From Lonicera japonica (Eukaryota > Streptophyta > Magnoliopsida > Dipsacales > Caprifoliaceae): a stretch of DNA of 64,000 bases. The stretch lies in the NCBI GenBank assembly GCA_021464415.1, contig CM038469.1, positions 26,715,736 to 26,779,735 of the forward strand, written 5' to 3'. Positions 1-64,000 of the stretch are shown here, in pieces. The translations under genes and the position numbers were made by a program. The notes under the pieces were generated by a model. That model was not told the DNA's origin. It did no database searches and saw only the letters and a list, made by a program, of their open reading frames with translations. How positions within the stretch are numbered: position 1 is the first letter of the stretch; each line of letters starts with the position of its first letter.

Positions 1-988
1 CTCGAGGAAATTGGCTTGGAGGGCCTTGGTTCAAGCCCCACTGACTACATTGATTATTTATGGTCTTTGATAAGGACCTTGGGCCTTGGGGCTTTGGGCT
101 TCTTTGAAATTTCCAATATTTTTGCTTTTTAATTGTTTTATCAGTTAAGTTAAATTCGTTTTTTTACATAAGCATTTGACCGTGTCTTTTGAGACGTTGG
201 GAAGGTTGCGCCTTCTGCATAACACAATTCTATCCCAAGTCTATTCCGTTGCACGTATACATAGCAATAACTCGATGAGAAATATATACACAAAAACAGT
301 CTTCTTCTTCTATGTTTTTCTTTTTCTTCGCTGTTTTCTTATTATAATTTTGGAGTACTTGAGAGTTCCATTAGGGTTCTACAGTTGCTGGTAGTATCCC
401 TAAGGTCGTTAAATCTTGGGAGGTGTATGCTCTTGAAGGCTGACAGCATCAATTTCAGCGGGCAATTTTCACCTTAGGAAATTGTGTTTGCACAAGTCTC
501 GACCGATAAGTTTTTCTCTATTTTGTATTTCCGTTTTCCACAGTAGAATAATCAATATAATTTCTAACAATTAGTGCTTTATTGAAGTGTGATATTAAGG
601 AAGGGAAATACTCTGAATAAGACTGAGACATGCATACTCCTACAAGGTACGGGTCACATGTACCCTAAAGGACTCAATTAAGTGGAACTCGCTGTGAGGC
701 TGCGACCTTGAGAATTTGGCTATTCTTTAAAAGCTTTCACGAGAATCAAAATAGTGTGCATAACCATTAATAACGCAAACCCGCAAAACCAAGTCTTTGT
801 AAATATTATGTGTGTGACATGTTGAAGTTTTGATCAAAGGGTCGAGTTCCAGACGTAGTTCACTTAGGACCCTAAGATGGATAATGTTAACACTAAGTGT
901 AGTTCCAAGTCCACAAGACTACTACACTGAATACATAATATTTTCTTGCCCGCTTATTTATTTTAAAGTTTTAAAACTTGTGGGGGAT
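1..988. other. Retroelement-derived non-coding sequence
   Basis: No credible gene is seen here. The stretch around 160-569 has the look of the right half of a copia-type LTR: a T-rich transcribed part and an end in TTCTAACA. It does not match the LTR at 989, so it belongs to another element. The part from 590 to 988 leads into a purine run (GTGGGGGAT) typical of a polypurine tract, and is best read as the 3' internal region of the element whose LTR begins at 989. Short open frames here lack family resemblance. The assignment is inference from sequence style. Confidence 0.4.
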
Positions 989-1444
989 TGTTGGAATAAT
1001 ATTAATAAAAGTTTTAAACTTTTCAGATAAATTCAAATTTAAATTTTTTAACCCCATGAGCTTTATTGATATTTTTTTTGTGATTTAAATTGTCATCAAA
1101 TTCTCATTCATGGAGTGCCTTAACATGGGGTTGATAATTCCCATGAATTAAACTACTACATAAGCTTATAAATAGAAGGCTTCTCTACACATTTGGACAC
1201 ACACATCTCTTAACACTTTCTACATCTTATACATATGCTCCACATTCTATATAGTTTATCTATATACATATATTGTGTTTTTGGGTAGCTAGATTATAAG
1301 ACTTGGTTATAGTCTTCTTGTTGACTCCCTGGTAATAGACACCAGCCGCGAGTTTTTTGGGGTTGTATTTTGGAATATCTGTAAACCGCCAGTACCTGCA
1401 CATAATTAAGGAGGCTACAAAGGTTTTAGGACAGCGTCTTAACA
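989..1444 (+). repeat. Copia-like 3' LTR (solo end)
   Basis: The 456-bp segment starts TGTTGGAATA and ends CTTAACA, so the ends are the inverted TGTT/AACA pair usual for copia LTRs. It follows directly on a polypurine tract (TGTGGGGGAT, 980-988). A TATA-type box (CTTATAAATAG) lies about 180 bp into the LTR, as expected for U3. No second copy of this LTR exists in the window, so its 5' partner lies outside or is lost. Confidence 0.55.
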
Positions 1445-3836
1445 CCCCTCTCCTTCATAGGCCAGCCAATTCTTTCCCTTCCTTATTTTAGCTTTTCTTA
1501 TATTACATGTTTAAATATATATATTTTTTGATGCCTAAATAATTTCCTATAAAAGTTAAAACTTTGCTCTAATTTGGCTTTATTTTGCAATAGAAAATGT
1601 AGCCAATTTGCTGCACTTTGGTACTTTCTCCGTTAACTCCTTTATCACCATAGGAGGATTCTATGAAAAGGGTAATAGATGTGAAAATTAGAGACCTCTA
1701 GGGTTCCACTACGTATTAGGGAATTGACTACATTGGTTGAACGTGCGTGCGTACCTATCGCCGTTTAATTTAGCCTAACTAGGATTACAACACAACTAAT
1801 TTGTAATTAGTATTTGGCTTGTACATATTTAATGACATGATTCCTTGTAGGTTTAGGTCTTCTCCCAGTGACTAGTGTTAACTGTTTTTTACAAAAAAGA
1901 AATCCGTGTAACACACAAATATACATTAAACAATCAAATAATGCAAAACATGAAACACTGTACCCCGTTTAGTTGAGTTTTTGAGTTTTTTTGTTGGAAA
2001 GTGTGAAAATATGTTGAAAAGTTGAGTTGAGTTGAATTTGATTTTTGTTAGAGGTTTTTTCAACCAAATAAAAAAAACTCAAAAATAGTCACAACAGATC
2101 TAGATGAGTAGGTTTCAAATATATTTTTTTTTATATAATTCCAATTTTTTGACTTAAAGTTATGGTTTTTTAAATATTTTATAAGGAAGAAAATAAAGTG
2201 AAGTGAAGTTTGAAAATTTTGAAAGTAAAGTTTATTTTTTTGTAGAAAATAAAAAAATAAAAAAAAAACAAAAAACCCCTAGCTTTTAGTTTTCTACCAA
2301 ACAGGAGCTAAGCACCAAATTCACTGCTACCGCACATATGAATTAAAAATCATAGACGGGACAATTAAGGGTTATGCTCATAACCATGGCCCAATTAAGG
2401 TCCTGTGAGTCTATGGGTGGTTCCAGAAGAGGAGAGGGAAAAAAAATTAGCTAGAAAATTTAGATTTAAAAGAATTTAGATTGTCAGGAAAAATCACGCA
2501 GAACTCTTAATTGATGACATTTCAAAAAAGAACAATAAACTTTTAAATAGGGATGGAGAGACATCTACACAGTATAAGTCCACTTATAAGTTAATCCAAA
2601 AAATATGTGCAGTCCTCAAAAAAAAATAAAAAAAAAATAAAGGACTGTGTAAACTAAAAGACAGGTTTTCACCTACAAGCTAGGGACTGTGTCGGTAATT
2701 ACCGACCATGTAACAAATATCGTAAATTTCGGATCACTCATTTACCCGTATGTAAAATAGTTCTCAACGCTGGGTTATAATCATCGGCACAGACACCTAC
2801 GCCGACATTTGTTAAAAAGGTCAGAAAATAAATGTCATTGAATGTGATTTTTCTTGTAGTATCAAAATACTTGATTATTTGAGTATCACATTATTGATGT
2901 GTTATTTACACTGCCAAATAACTGCCAACTCCTCGTAATTTCTTTTTATTGAGATAATTAATTTTGACTTTGTGGTTAATTATTCATTCAAGATTTTTAC
3001 ACTAACAATGTGTATGAGATCCTTCAACACTGATGTCAATCCATTATACTTTTGTCTCTCTTATGAATCAATTTAATGCATGGTTGATTCTTTACAGGCC
3101 ACTTTTATCTCTCATGAGTAGTTTGTGAAACAATGAAATTTGTCACACTGAGGATTTGGCGTAGAAGTTGCATCGTAGCGTGTGTTTCTGCAACATTAAT
3201 AGATAGCCATATATATATAAATGGTTTGATGAATGGTATCATTCATTAAAAAAAAATTATTAAGTTTCCTCCCATTCATGCATCGGGCCTTTAGTGATTT
3301 TTTTTGTCACAAAATATCTTTTCAATATTTTTGTAACAAAAAAGCATTGTTAAAAGTCTAAGTGTGTACATACAGGTCCATACTAAATTCATACTCTATA
3401 TATATGCACACGAATATCAATCCACTGGATTTTTGATTAGGTGTTGTGGCACTGAAGTAAATATTTTTATCTTTTTGAGGAAAGATGCATTCCATTTTTA
3501 ATGTTGGTGCCCTTTGACTTTGAATTTATTGGTAGAATTATATTTTTATTGCCGATCAATTCTATAGAAAAGTTCAATGTTAGAAGTGCACTTTAGTCAT
3601 TTGACATAACTATCAATTAAAAAACATTAGTTTGTCCCTAGTAAATAATGTCATCCACTTGAACAATGTTCCTTCAAGAAATTTCTGAAAAATAATGACG
3701 AGTCAACTGTACTGTTCTTTAAAATTGTCATAGGCGTTAATTAATAATGTGCATCCTTTGGACTGCCTCTCCCTCTTTAACAAGCAAGATAGATGTATTA
3801 TGTAGTTAGCATACTAATTATTTTATAGATTAATAT
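1445..3836. other. AT-rich intergenic sequence, no gene seen
   Basis: There is no coding segment with family resemblance. A possible hAT-like MITE lies at about 1972-2310. Its left end (CCCCGTTTAGTTGAG) and right end (CTACCAAACAGGAG) are imperfectly inverted, but no convincing target duplication was found. A 30-nt A-rich run occurs near 2619-2640. The rest is AT-rich filler. Confidence 0.5.
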
Positions 3837-4046
3837 TGTTAGCAAATCAATATCAATTATCTGCTAGATTGATAGCATATATCCTAGATTGATTTAGAAT
3901 TATCTGTTTTTTCATTATAATTATCTGTTTTCATTATTATAGTATTTTCTTAACTTTTTATAAATGATTCTAAATTGTATCAATTACTATCATAATACAT
4001 ATATAATCCTCTGTTCTTTATTATAATCTTAACATGTTATCAGAGA
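3837..4046 (+). repeat. Older LTR-like end with primer-binding-site-like motif
   Basis: The segment starts TGTTAGCAAA and ends CTTAACA at 4034, and is followed at once by TGTTATCAGAG. That motif resembles the copia primer-binding site TGGTATCAGAG with one change. The 198-bp LTR is short, as in TRIM or other non-autonomous elements. What follows is a C- and ACC-rich non-coding leader. The younger copia element at 4484 then interrupts it, and the sequence resumes after 9246. No 3' partner LTR was found by eye. Confidence 0.4.
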
Positions 4047-4483
4047 GAGAAAATCTTTTCGACTTGAGCTCGTAATCAAAATCCAGCAGGCGATTAATAT
4101 TACTCCCCCATCGGACAACTCTTGCTTAGCGCCTCGCCTAAATCGTCATTTTAGACATGTTTTCTCGCTGTCTCACCTAACTCCACCACCGTACATATCC
4201 AACTTTCATCGACCACCACTATTAAAACCTTTATTTAAATTACTGCCACTCAAAACCACCATTGCCGTTTAAAACCACCACTCCAAACTAATGTCCCCTA
4301 TTCACTTTCTCATCAAACCACCCATCCGACCCCACTACTTTACTATGCCATCGTCCAAATAAAAAACACCCACCGTGCACATCGAATAACCAGCTCTTTG
4401 ACCAAAGGAATCTGGACTCCTTTAACTAGCCCCTGTTCAATCAGTCCAAATAATCTTACCATATTTTCACCCAGCCACCAATC
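4047..4483. other. Internal part of older element, non-coding
   Basis: This is a C-rich stretch with many ACC/CCACC triplets and no open frame of note. It is probably leader sequence of the LTR element at 3837. Its last five bases, CAATC, form the left target duplication of the copia insertion. Confidence 0.4.
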
Positions 4484-4796
4484 TGTTAAAAATATAATTT
4501 GTAATTTTATATTTTCCAGAATACTCTAGCCCAAGTGTACTAGAAATACCATGTAGTATCTTTCTAGAGAAATCTAATTATCATGTACCTCAAATAGATT
4601 TAAGTACATAGAGAATTCTAGATTCCAAGGAAATATCTAGGGTTCTAGACTTTTCTTTAATAGACTATAAATTGATGACCTTGTAACCAAATGTGTTAGA
4701 GAAAAAACAAGAAAAGCAACTAAAAAATTGTACTCCTCTCCTTTCCAATTAAATAAAATTCTGCTTTTCCACTTAAGAAGCATTTTACACCCAACA
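4484..4796 (+). repeat. 5' LTR of copia element
   Basis: The LTR starts TGTTAAAAAT and ends ACACCCAACA. A TATA-like stretch (GACTATAAATTG) lies near 4664-4675 and would drive transcription into the element. It is identical in length to the 3' copy. Confidence 0.95.
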
Positions 4797-4800
4797 AATT

Positions 4801-4812
4801 TGGTATCAGAGG
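4801..4812 (+). promoter_or_regulatory. Primer-binding site, initiator Met tRNA type
   Basis: TGGTATCAGAGG begins four bases after the 5' LTR. Plant copia elements use TGGTATCAGAGC, complementary to the 3' end of the initiator methionine tRNA, so one position differs at the end. Confidence 0.85.
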
Positions 4813-4879
4813 GAGCTTTAACCCCTTTTCTTTATTGTCCTTCTAAACCCATTTTTTGAAAACCCATCAAAGTGAAGCT

Positions 4880-7429
4880 ATGGCAACGTCATCTAACAGC
4901 TTAAGTTTCAATTATACACCTTTGTCAATTCCCATTTTTGATGGAGAGCATTATGACTACTGGAGCATTCAAATGAAGACAATATTCATCTCACAAGACT
5001 TGTGGGATTTGATTGAAGAAGGATTTGATAATGGGTCGTCCTCATTAACAGCTGCACAACGAAAGGAGCTAATTAAAAGAGATGCAAAGGCTCTGCAATG
5101 CATTCAACAAGGGGTAAGTAAAACCATCTTTCCTAGAATTATGGGTGCAACTAAATCAAAAGAAGCATGGGAAAGTTTAAAAAGGGAATTTCAAGGATCC
5201 GACAAAGCAAACACAATTAATCTTCAAACTTTGTGGAAAGATTTTGATAATTTGGGAATGAAGGAAAGCGAAAATATTCAGCAATTTTCTTCTCGAGTTA
5301 CAGAAATTGTTAATCAAATTCGATGTTGTGGAGACACAATTACCGAGAAGAGAATTGTTGAAAAAGTTCTTAGAAGTTTACCACCAAAATTTGATCACGT
5401 CGTCGCTGCGATAGAAGAATCCAAAGATTTGACAAAATTAACAGTTCAGGAACTAATGAATTCTCTCAAGGCCCATGAAAGTAGAATGAGCAGGTTCTCA
5501 AATCAATCTTTGGAACAAGCACTCCAAACTAGATTAAACTTCTATGGGAACAACTCTTCTAAGTTCGATGAAAGGAGAGGCGCGGCACAAACTCGAGGCA
5601 GGAATGAAAGAAATAGAGGAGGCTCAAGTCCTTCTCAAAATCAAAGCAGGAGACAAAGTGGAAGAGGTTTCTTCAATTTAAGAAATTTGAACGGTAACTT
5701 TAGTTCCCACTGCCTTATTTGCAAAAAATCAAATCACGATAGCAAAAATTGCCGTTTTAAATGCAAAAGATGCAAATTTTCGAATCACTCAGAAAGAAAT
5801 TGTTGGTATAAAGATCAAAATAAGGCAGTAAATTTTTCTGAAGAAAAAGAAGAAGAAACTTTATTTTCCTGCATGAAAGTTGAACATGATTCACAAAATA
5901 CTTGGTACCTGGACAGTGGTTGTAGCAATCACATGACCGGGAATAAAGAAAATTTTGTGAAGCTAGAAAATAAATTCTCTGCACGAGTAAAACTTGGAGA
6001 TGGCAATACAAAACAAATTGAAGGCAAAGGAGTAGTAGCTGTTCAAACAATGGGAGGTCAAAAAAAATACATTCATGATGTTTATTATGTGTCTGGTTTA
6101 GCGCAAAACCTCCTGAGTGTTGGGCAATTAGTTAGAAAAGGTTATTCTTTGCACTTTGATAATGGTGAATGCAAAATAATTGATAAAAAAGAAAATCTCA
6201 CAGTGGCTAAAGTAAATATGACACCAAATAATGTATTTTATCTTATTATGCCACTTTGTGAAAAAATCACCTTCAAAACAGAAAAGGAGGAATCATATCT
6301 TTGGCACCTAAGATATGGGCATTTAAATTTTACTGGGCTGAAATTATTGAAAGATAAAAATATGGTGCGTGGTCTTCCTTCCATTGGAAAAATTGATGAA
6401 ATTTGTGAAGGGTGCATATATAGGAAAATGCATAGACTGCCATTTCCAAAGACGTCTTGGCGTGCTCGGGTTCCATTAGAATTAGTGCATGCTGATATTT
6501 TTGGGCCAACAAAAACACCATCTCTTAGTAATAAGAGATATTTTCTATTGTTTGTTGATGATTTTACAAGAATGATGTGGTTATATTTTCTTGAACAAAA
6601 ATCCGAGGCCTTTAAAGTGTTTCAACAATTTATTGCCTATGCTGAAAGACAAAGCGGACATAAATTGAAAATTCTGAGAACGGATCGTGGTGGAGAATTT
6701 ATCTACCCATTTTTGGAGTATTGCAAAGAAACGGGCATACGAAGACAATTGACAGTTCGTTATAGTCCACAGCAAAATGGTGTAGCCGAAAGGAAAAACC
6801 GAACAATTGCAGAAATGGCTCGTAGCATGCTAAAAGGGAAAGGGCTGCCAAACAAATTATGGGCAGAAGCAGTTAACACGGCTGTCTTCTTACTCAATCG
6901 TTCTCCCACAAGAGCGGTTCTAAACAAGACTCCATATGAAGCATGGCATGGAGAAAAGCCCCAGGTAAAATTTCTAAAGGTTTTTGGCTGCATTGCTTAT
7001 TCTCATATTCCTATACGGAAAGAAAAATTTGATGAAAAAGGGGAGAAATTTATTTTTATTGGATATAGTGACGAATCAAAAGGATATCGTCTTTATAATC
7101 CAATAACAAATAAGTTGATAATCTCTCGTGATGTCGAATTTGACGAAATGAAATCATGGAATTGGGAAAATAATTCTTCTGAAAATAAAACGACTTTTGA
7201 GTGTTTTGAAGAACAAAACAATCAGGAACACCAAAGTCCCGAAGGCAGCTCAAGAGTAAATACGCTAAGCCCAACACGTGAAAACTTACAAAGGTCACTT
7301 GATGAGAATGAAAGTCCCTTAAACTCTGAATCGCCCCCAAGAAAGGTACGCTCTTTAAATGATATATATGAATCATGTGATCTTGCATTTTTCACTTGTG
7401 AACCTCAAAATTTTAAAGAAGCAACATAA
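4880..7429 (+). CDS. Copia polyprotein, first part: gag, protease, integrase
   Basis: This is the first part of a copia gag-pol polyprotein. I place the start at the ATG at 4880 (MATSSNSL), since the longer open frame upstream has no ATG. Gag of the UBN2 type fills about residues 1-260 (IPIFDGEHYDYWSIQMK). Two CX2CX4HX4C zinc knuckles follow near residues 277-310; the first lacks the usual glycine before His. The aspartic protease motif DSG is at about residue 345. The integrase zinc domain (HLRYGH ... CEGC) spans about 476-512, and the catalytic acidic residues are near Asp539, Asp602 and Glu637. The frame ends at TAA 7427-7429, inside what should be one continuous polyprotein. The downstream half continues in the same frame, so the stop is a point lesion or, less likely, a readthrough signal. 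Confidence 0.93.
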   Translation: MATSSNSLSFNYTPLSIPIFDGEHYDYWSIQMKTIFISQDLWDLIEEGFDNGSSSLTAAQRKELIKRDAKALQCIQQGVSKTIFPRIMGATKSKEAWESLKREFQGSDKANTINLQTLWKDFDNLGMKESENIQQFSSRVTEIVNQIRCCGDTITEKRIVEKVLRSLPPKFDHVVAAIEESKDLTKLTVQELMNSLKAHESRMSRFSNQSLEQALQTRLNFYGNNSSKFDERRGAAQTRGRNERNRGGSSPSQNQSRRQSGRGFFNLRNLNGNFSSHCLICKKSNHDSKNCRFKCKRCKFSNHSERNCWYKDQNKAVNFSEEKEEETLFSCMKVEHDSQNTWYLDSGCSNHMTGNKENFVKLENKFSARVKLGDGNTKQIEGKGVVAVQTMGGQKKYIHDVYYVSGLAQNLLSVGQLVRKGYSLHFDNGECKIIDKKENLTVAKVNMTPNNVFYLIMPLCEKITFKTEKEESYLWHLRYGHLNFTGLKLLKDKNMVRGLPSIGKIDEICEGCIYRKMHRLPFPKTSWRARVPLELVHADIFGPTKTPSLSNKRYFLLFVDDFTRMMWLYFLEQKSEAFKVFQQFIAYAERQSGHKLKILRTDRGGEFIYPFLEYCKETGIRRQLTVRYSPQQNGVAERKNRTIAEMARSMLKGKGLPNKLWAEAVNTAVFLLNRSPTRAVLNKTPYEAWHGEKPQVKFLKVFGCIAYSHIPIRKEKFDEKGEKFIFIGYSDESKGYRLYNPITNKLIISRDVEFDEMKSWNWENNSSENKTTFECFEEQNNQEHQSPEGSSRVNTLSPTRENLQRSLDENESPLNSESPPRKVRSLNDIYESCDLAFFTCEPQNFKEAT

Positions 7430-8926
7430 GAAGAAATTTGGACTAATGCCATGGATGAAGAAATTGCCACCATTGAAAAAAATAATACTTGGGAGCTTGT
7501 AGATCTACCAAAAGGAAAAGAAGTGATTGGATTAAAGTGGATCTACAAGACCAAGTTCAATGAAGATGGCAGTATTAAAAGGCATAAAGCCCGGTTGGTT
7601 GCAAAAGGCTACTCACAACAGCCCGGAGTAGACTTTAATGAAACTTTTGCACCCGTAGCCCGCATGGAAACTATAAGAACAGTTCTTGCAATAGCGGCAC
7701 AAATGGAATTGCAAGTGTTTCAACTTGATGTAAAATCTGCCTTCCTAAACGGTGAATTGGAAGAAGAAGTCTACGTTGAGCAACCCGAAGGATATTTGAG
7801 GAAAGGCAAAGAAGACAAGGTATACAGGTTGAGGAAAGCCTTGTATGGCTTAAAGCAAGCGCCGCGAGCATGGAATAGCAAGATAGACAAGTATTTTCAG
7901 CAAAATGAGTTTGAAAGAAGTAAAAGTGAGCCATCATTGTACGTAAAAAAGGAAGGTACGCAAGATTTTCTTAATGTTTGCCTTTATGTTGATGATTTAA
8001 TTTACACTGGTACTAATACAAAGATGGTGAAGAATTTTAAAAGTGCAATGATGAAGGAGTACGAGATGACAGATTTGGGACTCATGAAATATTTTCTCGG
8101 TATTCAAGTGCGGCAAACGAAAGGGGAGATATTTATCTCTCAAGAAAAGTATGTTGAAGATCTGCTAAAGAGATTTCAAATGACCAATTGTAAACCAATT
8201 TCTACTCCAATTGCGCTAAATGAAAAATTACAAATGAGCGATGGGGCGCCAAAAGTCAATGCAAGAGATTATCGAAGCTTGGTGGGATCTCTCATTTATC
8301 TCACCAACACACGGCCCGATATTGTTTATCCTGTTAGTCTTATTTCAAGATTCATGAGTGATCCAAGCAGATTACATTTTGTAGCAGCAAAAAGAATTTT
8401 ACGTTACATTCAAGGAACCAAAAATCATGGGCTCAAGTACATAAAAGAACAACAAAATAAACTTGTTGGTTTCACTGATAGTGATTGGGCAGGATCTCTC
8501 GACAATCGGAAAAGCACTTCTGGGTTCGTGTTTTGCTTAGGTTCAAATGTGATTTCTTGGTCTTCAAAAAAGCAAAAGACCATAGCTTTGTCATCAGCAG
8601 AAGCTGAGTACATTGCAGCAACGGATGCAGCTTGTGAAGCAATTTGGCTAAGGAGAATTCTCACTGATTTGCAGCAAGAACAAAAAGAAGCAACAATCAT
8701 CTATTGTGACAACATGTCTGCCATCTCTATGACAAAGAATCCAGTGTTTCATAACCGCTCAAAGCACATTGAGCTCCGTCATCATTTTATTCGACAACTG
8801 GTACAAAAGGAGGAAATCCAACTAGAGTTCGTGAACACAAACGAGCAGTTGGCCGACATTTTTACTAAAGCAGTTGCATCGGAGAAATTCAACAAGTTCA
8901 AAGCTCAAATGAAAATTACAAATTAA
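7430..8926 (+). CDS. Copia polyprotein, second part: reverse transcriptase and RNase H
   Basis: This is the same reading frame as the upstream half, cut off by the TAA at 7427. The first ATG is at 7451. The reverse transcriptase begins with the copia hallmark of an alternating charged and aromatic linker (NNTWELVDLP, then KARLVAKG), and the catalytic YVDD box is at about residues 179-182 counted from that ATG. RNase H follows, with DSDWAG, SSAEAEY and YCDN carrying the acidic residues. Length and motif order are normal and no other stop is seen. If the stop is not bypassed, reverse transcriptase would not be made, so the copy would need help from another element. Confidence 0.93.
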   Translation, partial: EEIWTNAMDEEIATIEKNNTWELVDLPKGKEVIGLKWIYKTKFNEDGSIKRHKARLVAKGYSQQPGVDFNETFAPVARMETIRTVLAIAAQMELQVFQLDVKSAFLNGELEEEVYVEQPEGYLRKGKEDKVYRLRKALYGLKQAPRAWNSKIDKYFQQNEFERSKSEPSLYVKKEGTQDFLNVCLYVDDLIYTGTNTKMVKNFKSAMMKEYEMTDLGLMKYFLGIQVRQTKGEIFISQEKYVEDLLKRFQMTNCKPISTPIALNEKLQMSDGAPKVNARDYRSLVGSLIYLTNTRPDIVYPVSLISRFMSDPSRLHFVAAKRILRYIQGTKNHGLKYIKEQQNKLVGFTDSDWAGSLDNRKSTSGFVFCLGSNVISWSSKKQKTIALSSAEAEYIAATDAACEAIWLRRILTDLQQEQKEATIIYCDNMSAISMTKNPVFHNRSKHIELRHHFIRQLVQKEEIQLEFVNTNEQLADIFTKAVASEKFNKFKAQMKITN

Positions 8927-8933
8927 GGAGGGG
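8922..8933 (+). promoter_or_regulatory. Polypurine tract
   Basis: A purine-rich run (TTAAGGAGGGG) overlaps the stop codon region and abuts the 3' LTR, the expected primer site for plus-strand DNA. Confidence 0.8.
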
Positions 8934-9246
8934 TGTTAAAAATATAATTTGTAATTTTGTATTTTCTAGAATACTCTAGCCCAAGTGTACTAGAAATACC
9001 ATGTAGTATCTTTCTAGAGAAATCTAATTATCATGTACCTCAAATAGATTTAAGTACATAGAGAATTCTAGATTCCAAGGAAATATCTAGGGTTCTAGAC
9101 TTTTCTTTAATAGACTATAAATTGATGACCTTGTAACCAAATGTGTTAGAGAAAAAACAAGAAAAGCAACTAAAATATTGTACTCCTCTCCTTTCCAATT
9201 AAATAAAATTCTGCTTTTCCACTTAAGAAGCATTTTACACCCAACA
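8934..9246 (+). repeat. 3' LTR of copia element
   Basis: 313 bp, with the same ends as the 5' LTR. The three differences seen are A/G and C/T in the first 40 bp and A/T near 9176. Confidence 0.95.
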
Positions 9247-9251
9247 CAATC

Positions 9252-9889
9252 AGCCCATCATTGTCGTTCAAATAACCAAAACAAAACCTAGGTCCGCTGT
9301 CATGCATGCACTTTCTCGTGCAACTTCAAACAGACTCGCTTTTAGACCCTTGCCTAGCCACTCACGCACTCGCCTGGCCATGCACGTACCATCGTTGCCA
9401 CCGGCCGAATGTACCAGTCCACAATCGCAACGGACAAGTCACTGAGTTCGTCAACGAACGGAGAACCTCAGAGCCGGACCACCAACCTCACCAGAGTTTG
9501 ACTATCCATCCGAGTTCATTGACAAACAAAGTACCTCTTTGCGGAACCACCATTGTTCCAGACAAGTCACGGATCACAACTAATGGAGAACCTCAGAAGC
9601 GGACCACCAACCTCACCAGAGTCGGACCATCCATCCGAGTTCGTCAACAAACTGAGAACCTTGTGCTAAACTACCATCACTACCAGACCATCCGGACGGA
9701 GCATCATTGTGCATTGGATCACTATGCCACTGCCGGACCTCTCAACCGTGCCGGACCTCTCAACCGTGCTGGACAACTAGAGCTTAGGAATGGCAACGGG
9801 TTAGGTTTGGGGTGGGTTTGTCAAAGAAATTTCAGGGAAGAAAATAGAAAATTAGAATCAGTAAATTAAAGATGTTGTCTATGTGTGTA
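9252..9889. other. Older element continued; short internal repeats, no gene
   Basis: This is the continuation of the sequence interrupted at 4483. It contains two copies, about 120 bp apart, of a roughly 65-bp motif starting GGAGAACCTCAGA (about 9463 and 9584). It also has a 19-bp unit (GCCGGACCTCTCAACCGT) in tandem at about 9732-9768. One frame stays open for 187 codons across these repeats, but the product is low-complexity and matches nothing I recognise. I treat it as non-coding. Confidence 0.5.
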
Positions 9890-10308
9890 TATTTATTCAC
9901 CTGAAATAGATGAATGCGGCTAAGATCTGGACTTGTCCGTGACCATATGACCATGGCGGCTAGATTTCTAGGTGCCACAAGGCTGTGACATGTTTTGGAA
10001 TAAGGACTCTTAATAAAAAGCGAGTGTGGTAGAAAATTAAAACTTACACTTTTTTAAAAATAAATCGCGGACAGAACTATCATATGTTGATTGTCATACT
10101 ACACCTGTAAATAATTGAGATGAATAATACGTACTTTTATTAGGCTTACTGGTTATTTATTTTGAACTACAAGCTTATCTCAATTTTATTTTTTAAAACA
10201 TGAATAACACAAGCAATGGAAGCCCATTAATGAGATATTCCAACACACCAACTCGAAAGCATTATTAAAGTTTAATAAAAAAAATTATAAAAGATATTCT
10301 ACACAATT
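9890..10308 (+). repeat. 0.4 kb direct repeat, copy A
   Basis: This segment reappears at 12400-12812 with about 90 percent or better identity by eye (shared landmarks GAATGCGGCTAAGATC, CCATATGACCATGGCGG and GGAATAAGGACTC). It has no open frame and no LTR-type ends or primer site, so it is not an LTR pair by the evidence here. Confidence 0.8.
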
Positions 10309-12300
10309 TTTGGTTTGAAGAATCCGTGTGATGCACGTGCATTTTACATTTACATCACACCATATATATGTGGTGAGTTGATATATACTAAGCGTCATTT
10401 CTAATATTGATATTTAATCATTCTTTAAATGACTTTTTGTCACTCCATAAATATGCTTGCGACTTGCCTCCACTTATTTGGAAAGAACCCAACGCCTTGA
10501 AGTTTTTAGCCTCAATGGCAAATGACTCATTCCCACCTGAAGTTTTAAGTGCAAGGAGTTTTCATTTGGGATGTTGAAAATAGTCATTATTAATTGCATT
10601 CACAAATTTAAGTTGCAATTGAAGAAGTTGCTTCTTCAACCTCACATAACTTTGCGCACAACTCGCACGGCTCTCTAAGTTTCTCCCATCTCTATGATGT
10701 TTTATGTTTTTTGTGTGCCGAATTATGCCATCGAAGATCTCAACCACAATCGGAATCTCTCGGTCTTAAAGTTTCTAATATCAAGCATACATTACCTTAA
10801 CCACAATTAGAATCCATTAGTCTTAAAGTTTCTAATATCGTCAAGCATATATATTACATTCTTTCAATTTTATATAAATCTAATACAAATCATACATTTA
10901 CATTTATTGCTTTTGAGTTTTCATGCGAATAAATGAACCCAACTAAAACCCGACCAGACAATTTGTCAACTAGAAACCGATGGTTTCATTGCATCTTGGT
11001 TTGGCCGTCGGTCCTCCATCTTCTACAGCCGACAATGTTGGTTCGGTCGCAAACACTAACGGTTCTGTGACCTGAATCGTGAAGACTCTTTGCCCTCCCA
11101 TTAAGGTGCCATTTGGAAGCATTATTATTTTATTTTTTTGGTCTTAGCCAAAGCATTATTAAAGTTTAACAAATTCCATCTTATAAAATATATTCTACAT
11201 AATTATTTGTTTGAAAAAATTGTTTTACAAATCATCAGTGTGTAACCCATGTAATGCACATGCGGTTTACATTTGTTCTATACCATATATTGAATTGATA
11301 ATAAATACAATTTATAATATTGAAATTTAAGGCCATATAGCTCCAATGGTGATTCCTATTTTTTTTTCATTTCTATCTTTATCGTCAAAGTGTTATAATA
11401 AAATTTCTATATCTAGTTGATCCTTTTTTTAAATGGATAAAAAAGACCAATGAAGATGGCCTGATATTTTTATACATCGACATATAGGAAGATTATATAC
11501 TATTAAATCGATGAACTTATATATGTTGTATCTCTCTTTAATAATGAGCTTATATAAAATTCATTGAAGAGATGTTTCTAGAGGTGCAAGGGAGGTTAGT
11601 GGGTCAATAGTTTTATTATGAAGTATGAACTATATCTTAACATGTCAAGAAAAAAAAAATACTATATTAACACTTCATTATCAGAATTTTATTAGACTTT
11701 TTAGTTTTTAGTTATTTGTTATGAACTTAGTCCATCTCAATTTTATTTTTCAAAACACAAATACCACAAAAAATTCGTTAATTAAAAGCTCAATATTGAG
11801 GTATTCCAACACATCCATACAAGCATTATTAAAGTAAAAAATTCTATAAAATTTATTTTACACAATTGTTGACTTAAAGAAACTGTTTATAAATCACACG
11901 CGTGCAATCAGTGAGATACATTCTGTGCGATGCACGTGCGTTTAAATTATTTTTGTAACATATATTGAATTAATGCTAAATATTAATTATAGATATTGAT
12001 CGAGATCTAATATATATATTGACTTACTTTTGATTCCATGAATATATGTATATATATAAATGCAACTTCCATTCATTTGTGTACATTAGTAAATAAGATC
12101 AGGAACAGAAGACAAAACTTTGAAGTTCTTGGTCTCATTGGCAATTAACTCAGACCGAGTTAAAGTTTTAAGTAAAGGTCCTTTTATTTTGGGATACTCA
12201 AAATAGTCATTGTTATTTACATTTCACAAGCTTACTAGTTAGACATAAAATAAATTGTGCAAAATCGCTTAAATTACCTATGAGATTTTTTAATTAATAA
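10309..12300. repeat. Cluster of a dispersed AT-rich repeat family
   Basis: Landmarks recur here: a block with GCATTATTAAAGTTTAA followed by a GCACGTGC or GCACATGC motif (near 10260, 11150, 11820), and a block TTGGGAT..TGAAAATAGTCATT (10566, 12193). The same blocks, in another order, occupy 48385-49300. No coding capacity is seen. The family is unknown to me; a decayed Helitron or LINE-derived repeat are possibilities. Confidence 0.55.
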
Positions 12301-12315
12301 TATCCGAGTATATTT

Positions 12316-12395
12316 AGGGCCGGTCTTGAGCGTAGGCGGTCCAAGCTGCTGCCTAGAGCTCCCGATATAATAGAGCCTCCGGTTTTTCTCGATCC
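12316..12395 (+). repeat. Fragment of a MITE end
   Basis: The sequence AGGGCCGGTCTTGAGCG resembles the left end of the element at 61496, and a right-end-like copy (CCTAGGCCGGCCCTGA) occurs at about 37351-37366. This copy is truncated by the direct repeat that starts at 12400. Confidence 0.45.
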
Positions 12396-12399
12396 TTAC

Positions 12400-12812
12400 A
12401 TATATTTCACCTGAAATAGATGAATGCGGCTAAGATCCGAACTTCACCGTGACCATATGACCATGGCGGCTAGATTTCTACGTGCCACGTACAAGGCTGT
12501 CACATGTTTTGGAATAAGGACTCTTAATAAAAAGCTAGCAGGGTGGAAATTAAAACTTACACTTTTTTCAAAATAAATCCCGGACAGAACTAACACATGT
12601 TGATTGTCATACTACACTTGTAAATAATTGAGATGAATAATACGTACTTTTATTAGGCTTACTGGATATATATTTTGAACTACAAGCTTATCTCAATTTT
12701 ATTTTTGAAAACATGAATAACACAAGCAATGGAAACCCATTAATGGGATATTCCAACACACCAACTCGAAAGCATTATTAAAGTTTAATAAAAAAAATTA
12801 TAAAAGATATTT
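12400..12812 (+). repeat. 0.4 kb direct repeat, copy B
   Basis: Second copy of the segment at 9890-10308, same orientation, about 2.5 kb away. Confidence 0.8.
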
Positions 12813-12984
12813 TATATATCCTACAGTGATTAAAGTTATTTTATGCTGAAAACTTGTATTACGAGTTGTGTTGGTCCGGCGTTGGAGCCTTCTCTCTCGA
12901 GATTTTGATGCTTCAAGCTTGTGAGTTTCACTCCCTCGAGTCCTATCTTTTTTCATTTTAATTAATACCTAATGCCCAGTTAAG

Positions 12985-14731
12985 ATATTTCTTTAGATGT
13001 CAACATACTGTTTTTGGATTTAATCTTAGGCACCCTATTAAGAACGCGACAAATGGTTAATAAAATCTCTCCCTACCAATGTGAAGCAGTCGTCTCATGA
13101 ATAATACCAAGTGAAGCATAAAGATTTTTAAAATCAATTGAATCATATTCGGTTCCTCTATCACTCCGAAATCTTTTTATTTTCTTATTAAACTAATTTT
13201 CAATTTATAAAGAAAATGTTTTAAAAATATCAATTGCTTCACTTTTATTTTTCATAAGGTAAACATAGGAAAAATTCGAATTATCATCAATAAAAGTAAT
13301 AAAATACCTTTTTCTATTTCTCGTTAAAACACCATCAAATTCACAAATATCCGAATGAATTAATTCAAAAGGTTCGGTTTCTCCTAAAACAGATTTGTGT
13401 GATGTTTTAGTAATCTTTGCTTGGCTACAAAATTCACATTTTTCGAAATCATTTATTGATAAGGGGGAATAATTTTCAGTTTACTCATATTCTTAATAAG
13501 GCGCTTATTAACATGACAAAGTCTAGCATGCCACACATTATAAGAACAAACCATATAAGCAGAACTAGAAATACCTTTATTAGCATCAACATTCAATTTA
13601 AACATCCCATCACATGCATAGCCCTTCCCCACAAACATTCCATTCTTAGTAAGAGTAAACATGTTAGCCCCAATAGTTTGAACAAAACCAGCTTTATTAA
13701 GAAGATCACTCGAAACCAAATTCTTTCTCATTTCTGGAGTATGCAAGACATCCTTAAGGATGACGGTATTTCCAGAAGTAAACTTAATCTCGACTTCTGC
13801 CGAACCAGCTACCATAGTGGTGTAAGAATCTCCCAACAACTCTTTCTTATCTTTGGCTTCAGAATAGCTCTTAAATTGAGCACGATCATAGCAGACGTGG
13901 CGAGAAGCGCCAATGTCCACCCACCACCCCTCGAAACTTGTTACCAGATTTATTTTTGATATCATAGCAACAAGTGGCTCTTCGGTAATGTTTGCCTGCA
14001 GACGAGACCGACGAGCGTTCCGACAGTTCCATGCCATATGCCTAGGCCTATGACAGTTGTAACAGAGAAATTCTCCATTATTACTGTTATTGGATTGAAC
14101 ATTTCTGTTCTGATTTTGATTATTAGGGCGGTTATTATTCTGTCCCTGATTCTGATTCCCGTTCTGGTTTTCAGCATTCTGATTTTTGTTCTGATTTTTG
14201 TTAATTTTCCGGTTCAGTTTCAAGGCAGCAGGTGTAGAGGAGCGAGTATGATTTTGGTTTGAAACAACCAAAGTCTCATCTTTCTAGTCCTGTTTGCAGT
14301 GTTCCTCCTCAATTCGAAATTTTGTTATCAAACTTTTCAGAGAAAATTCTTTGGACTTATGCCTCAAACTGTTCTTAAACTCCTTCCATAAAGGAGGCAG
14401 TTTATCAATCATCACTGCTACCTGAAACTGTTCATCTAACGGCATGCCTTCAGAAATAATTTCGTGAGCAATTTTCTAAAGTTCGTGGGATTGAGCAACG
14501 ACTGACAGCGTATTTCTTAATCCCAGCTTCTTCAGTATCATATTTTTTCTGAAGCGCATCCCAAACTTTCTTTGAGGTTTTGCACGATAAATAGTAATCA
14601 TAAAGTTCATCACAGAGGCTATTAAGGATATAGTTACAAGACAGAAAGTCGTTATCAGTCCATTCCTTAATCGCTTTCTGATTTTCAGAAGTCAGTGGTT
14701 CTAGAAAATTAGGTTTTTTCGTAAGACAGAC
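12985..14731 (-). pseudogene. Decayed copia gag-protease-integrase, left part
   Basis: Read on minus from 14731. The gag continues in mid-domain (SKKVWDALQKKYDTEEAG, then LPPLWKEFKNSLRHKS), followed by an Asn/Gln-rich linker and a zinc knuckle CYNCHRPRHMAWNC in which the usual Gly before His is Arg. The protease motif reads DIGAS in place of DSGAS. The pre-integrase zinc segment (WHARLCHVNKR) and a shifted CEFC follow, then an integrase core (HSDICEFDG, FIDDNS, RSDRGTEY) containing stops. A last remnant (LNRVPKIKS) ends near 12985. There is no reverse transcriptase. The first part of gag lies 18.8 kb away at 33538-33674, because a gypsy element inserted between them. Confidence 0.85.
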
Positions 14732-15872
14732 TGTGAGAATCCGCAAATGCGACCCCCGAGTCTCGATCCCGTTGCTTCTGTTGGTATTGATAATTCATAT
14801 CATGTGTCCCTATGTTTTATTTCTAGATGCAATAGGGTTCATTCAGAGTCGCCAGTACATTTTACGAGAAAGTAGACAAAATGGTTGTGTAGTAGGAAAG
14901 GCTACATATAAGCCTTTCTTTACACATTAGTCTGCGAAACCAGGATTCTATAGAGTTCGAAAACTATATTACGGTTTGGGAAGGTGTTAAGCACCCATTC
15001 CTCCCTTTCGGTCTCTAGTGGTCTTATATGTTTATTTTATGTTGAAAAACTCGGATGCTTTTACTAATAGTCTACTACTTTCCAAATGAGAAAGCCCTAA
15101 TTTCTAGAAAAAGCGGGGAAAGGGATAAAAACCTTTGTGTTCCGAGATCCGATGTTTTTGTTATTGAAAGATGTAAATACAAATGGCAAAACCTTTTTAT
15201 TTTGAGAGAGTTTCCCGTATTATTTCCTCGGATAATGACGGTTTTCTCGTATTGTGATTACTTTTGTAAAAAGTTCGGATCTTGTATCAGGACTAACTTA
15301 ATATGGAATCAGAACTCTTTGAGGGGAGTTTTATCAGACACGTCGCAGTCTATAAAAAAGACAGGATATGTTGATTTTAATTCCTAGATAAGTCTTATCA
15401 GTCCGGGTTTTGAAAACAGAATTTTATCCGGATGATAATGTACTTATACTTCTGATTTTAGAAATGATTTTATCGGGGTCTTTTGTTTTGAAAGCGATAG
15501 ACTACTTTGTAACTTGGCAATAAGTTTATTCAAATCAAATGTGGACTGAATAACAGAAGTAAAACAAGTACACAAATATATAATTTAAATACTAGAAGAT
15601 ATTTTTTTTACCTTCCCGACGAAAATAATAATAATAAGAAAGAAAATATAATACGGCAGAGAGATCTCCGGCGGTAATGATCTTTTCCTTCTTCAGATAT
15701 TTCCGAGAATTCGATTCTAGAGACGGGGCACGTCGAGTGTCGAGAATAGATTCGATAATTCCTCAGAAATAAGATTATAATAGAAAGTCTTGACGAAAAA
15801 CTAGAAAATCAGATATAAGCCAGTAATTCTCCAAATCCTAGTTGCTGTCCTTGAACCCTTGGGGGTGTTGGC

Positions 15873-15881
15873 CTATTTATA
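15873..15881 (-). promoter_or_regulatory. TATA box of the LTR promoter
   Basis: On minus it reads TATAAATAG, 15 bp downstream of the nearest palindrome. In the other LTR the same site reads TGTAAATAG, so the 5' LTR promoter is weakened there. Confidence 0.7.
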
Positions 15882-15896
15882 GTGCGGGGGGAGGAT

Positions 15897-16103
15897 TGTC
15901 GCGCGACATTTCTCCAGAAAGGGCAAGTGTCACGCGACATGTTTACCAATGTCGCGCGACATACGGCTGAAGTGATGTCTCTGACAGACTGATGTGTCAA
16001 AGAGTGGATGGTCGGGGTCAGAGGGGTTTGTCGCACGACACAGAGTGATTGTCGCGCGACATACCAGTGACTGTCGCGTGACACACTGATATGTCGTGCG
16101 ACA
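15897..16103. promoter_or_regulatory. Seven-copy palindrome cluster in U3 (3' LTR)
   Basis: TGTCGCGCGACA or a one-base variant lies at 15897, 15928, 15950, 16029, 16050, 16072 and 16092, each 12 bp long. Three copies are perfect palindromes (15897, 15950, 16050). The variants change one inner base (TGTCACGCGACA, TGTCGCACGACA, TGTCGCGTGACA, TGTCGTGCGACA). Five of the six gaps between neighbouring box starts are 20-31 bp; one is 79 bp. The position just upstream of the TATA box makes this a candidate enhancer. Confidence 0.75.
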
Positions 16104-16244
16104 ATCCCTTTTAAAAACAGGTTTATTGGCCAACAAACCCTTTCGGGGTAGTTTCTGGTGCTCGGGTGGGCCCCGGACTCCAAAAACAGTAGTTCTCGTA
16201 GGTCGTTAGGGTTCTTGCGGGGGTCACAGATCGGGGTGTCTACA

Positions 16245-16256
16245 GACCCTCTCGAC
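16245..16256 (-). promoter_or_regulatory. Polypurine tract of the Tat element
   Basis: On minus, GTCGAGAGGGTC directly precedes the 3' LTR. Confidence 0.6.
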
Positions 16257-16446
16257 TTAAGTTTTTTGCTTGCAAGGAATTGAGGCGACTGGAAGAGACC
16301 GTGATTCATGGCTCCCGCAAGAACTCTAAGAAAGTGTGCGTATGCAAAAAGTGTTCATGAGTGCGTCCGGAGAGGGTTTTGTATTTGGTTTTACCTCTAG
16401 AGAGGGCTTTGTTACCTCATTGCCTCTTTCGAGGACTTTTATTTTG

Positions 16447-17320
16447 CTCCACTTGCCTCAGATGGGAGGACTACCATTGCTCCATTGTGCCTCTTTAGGA
16501 GGGCTTTGTTCTTCTCGCCTCAGGTGGGAGGACTACCATTGCTACACTGTGCCTCTCTGGGAGGGCTTTCGATCTTCTCGCCTCAGGTGGTAGGACTACC
16601 ATTGCTACACTGTGCCTCTCTGGGAGGGCTATGTTCTTCTCGCCTCATGTAGGAGGACTACCATTGCTACACTGTGCCTCTCTGGGAGGGCTTTGTTCTT
16701 CTCGCCTCAGGTGGGAGGACTACCATTGCTACACTGTGCCTCTCTGGGAGGGCTTTGCTCTTCTCGCCTCAGGTGGGAGGACTACCATTGCTACACTGTG
16801 CCTCTCTGGGAGGGCTTTGCTCTTCTCGCCTCATGTGGGAGGACTACCATTGGTACACTGTGCCTCTCTGGGAGGGCTTTGTTCTTCTCGCCTCATGTGG
16901 GAGGACTACCATTGCTACACTGTGCCTCTCTGGGAGGGATTTGTTCTTCTCTCCTCATGCGGGAGGACTACCATTGCTACACTGTGCCTCTCTGGGAGGG
17001 CTTTGTTCTTCTCGCCTCATGTGGGAGGACTACCATTGCTACACTGTGCCTCTCTGGGAGGGCTTTCGATCTTCTCGTCTCAGGTGGGAGGACTATCATT
17101 GCTACACTGTGCCTATCTGGGAGGGCTTTGTTCTTCTCGCCTCAGGTGGGAGGACTACCATTGCTACACTGTGCCTCTCTGGGAGGGCTTTCGATCTTCT
17201 TGCCTCAGGTGGGAGGACTACCATTGCTACACTGTGCCTCTCTGGGAGGGCTTTGTTCTTCTCGCCTCAGGTGGGAGGACTACCATTGCTACACTGTGCC
17301 TCTCTGGGAGGGCTTTGATC
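16447..17320. repeat. 62-bp minisatellite, about 14 copies
   Basis: The unit contains GGGAGGGCTTTGTTCTTCTC and GGGAGGACTACCATTGCTAC. Copies differ by a few bases, for example TTCGATCTTC in place of TTGTTCTTC. Because 62 is not a multiple of three and the unit has no stops, all three plus frames stay open for over 200 codons; these are repeat artefacts, not genes. The location, between the 3' LTR and the gene region, matches the hypervariable 3' region known in Ogre/Tat elements. Confidence 0.95.
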
Positions 17321-18255
17321 TGTAAAAAAAGAAAGAAAATTGCCTCTAGGGGGCTTTTGTGAGTATTTTCCCCTCTGGCGAGGGCTTGTGTTTGTGATTT
17401 GCCTCGAGGAGGGCTTGTGTTATATTCTTGTGATGATGGTTGTCTCTCTCTTTAGACTGCTAGAGTGAGAGAGAGAAATTTTGGTGAGAGTGAAAAGAGC
17501 TTCTCGAGGTCTAATCTTTATTTAGATGTCCATTTTCTTGTATCTTTCTGAATTTTACTCTCATGTTTTCCTCAAGTGAGGATACTTCTCTCCGAAGGCA
17601 GTTTTCAGATTTCTTTTGCTCTCCGCAGAGTGATGATTCGAGGTTTTCCAAACCATCTCTCCTGTATCGTGCTGAAAAGAAAATTTGTTTAAAAGTTCAA
17701 TCTCTAATCTCTGTTCTCTGTTCTCTTCTTTCAGTGGGCCCACATCGTATTCTGTTTTTCGATGCCCTTATTTCTCCCTCTTTTGGGAAAGACTTTTCCT
17801 GGCCTTCTCTATTTTTGACCGGGAGTTTTTTTATCCCTTTGTCGTGATCAGGAGCCTTACTCACCCAAAACGAAGCCCTGAGCCGGTTTCGGCCTAGCTG
17901 TCACTTTTGGTGTGGCTCTCCCTGTCACTCTCGCATTTCTGTTTCTCTCGTTCGCTCTGGGCACTCATGCGGGTTCTTTCTCTTTTCTACTTTTTCAATT
18001 TTTTCTATTCCCGTCTTATCTTGATATTTGGCTTTCCTCATTGATGGTCTCGGTCCTTCTTGGGAGATCAGAGACTACTTTTAACTGTTTGTATCTTGTT
18101 CTCGCATTTTTGGAGAGATGATTTGGAAGTTTTTCCTTGAATTTTCATCCTGGGTGTACGGTTTTTAGCAAGTTTTTCAAAAATTGTTTCTCTGAAGTAC
18201 CCCTGCAGGAGAAAAAATGAGGCAAAGGTCAAAAAATCAGGGGAGGGGGACAATA
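17321..18255. other. Tat 3' region, no gene seen
   Basis: Pyrimidine-rich on plus, with several short open frames in T-rich sequence that show no family resemblance. It links the minisatellite to the promoter region of the first antisense gene. Confidence 0.5.
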
Positions 18256-18338
18256 TGTAGCGCGACATTTTGGTGTAGGACTCATTGTCGTGCGACAATG
18301 AGCCCATTTGTCGCGCGACATACTTGTGTATTATATAT
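18256..18338 (+). promoter_or_regulatory. Three palindromes plus TATA box upstream of antisense gene 1
   Basis: TGTAGCGCGACA at 18256, TGTCGTGCGACA at 18286 and the perfect TGTCGCGCGACA at 18309. A TATATAT box lies at 18332-18338, 11 bp beyond the last palindrome and about 140 bp upstream of the ATG at 18477. A pyrimidine-rich leader follows. Confidence 0.65.
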
Positions 18339-18476
18339 GCCCCTTGCTGAGCTCATTCCACCTCATTCTCTCCTTTCTCTTTCTTTCTCCAGCTCTCTTT
18401 CTCTCTTTTCTCAAGTGCGGAAGCCCTGCCGCTTTTCTGATTTTTCGATTTTTCTCACTACTCTCTATATACACAG

Positions 18477-21400
18477 ATGGATCCCGCAGAGCCAAATCGA
18501 CTTGAGGGTGACCAAGAGGAGGTTACTTTTACTGACGCTCAGGGAGTCATCCGTTGCAGCCCTCACCATGATGACTGGGAGGACCTTGTCTGGTATGGTG
18601 AGGACGGGGTGGACCGCGGTCGGGCAGTGGTTTATCGAGAGGTCACTCAGGCTGCTCCAGTCTCGGATGTTCCGTGGCTCTTGATGGAGCCCGCTTCTCA
18701 TGAGATCCGTCGACGGTCTCTGGTATGTCTTTAGAGTTTCTTTCCTTTGTGTATTTATTCGTTCTATTACTTTTGTCGTTTCCTGCATGTATTTTAAACA
18801 ATGTTAGTATGCATGTCTGCCTAGAAATATCGTCCGATTTAGCGAACACATACATTTACCTGTGATACCTCTTAGGTTTTTAGAAAACTACATAATTTAC
18901 CCTTATAACCCTATATCTCTCATAATTACACCAAAGTACCCTAAGGTTTGGAAAATTACATAATTTACCCTTACAGCCCTATAACTCTCATAATTACACC
19001 AAAGTACCCTCAGGTTTGGAAAATTACATAATTTTACCCTTACAACCCTATATCTCTCATAATTACACCAAAGTAGCCTCAGGTTTGGAAAATTACATAA
19101 TTTACCCTTATAACCCTATAACTCTCATAATTTACACCAAAGTACCCTCATGTTTGGAAAATTACATAATTTACCCTCATAGCCCTATATCTCTCATAAT
19201 TACACCAAAGTACTCTCAGGTTTGGAAAGTTACATAATTTACCCTTATAACCCTATATCTCTCATAATTACACCAAAGCACCCTCAGGTTTGGAAAATTA
19301 CATAATTTACCCTTATAGCCCTAGATCTCTTATAATTACACCAAAGTACCCTCAGGTTTGGAAAATTTACAAATTTACCCTTATAGCCCTATATCTCTCA
19401 TAATTACACCAAAGTACCCTCAGGTTTGGAAAATTTACATAATTTACCCTTATAGCCCTATATCTCTCATAATTACACCAAAGTACCCTCAAGTTTGGAA
19501 AATTATATTATTTACCCTTACAACCCTATATCTCTCATAATTACACCAAAGTACCCTCAGGTTTCGAAAAATTACATAATTTACTCTTAAAGCCCTATAT
19601 CTCTCATAATTACACCAAAGTACCCTCGGGTTTAGAAAATTTACATAATTTACCCTCATAGCCCTATATCTCTCATAATTACACCAAAGTATCCTCAGGT
19701 TTAGAAAATTACAAAATTTACCCTTGTAACCCTATATCTCTCATAATTACACCAAAGTACCCTCAGGTTTCAGAAAATTTCATAATTTTATATTTTTGCT
19801 TTGTCTGCAGTGGGTCAGCCGAGGTTGGGGTTCTCCCAACACTATTTCCTTAGAGTGGGGACAGGCACCGGCCCCTGTCCATGAGTTGCTCCTTGCGACT
19901 CCATTTGGTCCTCTTTTCGATGCCCTCCTGGAGCGGGTATCTAGGGCAGCTATGTTGGTGTCAGCTCTGGCCTGCCATTGGTGGGACACCACTCATGCCT
20001 TCCACTGGAGCTGGGGGGGAGATGACGATGACCCCCTGGACCTATTTGCTCTGACCGGGATTCCTTCAGGGGGTCCCTATCCAGATTGATGTCCCTTTGC
20101 GTCTGACGGCAGAGGGCATTGTGGGCGCACTCGCATGGTTTCTTGAGCGACGGAGTTCGGGCGACACGATCCCTCGGGCGATTTTTGTTACACGGCTAGC
20201 CACAAAGAGAGCTCGGTTAGTTGCTTTAGGGGTGCCGATGACCCGTCAGGAGGCTCGTCAGTATGCCCATGTTCTTCTCTTGCTGACGCTCCATGATCTG
20301 TTTGAGGCCAGAGGGGGGGACACAGCCCATCTCTGGTGGTTGCCTTATCTCAGAGACTTCAGCATTATGTTTGACTATGCTTGGGGGGGCTTTATTCTGG
20401 CTATCTTGTACAATGCTATGGACCAGGTTTCTCGCCATCTAGCCCTAAACCTCAAGGGCTTTTCTTTGCTGTGGGAGGTATACATTTTTGTTCCCTTATC
20501 TTTGCTTCAGTCCCTTATATTTATTATATGTTGTTGCTGATATTCTTTATGTCTCCTCTTCAGAGTTGGTTCGTGGCGTATACCAGTTTGGGTCGTGCCC
20601 AGGTGGATCTCCTCGTTGAGAACAAGGATCAGTTTCTTTTTCTCCACCGATTCATTGCGGGGAACTACAGGGCTCCCTATGTATACCGGACTCGGGAGAC
20701 CGGAGCTGCTGCCGTCCATGACCTGTTGGAGGAGCAGGTAAATATCTTAGTATTCTTTCCTTTTTAATAATTTAACTAGTAAAATAGAATACAAATAACT
20801 GAAATAAAATTTGTTCTTATTCAGATTGAGTGGCCCCCCTAGGGTGACTTGGGTCTCCATTTTGGATATGGCTGTGCTTTGACTGCCTCGAGGACTAGGC
20901 GGCTTATCAGGGACGAGTACGGCCTTCACTTCTATTTGGGCGAGAGAGTCATTCGCCAGCACACACCGGCCCAGTGGCCCCAAGTTCCTCTATTTTCGTC
21001 GATTCTGATGAGGCGGACGGGTGAGATCGACCCGGTGATGGTGCAGGCATTGGTCGACGGGCTCAGTTTTTAGACGTTCACTAAGGAGGGAGACTACGCT
21101 GCCTTCGCTGCCCGTTACTTGATGAGGGAGTCAAAGGGGACTTGGGGACGGGTCTTCTACGAGAGGTACTGGGCGTTGGGCGGTGATCCCAACTATATAC
21201 GAGGACAGACTCATTTGTCCCGGACGATTCCTGGTCAGCTGCCGCCTGTCCCTGATCAGTGGGACAACATTTTGGACTCTGATGATGACAACCCCGAGGG
21301 AGAGAGGGACGTCCCTGCCGGTGTTGAGGGAGGCAATGATAGGCCCGAGGGAGGTGATTATAGACCCGAGGGCGGTGAGGGAGGTGGGACATCGGCTGTT

Positions 21401-22417
21401 CCGGAGCAGCCTCCTCAGACTACGCCTAGAAAGGAGCAGCCTGCCGAGGGTTTTGAGTTCCCCACCGGTCCGTCAGCATCTCTGGGGGCTATTTTTGAGG
21501 CTGCTAAGGCTGTTGCGGGAGGTGCAGCAGATTTTTCGGAGTGGTCCAGGGAGCCTGTGGACTTTGGGGTCGACTATGAGCAGTTTGGGCGGACCCCTCC
21601 TGCTGCTGCGACCACTCCTTCTAGCGGGGTCTCGCCTTTGAGAACGACGGCTATGGTGGATCCTCCAGGTGTTCGTACCTATGCCACACTGACCCCTCTT
21701 CCGTCGACTGTTATGGGCCCTTTGGCCTAATCTCCGGGTCTCGGTGGCTCATGCTCTCGGCCTCCCCTGTTCCCGATTCGCGAGGAGGGTGGGTCCACTT
21801 CTGCTGATGTTCCGACGGACTCGTCTATTCCTTCGATAGATCTTCCTCCACTTCCCAGAGATATTTCTTATGTCGGCGCTGGTTTACGTCGATACACTGT
21901 TCTTGAGTATCCTCTACTTGAGGACGCTTTTGACTTCTTGGGTGGTCGCTCTGACGATGAGGTACCTACTTTAACTTTTCTTGATACTTTTATATCTATA
22001 TTTATTTATTTCGACTATGCTGATTCTCTTATCTTATGTCTTTCACAGCGTGTGAGTGTACGGGTGGCGGATCTGAGGGCTTGGCATGCCCAGCAGCTCT
22101 ACAACTGGAACCTTCTCCAGTACGTCGGTCGAGACCCTCCAGCATACATGCGTGACTATCAGAGGGCGATTGACATTTCTTTACGGCCGGGCGACCCTCT
22201 GACTTCTTCTCATGCTCGGATGGCGTCTCGGAGGAGTAGTAGTCGGACTTCTAGGCGCTCTCGGTCCTCAGTGATCCGTCCTACGGCTCCTGTCCAGTCG
22301 ATGGGGCCTTCCCAGGTGATAGTCCCTCCTACTCAGGGTGTCCCAGTGGTTGACCTTATTCCCGAAGAAGGCTCGGGCGATAGTGGGAGCGTGTCAAAGC
22401 GCGCTCGAGTAGATTAG
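18477..22417 (+). pseudogene. Antisense gene 1 of the Tat element: spliced PMD-like protein, broken
   Basis: This gene runs opposite to gag-pol. Five exons join in phase 0 at GT-AG sites: 18477-18722, 19811-20477, 20564-20737, 20825-21961 and 22049-22417. Exon 2 carries a plant mobile domain-like core (HAFHWSWGG, DLFALTGIPSGG). Exon 4 encodes an acidic, Pro/Gly-rich region. Exon 5 ends in an Arg/Ser-rich stretch and KRARVD, a likely nuclear signal. Intron 1 (1,088 bp) is mostly a 68-bp minisatellite. The reading frame is broken by a one-base shift near 20070-20090 and by stops at 20840-20842, 21071-21073 and 21728-21730. Extra ORFs, some antisense, are known from Tat elements; PMD proteins also exist as host genes. 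Function in the element is unknown. Confidence 0.75.
18866..19790. repeat. 68-bp minisatellite inside intron 1, about 13-14 copies
   Basis: The unit includes TCAGGTTTGGAAAATTACAT, ACCCTATATCTCTCATAATT and ACACCAAAGTACCC. It fills nearly the whole intron between the donor at 18723 and the acceptor ending at 19810. It is AT-rich, unlike the GC-rich exons beside it. Confidence 0.93.
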
Positions 22418-22751
22418 CTTTTCTTTCCTGCACTTTTTGTTAGTTTGAAACAGATATGTAGTTTTATTTTTAGATATTTAGACAGAGATTTAGTTTCTTG
22501 AAAATTGTTCTTTTATTAGTTTTTATAAAAATCTTTATTTGTGTCTGATGATGCGTTTTTTATTCCTTATCTATGATGAAAAGGTAATAATTACATGAAT
22601 CGATAATTTTAGGAGCCATACCTTGTAATGTGGCGATACTTAGGGTTCCTGCAAAAGAACAAAGTGAGTACAGTGTATGCAGAAGTGATTATTTTGGCAA
22701 AATGACTCTTACGGGTAAGAAAAGCAAAAATAGGGTGACACCAAAGGGGAT
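22418..22751. other. Spacer between the two antisense genes
   Basis: This is the presumed 3' untranslated region of gene 1. It is T-rich, with AATAA-like signals on neither strand that I would trust. No coding segment is seen. Confidence 0.4.
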
Positions 22752-22829
22752 TGTCGCGCGACAATCCCTCCTGGATATGGGTTTGTCGCGCGACAAACAG
22801 GCACAGGACCCTCTTTTTTGCTATAAATA
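22752..22829 (+). promoter_or_regulatory. Two perfect palindromes plus TATA box upstream of antisense gene 2
   Basis: TGTCGCGCGACA occurs at 22752-22763 and 22784-22795 without any mismatch. TATAAATA follows at 22822-22829, and the ATG is 40 bp further at 22869. This is a compact, textbook-spaced promoter architecture. Confidence 0.72.
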
Positions 22830-22868
22830 CACCCATCTTCCTTCCTTCATCCCCACACCCTTCCCAAA

Positions 22869-24126
22869 ATGTCCTCTTATCGCACAAATTCTAATTTTTC
22901 TTATGTTAAAACTCGAGATGCTCTGATATCTTCTGAGAATGGTTTGAACTTTGGTGCTTTTAGCCCTTTAGTGGGCTGGTGCCATCGTCCTGTAGATTTT
23001 TCCTTTTTGCTGGGCGCTTTGTATTTCTGGAGCCCTACAGACCATCTTTTCCGTTTCGGGCTAGATGAGCTCTGCCCGACTTATGAAGAGTTTTCCTGGC
23101 TGTTGCGTTCTGACGTTCGCCTCCCAATGGCTGTCCCCATAGAAGAAATCGGTCCTTGAGACATGTTGATTGCTCTGTTGGCCATTCCCCAAGCGGCCTG
23201 TGATGGTTTTATTGTCGACGGGCTTCTTGACCTCCATAAAATGGTGAGGTTCTTCCATCGTTATGAGGACAGAGCTTCTTATAGTCTGGGGCGTACTGCG
23301 GCGGCCATTGATCTGTCTTGTTTCTGATATGCTACTGGTGATGGGCTCTTCCCGTGTTGATCCGACTATTCTGAGTTTGATTTATCATGCTAGGAATGGG
23401 GAGTCCATAGTGCCTATCGTTCTTGTAGAAACTCTGAATGGCCTAGATGATCTTCAAAGGGGAGTTTCACCCTTCTTCAGGGGAAGTCCACGCTTGCTAT
23501 ACATATGGCTATTGGAGCGTTTTCGATCAATGGGTTTTAACGGGGTTCGGCTTGACAACACGACGCACTTTTTTCGTCGACCCCTCTTTGGTGCTTTGAC
23601 CATGTCTTCCTCTGATTGGACGGTGTGGTTTTTGAAGAACTTTCGGGCTATCCGGTGAAACATTCCTTGGTGGAAGCTGAGGGCGATGGTGCTTAATACA
23701 GGGGGTCAGAACTATGTTCGGCTCCGCGGGCTCTGGTTCACCTCCTTTTATCTCCCAGGACGTCTTCTTCGGCAGTTCAACATTCCTCAGGAAATTCCCC
23801 TTAGTCTGAACAACTTCTCCTCTGAGTCTAAATTTGTGACCCCGCATGTTTCTTTATCGGTGGAGAGGATGTGGCGTGCTCGACTGACTCGTCAGTTCAA
23901 CTATGTCCGTTTCGATATTACCAGGCCCCTCCGGGCTGATATCATCTGTTCTCGTTGGGGGTCTTTGGAAGGGGAGCTAATTGATGATCCTTTCAAAATG
24001 GAGTGGTTCCGGTTCATGGATTCTGAGCCCACAGAGGGGAATATTATTTTTGCGTACCAGATCCTGGATGAGGCTCGAATTGATTTGGCTACTGAGGACC
24101 CTGCTTGGCCAACCCCTAAGGATTAG
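22869..24126 (+). pseudogene. Antisense gene 2 of the Tat element: DUF7745-like protein, broken
   Basis: A single-exon gene starting ATG TCC TCT in good context below a TATA box. The N-terminal part reads FWSPTDHLFRFGLDELCPT, the pattern of a DUF7745/plant-mobile-type domain (a trait-less stretch followed by FRFG..E+.PT). Further on, VLVETLNGLDDLQRG and LYIWLLERF, then PWWKLRAMVLNTGGQNYVRL and FYLPGRLLRQFNIPQE, follow the order expected for that family as I recall it. The frame is broken by TGA at 23157-23159, a shift near 23315-23340, and TGA at 23656-23658. It ends with TAG at 24124-24126, less than 220 bp before the convergent end of pol. Biochemical role unknown. Confidence 0.72.
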
Positions 24127-24340
24127 TTTTTTCTGTATGCTGTATCTCCTTTGTAACTTTCGGTGTTCTGAACCACTTTTAATAATATATGAAGGACTGT
24201 TTGTGGGAAATAAATTTCTTTATAATGTTTAAACCGGGCCTGAAGTCACTTCTCAGGTTGCGTACGTTCCCCTTTTGATTTTTTCAAAAACACATTTTCA
24301 AGTTGGGGCTCAGGTTTACGTAGTTCTTATCTATACATAT

Positions 24341-25810
24341 CTATTGGTAATACTTCTTCAAACGATCCATGTTGACTGGTGAATGCAGTAATTTTCCGTC
24401 CAAGTCTGTGAGTATGGCAGCACCCCCAGTGTCAATCTCTTTGACAATGTATGGCCCTGTCTATTTTTGCCCGAACTTCCCTCTTGGGTCCCTGGCTGGT
24501 TCTCGAATTTCTTTCAACACGATGTCGTTCTCATTGATACCCCGAGTCTTCACTTTCTGATTAAATGCTCGAGCAATTCTCTTCTGATACCCTTGGTGGT
24601 GGCATGCGGCTCTCAATCTCTTCTCATATAGTAAGGCCAGCTCGTTATAACGTGCCTGGACCCACTCCAGCTCGTTAACTTGATTCTCTCGTATAACTCT
24701 GAGGGAAGGGACCTCCAATTCAACAGGGAGGACTGCTTCCATCCTGTATGTAAGAGAAAATGGGGTTGCCCCGGTAGAGACCCTCTCAGTGGTGCGATAT
24801 CCCCACAATACATATGGAAATTTCTCGGGCCAGTCTCGACAGGTGTCGGTCATCTTGCTCAGGATATTCTTCAGATTCTTGTTGGCGGCCTCAACTGCCC
24901 CATTGGTTTGCGGTCTGTATGGCGAGGATATGTGGCGGGTGATACTATATTCTTCCATGACTGAATTACCCTCTCCTTCGAAGTGGGTGCCGTTGTCTGA
25001 GATGATCTCATTTGGGACCCCATACCGGCAGATGAAATTCTGCCTGATGAATCGGGCAACTTTCCTAGCATCAAGGATTTGAAAAGACTCGGCCTCTACC
25101 CATTTGGTGAAGTAGTCGATGGCCACTAGTATGAATTCATGGCTGTTACTTGCTTTGGGCAAAATCTTTCCAATAATGTCGATTCCCCAGGTTGCGAAAG
25201 GCCAGGGAGTAGTCATGTTGTACAACTCTTTTGGGGGAAGTTTCTGAGATTTAGCATAGATTTGGCACTTGTGGCAACGGCATACGTGGTTGACGCAGTC
25301 GTTCTGCAGGGTAGACCAGTAATAACCTTGTCTGATGATTTTGCGGGTAAGTGTATGGCCGCTCATATGAGGTCCACAGTCGCCCCCATGTATCTGATCC
25401 ATTACTTTGACGGACTCTTCTTCAGTGAGACATTGGAGATGGGATCCGTCGTAGTTTCTCTTATATAGCCTTCTAGCGCAAAGTATGAATCTTGATGCTA
25501 ATCTTCTGAGTGTAACCCGTGTTCTCTTGTCCGCTTGCTCGGGATACTGATGGTTTTTCAACAGGTTCGAGATGTCGTAAAACCAAGCGGTTAAGTCCCC
25601 GTTCTCTTCATTCTCTACCTCCAGGGCCATGCAGTGTGATAGTTGTGATCTTCTTTGCACTGTAAGACTTATTTCTTCCATCCCCTCCGGGATATCGATC
25701 ATAGATGCCAGGGTTGCTAGTGCGTCAGCAAAACTGTTTTGTGATCTGGGGACATAGTAAAACTCTGAATGCTCAAGCCTTCCTGCGACATCCTCCAGTC
25801 GGGCGAGGTA
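24341..25810 (-). pseudogene. Tat integrase (pol C-terminal part)
   Basis: The integrase inserts element DNA into the genome. On minus, the zinc domain reads HGGDCGPHMSGH, then CRCHKCQ. The catalytic core has WGIDIIG, ISDNGTHFE and NGAVEAANKNL, which supply the Asp, Asp and Glu. A C-terminal tail continues (REPARDPRGKFGQK). A TAG at 24461-24463 stands where this family usually has Trp. The same frame then runs on to a natural-looking stop at 24341-24343. The upstream join to RNase H needs a one-base shift near 25811, so this part is not in frame with the rest. Confidence 0.88.
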
Positions 25811-26594
25811 AAGGGACTAATTTTTCGTCTCTGATCTTCCATTCCTTCAGAACTTGGTGGACCACTAACGCTGAATCTCCGTACACTTGTATTCTCTTTA
25901 TACCCCTTTGGAGCGCGATCTCTAATCCGATTATACAGGCTTCATACTCGGCCATGTTGTTAGTGCAGAAGAAGTCTAGACGGTATGATACCGGAGAATG
26001 AGTTTGGTCTGGAGAGACTAACAGGATGCCTATCCCGTTTTCATTTCTGTTGGCGGCCCCGTCGAAGTACAATTTCCAGTCTTCATCGATCTCAACATTC
26101 ATGATAGTTTCGTCTGGGAATTCGGCTTCTTCTAGCATGTCCCCCAATATTGGATTGTGGGCTAGGTAATCAGCTATGATCTTGCCTTTGACTGCCTTCT
26201 GAGTCATGTAGGTGATATCGAATTCGGAGAGCAAGAATAACCATTTTGCCATACGGTTTGAGAGAGCTGGTTTCTCGAAGAGGTATTTCAAGGGATCAAT
26301 TCGTGATGCCAGGATGACCGGGAAAACCAGCATGTAGTGCCGTAACTTCTGTATTACCCAGACGAGGGCGGTGCATGATTTTTCCAATAGCGTGTAGTTT
26401 ATCTCAAATGGGGATAATTTCTTGCTGATGTAGTAGATGGCCTGTTCTTTCCGTATATCAGTCAGATGTTGGGCTAGCATGGCCCCTGCAGCTGAGTCGA
26501 TGACGGTTTGGTACAAAATTAGTGGCAGTCCGGTCTGTGGTGGGGCTAATACTGGGGGGTTGGAGAGATAGTCTTTGATTCTATTAAAAGCCTC
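25811..26594 (-). pseudogene. Tat RNase H region, two RNase H segments
   Basis: The first segment is the RT-linked RNase H (YYISKKLSPFEINYTLLEK, then connecting sequence). The second is an archaeal-type RNase H with LYFDGAANRNENG, NNMAEYEACIIGL and VYGDSALV, supplying Asp, Glu and Asp. A second, additional RNase H is a hallmark of Tat elements. The segment starts right after the TAG at 26595-26597 and ends at the frameshift near 25811 (one extra base in a T/A run). A host-like RNase HI gene is excluded by the flanking pol domains. Confidence 0.85.
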
Positions 26595-26597
26595 CTA

Positions 26598-27407
26598 GCA
26601 CTGATCGTCCCATTCTCCTGGTGAAGATTTCCTCAAGAGTTTGAAGATGGGTTCGCAAGTCTGAGTAAGTTGAGAGATGAACCTACTGATGTACTGCAAA
26701 TTACCCAAAAATCCCCGGACTTCTTTCTCGGTACGAGGCTCAGGCATGTCTCGGATAGCTCGAACTTTGGCAGGGTCTACCTCGATTCTCTTTTTACTAA
26801 CGACATAGCCTAGGAGCTTTCCTTTGGTTACCCCAAACAGACATTTCTGCGGATTGAGTCTCATCTGGTACTGGCGGAGGCGGTCAAAAAAGGCTCGTAA
26901 GGCTGGTACATGGTCTCCCCTCTCCTTTGACTTGATTATCATGTCATCCACATACACTTCTACTTCTTTGTGAATCATGTCATGGAAGATAGCGGTAGCT
27001 GCCCTCTGATATGTTGCCCCAGCGTTCTTCAGCCCGAATGGCATGACGGTGTAGAAGTACGTCCCTCACGGTGTGATGAATGCTGTTTTCTCTTGGTGAT
27101 CCGGGTGCATCTTGATCTGATTATACCCAACGAAATCGTCTACGAATGACTTCAAAGCATGGTTAGCGGTATTATCCACTATCAAATCAATGTTGGGTAA
27201 TGGAAAATCGTCTTTCGGGCAGGCTTTATTGAGATCTCGGTAGTCTAGACACATACGGACCTTCCCATTTGCCTTTGCAACGGGCACAATGTTGGCTAAC
27301 CATGAAGGGTACTCGATCACTCGTAAGAATCCCACACTCAGTTGTTTCATCACTTCTTCTTTCACTTTCAGGGACCACTCAGGTGTAAGTTTTCTTAACT
27401 TCTGCTT
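26598..27407 (-). pseudogene. Tat reverse transcriptase
   Basis: The fingers and palm read WLANIVPVAKANGKVRMCLD, FVDDFVGYNQIKM and MPFGLKNAGATYQR, with the catalytic YVDD at 26943-26954 and the thumb-proximal LGYVVSKKRIEVDP. A TGA at 27066-27068 sits between TP and GTYFYTVMPFG, where the family usually has Trp, and the domain ends at a TAG at 26595-26597 in a position expected to be Gln. At its N-terminal edge a one-base insertion in a C run near 27407 separates it from the protease part. Confidence 0.9.
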
Positions 27408-29319
27408 GACGGGGTTTAAACTCCGGCTTGGTGTGTATCTCGTGCATGACTATCTGGCTGTTCAAACCTGGCATATCTGCATAGGACCAGGCAAAGACAT
27501 CCACGTACTCATTCAGAGTTTGTGTGAATTCTTCTTTTTCTGTCTCGCTTAGACTTGCCCAAATACGGACCTCTTTCCTTTCTTCTTCCGTCCCGAGGTT
27601 AATCAAAAGAGTATCTCCCTCCTCACTCTGTATACGTTGCTCCTCCCGTTCAGGGTGTTCGTTTAGTTTTTCCATCTCCATATAAGCAATTACAGAATCA
27701 AAACTAAAAGGATAACGCAAAACAGAGTCTTCTTCATTAATAATAGTGCTTACAGGTAGAAGTTTAAAAAGTAAATCTAGGAGCGACTCCTCCCTAGTCT
27801 TACCCCCACTCTTATCTCTCACCCTTATAATTTCACTCTTTTCCCCCTCTTTCTGGTAATCTGGATCGGTATGTATTAAGTGTACAGGGTCATCTCTTGG
27901 TTCATCATCCCCTAGAGCCATGATGTCAAAGAGATCTCCAATCATTTCTTTCTCTTCATCGTCCTTGTCTTCATTTTCTTCTCTCGGCCCTATCATCAAT
28001 TTGGTAGAGAAGCTGTGTATAACATTTTCCTTGAGATAGAGGTCCTCTTCATAGAAGATTTTCCATCCTGGAAGGTTATCTCCGTCGCTGTTTCTCCAAG
28101 GCTCCTGAAAGCCGCAAAAGGGGAAGTCTTCTCTTTCTTTGGCGAAAAACCCATTCAGAGAGCTAAAACTCGGACACTGATGCCCTCGACCCTTTTTCTC
28201 TTGGTTGTTTTCTTCGGTGTGCCGGTACCCCAACCCTTCTCTTTCATGCCTCGTCACTGGTTCTAAGGCCTGAAGTAATCCTGGTTGTCCCATTCCCAGA
28301 CTGGCTCTAGGTAAGTATTTCATCATTCTCAGCATATTTGTGATCTTGGTGCTGAGACCGGGGATATTATCAGGGGGTAGATACTCGATTCTCTGGGTGG
28401 TGAGAGTTTGTACTTGAGGCTCGTAAGAAAAGCCTCCCAGCTGTATGCTCTGGCTCCCGATGCCCAAAACAGGTAATTCCAGATCTGCCAAGGTCCTCTC
28501 AGGATCTCCTTGGATGGTGATTATATTCCCTTCGAACGGTATCTTGATCTTCTGGTGTAAGGATGAGGGGAGTGCTCCTATGTCATGTAGCCATGCTCTT
28601 CCCAACAGGAGGTTGAAACTGGAGGGAATGTCTATGATTTGGAAGTCGGCTGGAAAGTTTTCGGGACCGACCATGAGATCTAGCTTTAGGGAACCCAGAA
28701 CGGCCCTTCTAGTGTTGTCATAGGCTCTAACGGTCACTGCTGATGGAGAAAGTTCTGAGTCTAAGATACCTAGACATTTGGCAGTCTTCAAAGGGCAGAC
28801 ATTTATGGTTGACCCGTTGTCGATAAGGACCTACAGCAGGATTTTCCCTTGGGTCCGGATAGTAATATGGAGGGCTAGACTGTGTTTCTTCCCCAATGGA
28901 GACAAGTCTTCATCTGAAAATGACAGACTTCTTTGGACTGTAAGGGACCCGATCATGTTTGGTAGTTGTTCGGGCGTAGAGTTTGGTGATATGACGGCCT
29001 CATCTAGGAGTTTGATGAAGGCGGTCCTGTGAGGTTTGGAGGCGACCAAGAGGCCCCAAATGGTGATGTGTGCATGAGTTTTCTTCAACTGTTCCAGTAC
29101 TCGATCGTCTCCTATTTCTTCAGGAGGTGGTGATTTCTCGGTATCCATTGGGGGTGGCTGGTATACCCTCCCTGAATGGATAATTTGTTGTATCCAAAGG
29201 GATGCTGGGTCTGACCCCTCTGAGGCTTCCGATGATTCTAGTTTCGTAGACCAACTAAAAGTTTCGGGGAGGTTTTTGTCATACAGATTATCTCCTTGGG
29301 AAGACCTCGGGGCTTCCAT
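27408..29319 (-). pseudogene. Tat protease and pol linker
   Basis: The aspartic protease site reads VLIDNGSTINVC (DNGS in place of DSGS or DTGS), encoded at about 28795-28830. The lines DFQIIDIPSSFNLLLGRAWLHD are the usual C-terminal part of the fold. A TAG at 28831-28833 lies only two codons before the active site and cuts it off from the N-terminal part (29319-28834, KTHAHITIWGLL ... HSLALHITIRT). After the protease comes an acidic linker of about 300 residues (DKDDEEKEM), leading to the reverse transcriptase. Confidence 0.82.
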
Positions 29320-30953
29320 GATTGTTTCTTCTTATCCTGGGTCCATCCTATCCCAGATTTTCCGGAATTGGTCTTGATTGTAAGTGGTTGGGGGATCCCT
29401 TGATTTGCTTTTCCTAAATCCTGCCCGGGTAGGAAGTTCATCTTAGTCATCCACTGGTCAATTATCAGATTGAGGCCTAGGGCAACTTGAGCCTTCTTTG
29501 GTGGCACAACTGGTGACTTGTAGGCTGGGTCGTCTCGAATAAGTCCCACGGGATCAAAGCCTTCTTCATCAGTGGTTAAGGCATTAATTCCCGCAGGTGG
29601 AGCATGGTTGGGAAGGGAGTTGTTAGTAATATTGGGCCCACCGGGTGCAGGGATGGTTCCAGCTTCAATGAGGTCCTGGATACGATGGCGAAGAGCCAAG
29701 CAACGTTCCGCGTCGTGGCCCGCTGCTTGATGGTACGCGCAGTTCTCATTCATTCTCCAGGTGCTGGGAATAGGGTTTGGTGGAGGGCGCGAGTTGAGTG
29801 GAGTGATCAGTCTGGCCTTTCGGAGTAGTTCCAGGCTTTTGACCAGGGTAGTGGGAAGGGTGCAGAAGTTTCTCCTTTTTTTGGCCTCGGTGCTTGAAGA
29901 GTCTCCTTGTGTAAGCCAACTCATCGGGGGAGTTTGTGGGGACTGTTGAAATGGGTTTTGTTGATATGGGTATGAGCTTAGCTGATTTACGGCTAGAGTG
30001 ACCGTCTTTCTCCCGGTGTATGAGGCTTTCTTGGTATCAGTCTCTGCATTCTTGCCCAATTCTTCCTCTACTTGTGACCCCATGCTCAACAAGGCTCTGA
30101 AGTGTGGGAATACATGCTTTCCCATGCAACCTAGTACAGCTGGAGTGAAATTCTTCTGTATGATCTCCAACTGTTCTTCCTCATCGGGCCGTTTGGACAT
30201 TTGGGAGGCCATTTCTCTCCAGCGTGTGACGAAATCGCTGAAGCTTTCCTTTTCTCCTTGTTTGGCCATTTCCAGGTGTTTACGGGTAATTTCCAAATCC
30301 TCATTGGACCCGTATTTGGTTATGAACTCCTTGACGATATCTCCCCAAGTTTTTGTGTGGTGTCTCTCCAAATCGAAAAACCATCTTAGGGCGGCCCCCG
30401 TGAGAGTCATGTGAAAGGCTTGAGCTAACTCCGGCTCTCCACAACCGGACACTTGCATGGATCTGATGTAGGATTGAAGATGGGTTTTAGGGGGTGTGGT
30501 TCCTGTGAATTTGGTGATGGAAGGGAGTTTGAATCCCTGGGGTAATCTTGCTTCCGGATAGAGGGAGAAGGCATTCATATCTATAATCTCGTCTGCTCCT
30601 TTTATTAGGGAAATCCCCCTTTGCAGAACCTTCATCTGCTCTTTCAGTTTCTTCATTTCTTCACTCTCTCTTGACACCTGATCGGGCTTTTCCCGAGCTA
30701 TAACCGATTCTGCATACACTGCCCGAAGTCGGTTGATGTCTAGGTATTTATTAGGAGGGGCTACTGGGGCCTGTGGTGGAATAGGTCTTGCGGGGACTTG
30801 TGGCCATGGCTGGTATTGGGGATCAAGGCCTTGTTGAGGTTGCGGCCAGATGATGGGTGGCTCTTGCTGTTGGTAAGTGGGGCCTGAATCCAGGGCCCAT
30901 TGGTTCTGATTGTTGGGATCGGTCTGAACGGGACCGGCTATGACAGGGCCCGT
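29320..30953 (-). pseudogene. Tat gag
   Basis: Capsid-type protein. A Pro/Gln-rich N-terminal stretch precedes the conserved gag core (LPSITKFTGTTPPKTHLQSY, then ALRWFFDLE and TWGDIVKEFITKYGSN). A CAYHQAAGHDAERC motif near 29700-29745 is the Cys/His cluster typical of Tat gag, with His at the second Cys position. The frame has no ATG of its own: upstream in-frame stops occur at 30954-30956 and 31071-31073, so the true N-terminus, probably near 31.1-31.3 kb, is disrupted. A frameshift near 29310-29340 separates gag from the protease part. Confidence 0.85.
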
Positions 30954-30956
30954 TTA

Positions 30957-31961
30957 GGGTGGATTGGTTCCTTGAACTGGGGGAAGTACTTCCGATGACT
31001 GCCCTTGATTCGGATCTCGATTCGGTAGTAGCCGTTCAAACCCCAGTGGTGCGGCTCGTCCGGCTGACAACTATTCTACTCAGACTCGGGTACTCTGTTA
31101 CTCGATTGCGAGGCTCGCTAGATTCGTGCTGACGGTCATTAGCAAACGATGCATCTCGGCTAAAGTTGGCTGAGCTGCAGATGCCTCGACTAGGCTCTAA
31201 TCTGTCTCTTAATTCTCGCGTCCATCGGCCATTGCAAATGTACTTGGTCTCACTAATCTCCCGGTATGATCTCGACCGGCCCAACCTTTCAGACTGTCGT
31301 TGTTCACGGCTGTAGACAAAACCACGTGGTGGAGATGAAAGAAGACTACGATGCGACTCGATTTTTTGCCAAAAGAACCACTAAAAATTGCCGAAAAAAG
31401 ACTCGGGTTTTAAGAAGGTGTTGTAAAGTAAGCCGTAAGGTAGTACATCCCCTACGACTGTTTGATAAGTGTTTTAGCCGACTCGATCTTATATGCAGCG
31501 CAGGTGTACGAACGGTTAAGACTTCAGGCTCCCTCCTATTTGGCAAGACCTTGCGATATACCCCAGGGGTGGGTACGTGCAAGAGCCTTTTGATATACTT
31601 CCCGGGTACGTGAGTGTTCTTGTCACTAGATATACCTCGGGGGCGTACTTGGCCAAGGAGAGTGGAAGTAAATGCTTTCGGTTTATGTTGGCCCAAGCAA
31701 GCCAACTCCCTACTCACTTATAATACTTCCGAGGGTTTGGGGTAAATTCACACTCGTAAAACCAATGCATGATTTGTGAAAGTGCGTGCGAAGTTCGAAA
31801 GGTTGGTTTCAAAAATATCATTATCTTTATTACGTATTTTTGAAAACTTCTATTTTTAGAAAAAGGTTTCTTCTCAATCAATTAACATAAGTAGGGAAAG
31901 CAGTAAAAGAAAGTATTCAATAAACAAAAAAGTCCACATATAAGAGTCTAGTTTTCTAGTG
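30957..31961 (-). other. Tat leader between primer site and gag
   Basis: It probably includes the original gag N-terminus around 31036-31284, where a minus frame of 82 codons is rich in Arg and Ser. The remainder has no supported coding sequence. Transcribed leader sequence is expected here. Confidence 0.5.
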
Positions 31962-31979
31962 TCCCCAGCAGAGTCGCCA
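31962..31979 (-). promoter_or_regulatory. Primer-binding site, tRNA-Arg type
   Basis: On minus, TGGCGACTCTGCTGGGGA begins two bases after the 5' LTR. Ogre/Tat elements are known to use an arginine tRNA, and this motif is the one I associate with them. Confidence 0.75.
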
Positions 31980-31980
31980 C

Positions 31981-33537
31981 TGTGAGAATCCGCAAATGCG
32001 ACCCCCGGGTCTCGATCCTGTTGCTGGGCGTCTAGAACGTCGGAACGGATCCCGTCGTTCCATTTGCTTTCGTTGGTGTTGATAATTCATATCGTGTGTC
32101 CCTATGTTCTATTTCTAGATGCAATAGGGTTCGTTCAGAGTCGCCAGTATGTTTTACGAGAAAACGGACAAAATGGTTGTGTAGGAGGAAAGGCTACAGA
32201 TAAGTCTTTCTTTACACATTTGTCTGCGAAACCAGGATTCTATAGAGTTCGAAAACTATATTACGGTTTGAGAAGGTGTTAAGCACCCATTCCTCCCTTT
32301 CGGTCTCTAGTGGTCTTATATGTTTATTTTATGTTTCAAAACTCGGATGCTTTTACGGACAGTCTACGACTTTCCAAATGAGAAAACCTTAATTTCTGGA
32401 AAAAGCGGGGAAATGGATAAAAACCTTTGTGTTCCGAGATCCGATGTTTTTGTTATTGAAAGATGTAAATACAAATGGCAAAACCTTTTTATTTTGAGAG
32501 AGTTTCCCGTATTATTTTCTCGGATAATGACGGTTTTCTCGTATTGTGATTACTTTTGTAAAAAGTTCGGATCTTGTATCAGGACTAACTTAATATGGAA
32601 TCAGAACTCTTTGAGGAGAGTTTTATCAGACACGTCGCAGTCTATAAAAAAGACAGGATATGTTGATTTTAATTCCTAGATAAGTCTTATCAGTCCGGGT
32701 TTTGAAAACAGAATTTTATCCGGATGATAATGTACTTATACTTCTGATTTTGGAAATGATTTTATCGGGGTCTTTTGTTTTGAAAGCGGTACACTACTTT
32801 GTAACTTGGTAATAAGTTTATTCAAATAAAACGTGGATTAAATAACATAAGTAAAACAAGTACACAAATATATAATTTAAATACTAGAAGATATTTTCTT
32901 TACCTTCCCGACGAGAATAATAATAATAAGAAAGAAAATATAATACGGCAGAGAGATCTCCGGCGGTAATGATCTTTTCCTTCTTCAGATATTTTCGAGA
33001 ATTCGATTCCAGAGCCGGGGCACGTCGAGTGTCGAGAATAGATTCGATAATTCCTCAGAAATAAGATTATAATAGAAAGTCTTGACGAAAAACTAGAAAA
33101 TCAGATATAAGCCAGTAATTCTCCAAATCCTAGTTGCTGTCCTTGAACCCTTGGGGGTGTTGGCCTATTTACAGTGCGGGGGGAGGATTGTCGCGCCACA
33201 TTTCTCCAGAAAAGGGCAAGTGTCGCGCGACATATTGACCAATGTTGCGCGACATACGGTTGAAGTGATGTCTCTGACAGACTGATGTGTCAGAGAGTGG
33301 ATGGTTGGGGTCAAAGGGGTTTGTTGCGCGACACAGAGTGATTGTCGCGCGACGTACCCGTGATTGTCGTGCGACACAATGATATGTCGTGCGACAATCC
33401 CTCTTAAAAACAGGTTTGTTGGCCAACAAACCCTTTCGGGGTAGTTTCGGCTGCTCGGGTGGGTCCCGGACTTCAAAAATAGTAGTTCTCGTAGGTCGTT
33501 AGGGTTCTTGCGGGAGTCACGGATCGGGGTGTCTACA
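31981..33537 (-). repeat. 5' LTR of the Tat element
   Basis: 1,557 bp. It carries the 44-bp segment missing in the other copy. It contains the same seven-palindrome cluster with other point changes and has lost a consensus TATA box at the equivalent site. Confidence 0.93.
33189..33396. promoter_or_regulatory. Seven-copy palindrome cluster in U3 (5' LTR)
   Basis: Boxes at 33189, 33221, 33243, 33322, 33343, 33365 and 33385. Only 33221 is perfect; the others have one change each, such as TGTCGCGCCACA, TGTTGCGCGACA, TGTCGCGCGACG and TGTCGTGCGACA. Most changes are C to T in a CpG, as expected from methylated cytosine decay. Confidence 0.72.
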
Positions 33538-33674
33538 CAAACATTATTCAATTTTTTCGTGGTTAAATAAAATAACATCTTTTGTTTCCATCTTTTAAAG
33601 TGCAATCCCTCAAAACGAAACGGTTTGTTAAGTTCAACAGTTCCAGTAGCAGATTTCACAATCTCAGAAGCCAT
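33538..33674 (-). pseudogene. Decayed copia gag, first 46 codons
   Basis: On minus this starts ATG (MASEIVKSATG) and reads FRFEGLHFKRWKQKMLFYLT, the start of a UBN2-type copia gag. It continues at 14731 after the inserted Tat element. The insertion sits right after KKLNNVC. The combined element has no reverse transcriptase, so it was already truncated or decayed. Confidence 0.85.
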
Positions 33675-33714
33675 TACAATCGATATAGGAAAACAGATAA
33701 CAATGTCTTAAAAT

Positions 33715-34530
33715 TGTTGAGAAAACAGGAACAAATTACCAAGTATCAATGGAAAACACCGGGTTGAGTCGCGGACTAGGTTGCTCTCTTTAAGACATTT
33801 CGCGGTTCTGCTCGGTGTTTGTGCTAGTAGTTTGAAATAGACCCGCCGTCCCCAGGATACAACAGCCCAGATTTTCCTTCTGTCTCGATTTTCCTTGCAC
33901 GGTGGAAAATCAAAATTCTCACACCCTTTATAATTCTGCCTGAATCGGTAAACAAATCCCCTTGACGGAGGGAAAAAAAATTTAGGTAATTTTTTCAAGC
34001 TCGGTTGTTCTCTATTTCGATGGATGATTTTCGTTGTGTAGATAATCGACCAAAAATATTTTCTTTAAAGAAAAAAATATTTCCGTTGCGTTGAGGCGTT
34101 TAGGGAGAGAAAATAAAGTGATCGATGGAGAGACTCGTCTATCCACAACAACGGAAGGGAAAAGACGGAGTCAACAACATAATTTTGAAATTCAAAATTA
34201 AAAGAAAATAATTTTAATTTTATTTTTAATAAATAAAATTTTCCAAAGTATTTTGTCCAAAAAGATAATAATTGACCCAAAGTAAGCTCGAGCCCGGCCC
34301 GGTCGGTCAGCGCCCGTGGTGAACCACACTCATCTAAGTCCTCACCCAATAGCATAAAAGTGTAATGCCCAAAGGGTTCAAGCCCTTAGGCAAATTCACC
34401 CTTATAAAAACTCATGAAGGTTTTTATTCCTCTCCTATGTGAGACTTAAGAAAACTTACTTGTGTTTGCTTTGATTTTGTCTCATTTTCTTCTTCTCCCA
34501 TTTTTTCAAATACACACCAAAACTTCAACA
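33715..34530 (-). repeat. Probable 5' LTR of the decayed copia element
   Basis: On minus it starts TGTTGAAGTTTTGG and ends TTCTCAACA, so the ends are inverted TGTTGA/TCAACA. Inside is the phrase CTCACATAGGAGAGGAAT, common in plant copia U3. It ends 40 bp before the gag ATG. No matching 3' LTR is found left of 12985. Confidence 0.6.
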
Positions 34531-34633
34531 TTACTCTTTTGAAATACAATCGGTTAAACCTCATAAAAACAAAAAATAAAAGTGGATATTGTTACCTCAT
34601 GTCTTGAGACAGACAAAACGCACTACAAGAAAA

Positions 34634-34950
34634 TCTATCTTTGCCGACAAATTTTGAGCCGACATATTCAATTTTTGTCGGCGCAAACATTTTTACCCGA
34701 CGAATTTAGTCACTTGTCGGCTAAACAAGGGCGCCAAAACTTTAGTTTTGGCGCGAACATCTGCCGACAAATTCGTGTTTAGCCGACAAATAATTTTTCG
34801 GCAAAAATCTTTCTAGCCGACAAATATAATTTTGTTGGGTAAGATTTTGGCGGAGTGTTTCCCTCCCTATCAAAAATTTCAGGTCCCAAGTTTTTTCTTT
34901 CAGCCGACAATATCTTTTTAACAAATTATATTTTGTCGGCTAAAAATTAA
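34634..34950. repeat. Left subterminal repeat region of CACTA
   Basis: About nine GCCGACA or TGTCGGC motifs in both orientations, several within 20-40 bp of each other, followed by a hairpin-like TTTTGGCGC/AAACTTTAGTTTTGGCGC stretch. Confidence 0.8.
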
Positions 34951-37900
34951 GATTTAATAATTAACTAATTAATTTTATTTTATTTTTGTCGGGAAAAACT
35001 CTTTCAATATGTAAATATTTTAATCTAATTTTGAAAACAAAAATATTCTCCCTCTACAACCCCAAAATCTATGCTCCTCTCTGCCCCGTCTAACAGCTCC
35101 TTCCCATCACCATAAGCCACGCCTAACATACACCTCCTTCCCGTCGCCATAAGCCCCATATAACATCTCTACGCTCGATCTTCTAACACCTCCTTCCCAT
35201 CTCCATAAGCCCCGTCCATCATCTCCCTTCTCCATTGCCATAACTTTGCACAAAAGCCCTAAAATCAAACAAAAAACCCTAGCCTAAAATCAGCTCTGCA
35301 CTTCTATGAAATTCCTCTTCACTCCTCCGTGGCCCTCTCCTTCAATGTCTGATTTCATAATCTTATTCAAAGCTAGGGCTTGGTGATGGCGTATTCAAAG
35401 GAGCTTTTGGGGTTTGGGGCAAAAAATTAGAAAAAGCAACAGACTTAATTTGAAGAAGCATCATATTTATTTTGAAGGTATTATTGTTTAGTTTCTCAAA
35501 TTCTAGTAAATAAGTTATTCTATTACGTGTTATTGTCAGTTACTTTTATATATGGTTTGGATTTTGGGGTGCTGTGATGTTGCAGGTGGATAACTGCAAC
35601 ACCTAATAAATATTATATCCCACCTCTCATTCTCCGCTCTTCGATCTTTCTCTCTTCCCCTCAGATACTCGCTGCTCTCCTTCTCCCCCAGCTGTCCATT
35701 GGTATTATGCCACACACGTGACCGCTAGTGGTACAATTAGTAACTGCATGAACAGCAATACTAATTCTCAAGATCATCTTCAGAATCATAACCATAAACC
35801 ATGGCAAGGTTAACTAGCTAGCTCTTTATTTAAGCTTATTATGCTAACTCTTCTTTTTAATTTCTTTATGTGTCCTATTTTGTCCTCCCTTTTGTCTTTG
35901 CAATTTTGTAATATGTTGGGTTATCATATATATATATATATATATCTATATGGTAGAACTTTTGAAAAGTAAGCCAATTAATATATCATAACCATCTATC
36001 TCTTCAATTTTTTTTCGGTTCTTTTTAGTTTAGTACAAACAATGATATTGTTCTATGTTAGTGAGGAAGGAATAACAATAACTTGGCCTTTAAAGTAAAA
36101 TCTGCATTAAAATTTACTTCTTTTTCACAAAAGAAAGTTAACTTTAATTATAAAGATATAATTTAAGACAAAATCAGAATTATCATATCATGTGAAATAT
36201 TGGATTTGTTTGAATGCGCACTTGTTTTGGTATTAAAGACTTAATCTAGACCATTGAATATAGTTGGACCACTTTACTTTACATGGATCTCACTCCATCC
36301 TATATGGATTGCATGATTCTGGAAACTTAAATAGTAATATTTAATTTGAAAAGGAATTAATAAAACTATTATTTATATAGTAGAACTATTATTAGTAATA
36401 TTTAGGGGTTTTTTGTTTGCGGTGATGGAGTTGATGAAATATAGTATTTTCAGTTGCTTGTTTGTGGTTATTTTTTTCCATTTAATCACATCTCTGATTT
36501 CTCTGTGTTTGAATTGGTGATCATTTGATGATTATTGTTAATATTCGGGATTTCGCCTAGATTACGAAGATTTTAGGAGTGCCAAACTGTTAATAGGATC
36601 TTTTCATTCTAGGGTCTTGATTCAAGGTTGTAATTCGGGCTTTTTATTTCTTCTATTTTACTCGGATTTCTTTCGAAAGCTTTTAGTGTTCTTATTTTGT
36701 TTTAATCATAATGCAGGAGCTAGAAGGTGGCAAGATTGAGATAAAGGTTAGTTAAATTTGAGGTGAAGAAACGTTTATAAATCCTCCATTTAATTTTGTT
36801 TTAACAGATTCAAAAGATTGAGCTTCATCACTTAAAATTGTGTTGGACATATTTTATGTTTACCTTTTACTCTTTAAAACATCTATTGCGATTCTTTCAA
36901 CAAAATCTCTAAGGTGGTCATTAAAGTGTTCTTATTTTATGTTTACTCTGTAAAACAAAATCTCTAAGGTGGACATATTTTAATGTTCTGATTAATTCTT
37001 ATGTTTACTTTGTACTTGCCATCGCGGGATACTTAGGTTCCGTTTGGTTGGAGTTTTTGAACATTGTGAATCTCATGTTTATCAGCGTTTGCCACTCTGT
37101 GGAAGAGTAGTATGTATTAAAATTGGAGAGGAAGATGTTAATTAGGCGGGCATTTGCCACACTATGACGCCTCCCTGTTGCGAAGAAGTTCCCTTTGCTA
37201 AAACCGACTTCCACACGACTTATCTTTTCTCTCCCCTTTTCAATTCTTCCTAGTTTAGGCCGTTGATGTGTTAAAAATTGATTCCTGATCGACATTAGTC
37301 ACATTATTTAATGTTCTTAAAAATGCTAAGGACGCTTTGCGCCTAGAGTTCCTAGGCCGGCCCTGAAGGCATATGAGCTACACAATTGTCATAAACATAT
37401 ACACAATACAAACATATATTTTGAAAACAAGAAAGATTGAGAAAGCATGCCAAGCTTAAATGCGGTTAATATAGGCCTAGGCAGATTTTGAGGATAGTCG
37501 ACGACTACTTTAATTATGTTTGCTTTGTGCGTGTAAGTAGATTTAAAAACCATTTTCCTTTTTGAAGAGAATTCTACTATTATCAAACATTTGAACGAGT
37601 GGTCCGAAGTGGATGTATTATTTTTAATTTTTTATGAAGGAGAACTTGATGCGTTTTGGTGAAAGTGCAGAAAAGTGCTCTCTCAGTCCAGCATTTTACT
37701 AGTTCAAGGAACCAAGGGCTTTAATTATTATCCAATTTTATATCTCTTTTTAGTTTAATTAATTAATTTAATTCTTTTATTAATTTATTTATATTTTCCA
37801 TATTTGTCGTACTCTACTACTATCATCTATTCTAGTTCATGAACAGCAGCAAAATTTAGTCCAGCAGCAGCAATATGTTCTATTTATCAAATGCCTTTTT

Positions 37901-38800
37901 TATGCATAGTAAATTGTAAGAGTAGATATTTTCTTATATTTGTTTAGCTATTTATTTGTTCATCCTGGTTGCATTCTTCACTGCATCAGCTGCACACGTA
38001 CCTTCTGCCGTTGACTTCATTTGCTGATTAGCCTATACATGCATACTTACATATTACATATAATTGAATGTACATGGCTTATAATTAATTATAAAGGAAA
38101 CTGGAAAATAAAAATTAGATTGAAAATGGTTAAGAAAGGGAAAAAAACGAACCCCCTGCATTGAGCCTTGGCCAGACTGGGCGGCATTGCTGGACTGGTC
38201 CCTCACAGACTGGGTTGCATTCTGGCCTTGTCCCTCACAGACTGGGTTGCATTGCTGGCCTTGTCCATCATCTGGCTTCCCTTTTCCTGAAAAATTTCAT
38301 TTAATCATATCATCATTTATCGGGTTTTCCCATTTGTGCATTATTTTTCTTTTACTTGGTGTTCCCGTTTTTCTTAAAAAGGGAAATCTAAGTCTATCCC
38401 TCTGATTAAAAACAAGAAACCCACCCCAAACCTCCCTTACTGAGACTTCAATCTGGGATCTCCGTTTATTCCGAGTGAGCGCCTTGCCAAGATTTGGTTG
38501 CTAATCTTTATTTTGCTTTATTTGTTGATTTTTTAATGTTACTTTTCTTTTACTGGCCATCCTCATTTTGTATTTTTTTATGCAGATTCTAAATCTGTGG
38601 ACCTGGAAATCTTGATTTTTGGGTTTCGAAAACAAAATTGTTAATTACGAGTCTGGGTTTCAAGAGAAAGGAGCTTCCCAGAAATAAGTTCCAACTGGTC
38701 TATTTCTAATTGCAAGGTTGAGTAATTAACATGCATGTACACGCGTGCTTACAAAACTTCATTTTTTGAGAAAAACTTAGACCATTATTATCTTAGGGCG
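34951..38800. other. CACTA interior, no gene supported
   Basis: AT-rich. Imperfect repeats of CTCCTTCCCATC..CATAAGCC occur at about 35096-35205. A possible mini-exon GAGCTAGAAGGTGGCAAGAT..AAAG (36717-36747) is framed by a TGCAG acceptor and a GTTAGT donor. A (TA)n run lies at 35929-35946, and a MITE-end fragment (CCTAGGCCGGCCCTGA) at 37351-37366. A short duplication of CCCTCACAGACTGGG sits near 38202-38248. No coherent protein is seen. Confidence 0.5.
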
Positions 38801-38802
38801 GT

Positions 38803-39066
38803 GTTAATTGCACACACCACTTTAATCGGTAACACTCCATCTCATTTACACAATGCAATAAGGCCGAGTATGTGTACATTACTTCGGTGCAATAAGGACG
38901 AGCTATTATTGGGAACCAAAAAAATACATTGACTCGACCCTATTACAAGGAGGTAATGGCCAGATACTCATCCCTATTGCACCGAGGTAATGTGCACATA
39001 CTCGGTGCTATTACACCGAGCCAATGTTAGAGTGTCAGAGATTGTTTTGGTGTGTGTAATTTTCGT
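38803..39066. repeat. Fold-back MITE inside CACTA
   Basis: The outer arms are AATTGCACACACCA and TGGTGTGTGTAATT. An inner pair of about 43 bp (38849-38893 against 38970-39015, containing CCGAGTATGTGTACATTAC) is also inverted. The RNA or single strand would form a long hairpin. Target duplication not resolved. Confidence 0.65.
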
Positions 39067-39473
39067 CTTTATTTTATTATTTGTGTTTCCCTCCTTTTAT
39101 TTGGAGCTTGAAATATGAAATACTTGAATTTATGTTTATATTGTGGCAGGTGCCAATTTCGGAATATTACTTGAAGGATTGTTTCTCTTTTGCTGGAAAA
39201 CCAAGTCAAGTGCATAAATGTAAGGTCTCTTTGTGATTAAGTACATATTTTACTTTTTAATGTAAAACATGCATGACCAGTATATAGTAGATGAAACTCA
39301 TATAGTAAACTTTTTAAATTGGTCATATGCTAAACTATTTAATAGTTAGGATGTGGATAATAACTTACAAGAGAACAAATTAATATATAAGAGTAAAAAC
39401 TTATTTTAATACTAGAGTTATATGAATAACCATGTACTTGTGATTGGATTCGTAATCCAAATAGAGCTAGTTA

Positions 39474-39774
39474 TATATATTAGTTATATGATTTTAATTG
39501 ATGCGTTGTTTATCTACAATCTGGTAAGCTTAGAAACTGCATTTTTTAGCACTTTAATTGCGTGTTAATTGAGAATATAACAAGGCTGTTGTTAGTACTA
39601 TTCTTACTACTTATTTGCTGCCTTTGCCGAATGGTTTTGTGTACTTTTGTTACTGCACTTAGCTGCCATTAATACGCCATCTTGTAATTAGTTTTTGGGA
39701 GTAAATGTATTGTGTTTTATAGCAGTTTTGGTCTAAAGTTACTGGGTGTTTTGAGGGCTGCTATTGGACTGTTT
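39474..39774 (+). repeat. 0.3 kb direct repeat in CACTA, copy 1
   Basis: Begins TATATATTAG and ends GGCTGCTATTGGACTGTTT. It reappears at 39991-40290 with about 95 percent identity by eye. No coding content. Confidence 0.85.
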
Positions 39775-39990
39775 GAGACCATATAATTGAATAAAAAATG
39801 CCCCTCGAAAGAGATGGAGATTGGTTTACTTAATAGAAACAAAGGAAAAAATAAATGAAGGAAAATAACCAAAGGATGCTAAACACAAAACACCACCATT
39901 TTCTTTTTCTTTTTCTAAAACTCACAGGTTATACTAAGATCAATTTTTTTTATTTGCTAGAATATTAAGATTGTGGAGTGAAAGTAGTCA

Positions 39991-40290
39991 TATATATTAG
40001 CTATATGATTTTAATTAATGTGTTGTTTATCTACAATCTGGTACGCTTGGAAACTGCATTTTTAGCACTTTAATTGTGTGTTAATTGAGAATATAACAAG
40101 GTTGTTGTTAGTACTATTCTTACTACTTAATTGCTGCCTTTGCCGATTGGTTTTATGTGTTTTTGTTGCTGCACTGAGCTGCCATTAAAACGCCATCTTG
40201 TGATTAATTTTTGGGAGTAAAAGTATTGTGTTTTATAGCAGTTTTTGGCCAAAAGTTGCTGGGTGTTTGAGGGCTGCTATTGGACTGTTT
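39991..40290 (+). repeat. 0.3 kb direct repeat in CACTA, copy 2
   Basis: Second copy of 39474-39774. It runs directly into the transposase relic; copy 1 runs into unrelated sequence. Confidence 0.85.
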
Positions 40291-40299
40291 TCTTAGCTC

Positions 40300-40542
40300 T
40301 TGTACGTTGCGAGCCAGGCAGAAGAGAGAGCAGCGCGCCGAGCAGCAGACGGAAGATTGAATGCAGCTGACGCAGCTCGCGAGAAAGCCCAACAACGTCT
40401 CGAGTTTTTCATGCAGTCGTGGGAACAAACTATGCAGCAGCTAGCACAACAACTCCCTGGGTTTATACCTCCCCCAATGATACCGTGTCCTACTGATTCT
40501 GATCAACTTGTGCGTGAAGTCGAAGAAGACGTAACTGCTTAG
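40300..40542 (+). pseudogene. CACTA transposase-related C-terminal relic
   Basis: Eighty codons, no ATG start. The translation is Ala/Arg/Glu/Gln-rich and likely coiled coil (AADAAREKAQQRLEFFMQSW), then Pro-rich (LPGFIPPPM), then an acidic end. Plant En/Spm-type transposase_24 proteins finish in a similar Gln-rich coiled coil with such a tail. There is no catalytic domain. The start may belong to a lost upstream exon. Confidence 0.5.
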
Positions 40543-40804
40543 TAGACTTATTTTTTTTTTGGACATTATTATCTATTTTTGAATGGTTTAGATAGTAGAC
40601 TACTCATTTCCTAATATGCTTATTTAGTATACTATTGGGGGATGTGTTATATATAGTACTTTGTATCTATTTTGACAGGTTTAATATATATATAAATATA
40701 TATGTGCGTGTGATATTCTTATTAATTCTTAATTTTCTTTGTTGTTTAGCATAATTTATGCCAATGTTTTTGATTAAAAAACCAAATATAAAAAAAAGAG
40801 CAAA

Positions 40805-41276
40805 GGTTTTGTCGGCGAAAGAAATCTTTCCCAACAAAATGGTTCGTTGAAAACGACTGTATACCCCATGTTGACAAAAAAAATTGCCGGTATTGTGATG
40901 CTAAGCCGACAAAATATTTACTTGTGTAGACAAAATATTTTGTCGGTAAAGTCCTTACATGTGCAGACAAAATATTTTGTCGGCAGAGATAATTTTTAGC
41001 CGACAAAACTTCTTGTTGGGACAAAGTAAATCTTGCGATGAAACAATTTGTCGGCCCTTTTGTTGGCTAAGTAACTCTCGCGACGAAATATTTTGTTGGC
41101 ACGTCTTGGTTGGCAGGAAAATAGGCCGACAAAATATATTTTTTTGTCGGCACAATTCTTCTGAGACATGCTTTGGGAGACAAAATGCTCGACAAAGTGG
41201 TTTTGTCGGCAACAATGTTTAGCCGACAAAAAGTGATTTTAGCCGACAAAAATTCTTTGTCGGCTAATTGATATTT
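40805..41276. repeat. Right subterminal repeat region of CACTA
   Basis: About fifteen TTTGTCGGC/GCCGACAAA or one-base-variant motifs in both orientations within 470 bp, denser than at the left end. Confidence 0.85.
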
Positions 41277-41289
41277 TCTTGTAGTGACG

Positions 41290-41929
41290 AATGTCACTCA
41301 TGGTAATTTTGACAAAAAAAATATAAATAGGACGACACACAATGTATCCCCTATACTAAATAATGGTCAAATGCTATTTGTATTTAAGCTTTAGCATTTT
41401 AGAAGCTACCTAGATAAAAAATAAAATAAAATAATGGCCAAACTACACTTTTATTGCAGTAAAAATGGCCTAATACTTGAAGAATACGTAATGATATTCA
41501 AACTATTTAAATTTGCAGAGTGAGAGTTGTCTCTCTTGAGAACTTAAAGCAAGATTTGAAAATTTGTGGAGTTCATTGGTGTATTAAAATCTAAAGTCAC
41601 TATTCACATTTATATTTCTTTCATATATTGATCTCCTAAAGTTTCTCTTAGTTCATACATTTGTCCTTCATGTTTCAATATGCTCTCATAAATCTCAAAG
41701 TTTAGATTGTATTTAACTTGAGTCCAGTAAGTAACGTACTTGCATAGTACATGCCAATTGTGTCAACTGATTTATACAACAGTCAATTGTAGGAGTTCTA
41801 AACATTTTAGACTTTCCGTGTTACGCAAGAAAATTAAAATATAAGAGCTTCTTTTCTTTTTCCTTTTTTTCCTTTCCTCCGAGTTATAAAATGCAATTCA
41901 AATAAAATTAATAATGCTACTGTATATTA
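41290..41929. other. AT-rich intergenic sequence, no gene seen
   Basis: Nothing beyond short AT-rich runs is seen. Confidence 0.5.
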
Positions 41930-42182
41930 CTCCCTCCATTTCAAATTGCTGGTTTCCTCTTTCCATTTTTAGATGGCCCAAAATAAATGTCCACTTTCCA
42001 TAAAAGATAAATACATACCTATTTTGCCCTTTTGTACTTTCACTTTTCAAGAAAAAATTTTGAATAAAGAAAAGGGTAAAAAGAGAAAGTCAATGTAAAT
42101 TAAACAAAAAGTACAATAATACTCTTGAGTCCTTAATAAGTTAGATTTTCCAAAAGGGACCAATAATTTGGGACGAAGGAAG
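41930..42182. mobile_element. Stowaway-type MITE
   Basis: Starts CTCCCTCCATTTCAAA and ends TTTGGGACGAAGGAAG, near-perfect inverted ends of the Tc1/mariner-type Stowaway family, between TA dinucleotides at 41928-41929 and 42183-42184. 253 bp, AT-rich, no coding sequence. Confidence 0.9.
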
Positions 42183-42673
42183 TACTATTTTGTTACACAT
42201 ATTCTTTTGTCCAAAACTCTAAAATCTAAAATAACACATTTCCCGTCTTATGTTATAACCACCAATAAAATGAAGATATGTGGCATAAAAAAGTATTGGA
42301 TGGAATTAGATCAGTTTGTAAGCACTCAAAACCGAAAATCAATCCCATTTTTTAAATTTTCAAAATTTTAATCAAATCCAATCTAAACCATTTATTCATA
42401 AAATCCAAATAGATTAAATTGAATTGAATTCGTCAATTCTATTAACTTGAATTATATTATGCTCACCTTTATTTATTATATTAATAGATTGAGATTAACC
42501 CAGCCCATTAAAATCCAACCCGAACTAACCCTATTCAATTTACGATGCATATTTGCACACATGTGAGTGGGATAGGTTTCAAGTTATCCTTTGAACAAAG
42601 TTTGATCGTGAAAGGTAGAGGGATGTTTGGCGCACATGTGGTCCTATTAGTAATTAGTGAAGTCATTTTTTAA

Positions 42674-42704
<31 letters not shown>

Positions 42705-44194
42705 TCTATATTTCAAGGGCTTTTCTTCAAACAACAAATTGGGCCATCAAAAATTCCAAAATCTTCATCATCCGGACGTTACCCTCTTTTATCAAATCCA
42801 GTTTAATCCCTCCTTTTCATTCCAATTCATCCCCTTCTCTCTCTCTCTCAGGTCAAATATTAATTCTTTTTTTCCCCCCAATTTTTCCCCTCCTTTCTCT
42901 CTCTACTCTCTGATTTCTTCTTCTACTGTTTACTTCCAATTTTTCTCTTCTTCGATCCATATTTTTTTCTCTCTCTACACATTTTTATTTATAATTTATA
43001 TAATATATACACAGGGAGTGAGTTGAATTAGGTACCGTATATTTAAGTCTTCAAAATACACTTTACTGTTTTTATCTTTTACTTTATTGTTTGCAAGAGC
43101 CTCTAAGGATTTCTGGCGCTGCCATCCCTAGAAGTTATCTACATAATAAAGGGCAAGGGCTTTTGAATCTTAAAAATGTATAAGTAATAAGATGGGATGG
43201 TTAAGATTGCAAGATGCTTTTTAGAAGGTAGATAGTGCCAATGGCACGGGTTAAGACTAATGTGTGTATATATATAGAGAGAGAAATGTTTACAAGTGAG
43301 AGTGTGCATGCCGATTAGGGTTTTGAAATAGTAGAATTAGTCACCGGGTCTGTGCAGAGAGAAGGTGAAGGTCGACTGCTGGATCCAGTTGTGCAACAGA
43401 GTAAGGACAGGGTCTCTGGAAAAGGGTCGTGGCCAGTGCTGATCTAGGGCACAAAGTGAGAGAGAGGCTTTGTCACCTGGCTCGCTTCTAAATGAATATG
43501 CGTGTTTGAGGAAAGACTTCACGAGACTGCAGCAGCAAGCACAGTTATCTTGCAATGGGCAGTTTTTTATAAGTAGTTTTAGGAAGTGTTCCTGTAAATT
43601 CAATTTCTGGTGGAGGACTTCCTTGTAGAAGCCCATACACCATTACTCTGTGCTTTCATTACATCCCTTATTTTTGAAATATTTTAGAAGTAAATAATGC
43701 AAGTCAGTTTTAACAAGACATGGTTGTTATAACATTGGAAATAATATGCGATATTAAGGTACTTTGTCTGGTCTTTGTCAGTACATATCTTGAACAAGAC
43801 CAATGCTTGAGTTATCTGTTATATGCTCTTATATTGTCAATCTCTCTCTATGCTTTCATAATTGATGAGCTGTAGTTTTGTTTGTTGATGTTGGCTGTTT
43901 TGTACCGAGGGAGGGTTAGGTCACTAAGTCTCTGCGACTCAATTTTAGTTTATAGTGACATATGCATTGTTCTGTATCAAAAAAATATATATATATATAT
44001 TAAATAAAGAAATATATACTGTTAAAAGCAATCAAATAAAGCTCAGGTTGTCTAATGTGAATAAACATGCTAAACCTAAGGTAATTTCATGGAAATAACA
44101 AACTTAATGTATTCCTTGGTTGGTTTCTCAGTCTCTAGAGTTTCTTAAGATGGTAAACATCAGACAGATGTACATAAACCTATTCACATGTGAG
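42183..44194. other. Intergenic sequence with microsatellite and pyrimidine-rich tract
   Basis: An (ATT)n microsatellite lies at about 42672-42704. A CT-rich tract from 42825 to 42990 resembles a plant 5' leader but no gene follows that I can support. A 99-codon minus frame at 43337-43636 has no recognisable family. A (TA)n run lies near 43982-43998. Confidence 0.5.
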
Positions 44195-44479
44195 CAGGGG
44201 CGGAACCAGGAGAGACAGAGCGGGTTAAAGCATAGAGCAAAATTTTGAAAAACCTACTAGCAGTACTAAAAAGAATAAAAAAATTAATATAAGCCCACCC
44301 CTTTGTTAAATTTTAGCCCATCCCTTATCACAGCTCTAATATTATAAGCTCACTAATTTATATAACTCTTTTAAATTTATATAACTCACTATATGGTTAT
44401 ATTTTTAAATAATTTTTTTATAATTTTTTTATCTATTACTATTAGCACACCTCTCGGAAGAATCCTGAGTCCGCCTCTG
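44195..44479. mobile_element. hAT-type MITE
   Basis: Inverted ends CAGGGGCGGAACCAGGA and TCCTGAGTCCGCCTCTG. A perfect 8-bp target duplication CATGTGAG occupies 44187-44194 and 44480-44487, the hAT hallmark. 285 bp, AT-rich interior, non-coding. Confidence 0.92.
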
Positions 44480-44487
44480 CATGTGAG

Positions 44488-45915
44488 TGAAAATTGTTCC
44501 TTTTTAAGGAGCAGAAGTCGATTGCCCATACATTGTTAGTTTCTCTGGAATGAAAAGATGTTTATCCCCATGCATTGACTTTCCACAACTTTTGTTTGGA
44601 TTGGCTGATCACAGGCTTAAAAGTACGGCACTTCCAGTGTAGGTAGACTATCAAACAACTAGGTAGTGAGAAGCAAGACTTCAATCAAAGCATCTGAAAA
44701 TAAGACAAAAGGTGGGGACCTTTTGTGGATAGTGGATAAAAATAAACGTAATTTCATTGCCACAATACAGGTCAACTCTCCAACTGCAGTAAGTCAGCTC
44801 ACTCGGCCAATTCTTTCCTTTCTCATGAATGTAACACTACTAGCAGGTAGCAGCAAATCAAGATGTTTCAGTAGTCAAGTAAATACATGCCACCCACATG
44901 ACCGCCCTTCTCCCTCAAATAATTCACTTGCCAAGGTAGTTCTGGCAATTGAAATTCAGTTTGAAAAGCTTATTAATAGGAGTATTTACATAACAGGAGT
45001 TTTATGTGCATATGACTGAGTCACGTGACCCAATTGCTTCAGATGATCTAGATGATACCATGAACAACACTTTTATGGGGAGTTATTTGTCTTGCCTGTG
45101 TTGACACGCAACCAGGGGTGGTTGGATGTGGTTGGGAATTACCCTCTAGTTTTAAAAAATTGGTGGTGGGGAGCTGCACTAGCACCATGTTAGCTGAAGC
45201 TATAAAGAAATTCGGCATGCCAGCCTATACCAAGTAAAGAGGAATTGTGGCTTGTTTGATCCAAGCGAAAGGTCAAGATGCAATATCAGTTTATATTCCA
45301 TGTATTGGTGAGCTTAAACAGGCCATGTCAATTACATTCTTGTTTTGCTTGTTTAGCCTTACCACTCAGGCACAGAATTCCCTCATTCTTCCGACTTTGA
45401 GACAAACACCAGCATTTTTTTAACATTTAGCCTCAGATTTCCCTGTTTGAGTTGTATTACTCATCAGATGGAACAAATATTCCTCCTAAATGGTAATATT
45501 ATAACTTACAACATTGACAAGGTAGTTCTGGCCATTGAAACTGAGTTTGAGTAGTATTACTCATTACATGGAACACAAGTTCACATAAAACCTATCTAAC
45601 TATTAAGTTCACAAAAAACCTAACGGGACAGAGATAACATTATTCATATAAAATAAAATACATCATTTACACCGACTAATTAATCCAACTATTAAGTCCA
45701 CATAAAACCTAAAATGACAGGAGGGAGACTGAACAAATCACATTTTTTTACAAAACAATATGGAAATGAATGTGTATGCATATATAAAGTCATAAAAATA
45801 CATTAAATTTTAAAAACCTAAACAATATTTAAGGCAACTTAACTTTAAATAGGTATTATCCTTGAGATGAACAGGAGAAAAAAAAACAGAATCAATGAGT
45901 AAGTGAGAAACTCAC
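44488..45915. other. Intergenic, no gene supported
   Basis: An open plus frame of 117 codons at 44666-45019 shows no family resemblance. A motif AAGGTAGTTCTGGC.ATTGAAA occurs at both 44935 and 45520, followed by weakly similar sequence. Confidence 0.4.
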
Positions 45916-46457
45916 CAGTGTCAACCTGCTGATAGAATTCCTCAACATCTGAAACAAACAAAAAAAAATTAAAAATTAAATTTACAAAGCCTCAACTCAA
46001 TTTGATAGCTCAACAGAACAAAACATACAAAATAGGCAATAAAAAAAATTAAATTAAGAAATAATAAACATTTAAATTTACATAGCCTCAACTTAATTTG
46101 ATAGCTCAAATTGAATAAAGCATACAAATAGAGCCAATAAGAGAAACAAAGTGAAGAATTAACAAACATTTTTACCGGTGCTTATGGATTTAGTCATGCC
46201 AAATCTTCGATTCCTCAAATCTCTAGAAACATCTTTGACGGTTTGAGGATTGTACTGCATCAGTCCAGCAATCTGCATATATATATAGCCAGTAGCAAAG
46301 CCAGGAATCGGACTAATGAGGGCGAAATTTGGTTGAAATCCAAAACACACTAAATTATATTTAAAACCTCAAAAATTTAACAAAAACATAATAGTATTAA
46401 TAATAATAGTTCATGCAATTGAAATAGTAAATGCAAATAATTACGATAAATTACCAT
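45916..46457 (-). CDS. Possible start of a small spliced gene
   Basis: On minus, an ATG at 46455-46457 is followed at once by a GTAAT donor. A TATATGCAG acceptor leads to a 97-nt exon (46176-46272) and a GTAAA donor. A TTTCAG acceptor then leads to a 33-nt exon (45916-45948) with a GTGAGT donor. The phases fit: the joined peptide would begin MIAGLMQYNPQTVKDVSR and later read DVEEFYQQVDT. It is polar and not low-complexity, but I do not recognise it. The third exon ends in an open frame and no further exon was found. A hAT-like MITE overlaps the first intron and the ATG, which weakens the case. Confidence 0.3.
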
Positions 46458-46736
46458 GGAGAAGAAGCTGCTGAGAGATTATGAAGAGTGACAGAGAGAT
46501 AAAGAAGCAGCTGCGCGGTGGGGGCTTTAATTTGTGAAATTTAGAGTTTTCAAATTGTTCTTAAATTTTTGCCCTTTACAGTTTGGCACCTTCTAGTTTA
46601 TTTTTATGCACAAAAGTGCTTATATATATATATATATATATTTTTTTTTTCCCAAAAAAGATCCCATATCTAATAAAAAAAATTTAAATCCAACAAGGGA
46701 TATGTGTCCCCTCGCCCCTGTGTGGCTTCACCCCTG
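46290..46736. mobile_element. Probable hAT-like MITE
   Basis: Left end CAGTAGCAAAGCCAGG and right end GTGTGGCTTCACCCCTG are imperfectly inverted (CAG....AAGCCA). Flanks TATATAGC (46282-46289) and TATATAGA (46737-46744) would be an 8-bp duplication with one change. A (TA)n run lies at about 46620-46640. Confidence 0.5.
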
Positions 46737-48384
46737 TATATAGATCAAGATATATGTATATATATATGTAGACAGAAGGAAATACGGATCAAATAAGAGA
46801 AAAAATAGAAGAAAATTGTTCAACAGAGAGAGAAGGGAGATGAATAGATTAAAGATCAATGATTATTAAGTAGATTTGATGAAAGAGGGATGAACAGGTC
46901 CAAATGAGATTTCGATTTTGGCGAACTGAAAGCAAAAATTGAAGCCCTAGAAAGGCTGCAAGTAAAATGATTTCACAATGTATGAGTTTCTGTCGTGTTT
47001 AAAATTTAAGAATAAACTGTACAAATAGTTCCTAAACTACGAGGTCTGTTCTATTTTAGGTTCCCTCAATTTTTAAAACAAATTGTTAGTCTGGGCCAAT
47101 TCTAGTCACTTTGGCAGTAAAAGTTGATAGAAAACGATCATATGCACCACACATAATCAATTTTAAAGAGAATTTAATTCAATTATTGAAAAGATTACGT
47201 TAACGTATGCCCATATTATAAAAAAAAACTCCCAAAATGCATTATACATAGTATAAATTATTCTACAAGAATAAAAAAAATGTATTAATTATAACTTTAA
47301 CATGGACACATGTTAACATTTTCCTTATTTACAATTAACATTTTCCTTTATGAGGAAAAAAAATAAATTTTTTTCTTTCTATTTTTAATTTTTATCTTCG
47401 GCTTAATTGGGTTTTGGGCTCATTAAGTTTTGATAATAAAATTTGGCACTTAATAGCCTGTTTTTCTTGGCCTTCGGACCCAAAAATAGATGGAACCTTT
47501 CAGTCAAACGGTCAAACTATTAACCAAGTTATAAATTAACATGTGGAAAATAATAATCATATCATCTTAGTTAAGTTTCTTTGTTGTTTGGGGTCATCCG
47601 AAATTAATTGAGAATTTTATTTGTTTGCTTGTACATAATATATCAATGCATCAAATTGTGTCATATTAAATTCATCTTATTCTTAAAAACAAAAGGTCTA
47701 TAAGTGATAATTTCCTTTAAAATGTCAAATAAGAAATTTTAATGGGTTCACGCCTTACATTATTTTTCTTATTATTGGGGGTATTTACTTTGCAATATAG
47801 ATTTTAAGTTAGGATGTGTGACAACTTTAAAAAAATCAAATTTTAATAATAAATTCTTGTAAAAATATTTGCAAAATAGCAGCTTTAGAAATTAAGAAAA
47901 ACAAAAAACAAACTTTAAACATAGAAAAAATTTGATTGCACAATTCAACGACAGCAAGAGTAATCTTGATGAATTTACTATAATATTAGATGCATTGATT
48001 ATGTATCAAATTAAATAAAATTCTTAATTGGTCAAATACTCGCTCGGGCCTTACAAAACTAATTTTTTTTCAAGCTAGCTTTACAACCCACTATAAAAAC
48101 CAAAAACAACATAAAATCATTATTAGTGTACTTTTGGTAGTTTTCATACAAATGTGACTTGGGTAATGGTTTGACCCTTTGCCTTAAGGTGGTTCCATCC
48201 ATTTGGGGTGCCAAAAGCCAAGAAAAGATATAAGTGGATAGCAATTTTTATTATGAAAAATGGAACATAAAAGATTTAAACTTACAAATAAAATTGCACA
48301 TATATCAACCAACAAATGACAAAGAAAAAAAAAGTTATAAAAATTCAAACAAAATATAAGCATAAGAAAACAAAGGATGCACAC
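46737..48384. other. AT-rich intergenic sequence, no gene seen
   Basis: Only short AT-rich open frames are present; none resembles a known family. Confidence 0.5.
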
Positions 48385-49300
48385 ACTTTTTATTTGGGAT
48401 ATTCAAAATGGTCATTATTTAATACATTCACAAACTTACAATACACAAATTACATAAACTACACAAAATTGAAGAATTCTCATATTTCTTGAACCTTACA
48501 TATCTCTACAGCTCGTCTCTTTGAATTCTCTCATGTTCACGGTTTTCTGTATTTTTTATGTGATAAACTACCATTGAATACCCCAAGCATAATTGGAATA
48601 TATATCTCGATCTCGAAGTTGCTAATGTCAAGATTCTCGATCTACTATTTATGAGTTATATTTGTGTTTGTGCGGGTATATGTTTGTTTAGATATTGCAT
48701 ATAATCCTTCTGTTACTATAAACATCTCTCATTTTTTTATAGATATAAACACAAATTTCATAGACAATAGAAACCCCATTAATGAGATATTCCAACACAC
48801 CAATTTGAAGCATTATTAAGGTTTGATAGATTCCTTCTTATAAAAGATGTTCTATATATACGATTGTTGATTTGGATAATCTATTTAAGAAATAACTATA
48901 GTGCAACTGGTGCATGGACGTCATGTACATTTTACATTTGATTAATATAATATATTAAATTAATGCTAAGTCTCATCTTTCATACTATGTGTTTTTCATT
49001 TGACAAACCTCCATTAAAGGCCTCAAGCATTAAATAATTTCTCAATCTCGATCGAGCTTCTTGACATATAATTTGTTAGTTATGTTTGTATTTGTGTGGA
49101 TGTATATTTCTATAAATATTGTTTATATTACAACTGTTTTTTTGTTTTCATGTTTTTATGTGAATAGACGACCCGACAAATACATTTGCCCGAAATCGAT
49201 GATTTCGTTACATTTAGCATGCCTTTATTGTGGGTGTCAAAAAGTTAATAAACCCCAAATAGAAAGCGTGCTTAGTCCAAATTAGAAATCCGACTATAAC
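48385..49300. repeat. Second cluster of the dispersed AT-rich repeat family
   Basis: Shares the blocks TTGGGATATTCAAAATGGTC (48401), GAGATATTCCAACACACCA (48784) and a CCCGACAAAT / GATGATTTCGTTACATT block (49172-49215) with the 10.2-12.3 kb cluster, in a different order. Non-coding. Confidence 0.55.
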
Positions 49301-49382
49301 AATGATGCCAGCAGTAACATATATCCACCACAAAGCCAAAAATTAGTTGTAGGTAGATTCCTCAAGTTAGTTTTGTTACCAA

Positions 49383-49680
49383 TCCGGCAGTACATTATCT
49401 ATTACTGGGGCCAGTAATCCAGATTACTATCTCCACTAACATAGATTACTGGCCCTGCAGTAATCCTGATTACTGAGACCAGTAACTTGGATTAGTGGCC
49501 CCAATAAGTTAGATTATTGGCCCTAGTATAATGGATTATTGACCCCAATAATCCATTACTGTACCAACAACTTGGATTACTAGCTCCAATAATCTAAATT
49601 ACTCGACCCAGTAATCCAAATTACTAGATCCAATAACTTGGATTATTAACCCAGTAATCCTGATTACTGGGACCAGTGAT
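49383..49680. repeat. Degenerate palindromic short tandem repeats
   Basis: About 12 copies of a roughly 25-bp unit built on CCAGTAATCCAGATTACTGG, which is itself nearly palindromic. Units diverge strongly (for example CCAATAAGTTAGATTATTGG). No coding function. Confidence 0.8.
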
Positions 49681-50402
49681 GGAAAGACAAATTTGGGGGA
49701 TCGTATTGCCTAGATTGATTTTAGGATTTTTATCAAAAACAATTTGAAATTTGATAAGCGAAATTAAAACTCTAGATTTACTCAATTTTACTGTCGAAAT
49801 TTGTGTTGTGTTGTTTATCAATTATATCAATCAAGCACACAAAAATCAATCACACAACACCAGAAATTTACAAGGTATCTCTACTTGCGTAGGACTAATT
49901 CTCGGGACTAACTGACAGTGTTTCACTATGATCAAAATGAAATTACAGACTCGATTGACTTACAAAAATTGCTTTCCCACAATTTACGCAACAGTCCCGT
50001 CAATCTCTTGAACGTAGAATCCAACCGTAGCTGACTTGGCGTAGCTCTTCCCGCTCTTCCAGCTTGCCCGTCGCCTCCTTCCACGCACTTGATCACAATC
50101 CTTCACCACCGCCTACAATCTCCTTTATCGTGCGTTAGCCACTTCGCTCACCCCATCTCTAATCGCAACCAAAGACACTCCCGCAGGACTGTGAACGGTT
50201 GAAACCCTAGTTCTTAAAATTAAAGAACAATAGAATCTCTTATGGCATGTAAATAAAATCTAGATGGTGTTTCAAAACTCTCAAAAATTGATTCTAGCGT
50301 TTGGATATTTTCTCTCTCAAAAAGTCCTTTAGAATCATGTCTTTTTGACCCAAACCAATGGTTATATTTATAGGAAAAATATAAAGACAAAGTCTTTTTT
50401 AG
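49681..50402. other. Intergenic, no gene supported
   Basis: GC content rises around 49990-50180, but no open frame with family resemblance is seen. Its last eight bases TTTTTTAG are the left target duplication of the next element. Confidence 0.5.
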
Positions 50403-50876
50403 TAGGGCTGGGATAATAAACCGGAAAACCGAAAACCGAACCGAAAAAACCGAAAAAAAACCGGTTCGGTTCGGTTCTTATTATTAAAGTGGACTTTTTT
50501 ACCGGTTCGGTTCCTAATTGTTATTAACGGTTCGGTTCTCGGTTCCTTGGTCAATTTAATTAAAGGAACCGTTAGGAACCGTTCTAAGGGTTTTAAACCG
50601 GTTTTTTAGCAATTTTAAGGGTTTTAACAGTTCTAACGGTTCTAACGGTTCCCCGAAGAACCGTTAGCACCGTTTTTGGCCGGTTCCTACGATTATTAAC
50701 GGTTCTAACGGTTCTAACGGTTCCAACGGTTCCCCGAAGAACCGAACCGTTAGAACCGGTTCGGTTCCACTTTCGGTTCTTGAAAAAAAAAGCTAAAAAC
50801 CGAACCGTTTTTAATTTTTGGTTCTCGGTTCCGGTTCTTATCATTTAGGACAAGAACCGAACCGGTCCCAGCCCTA
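50403..50876. mobile_element. hAT-type MITE filled with CCGAACC/GGTTCGG repeats
   Basis: Perfect 11-bp inverted ends TAGGGCTGGGA and TCCCAGCCCTA. A perfect 8-bp target duplication TTTTTTAG lies at 50395-50402 and 50877-50884. The 474-bp interior is dominated by CCGAACCG, AACGGTTC and GGTTCTAACGGTTC blocks in both orientations. Long open frames within it are low-complexity and not genes. Confidence 0.95.
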
Positions 50877-50884
50877 TTTTTTAG

Positions 50885-51904
50885 AATAGGCTAAAAATAT
50901 TTAAAAAAATTGCGATAAAAATTTATGCTCAGAAAAATACATGCCGGACCGATACGGTTCTAGATAAGTTGGACAGGTCCGAAATAGAGAATTTAATTCC
51001 GTGGGACAAATTGGCGCCGGACTGGTCCAAAGTTTTATAACTTGCACCAGTCCGTTCATAAAAAAATGCATTCCTCCTTTAATTGCATGACACGTGTGAT
51101 TGGTTTGAAAAATAGTCAAAAGGAGAGTACTCCTTTACACGTGTATGGCTAAGGATAAAAGGAAAAGTGCCTTTGACTTTTCAAAGATTCTTTTTTGCTT
51201 TTAATTTCCTAAACCAACGTTTTCTTTTTCCTTTAACTAGAAATTAAGTAAAAGGTTTTTTTATATATTAGATTTTATTAAAAATTTAGTGGATAATATT
51301 TTTTTGAATGAAGGGTTTATTTTGCATTAGTGATTAGTATAAAAGGCTTATTTTGTTTTATATTTTAAATGAAGGTATTTAAATAAATTTAAATACTATT
51401 TAATTAATAAAAAACATGTTATGTATTACATAAATTACCCCCTTGCTATTTTTATGAAGTCCCAATCATACCCTTCTAGGTTTGAAACGTATTTATATTC
51501 ACTCGTGCGAAAATTGTGAGCCACGAAGCCTGCAATCATGATTCTGAGCGTGAATCGTGATTACTGCGTGGATCTAGGTTTTCAATCGCAATTGTATCAA
51601 GCTCTAATCGTTCTATCTAGCTCGTTCTTGAGTGATTCAATGAATTTCGAAGGTTTTTCAAGGTAATAATTTGTAGCTTTTTGATGTTTTTCTTTGTTTT
51701 AGCATATTTTAGATAGGATTGATTTTCGTTTTACTGTTAATGATGTTCATTGGATTGATTTTCGTTCAATGTTATATTTGATTGTTGTTGTGAAAGTTAA
51801 TAGGTTTTTCTATGATTTTTGTAAGAGCTGCAAAGTTCAGTTTAGTATTAGTTATCTTCATTATTAGGTTGAATTCATTCAATGATATCTATGATTAATT
51901 ATTG
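50885..51904. other. Intergenic and probable left flank or leader of the Mutator-like element
   Basis: Mostly AT-rich. From about 51480 the composition changes to a leader-like sequence (AGCTCTAATCGTTCTATC ... ATGAATTTCGAAGG) that may be the 5' part of the transposase transcript. No target duplication or terminal repeat found. Confidence 0.4.
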
Positions 51905-52225
51905 TTGTGAAAGTATGGACTGCAAAGTTGATATTGCAGTGAAACAGAGAAACTTTGCAGAGAAAATTGTACTGCAATATGAACTTTGCACTAAAATTAT
52001 GGACTGTGATATGAACTTTGCACCAAAAATATGGACTGCAAAGTTCATATTGCAGTGAATTATGGACAGCAATATGAACTTTGCACCAAAAATATGAACT
52101 GCAAAGTTCATATTGCAGTGAATTATGGACTGCAAAGTTCACTTTGCAGTGAAATATGGATTGCAGTATGAACTTTGTACCAAAATTTTGGATTGGAAAG
52201 TTCATATTGTAGTTAGATGAGTAGT
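51905..52225. repeat. Short-repeat array 1 (invertible core), before transposase
   Basis: About 8-9 units of a roughly 30-35-bp frame (ATATGGAC-core-GTGAA or -CCAAAA) in which the 18-bp core is TGCAAAGTTCATATTGCA or its reverse complement. Confidence 0.9.
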
Positions 52226-52254
52226 AGGTATTTTGCAAAATAGAGTTTGATGGG

Positions 52255-54519
52255 ATGTTTATCCGTTCTTATTTTCTTTATATTTTATTGGGATATTTCA
52301 AGTGGGTCATTGCAATGATTTCTTTTAGTGGTAGTTCTTTTGGTGTTCGTATAGGGCTCGATTCTTCACTTTCCGAGCTCAAGGAATGTGTGTCTGAAAA
52401 ATGGTCAGAGATTAATCATTGCTTATTTGAAATGTATGTTATCCGTGATGAGAAAGAGATCGTTGTAAGCACCGATGAAGAGATTAAATGTATGATATGT
52501 TATACTATTATTAAGGGGGAAAATAATGTCAATGTCTTTATGAGATTGGTAGTGTGTTCGAATTCCAATGTCGTGGCTAATGATACTTATAGTGCATCAA
52601 GTGGTTCGGTAACTCGTTCAGACACCTCGGAGGTCCGTCAACCTCTAAAATCAAGTGTTTGGGCAAATGCAATAACCGGTGTTGGACAGAGATTTGAACA
52701 TGGTGCAGAAGACTTTCGTTTAAAGTTAAGGCAATTTTCAATTGAGAGAGGTTTTGATTACAAGTTTAAAAAGAACGATGCTACAAGAATAACGGTTGTT
52801 TGTAGTAAGGATGAGGAAAGGGGATGTCAATGGAGGATTCATGTTTCACAGAAATTCAATCAACCGAACTTCTTTGTTATTAAAAGGATGGTTAGTGAGC
52901 ATACTTGCGGTATCGGTTATAAGGATTTGAGAAAGCCGCATATGAGTAGCAAGCTTGTGAAAAATGCTATTATGGACTTGGTTAGAGATAGGCCCCTTGT
53001 GAAGCCTTCTAAAATTATTGATGATTTTCGAAGGGACTGCGGAGTTCGATTAAGTTATTATTACGCTTATGCAAGAAGATAGTTAGCTGTGAAAAAAATA
53101 CACCGATGAGTCATTATCATACAACAACCTTGTTTGGTATTTGGAGGCCTTAAAGAAGACAAATCCCGATAGATACACCATACTTGAAGTCAATGAAGAC
53201 ACCAATAAGTTTCAGAGTTTATTTGTCTCATTTGAGGCTCAAATTTTTGGCTTTAAGTTTTGTCGTCCTCTATTATGCTTAGATAGGACATTCTTAAAAG
53301 GAAAGTTCAAGGGATGCATGCTAGAAGCTACAGGAATGAATGGCAATGGAGGTATACTTATCTTTTTTTATCATTCAGTGCAAGCATGATTTTATTATTC
53401 CGTGTTATTATTAGTATGTAAAAGCATTAATTGTGAATTGATAATTATCTTCTTGTTTGTTTGATATTGTTGTAGAAATATTCCCTTTTGCCATGGCTGT
53501 TGTTGATTCGAAGACCGTGCAAAATTGGTGTTGGTTTTTGAACCATTTGAAGGTTATTTTTCCTAGTGACAGAGTTTTCACATTTATATTGGACAAGCAT
53601 TGGGGTTTGGTAAAGTCGATAACTGAAGTTTTTTCAAACTCCTATCATAGCTATTGTATGTGGCATTTGAAGAACAACTTAAGTACTTGTTTCTCGGCGA
53701 AAAGTAAGAAGAAATCGTTCATCTTGTAGTTGTTTGTGGATTTTGCATATGCCTCTACACATCTTGAGTTTCAAAGTGCGTTCACTGATTTGAAATGTGC
53801 TGGTGGAAATGAAATAAAAGATTTTCTACAAAATGCGCCGATAGATCATTGGGCAAATGCCTATTTCCCCGGACAAAGGTATGGAATGATGTGTTCAAAT
53901 ATTGCGAAAAGCTTTAATGGCTGGATTGTGAAAGAACGTAGTCTACCCCTCACCTCGATACTGGATAAAATTCGTTTGAAGTTGATGACCATGATGTCCA
54001 ACCGACGTGAAAGTTCAAGAAATTGGAACATAGTGTTATGCCCCGACATTGAAAATGTTTTGTCTGAAAAGATTAATGCGAGTAAGACGTGAAAAATTAC
54101 GAAGTCAAATGATTTTATTTTTGAGGTTCAAGAGGAAAAAAGTCATAAGGTGGACCTTTACTACCGGCATTGTAGTTGCAATGCTTGGAAGATTGAAGGC
54201 TTTCCTTGCAATCATGCGGTGTTGTCAATTTTGGCCAATGGAAAATGTGTTTATGATTTTTGGGATCCTTGTTTTTTTAGTGTGAATTATTAGAGATCGT
54301 ACTCGCATGCGATATTTCCTATCCCTAATGCTGATAGGCCGAGAGACGTGACAAATGAATTGCATATTTTGCCTCAAGAAGTGAAGAGAACCGTAGGTCG
54401 TCTAAAAAGAAATCGAATTCCAAATACTGGCTCAAAAGCGAGGAAGTTGCGTAAGTGCGAAAGGTGTTAACATCTTGGGTTTCACAACAAAAAGACTTGT
54501 TCGGAAAGTATTCATTAGT
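52255..54519 (+). pseudogene. Mutator-like transposase, spliced, broken
   Basis: First candidate ATG at 52255. The N-terminal part has a MuDR DNA-binding domain (DFRLKLRQFSIERGFDYKF, then CKDEERGCQWRI after shift-free reading, and FVIKRMVSEHTC). A stop (53080-53082) and a frameshift near 53105 separate it from the MULE catalytic domain (LLCLDRTFLKGKFKGCML). A GT-AG intron at 53352-53475 splits the domain in phase 1. Downstream come FILDKHWGLVKSI and CMWHLKNNL, then a SWIM zinc finger CSCNAWKIEGFPCNHAV and a C-terminal zinc-knuckle-like CERC..H....C interrupted by TAA. Further in-frame stops lie at 53727, 54090 and 54292. It is clearly dead. Confidence 0.88.
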
Positions 54520-54727
54520 TTTAATGTATCATGTGAACTAGTTGTTAGGTACACTTTACTTTTGGTATTTCTTTGTATTAATTTGAAGACCTTGAAGAAA
54601 TTGTTTGGTTTTTATTTGGATTTCTTTGAAGTTTTGATGATGGGATATATTTGTTTCTTAGACATATATGAAATGAATGGTAAGATTTAACTGTTCTTAT
54701 CTGGATATGTTAATCTTAAATGTAGAT

Positions 54728-55440
54728 AAAATGAATTGCAATGTTTACTTTGCACCAAAAATATGTACTGTAATATAAACTTTGCAGTGAAATATGGAAT
54801 GCAATATGAAGTTTGCAGTGAAATATGGACTGTAAAGTTCATATTGCAGTAAAACAGAAAAACTTTTGTTGTGGAATATGGACTGCAATATGAATTTTGC
54901 AGTGAAATATGAAGTGCAATATGAATTTTGCAGTCAAATATGGACTGCAATATGAACTTTGCACTGAAATATGGACTACAAAATTCACATTGCAGTGAAT
55001 TTTGCACTGCAAACTTCACATTGCAATGAAATTTGCACTTAAAAATTCCTGTTGGAGTAAAAAGGTGGATTGCAAAGTTCACATTACACTAAAATATGGA
55101 CTGCAAAATGAACTTTGCACAAAAATTCTGGACTGTATAGTTCATATTGCAGCCAAGCAGAGAAACTTTTCAGTGAAATATGGACTATAAAATTCATATT
55201 GCAATGAAAATATGGACTGCAATATGAACTTTGTAGTCAAATATGGACTGCAAAGTTCATATTGCAGTGAGATAGAGAAACTTTTCAGTGAAATATGGAC
55301 TGCAATATGGACTTTGCAGTTAAATATGGACTGCAAAGTTCATATTGCAGTAAAACTTGAACTTTGCACCAAAAATATGGATTGCAAAGTTCATATTGCA
55401 GTGAAAATATAGACTGCAATATGAACTTTGCAGCAAAAAA
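54728..55440. repeat. Short-repeat array 2, after transposase
   Basis: About 20 units of the same repeat as array 1, with cores in both orientations, longest array in the window. Confidence 0.92.
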
Positions 55441-55755
55441 AAGAATAGTTCAAACCTTCTTTTTTCATAATCTGTGTTTTCCATAGCAGTGCATATTTGA
55501 ATTTGCACAAAACAATTCCAATACAAAAGGTAAATGGCAACACACATGAACATAAAAAAAAGGATTCAGTAAAATGCGATACTATTATACATTCAAAATC
55601 TGTAACAAAGTATTTTTGGCTATGACTACATATTACTTACAATTTCAGCATGGCTACATATTACTTACAATTTCATTTGTACAAAAGTAAACATTGAGAT
55701 TTAGACTAATATGTAACAAATATCTAAAGTTTTATAAACAAAAAATATGATGTTT

Positions 55756-58105
55756 CTATTGTTGGTCATCATCGTCTTGGAATAGATCCTTGTTCTTCTT
55801 CAAAAACTCTAATGTTGCCATTCTTTCGAGATGGTCTTTGAGCGTCCAGCAATAGGGTATATCAGTCAATATTAACCAAACGATGTGTGCATGTTTTTTG
55901 GACATCAAATCTTTGTCCTCGAATTCTTTTGGAATCTCTTGTCCTTGGACAAGCCTTTTTATAAACTCACACACGTAGAGTGCACAATTAACACTACAAT
56001 ATCAAAAAAGTTTAGTGTTAGTATTTGAAAATTTGACAAATTTTGAAATAAATAACTGTCATATATATATATATATATATATTACAAAATTCTGTGTATT
56101 TAACTTAAAAAACTCCTTATCGCAGGCATTCCTTTGAAATGATTTTAGTGTGATCCTCCAGTACCGTCTGCCCAAGGTAAAGTAGTTGCATGTTGATGAT
56201 GTCTGTCACAGCTTGTTTCTAGATAAAATTTTAAAGAATAATAATAATTTAGGAACATGATTTAATAATCCTTTGAAAAGATTTAAAAATTGTTAAATTT
56301 ATACTCTTACCATCTGTTTGGCATCTTCCAGGAATATGTTTTTCTTTTTGCCTCTTGGAGGCATTGTGTTGTAGTGTAAGCATGTTTTTGTTTGAAGATC
56401 CGGAACAAGTAAAGTCCAGTGGAATCCCTACTTGTCTTTTTTGTCTTTCCCGGAGTTCATCGAGAAAAATAACAGATTTGTGGTAGCATCGACTTCATTT
56501 ATTGTGTTGTTCAAGAACTTCATTGCATTGTTTTTTATTACCATCTTTAATAAAAGTCTATATTAAAAAAAATAAATTATTAAGCAAACTAATATCATTA
56601 TTGAAAGATTGTAAAAGTTCATTATTTGAAGTAGTTGATTACCCACGCCACAGAGGATAATATAATGCTTGTCGATTGATTTGGAAAGAATCTCCTCTTC
56701 AAATGCATTGAGTACCAATCTATGATCTGTGTTCATGTAGCATGTGTTATTATTCAAAATGTGAACATAATTATATAAGGAAACCTTTAATTTTCTTTTT
56801 CTGTATTACCTGTGTGTCCACAAAACCATTACACAGCAGGTCTTCTAACAGATTCATTGTTATGTGGAGATGGGTTTCACTGTTTTTCCAAGTAACAGCC
56901 CTGTATGATATTATAACATGAGAAATATAGCTAACTTTGTGGTGAGCATTTATTGTGCAAAATATGGACTGCAAAGTTAATATTGCAGTGAAAACATAGA
57001 CTGCAATATGAACTTTGTAGTCAAATATGGACTGCAAAGTTCATATTGCAGTGGAATGTGGACTGCAATTTGAACTTTGTAACAAAAATATAGAATGCAA
57101 TATGAACTTTGCAGTGAAAAAGGAAAACTATGCAAATAAATGTGGACTACAAAGTTTATATTGCAGTGAAATATGGACTGCAATATGAAGTTTGCACAAA
57201 AAAATATGAACTGTAAAGTTCACATTGCAATGAAATGTGGACTGCAAAGTGCACATTGCAGTGAAGATATGGACTGCAATATGAAGTTTGCACAAAAAAA
57301 TATGGACTGCAAAGTTCACATTGTAGTGAAATGTGGACTGCAAAGTTCACATTGCAGTGAAGATATGGATTGCAATATGAACTATGAACAATAAATGTGT
57401 ACTGCAAAGTTCATATTACAGTGAAATAGTAAAAATTTGTAGTAAAAATATGGACTGCAACATTAACTTTGCACCAAAAATATGGGCTGCAATATGAACT
57501 TTCTTGTCTTTGCAGTGTATATATTCATTAATGATTTGTTGCAAAAGACAAGTTTGCAGTGATCATAAATATTGACAGAATAAATGATTAAATAATTTAC
57601 ATTCTATCTGCATGGTTGAAAAATGTATCAATCAAATCTTGTTGATCTTTGTCCAAATACTTATATAATTTACTTTTTTTCCTCATATTGGACAACTCGG
57701 TGTTTGTTGGCGATCGAGGATGAGTTTCATAATCTTCAACATCAATTGAGTCTTTATTGCCAGCAGGAGGAATATCAGATTTTATTTCATCAATTTTTTT
57801 CCCTTCCTATCAAGTTTAAGCTTTGATTTTTCAGCTTTCTTTTTTTCATCCTTATCAGAAGTATCTTTATTTTCATCCTACTTGGGGCTCTCTTTCCTAT
57901 CATAGTAAATAAAAACCTTGTTGTCTTTTGAGATTCTTGCCTTTTTCTTTAGCCTTAGGATGAATGATTTGACTTTTGGCTCTTCGTTCTTTTCTTGAAG
58001 ATTATCTGGTGGAGTTTGTGTGGTGAAAGGTTCTTTGGTAGCAGTTAGACATTCAAAGTCAATGTAGTCGGTTTTGTCATCCAAGATTGGGGGGCTTTCA
58101 ACCAC
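55756..58105 (-). pseudogene. Ulp1-like cysteine peptidase (C48) gene of the MULE, broken
   Basis: A multi-exon gene on minus. The N-terminal part is Lys-rich and acidic (KSFILRLKKKARISKDNKV, then DENKDTSDKDEKKK) with a TAG near 57878-57880. Middle exons include LLEDLLCNGFVDTQ (ending at a GTAATA donor) and LNAFEEEILSKSIDKHYI. The catalytic part has GFHWTLLVPDLQTKTC (His-Trp at about 56419-56424), YNTMPPRGKKKNIFLEDA, and NCALYVCEFIKRLVQGQEIP with the Cys codon at 55984-55986. Relatives I recall have Asp in YDSM; here it is Asn. An intervening exon changes frame. Ulp1 enzymes cleave SUMO-like tags, but this copy is probably inactive. Confidence 0.75.
56955..57560. repeat. Short-repeat array 3, inside an intron of the Ulp1-like gene
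   Basis: About 17 units of the same repeat in both core orientations, located between exons of the minus-strand peptidase gene. Confidence 0.9.
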
Positions 58106-58282
58106 TTATGTTCCTTGACTTATTTGAATTCTTCACTCAGAAGCTTTTGTTCTGTTTTGGATATATCAGCAAGAATCTCCACCACCTAGATGTATTAAGA
58201 GGGAAAGAGAGTGAAGATGTATTAAAAAAGACGTTGCAGTTATTAATAATCTGAATTAATTTTGTGCTAAAACAAGTCTGTA

Positions 58283-58326
58283 CAAAAAATATGGACTGCA
58301 ATATGAACTTTGCACAAAAAATATGG
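58283..58326. repeat. Short-repeat array 4, remnant beside the gap
   Basis: One complete unit and the start of another (ATATGGACTGCAATATGAAC ...). The array may continue on the far side of the gap, but nothing similar is seen after 58578. Confidence 0.8.
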
Positions 58327-58394
58327 TGTAATACCCCGTACTTTAAATTATTTTAAATTGAATTATATTAGCCTATTTATACTCATGAGAATGA

Positions 58395-58494
58395 NNNNNN
58401 NNNNNNNNNNNNNNNNNNNNNNNNNNNNNNNNNNNNNNNNNNNNNNNNNNNNNNNNNNNNNNNNNNNNNNNNNNNNNNNNNNNNNNNNNNNNNN

Positions 58495-58577
<83 letters not shown>
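58395..58577. other. Assembly gap followed by a C homopolymer
   Basis: 100 N (58395-58494) followed by T and 82 consecutive C. A run of this length beside a gap is most likely a sequencing or gap-filling artefact. Poly-Pro and poly-Gly frames across it are meaningless. Confidence 0.95.
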
Positions 58578-58578
<1 letters not shown>

Positions 58579-59857
58579 CCCGTAAGTTGACGCAAAAAAG
58601 AGTTGACTTTTATGTGCATAATAGAACTCTTTATTTATATAGATAGCTCAATAAGAGTTGACTTTTATGTGCATGATAGAACTCTTCATTATAAATTACT
58701 TTGATGTTTGCTTTAACTGTTAATTTTCGTATTGCCTTTTTGAGAGAATCGAAGATCAATTAATTTCTCCTGCGATCCACCATCCGATATGGGTATGTTT
58801 ATTTCAACTTTTATTTATATTACTCACAATCCTCTGTTAATTTATTTATATATGTATATATATATATATTTTTTTGCACACAATTTATATATATACTTAG
58901 ATTATCACATATACTTGATTCACAAGTAATTCATATATGTATATATATATTTTGAAGAATTTTTTTTAATAATAATAATAAATTACCTATTGGTTAAGTG
59001 CAAATTTATGTTGTTAACGAGTAGAGGATTCATTTATGTCATAAGTAAATTTTTTATGAAAAAAAAAGTTTTGTAAGAGTAAAATTAAAAATAAAAATAG
59101 TAGTGTTACGTAGTTCGTAAGCTTATCAACGGATTAAATTTAAATCAGATCTAGGTGAATTCAAAGATTTTTTATTAAAAAATTATCAGATCGGATCTAA
59201 ATCGGATCATATAATGAATTTCCAAAATATTGATCCATATTCAAATTGGTTCAGATCGGATTGTATCCGATTCGTCTAAAATTTTATTTATCTAATAGTT
59301 AGTTTGTAAATATAAAAAAATAATAAATTAATGAAACTAACTTAAAAGTTAGGCATACCAATAGTTGAAGTACTTATTTTTTGGTAAAAAGAAACTTATT
59401 TAATACTATTTTAGTTAGAGTTATTTTTTTAAGTGTAATATGGTGATAAATATTAATAACTTTAAATTTAAGCATATAAGTGTATTTTATATCAAATTGG
59501 ATTGCAAATGAATCGGATCAATATATACTTAAATTCAATTCAATAATCAAAGGATTAACGGTTTTGAATCAAATTTAAATATACATAACATAAAGCTCAA
59601 TTTTTATTTAATTCATTTACAGGCCTAGTATCATGGGACTTAATACCGTCCCTCAAACTAATTAAGGAGTAAACTAATCTTGATAAAAGTTATCTGCACT
59701 CTCTTTTCGATGTTATAATAATCTTTTAAAATAAAATAAAAAGTGTCTTCAAAATATACTAATTTACAATGCTAAAATTATAGTATAGGTCGAGTGTACC
59801 TCCGATATCAATTTAAGATGATGTATCGTTGACAAAGTCCAAATACACCGAATTATT
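58578..59857. other. AT-rich intergenic sequence with a short duplication
   Basis: A block of about 35 bp (AGAGTTGACTTTTATGTGCA...) occurs twice at about 58601-58690. The stretch 59100-59632 holds several ATCGGATC-type motifs and an end ATTTACAGGCCTA, which suggest another decayed hAT MITE, without clear duplication. No gene seen. Confidence 0.45.
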
Positions 59858-60616
59858 TAGTAGATTAATTTTATTAAATTTTATCAAAAAAATTGAAAGT
59901 AATTTTCACAATTAATAGATTAATTACACCAAATTTCATTAAAAAATTTCAAATGAAAAATGTGTTAAATATATATGTTTCCATATTAATTAATTATCTA
60001 CTAATAAATCATAAAAAAATTTAATTTATTTTCAAATAATAGTAGACGAATATTAAATATTATCAATGGTAAATTAGGAATATTTAAATTTCTTGGTTTC
60101 CAATATTTTTGTGAAGTAGTTTTTATTGGGACTGGATTTTTTTTTTTACCAAAAGCCGACCTAAAAAAACCGAACCGATTTTAAACGATCGATTACCAAA
60201 CTTATTGCAATAGATGATCAATTGTCAAAGTGCAATGATTTGATTTTACCGAACTAAACCAAATTTCTTATATATATATAGTAATGAAATGGTAGATACT
60301 TTCTACCATAAGTTGTGGGTTATATATAGAGAGTTGTGAAATGGAATGTACTTTCTACCACAGGTTGTTGTGAGTCCTTCTTTTAACTATCACATCTTTA
60401 GGTTTCGAGCTTGTAATTTAACATTTTAGTTATATTTACATGATGTTAAAAAGATCAACTGTTCAATTTGAGATTTTTTTTTAGAACTGAAACTAGTTTT
60501 TTTTTTAAAATAATATACAGTATTCACTATGATGTGTGCATGCATATCATAATAAATTACAACACACCCTACAAATTCTCAAAAATATCAAGTGCTTATC
60601 ATATTACTAGATTAAT
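59858..60616 (+). repeat. 0.76 kb tandem duplication, copy 1
   Basis: Begins TAGTAGATTAATTTTATTAA. It contains a MITE-like segment with CCGACCTAAAAAA and GAACCGATTTTAAA motifs and a (TA)n run. Copy 2 follows directly. Confidence 0.88.
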
Positions 60617-61365
60617 TAGTAGATTAATTTTATTAAATTTTATCAAAAAAATTGAATATAATTTTCACGATTAATAGATTAATTATACCAAATTTCATTA
60701 AAAAATTTCAAATGAAAAATGTGTTAAATATATATGTTTCCATATTAATTAATTATCTACTAATAAATCATAAAATCTTTTAATATATTTTCAAATAATA
60801 ATAGACGAATATTAAATATTATCAATGGTAAATTAGGAATATTTAAATTTCTTGGTTTCCAATATTTTTGTGAAGTAGTTTTTATTGGGGCTGGCTTTTT
60901 TTTTTTTTTACCAAAAGCCGACCTAAAAAACCGAACCGATTTTAAATGATTGATTACCAAACTTATTGCAATAGATGATCGATTGTCAAAGTGCAATGAT
61001 TTGATTTTACCGAACTAAACCAAATTTCTTATATATATATATATAGTAATGGAATGGTAGATACTTTCTACCGTAAGTTGTGGGTTATACATAGAGAGTT
61101 GTGAAATGGAATGTACTTTCTACCACAGGTTGTTGTGAGTACTTCTTTTAACTATCACATCTTTAGGTTTCGAGCTTGTAATTTAACATTTTAGTTATGT
61201 TTACATGATGTTAAAAAGATCAACTGTTCAATTTGAGATTTTTTTTAGAACTGAAACTAGTTTTTTTTTAAAATAATATATAGTATTCACTATGATGTGT
61301 GCATGCATATCATAAAAAATTGCAACACACCCTACAAATTATCAAAAATATCAAGTGCTTATCAT
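60617..61365 (+). repeat. 0.76 kb tandem duplication, copy 2
   Basis: Same sequence as 59858-60616 with scattered changes and length variation in the T and TA runs; about 95 percent identity by eye. Non-coding. Confidence 0.88.
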
Positions 61366-61495
61366 ATTACTCATCGTATATATAGTTAATATAGCAATAT
61401 TTGACAGATCATCACCCTTAAATACAACAAAAATGTATAAATTTAGAAAGGTATCCACCATAATCTATGATAAAAAGTACCTATCATTTGGCTAT

Positions 61496-62117
61496 AGGGC
61501 CGGCCTTGGGGCAGGGTAAGCAGAGTAACCACCCAAGGCCCAAAAATAAGAAAGGGCACCAATTTTTTTGTATATGTATATATATATATATATAATATAA
61601 CATAATAAGTATATGTTAAAAAAATATTAAATAAATAAAATATCTTTCCAAAAATCTTTATTTAATAGGGTAACTTTTCAATAAAATGACGCAAATTTCC
61701 AAAGTCAGTCTCTTCATCTTCGCCTATTTTCTATTGATCAAAATTAAGAAAAACAGAGCTATGCCTATTCTTTTATTATTCTTCAATCTTTAACTCTTCC
61801 TTTTGCAATTGCCTATTGCTCTCTTAGCATCATTTTAAAGCATCTAGAAGCTTTTTGGAAGATGAAAATGCACATGAAGGTTGAAGATGTAGCACACAGG
61901 TGCTTGAATTACCGTTTTATTAGTTTTGAAGACATGTAAACTCGTACATTTTGAAATAAAATTTGTAAGCACTTTCAATTTTTAATTGTAATGTGTTTTT
62001 GGTGGAATACAAAAATTAATTGGTTTTTTAATATATAAAAAAATAATATATTTATTTATAGGAGGGGCATCATTTTATAATTTCGCTCAAGGCCTAAAAT
62101 AGGCGAGGACCGGCTCT
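61496..62117. mobile_element. Probable hAT-like MITE
   Basis: Left end AGGGCCGGCCTTGGGG and right end CGAGGACCGGCTCT are inverted with mismatches. Flanks TTGGCTAT (61488-61495) and GTCGCTAT (62118-62125) match at 6 of 8 sites, which fits an old hAT duplication. Interior phrases GGGCACCAATTTT and GGGGCATCATTTT are near-symmetric. A related left end occurs at 12316. Confidence 0.6.
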
Positions 62118-62858
62118 GTCGCTATTATATATATATATATATATATGATTAGGGTGTCGCCCTTAATTTCTTGTTTTAACACAAATTATTTAAGCACCCA
62201 ATTTTAATTTATAATTTTGAATGAGTACCCTAATTATTTGATCACCCATGTTAGAAAGGAATTAACTCTATTGATCATTGCCACTCTCTTAAAAAAAAAA
62301 AAATTCAATCATCTTCTTAATTCTGTCTCTACATACTCTCTCCCGTAGTTATACTTAGAGTATCTCCAACTGTAGTATATAATTTTAGTTTGTGTAAAAT
62401 TTACACGTTTTGTAAAAAAAAAGGTCTCTTGCAGTGTTTTAAGAAACTTTGACACTTAAGATTGGTGTAAAAAGGTTGTGTAAAATACGTCAAATAATCT
62501 CGTGTCTATTTTTCCTCCTCCCGTTTCTAGAAATAAATGGATTTGAAAAGTAAGGGAATAAATATAGGATAAGGTCCACTTGTGTATCTAATTGATAGTT
62601 TAATATTAATATAAAAGTTTAAAACAGACTATTATAGTACAAAACGAATTCTTTATTATTTTTATGTAAATTTCACTTTAACACGTAAGATTTATACAAA
62701 ATTTATACAAGACGATTGTACATACTCTTACCCATTTTGATATAGTTTAGCTTTTGTAAATTCTCTACATAATTATAGACTCCTTTACCCATGTTCCAAC
62801 GTTGGAGTGAGACATAAAGTTTAAATTTTGGTTTTTCAAACTACTGATTTGGTTACGT
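62118..62858. other. AT-rich intergenic sequence, no gene seen
   Basis: A (TA)n run at about 62126-62146 and an inverted-like pair (TTGTGTAAAATTTACACG near 62391) are the only structure seen. Confidence 0.5.
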
Positions 62859-63395
62859 TAGGGCTGTCAATTTATAACACGACACGATAACACGACACAA
62901 AATCGACACAAATTTATCGGGTTTGGGTGAATCCTTAACAAGTGCGGGCCATAATCGGGTTGACCCGTCAAACCCGTTTATTAAACGAATCGATTTCGTG
63001 TATATTCGCGAGACCCGAATAAAACCCGTTTAACCCGGTAAGAATATATACGAGCTGATTTCGGGTCGTGTAAATCCGTTTGTAACCTGTGTAACCCGAA
63101 TATATAATTTATATATACATATAAATTGTTTTGTGTATATATTTTAGTGGTTAATTACTTAATTGAATTATTAGCGTGTTACTAAATGTTATTCGTATAC
63201 GACCCGAATAGACCCGTTTATCTTAAACGGGTTAAACGAATCGGGTCGTATCATTCGTTAATTAAACGGGTCGTATATGAATTTGAATTTTAGCCGTTTA
63301 TTAAATGGGTTGTGTACGGGGCGTATGCACTTTTCACCTGACACGAATTCAACCCGACACAAAATCGACCCGTGCACGACTCGTTGCTAGGCCTA
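62859..63395. mobile_element. hAT-type MITE with CCCGTTTA/TAAACGGG repeats
   Basis: Starts TAGGGCTGTCAATT and ends CGTTGCTAGGCCTA, imperfectly inverted. Flanks GGTTACGT (62851-62858) and AGTTACGT (63396-63403) form an 8-bp duplication with one change. The interior holds many GACCCGTTTA, AACGGGT and CACGACAC blocks in both orientations. 537 bp, non-coding. Confidence 0.82.
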
Positions 63396-63403
63396 AGTTA
63401 CGT

Positions 63404-64000
63404 ATTGATTGTGGTAACTACGAATAACAAATTTAAATGAATCAACTAAATAAATTAACTAAAAAAATGAAGACATCTTCATCATTCTCATCAAACAAGA
63501 AAGGACGTACAAGTGGAATAAAATCTCTGTCTCCACTATACTCATCTTCCAATTCATTTATGTACGTTGGTTTCAACCTTTCAGTGTCTTTATCTTATTT
63601 AATTTAATTTGTGATTGGAAACGAAGAAAATTTAAATTAATGAAATTGTTTTCGTTTTTAATTACTTTTTTATAATAGTCGTAATTGAGAGACTAATTTA
63701 ATTTTAATGTTATAGTGATCAAACTAGGGTATATTTTTAATTTAAAAATCAAATTTTAAGTGTTTTGGGTATTAAAGCCGGATATTAAACAAAGAAGAAC
63801 AAGTAGAATAAAATCCATTTTAATTTGTCTATATCTGTTGGTTCCAAGCTTTTAATTTATCTTTAATTCATATTTGTGATTGGCTACGAAGAAAATGCAA
63901 ATCAATAAAATTATTTTCATTTTCAATTACTTGTTTAGAATAGTTGTAACAATCATTTCTCACTGCTCTCTCTCATTCCTCTCGTCCCTCTCACTCCTCC
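63404..64000. other. AT-rich intergenic sequence
   Basis: Two related stretches (AAGAACAAGTAGAATAAAAT near 63795 and AAGTGGAATAAAATCTCTGT near 63511, each followed by a GTTGGTT and GAAGAAAATT phrase) suggest a 0.3 kb degenerate duplication. The window ends in a CT-rich run. Confidence 0.5.

Follow-up and report, generated by a model that had tools for sequence, protein, structure and literature searches.

A palindromic box at the LTR promoter and both antisense promoters of a Tat retrotransposon family: a candidate site for a dimeric factor

The Ogre/Tat retrotransposons of the Ty3-gypsy type, such as maize Grande with its gene23, Silene Retand and the Ogre elements with their eORFs, have the same long region between pol and the 3' LTR, with antisense genes and tandem arrays, as the element described here. 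In the Ogre subclade an extra ORF lies upstream of gag. Sections of PMC6317226 describe how RNase H and integrase are separated by an additional RNase H in Ogre and Retand, and report a plant mobile domain (PMD) in 57% of Ogre elements, which makes the domain typical but not universal; our element has both features. Grande gene23 is transcribed from its own promoter according to sections of PMC7264820, and the role of the Tat antisense genes is called undetermined or unknown in sections of PMC7264820 and PMC11963269, which describe no promoter box common to the LTR and the antisense promoters.

The Tat element and its antisense genes

The stretch of DNA analysed here (the window) is 64 kb long and contains a Tat element with its gag-pol region on the minus strand. 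The 3' LTR (14732..16244, minus strand) pairs with the 5' LTR (31981..33537, minus strand), and the two are 95% identical over 1483 columns. The LTR ends (TG...CA) were read from the sequence, and when a 5-bp target duplication was looked for, the flanking words CAGAC and CAAAC were found to differ by one base. The primer-binding site (31961..31979, minus strand, read from the sequence) lies one base from the 5' LTR and is presumably of the tRNA-Arg type. The gag-pol region (24461..30719) encodes gag, RT, RNase H, RVT_3 (an additional RNase H-like domain) and integrase in several separate frames in the window copy. RT_RNaseH followed by RVT_3 was found at 25773-26516 and integrase within 24461-25702, all on the minus strand, which is the arrangement of the Tat-type additional RNase H.

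Antisense gene 1 (18477..22417, plus strand) starts with an ATG at 18477 and has putative introns. Its open frame at 20097-20540 matched the plant mobile domain PF10536, of the Ogre eORF type, at 1.3e-7 and 31.6 bits, below the cut-off of 34.9, and the longer gene-1 frame of copy L014 matched it at 58.8 bits, above the cut-off. The last part of antisense gene 2 (22869..24126, plus strand; frame interrupted in the window copy) had a weak PMD-like match below the cut-off (E 0.012). Purifying selection acts on both antisense genes, with dN/dS of 0.07-0.20 compared with 0.08 for gag, 0.10 for integrase and 0.88-2.82 for wrong reading frames. The element appears to differ from Retand in that none of 12 scanned antisense pieces, which have broken frames and unmapped introns, matched TRP28 (PF04195), the Retand hallmark, at E 0.1. 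A VANC-family protein also had no match in the antisense pieces, which matched the PMD alone plus, under its cut-off, one apicomplexan microprotein model. Protein searches for PMD relatives returned 2 and 9 short proteins, which did not help to trace the box.

The box at three promoters and in the host genome

A scan of the window for the 12-bp palindrome TGTCGCGCGACA (the box) found four clusters (7 + 3 + 2 + 7 boxes, 19 in total, none with more than one mismatch) at the places given in the original prediction, and no further site at up to two mismatches. The excess over local composition was also confirmed, as 100 dinucleotide shuffles of the window held a mean of 0.39 and a maximum of 2 boxes. 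Only 12 of the 19 sites are independent, since one LTR cluster duplicates the other. The U3 array of the 3' LTR (15897..16103) has seven boxes starting at 15897, 15928, 15950, 16029, 16050, 16072 and 16092, and that of the 5' LTR (33189..33396) has seven starting at 33189, 33221, 33243, 33322, 33343, 33365 and 33385. The promoter of antisense gene 1 has three boxes (18256..18320; starts 18256, 18286 and 18309), which are in register in 24 aligned copies, and that of antisense gene 2 has two (22752..22795; starts 22752 and 22784). TATA-like boxes lie at the distances originally claimed: 15 bp from the nearest box in the LTR promoter (15874..15881, minus strand, read from the sequence), 11 bp past the last box in gene 1 (18332..18338, plus strand, read from the sequence and the alignment), and 26 bp past the last box in gene 2 (22822..22829, plus strand; TATAAATA in 16 of 16 aligned copies). 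The TATA box of the 5' LTR, read from the sequence, has one change, again as claimed.

Box spacings fall into a few classes, and A/T is preferred at the two bases on either side of the box. A longer palindrome was considered and rejected, since the flanking bases had no consistent excess of complementarity. A further U3 palindrome (16120..16139), with one change from GGTTTGTTGGCCAACAAACC of the 5' LTR at 33413-33432, may be a diverged eighth box; the box-like TTTGTTGCGCAACAAA occupies this site in copies L014 and L016.

Words of 7 to 10 bases common to the three promoters all lie within (A/T)TTGTCGCGCGACAA(A/T), and with the boxes masked no pairwise alignment of the LTR, gene-1 and gene-2 promoters scored above shuffles, so descent of the three clusters from one ancestral block was rejected. 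The idea that the clusters are not one duplicated block therefore holds across the three promoters, whose flanks are unlike, but not for the two LTR clusters, which are mutual copies. In the LTR array of copy L013, a 52-bp stretch is 84.6% like the gene-2 box pair, mostly owing to the two boxes.

The proposal that sense and antisense promoters share cis-control was supported when copies without antisense boxes were sought. All 20 gene-1 promoters found by overall similarity, the window's own included, have three boxes, and the gene-2 promoter, found in 11 of 12 fetched stretches, has two boxes 32 bp apart in each. Among the 17 copies examined for gene 2, the promoter was found in 16, all with both boxes at up to two mismatches.

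The host genome contains 29,561 exact boxes and 1 exact reversed control, where equal base composition would predict about 53 copies of a 12-mer (our own arithmetic); the control pattern has two CpGs and the box three. Exact box pairs 8-11 bp apart number 8,257 for the box and 0 for the control, and as the family copies are related to each other, none of these counts are independent. The 50 distinct exact places among the matches listed (38 LTR, 9 gene 1, 3 gene 2) all belong to this Tat family, as do 14 of 14 further fetched box clusters (13 LTR, 1 gene 1; assigned with the boxes masked). The results demonstrated that, in the places sampled, the dense short motif is limited to noncoding regions of this family. 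A two-box pattern had no match in viral_contigs; its matches in genome_contigs, three bacterial contigs, were taken as chance. A search for the 12-mer returned one unrelated paper, and the openly licensed PMC papers covered by the searches agree with the original statement that the arrangement was without earlier description.

Conservation and decay of the box

Within elements, 18 of 300 LTR box columns (6.0%) had changed versus 46 of 1170 other columns (3.9%), a ratio of 1.53 on total counts. Between lineages, 145 of 2072 box columns (7.0%) had changed versus 1256 of 7720 other columns (16.3%), a ratio of 0.43. The boxes decay no slower than other columns within elements but slower between lineages, a pattern probably due to selection in the mobile lineage. 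Without CpG transitions the ratios are 0.39 within elements (4 changes in 300 columns) and 0.27 between lineages; because these are not far apart, the contrast in the LTRs rests on total counts.

In the gene-1 promoter (24 aligned copies, the 20 above and four more), the pairwise difference was 5.1% in the boxes (2.1% without CpG transitions), 21.5% in the spacers, and 12.7% and 11.8% in the flanks. In the gene-2 promoter, box columns differed by 9.5% versus 8.7% for the spacer, and the boxes are more conserved than the spacer only when CpG transitions are left out (2.7% versus 8.7%). Spacers are more diverged than boxes in most pairs, except in the near-identical gene-1 pair L011/L012 (3 of 36 box columns changed versus 0 of 29 between boxes) and the gene-2 pair window/L015 (both 0). 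This divergence, together with the box number and spacing kept in 24 gene-1 and 16 gene-2 copies, makes it very improbable that the boxes have no promoter role and merely arose through slippage, template switching or gene conversion, or act as RNA hairpins. Box number does vary from 4 to 12 per LTR across copies, as such a by-product would allow, and the antisense boxes would presumably also be present in the sense RNA. On the other hand, the arrays adjoin TATA boxes on both strands, and a hairpin would profit from longer arms, of which the flanks beyond the 12 bp give no consistent sign.

Each box contains three CpGs, and 47 of 63 box changes are CpG transitions, the mark of methylated cytosines. 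The earlier suggestion that the box is a methylation target agrees with this decay pattern, and to that extent stands. The box might accordingly be a repressor, an insulator or a methylation target that quiets the element, or be read by a host silencing factor, which we regard as very improbable: decay by CpG transition is expected at any CpG-rich site in silenced DNA, and the lower change of boxes than of their surroundings between lineages is easier to reconcile with use by the element than with use by the host, although it is also compatible with silencing if the element gains from self-repression.

Candidate factors and comparison with known systems

The box is very probably a functional regulatory site shared by the LTR promoter and the two antisense promoters. 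We propose that the palindrome is a candidate site for a sequence-specific DNA-binding factor with dyad symmetry, probably a homodimer, and that the homotypic arrays, whose boxes are mostly spaced by about two or three helical turns and lie immediately 5' of a TATA box, would serve as the upstream element of three promoters, that of the LTR (genomic RNA) and those of the two antisense genes. A protein would bind the boxes and its binding would raise transcription; the likeliest candidate for this factor is the PMD protein that the element itself encodes in antisense, or a complex recruited by that protein. The chances of this explanation as a whole, from dimeric site to PMD protein, appear evenly balanced. 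The U3 gap of 79-81 bp, about 7.5 helical turns and not a whole number, and the changed boxes of L011/L012 count against it.

The results suggest the PMD protein as the leading candidate and a host factor as a close rival; an origin of the factor in the element itself is roughly an even prospect, and the plant mobile domain, with no known direct DNA binding, counts against it. Recruitment of a host transcription factor by the family for all three promoters is a serious possibility, if a clearly less than even one. Many plant LTRs rely on host factors, and the box adjoins a TATA box in all three promoters. Several boxes of genes 1 and 2 show the half site TTTGTCG, which presumably resembles the INDETERMINATE DOMAIN (IDD) zinc-finger site, and TGTC...GACA in the box presumably resembles the auxin-response-factor (ARF) repeat. 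Papers on IDD proteins also match the word TTTGTCG. However, the 12-bp palindrome varies little and exceeds the IDD and ARF half sites in length and strictness, and the 50 exact places and all 14 further clusters fall in one family, where modest host use would be masked by the many copies of the element.

If the PMD protein is the factor, the element would switch itself on and autoregulate, like a VANC- or Tax-type transactivator. Once a copy is silenced, methylation of the CpGs in its boxes may prevent binding, with decay then ensuing. More tentatively, at somewhat under an even chance, the antisense PMD protein may act in trans, as a transactivator or anti-silencing factor specific for the palindrome, in a self-contained regulon; its targets would be its own gene, the neighbouring antisense gene and, across the many copies of the family, the genomic promoter. 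Such a regulon, if true, would mean that an antisense gene in a plant LTR retrotransposon has a function, and would be a control circuit in plants like that of complex retroviruses. A box that ties the antisense promoters to the LTR promoter makes the function of the antisense genes directly testable, and 29,561 exact sites in one genome offer a way to watch one putative factor at very many dispersed sites.

In Arabidopsis VANDAL21, the motif YAGTATTAY is dense in the element's noncoding regions and rare in other TEs, is bound by the element-encoded VANC protein, and forms arrays that turn over fast, according to sections of PMC5735166. The Tat box is likewise a dense short motif in noncoding regions of its element. 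VANDAL21, however, is a DNA transposon with another protein family and another, non-palindromic motif, and its binding and demethylation have been demonstrated, whereas the Tat box is known here from its sequence. The plant-mobile-domain proteins MAIN and MAIL1 are also linked to one promoter motif, but in host genes: sections of PMC7156037 and PMC9899485 report that expression of genes mostly carrying the DOWN motif (25 of 26 commonly downregulated genes) needs them, and leave direct DNA binding open. The Tat box does not resemble the DOWN motif in the form reported for MORC1 (CATGCAGTTT). The deltaretroviruses HTLV-1 and BLV have U3 enhancer repeats of about 21 bp, which bind a host factor together with Tax, an element-encoded transactivator, and an antisense gene; to our knowledge, their antisense promoter is without the palindrome of the U3 repeats. 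The Tat element is like them in its U3 repeats and its antisense gene, and we propose that it has a transactivator as well.

The Tat element and its palindromic boxes

The element, of the Ty3/gypsy type and 18.8 kb long, lies on the minus strand and is delimited by two LTRs (TG...CA) at 14732-16244 and 31981-33537 (5' LTR) that are 95% identical. Its Pfam domain order is that of Tat (gag, RT, RNase H, a second RNase H-like domain (RVT_3) and integrase), its primer site, which we take to be of the tRNA-Arg type, is one base off the 5' LTR, and by eye it is inserted in what is presumably a copia gag frame. Two genes run opposite to the element between pol and the 3' LTR. Antisense gene 1 (ATG at 18477; putative introns) has a plant mobile domain (PMD) that scores 31.6 bits in the window copy, below the Pfam cut-off of 34.9, and 58.8 bits, over it, in another copy (L014). 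Antisense gene 2 (ATG at 22869) is interrupted in the window copy and has a weak PMD-like match. The C-terminal piece of gene 1 (22049-22414) is basic and terminates in KRARVD, presumably NLS-like, preceded by VVDLI (VVDLT in L014), which we take to be SUMO-interaction-like. Tandem arrays with units of ~62 and ~68 bp occupy 16443-17321 and 18879-19788, respectively, the second inside the putative first intron of gene 1. Elsewhere in the window are a 317-bp, LTR-like repeat pair (98.7% identical) flanking two long ORFs at 4484-9250, a field of short diverged repeats (~72-89% alike) at 51902-57502, and a 760-bp tandem duplication (95.6%) at 59852-61371.

The original prediction placed 19 copies of a 12-bp CpG-rich palindrome, the box, in the U3 of both LTRs (seven each) and upstream of gene 1 (three) and gene 2 (two), and all 19 were found there. 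Because the two LTR clusters are sister copies of each other, the independent sites number 12. The clusters were also said not to be parts of one duplicated block; indeed, with the boxes masked, the promoters gave no alignment above shuffles, and the words of 7-10 bases common to the window's three promoters all fall within (A/T)TTGTCGCGCGACAA(A/T). Past the last U3 box is a 20-bp palindrome, GGTTTGTTGGCCAACAAACC (33413-33432; with one change at 16120-16139 in the 3' LTR), which may derive from a box that diverged but retained its symmetry, since the box-like dyad TTTGTTGCGCAACAAA occupies its place in the copies L014 and L016. A TGACA...TGTCA-like dyad at 15980-16002, between the two U3 box arrays and seen by eye in most LTRs compared, may be another factor's site.

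Retention and decay of the boxes among copies

Other copies were selected without regard to boxes at both antisense promoters. The 411-base gene-1 promoter, boxes included, was used as query (1,811 first-look candidates, 41 rows, 40 scored), and 20 copies were fetched; for gene 2, 12 stretches located 3.75-5.85 kb past 12 of the gene-1 hits were taken. Family members lacking the antisense boxes, which would speak against shared control, were looked for and not found in these sets: all 20 gene-1 promoters, the window's own among them, had three boxes (at most two mismatches) spaced 30 and 23 bp (24 in one copy), and the gene-2 promoter, present in 11 of the 12 stretches, always had two boxes exactly 32 bp apart. 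The remaining stretch, L053, had no match to the gene-2 promoter. With the window, L005, L015, L022 and L023 added, the promoter was present in 16 of 17, each with the gene-2 TATA box TATAAATA. Since the gene-1 hits are those most similar to the window's copy, older copies outside them may have lost the boxes.

The gene-1 alignment comprised 24 promoters, the 20 fetched and four met through their boxes (L005, L011, L012 and L014, the last with spacings of 31 and 23). Over all pairs, the boxes differed at 511 of 9936 positions (5.1%; 2.1% without CpG transitions), the spacers between them at 1722 of 8004 (21.5%), and the upstream and downstream flanks at 12.7% and 11.8%; exact boxes were found in 18, 15 and 19 of the 24 at the three positions. 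Among the 16 gene-2 promoters, with 8 and 7 exact boxes, the boxes differed by 9.5% (2.7% without CpG transitions) and the other parts by 8.7% (between boxes), 8.2% (downstream) and 19.2% (upstream); box conservation is visible there only in the non-CpG figure.

For the LTRs, a column was counted as box if either row had a box. Within four elements, 18 of 300 box columns differed between the two LTRs versus 46 of 1170 others (6.0% versus 3.9%, Fisher p 0.15), and after insertion the boxes therefore change no more slowly than the columns around them. Between eight lineages (28 pairs, which are not independent and in which a box of one array may be aligned with a non-orthologous box of another), the counts were 145 of 2072 versus 1256 of 7720, a rate 0.43 times that of the surroundings. 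The gene-1 boxes, fixed at three, escape this misalignment. Judged by total counts, the LTR boxes are slower only between lineages, a contrast that would be explained by selection acting in the replicating lineage but not by a mutational cold spot; without CpG transitions the contrast is weak, since the ratios stand close (0.39 within elements, from four changes, and 0.27 between lineages). In 113 boxes there were 63 changes. Most of them (47) were C-to-T or G-to-A at one of the three CpGs, the pattern that methylated cytosines would be expected to leave, and 8 fell in the outer TGT and ACA.

Spacing of the boxes and their confinement to one family in the places sampled

Spacings between neighbouring boxes are 20-23 or 30-34 bp and, less often, 42-43, 72-73 or 79-81 bp; no other value was seen among the 91 and 98 spacings below 130 bp in two samples, and one of 24 bp occurred in the gene-1 set. 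The short classes approximate two, three and four helical turns, and strict phasing fails at 79-81 bp because this is about 7.5 turns. LTRs have 4 to 12 boxes; in one with 12 (L058:577-959) the 81-bp gap occurs twice, apparently through duplication within the array. The TATA box was intact in 13 of 14 LTRs examined, and in those 13 the nearest box begins 24-25 bp off.

The host genome (886 Mb) contains 29,561 exact boxes versus 1 for the reversed control; exact pairs separated by 8-11 bp number 8,257, and the control has 0. Places were sampled twice, both times within the first 10.4 Mb of contig C1. The exact-box matches listed (100 rows) gave 50 distinct places, all covered by 14 fetched stretches: 38 in LTRs, 9 in gene-1 promoters, 3 in gene-2 promoters and none elsewhere. 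Of 20 box-pair clusters listed beyond 4.6 Mb, 14 were fetched and assigned with the boxes masked; 13 were within or between LTR matches and 1 was in a gene-1 promoter.

Candidate factors and known systems

Median dN/dS (after removal of pairs whose dS was 0.05 or less and of copies that matched under 60% of a piece) was 0.07 for the PMD exon of gene 1, 0.09 and 0.20 for two other pieces (5/5 copies each) and 0.11 for the first exon (24/24); gene 2 gave 0.13 (12/15) and 0.18 (5/15), gag 0.08 and integrase 0.10 (3/3 each), and the two wrong frames of every piece 0.88 to 2.82. Both antisense genes are under purifying selection, and their proteins are important to the element.

Taken together, the results show a conserved palindrome arrayed beside the TATA boxes of three promoters with little else in common. 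We propose that a dimeric protein would bind the box and, once bound, would coordinate sense and antisense transcription. There is about an even chance that this putative factor is a protein of the element, which would fit because all sampled boxes belong to one family, the site is strict, the antisense genes have boxes at the promoters that drive them, and those genes are under constraint; against it, we know of no DNA-binding activity for PMD proteins. The same picture would result if the factor came from the host, for instance an IDD zinc-finger protein, whose half site we take to be TTTGTCG, and a host factor is a serious if somewhat less probable candidate. For an element protein there is a host parallel, in that genes with one common promoter motif need host PMD proteins, direct binding being left open in the portions of those reports consulted (PMC7156037, PMC9899485).

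In line with the original prediction, the arrangement appears undescribed: searches of openly licensed PMC papers brought up no account of one box common to LTR and antisense promoters. Published work, as far as the consulted sections go, already covers antisense genes with promoters of their own and the regulatory roles that they might have (PMC7264820, PMC11963269). The nearest working analogue, judging from the part of the report consulted, is VANC, the anti-silencing protein encoded by the Arabidopsis element VANDAL21 (PMC5735166).
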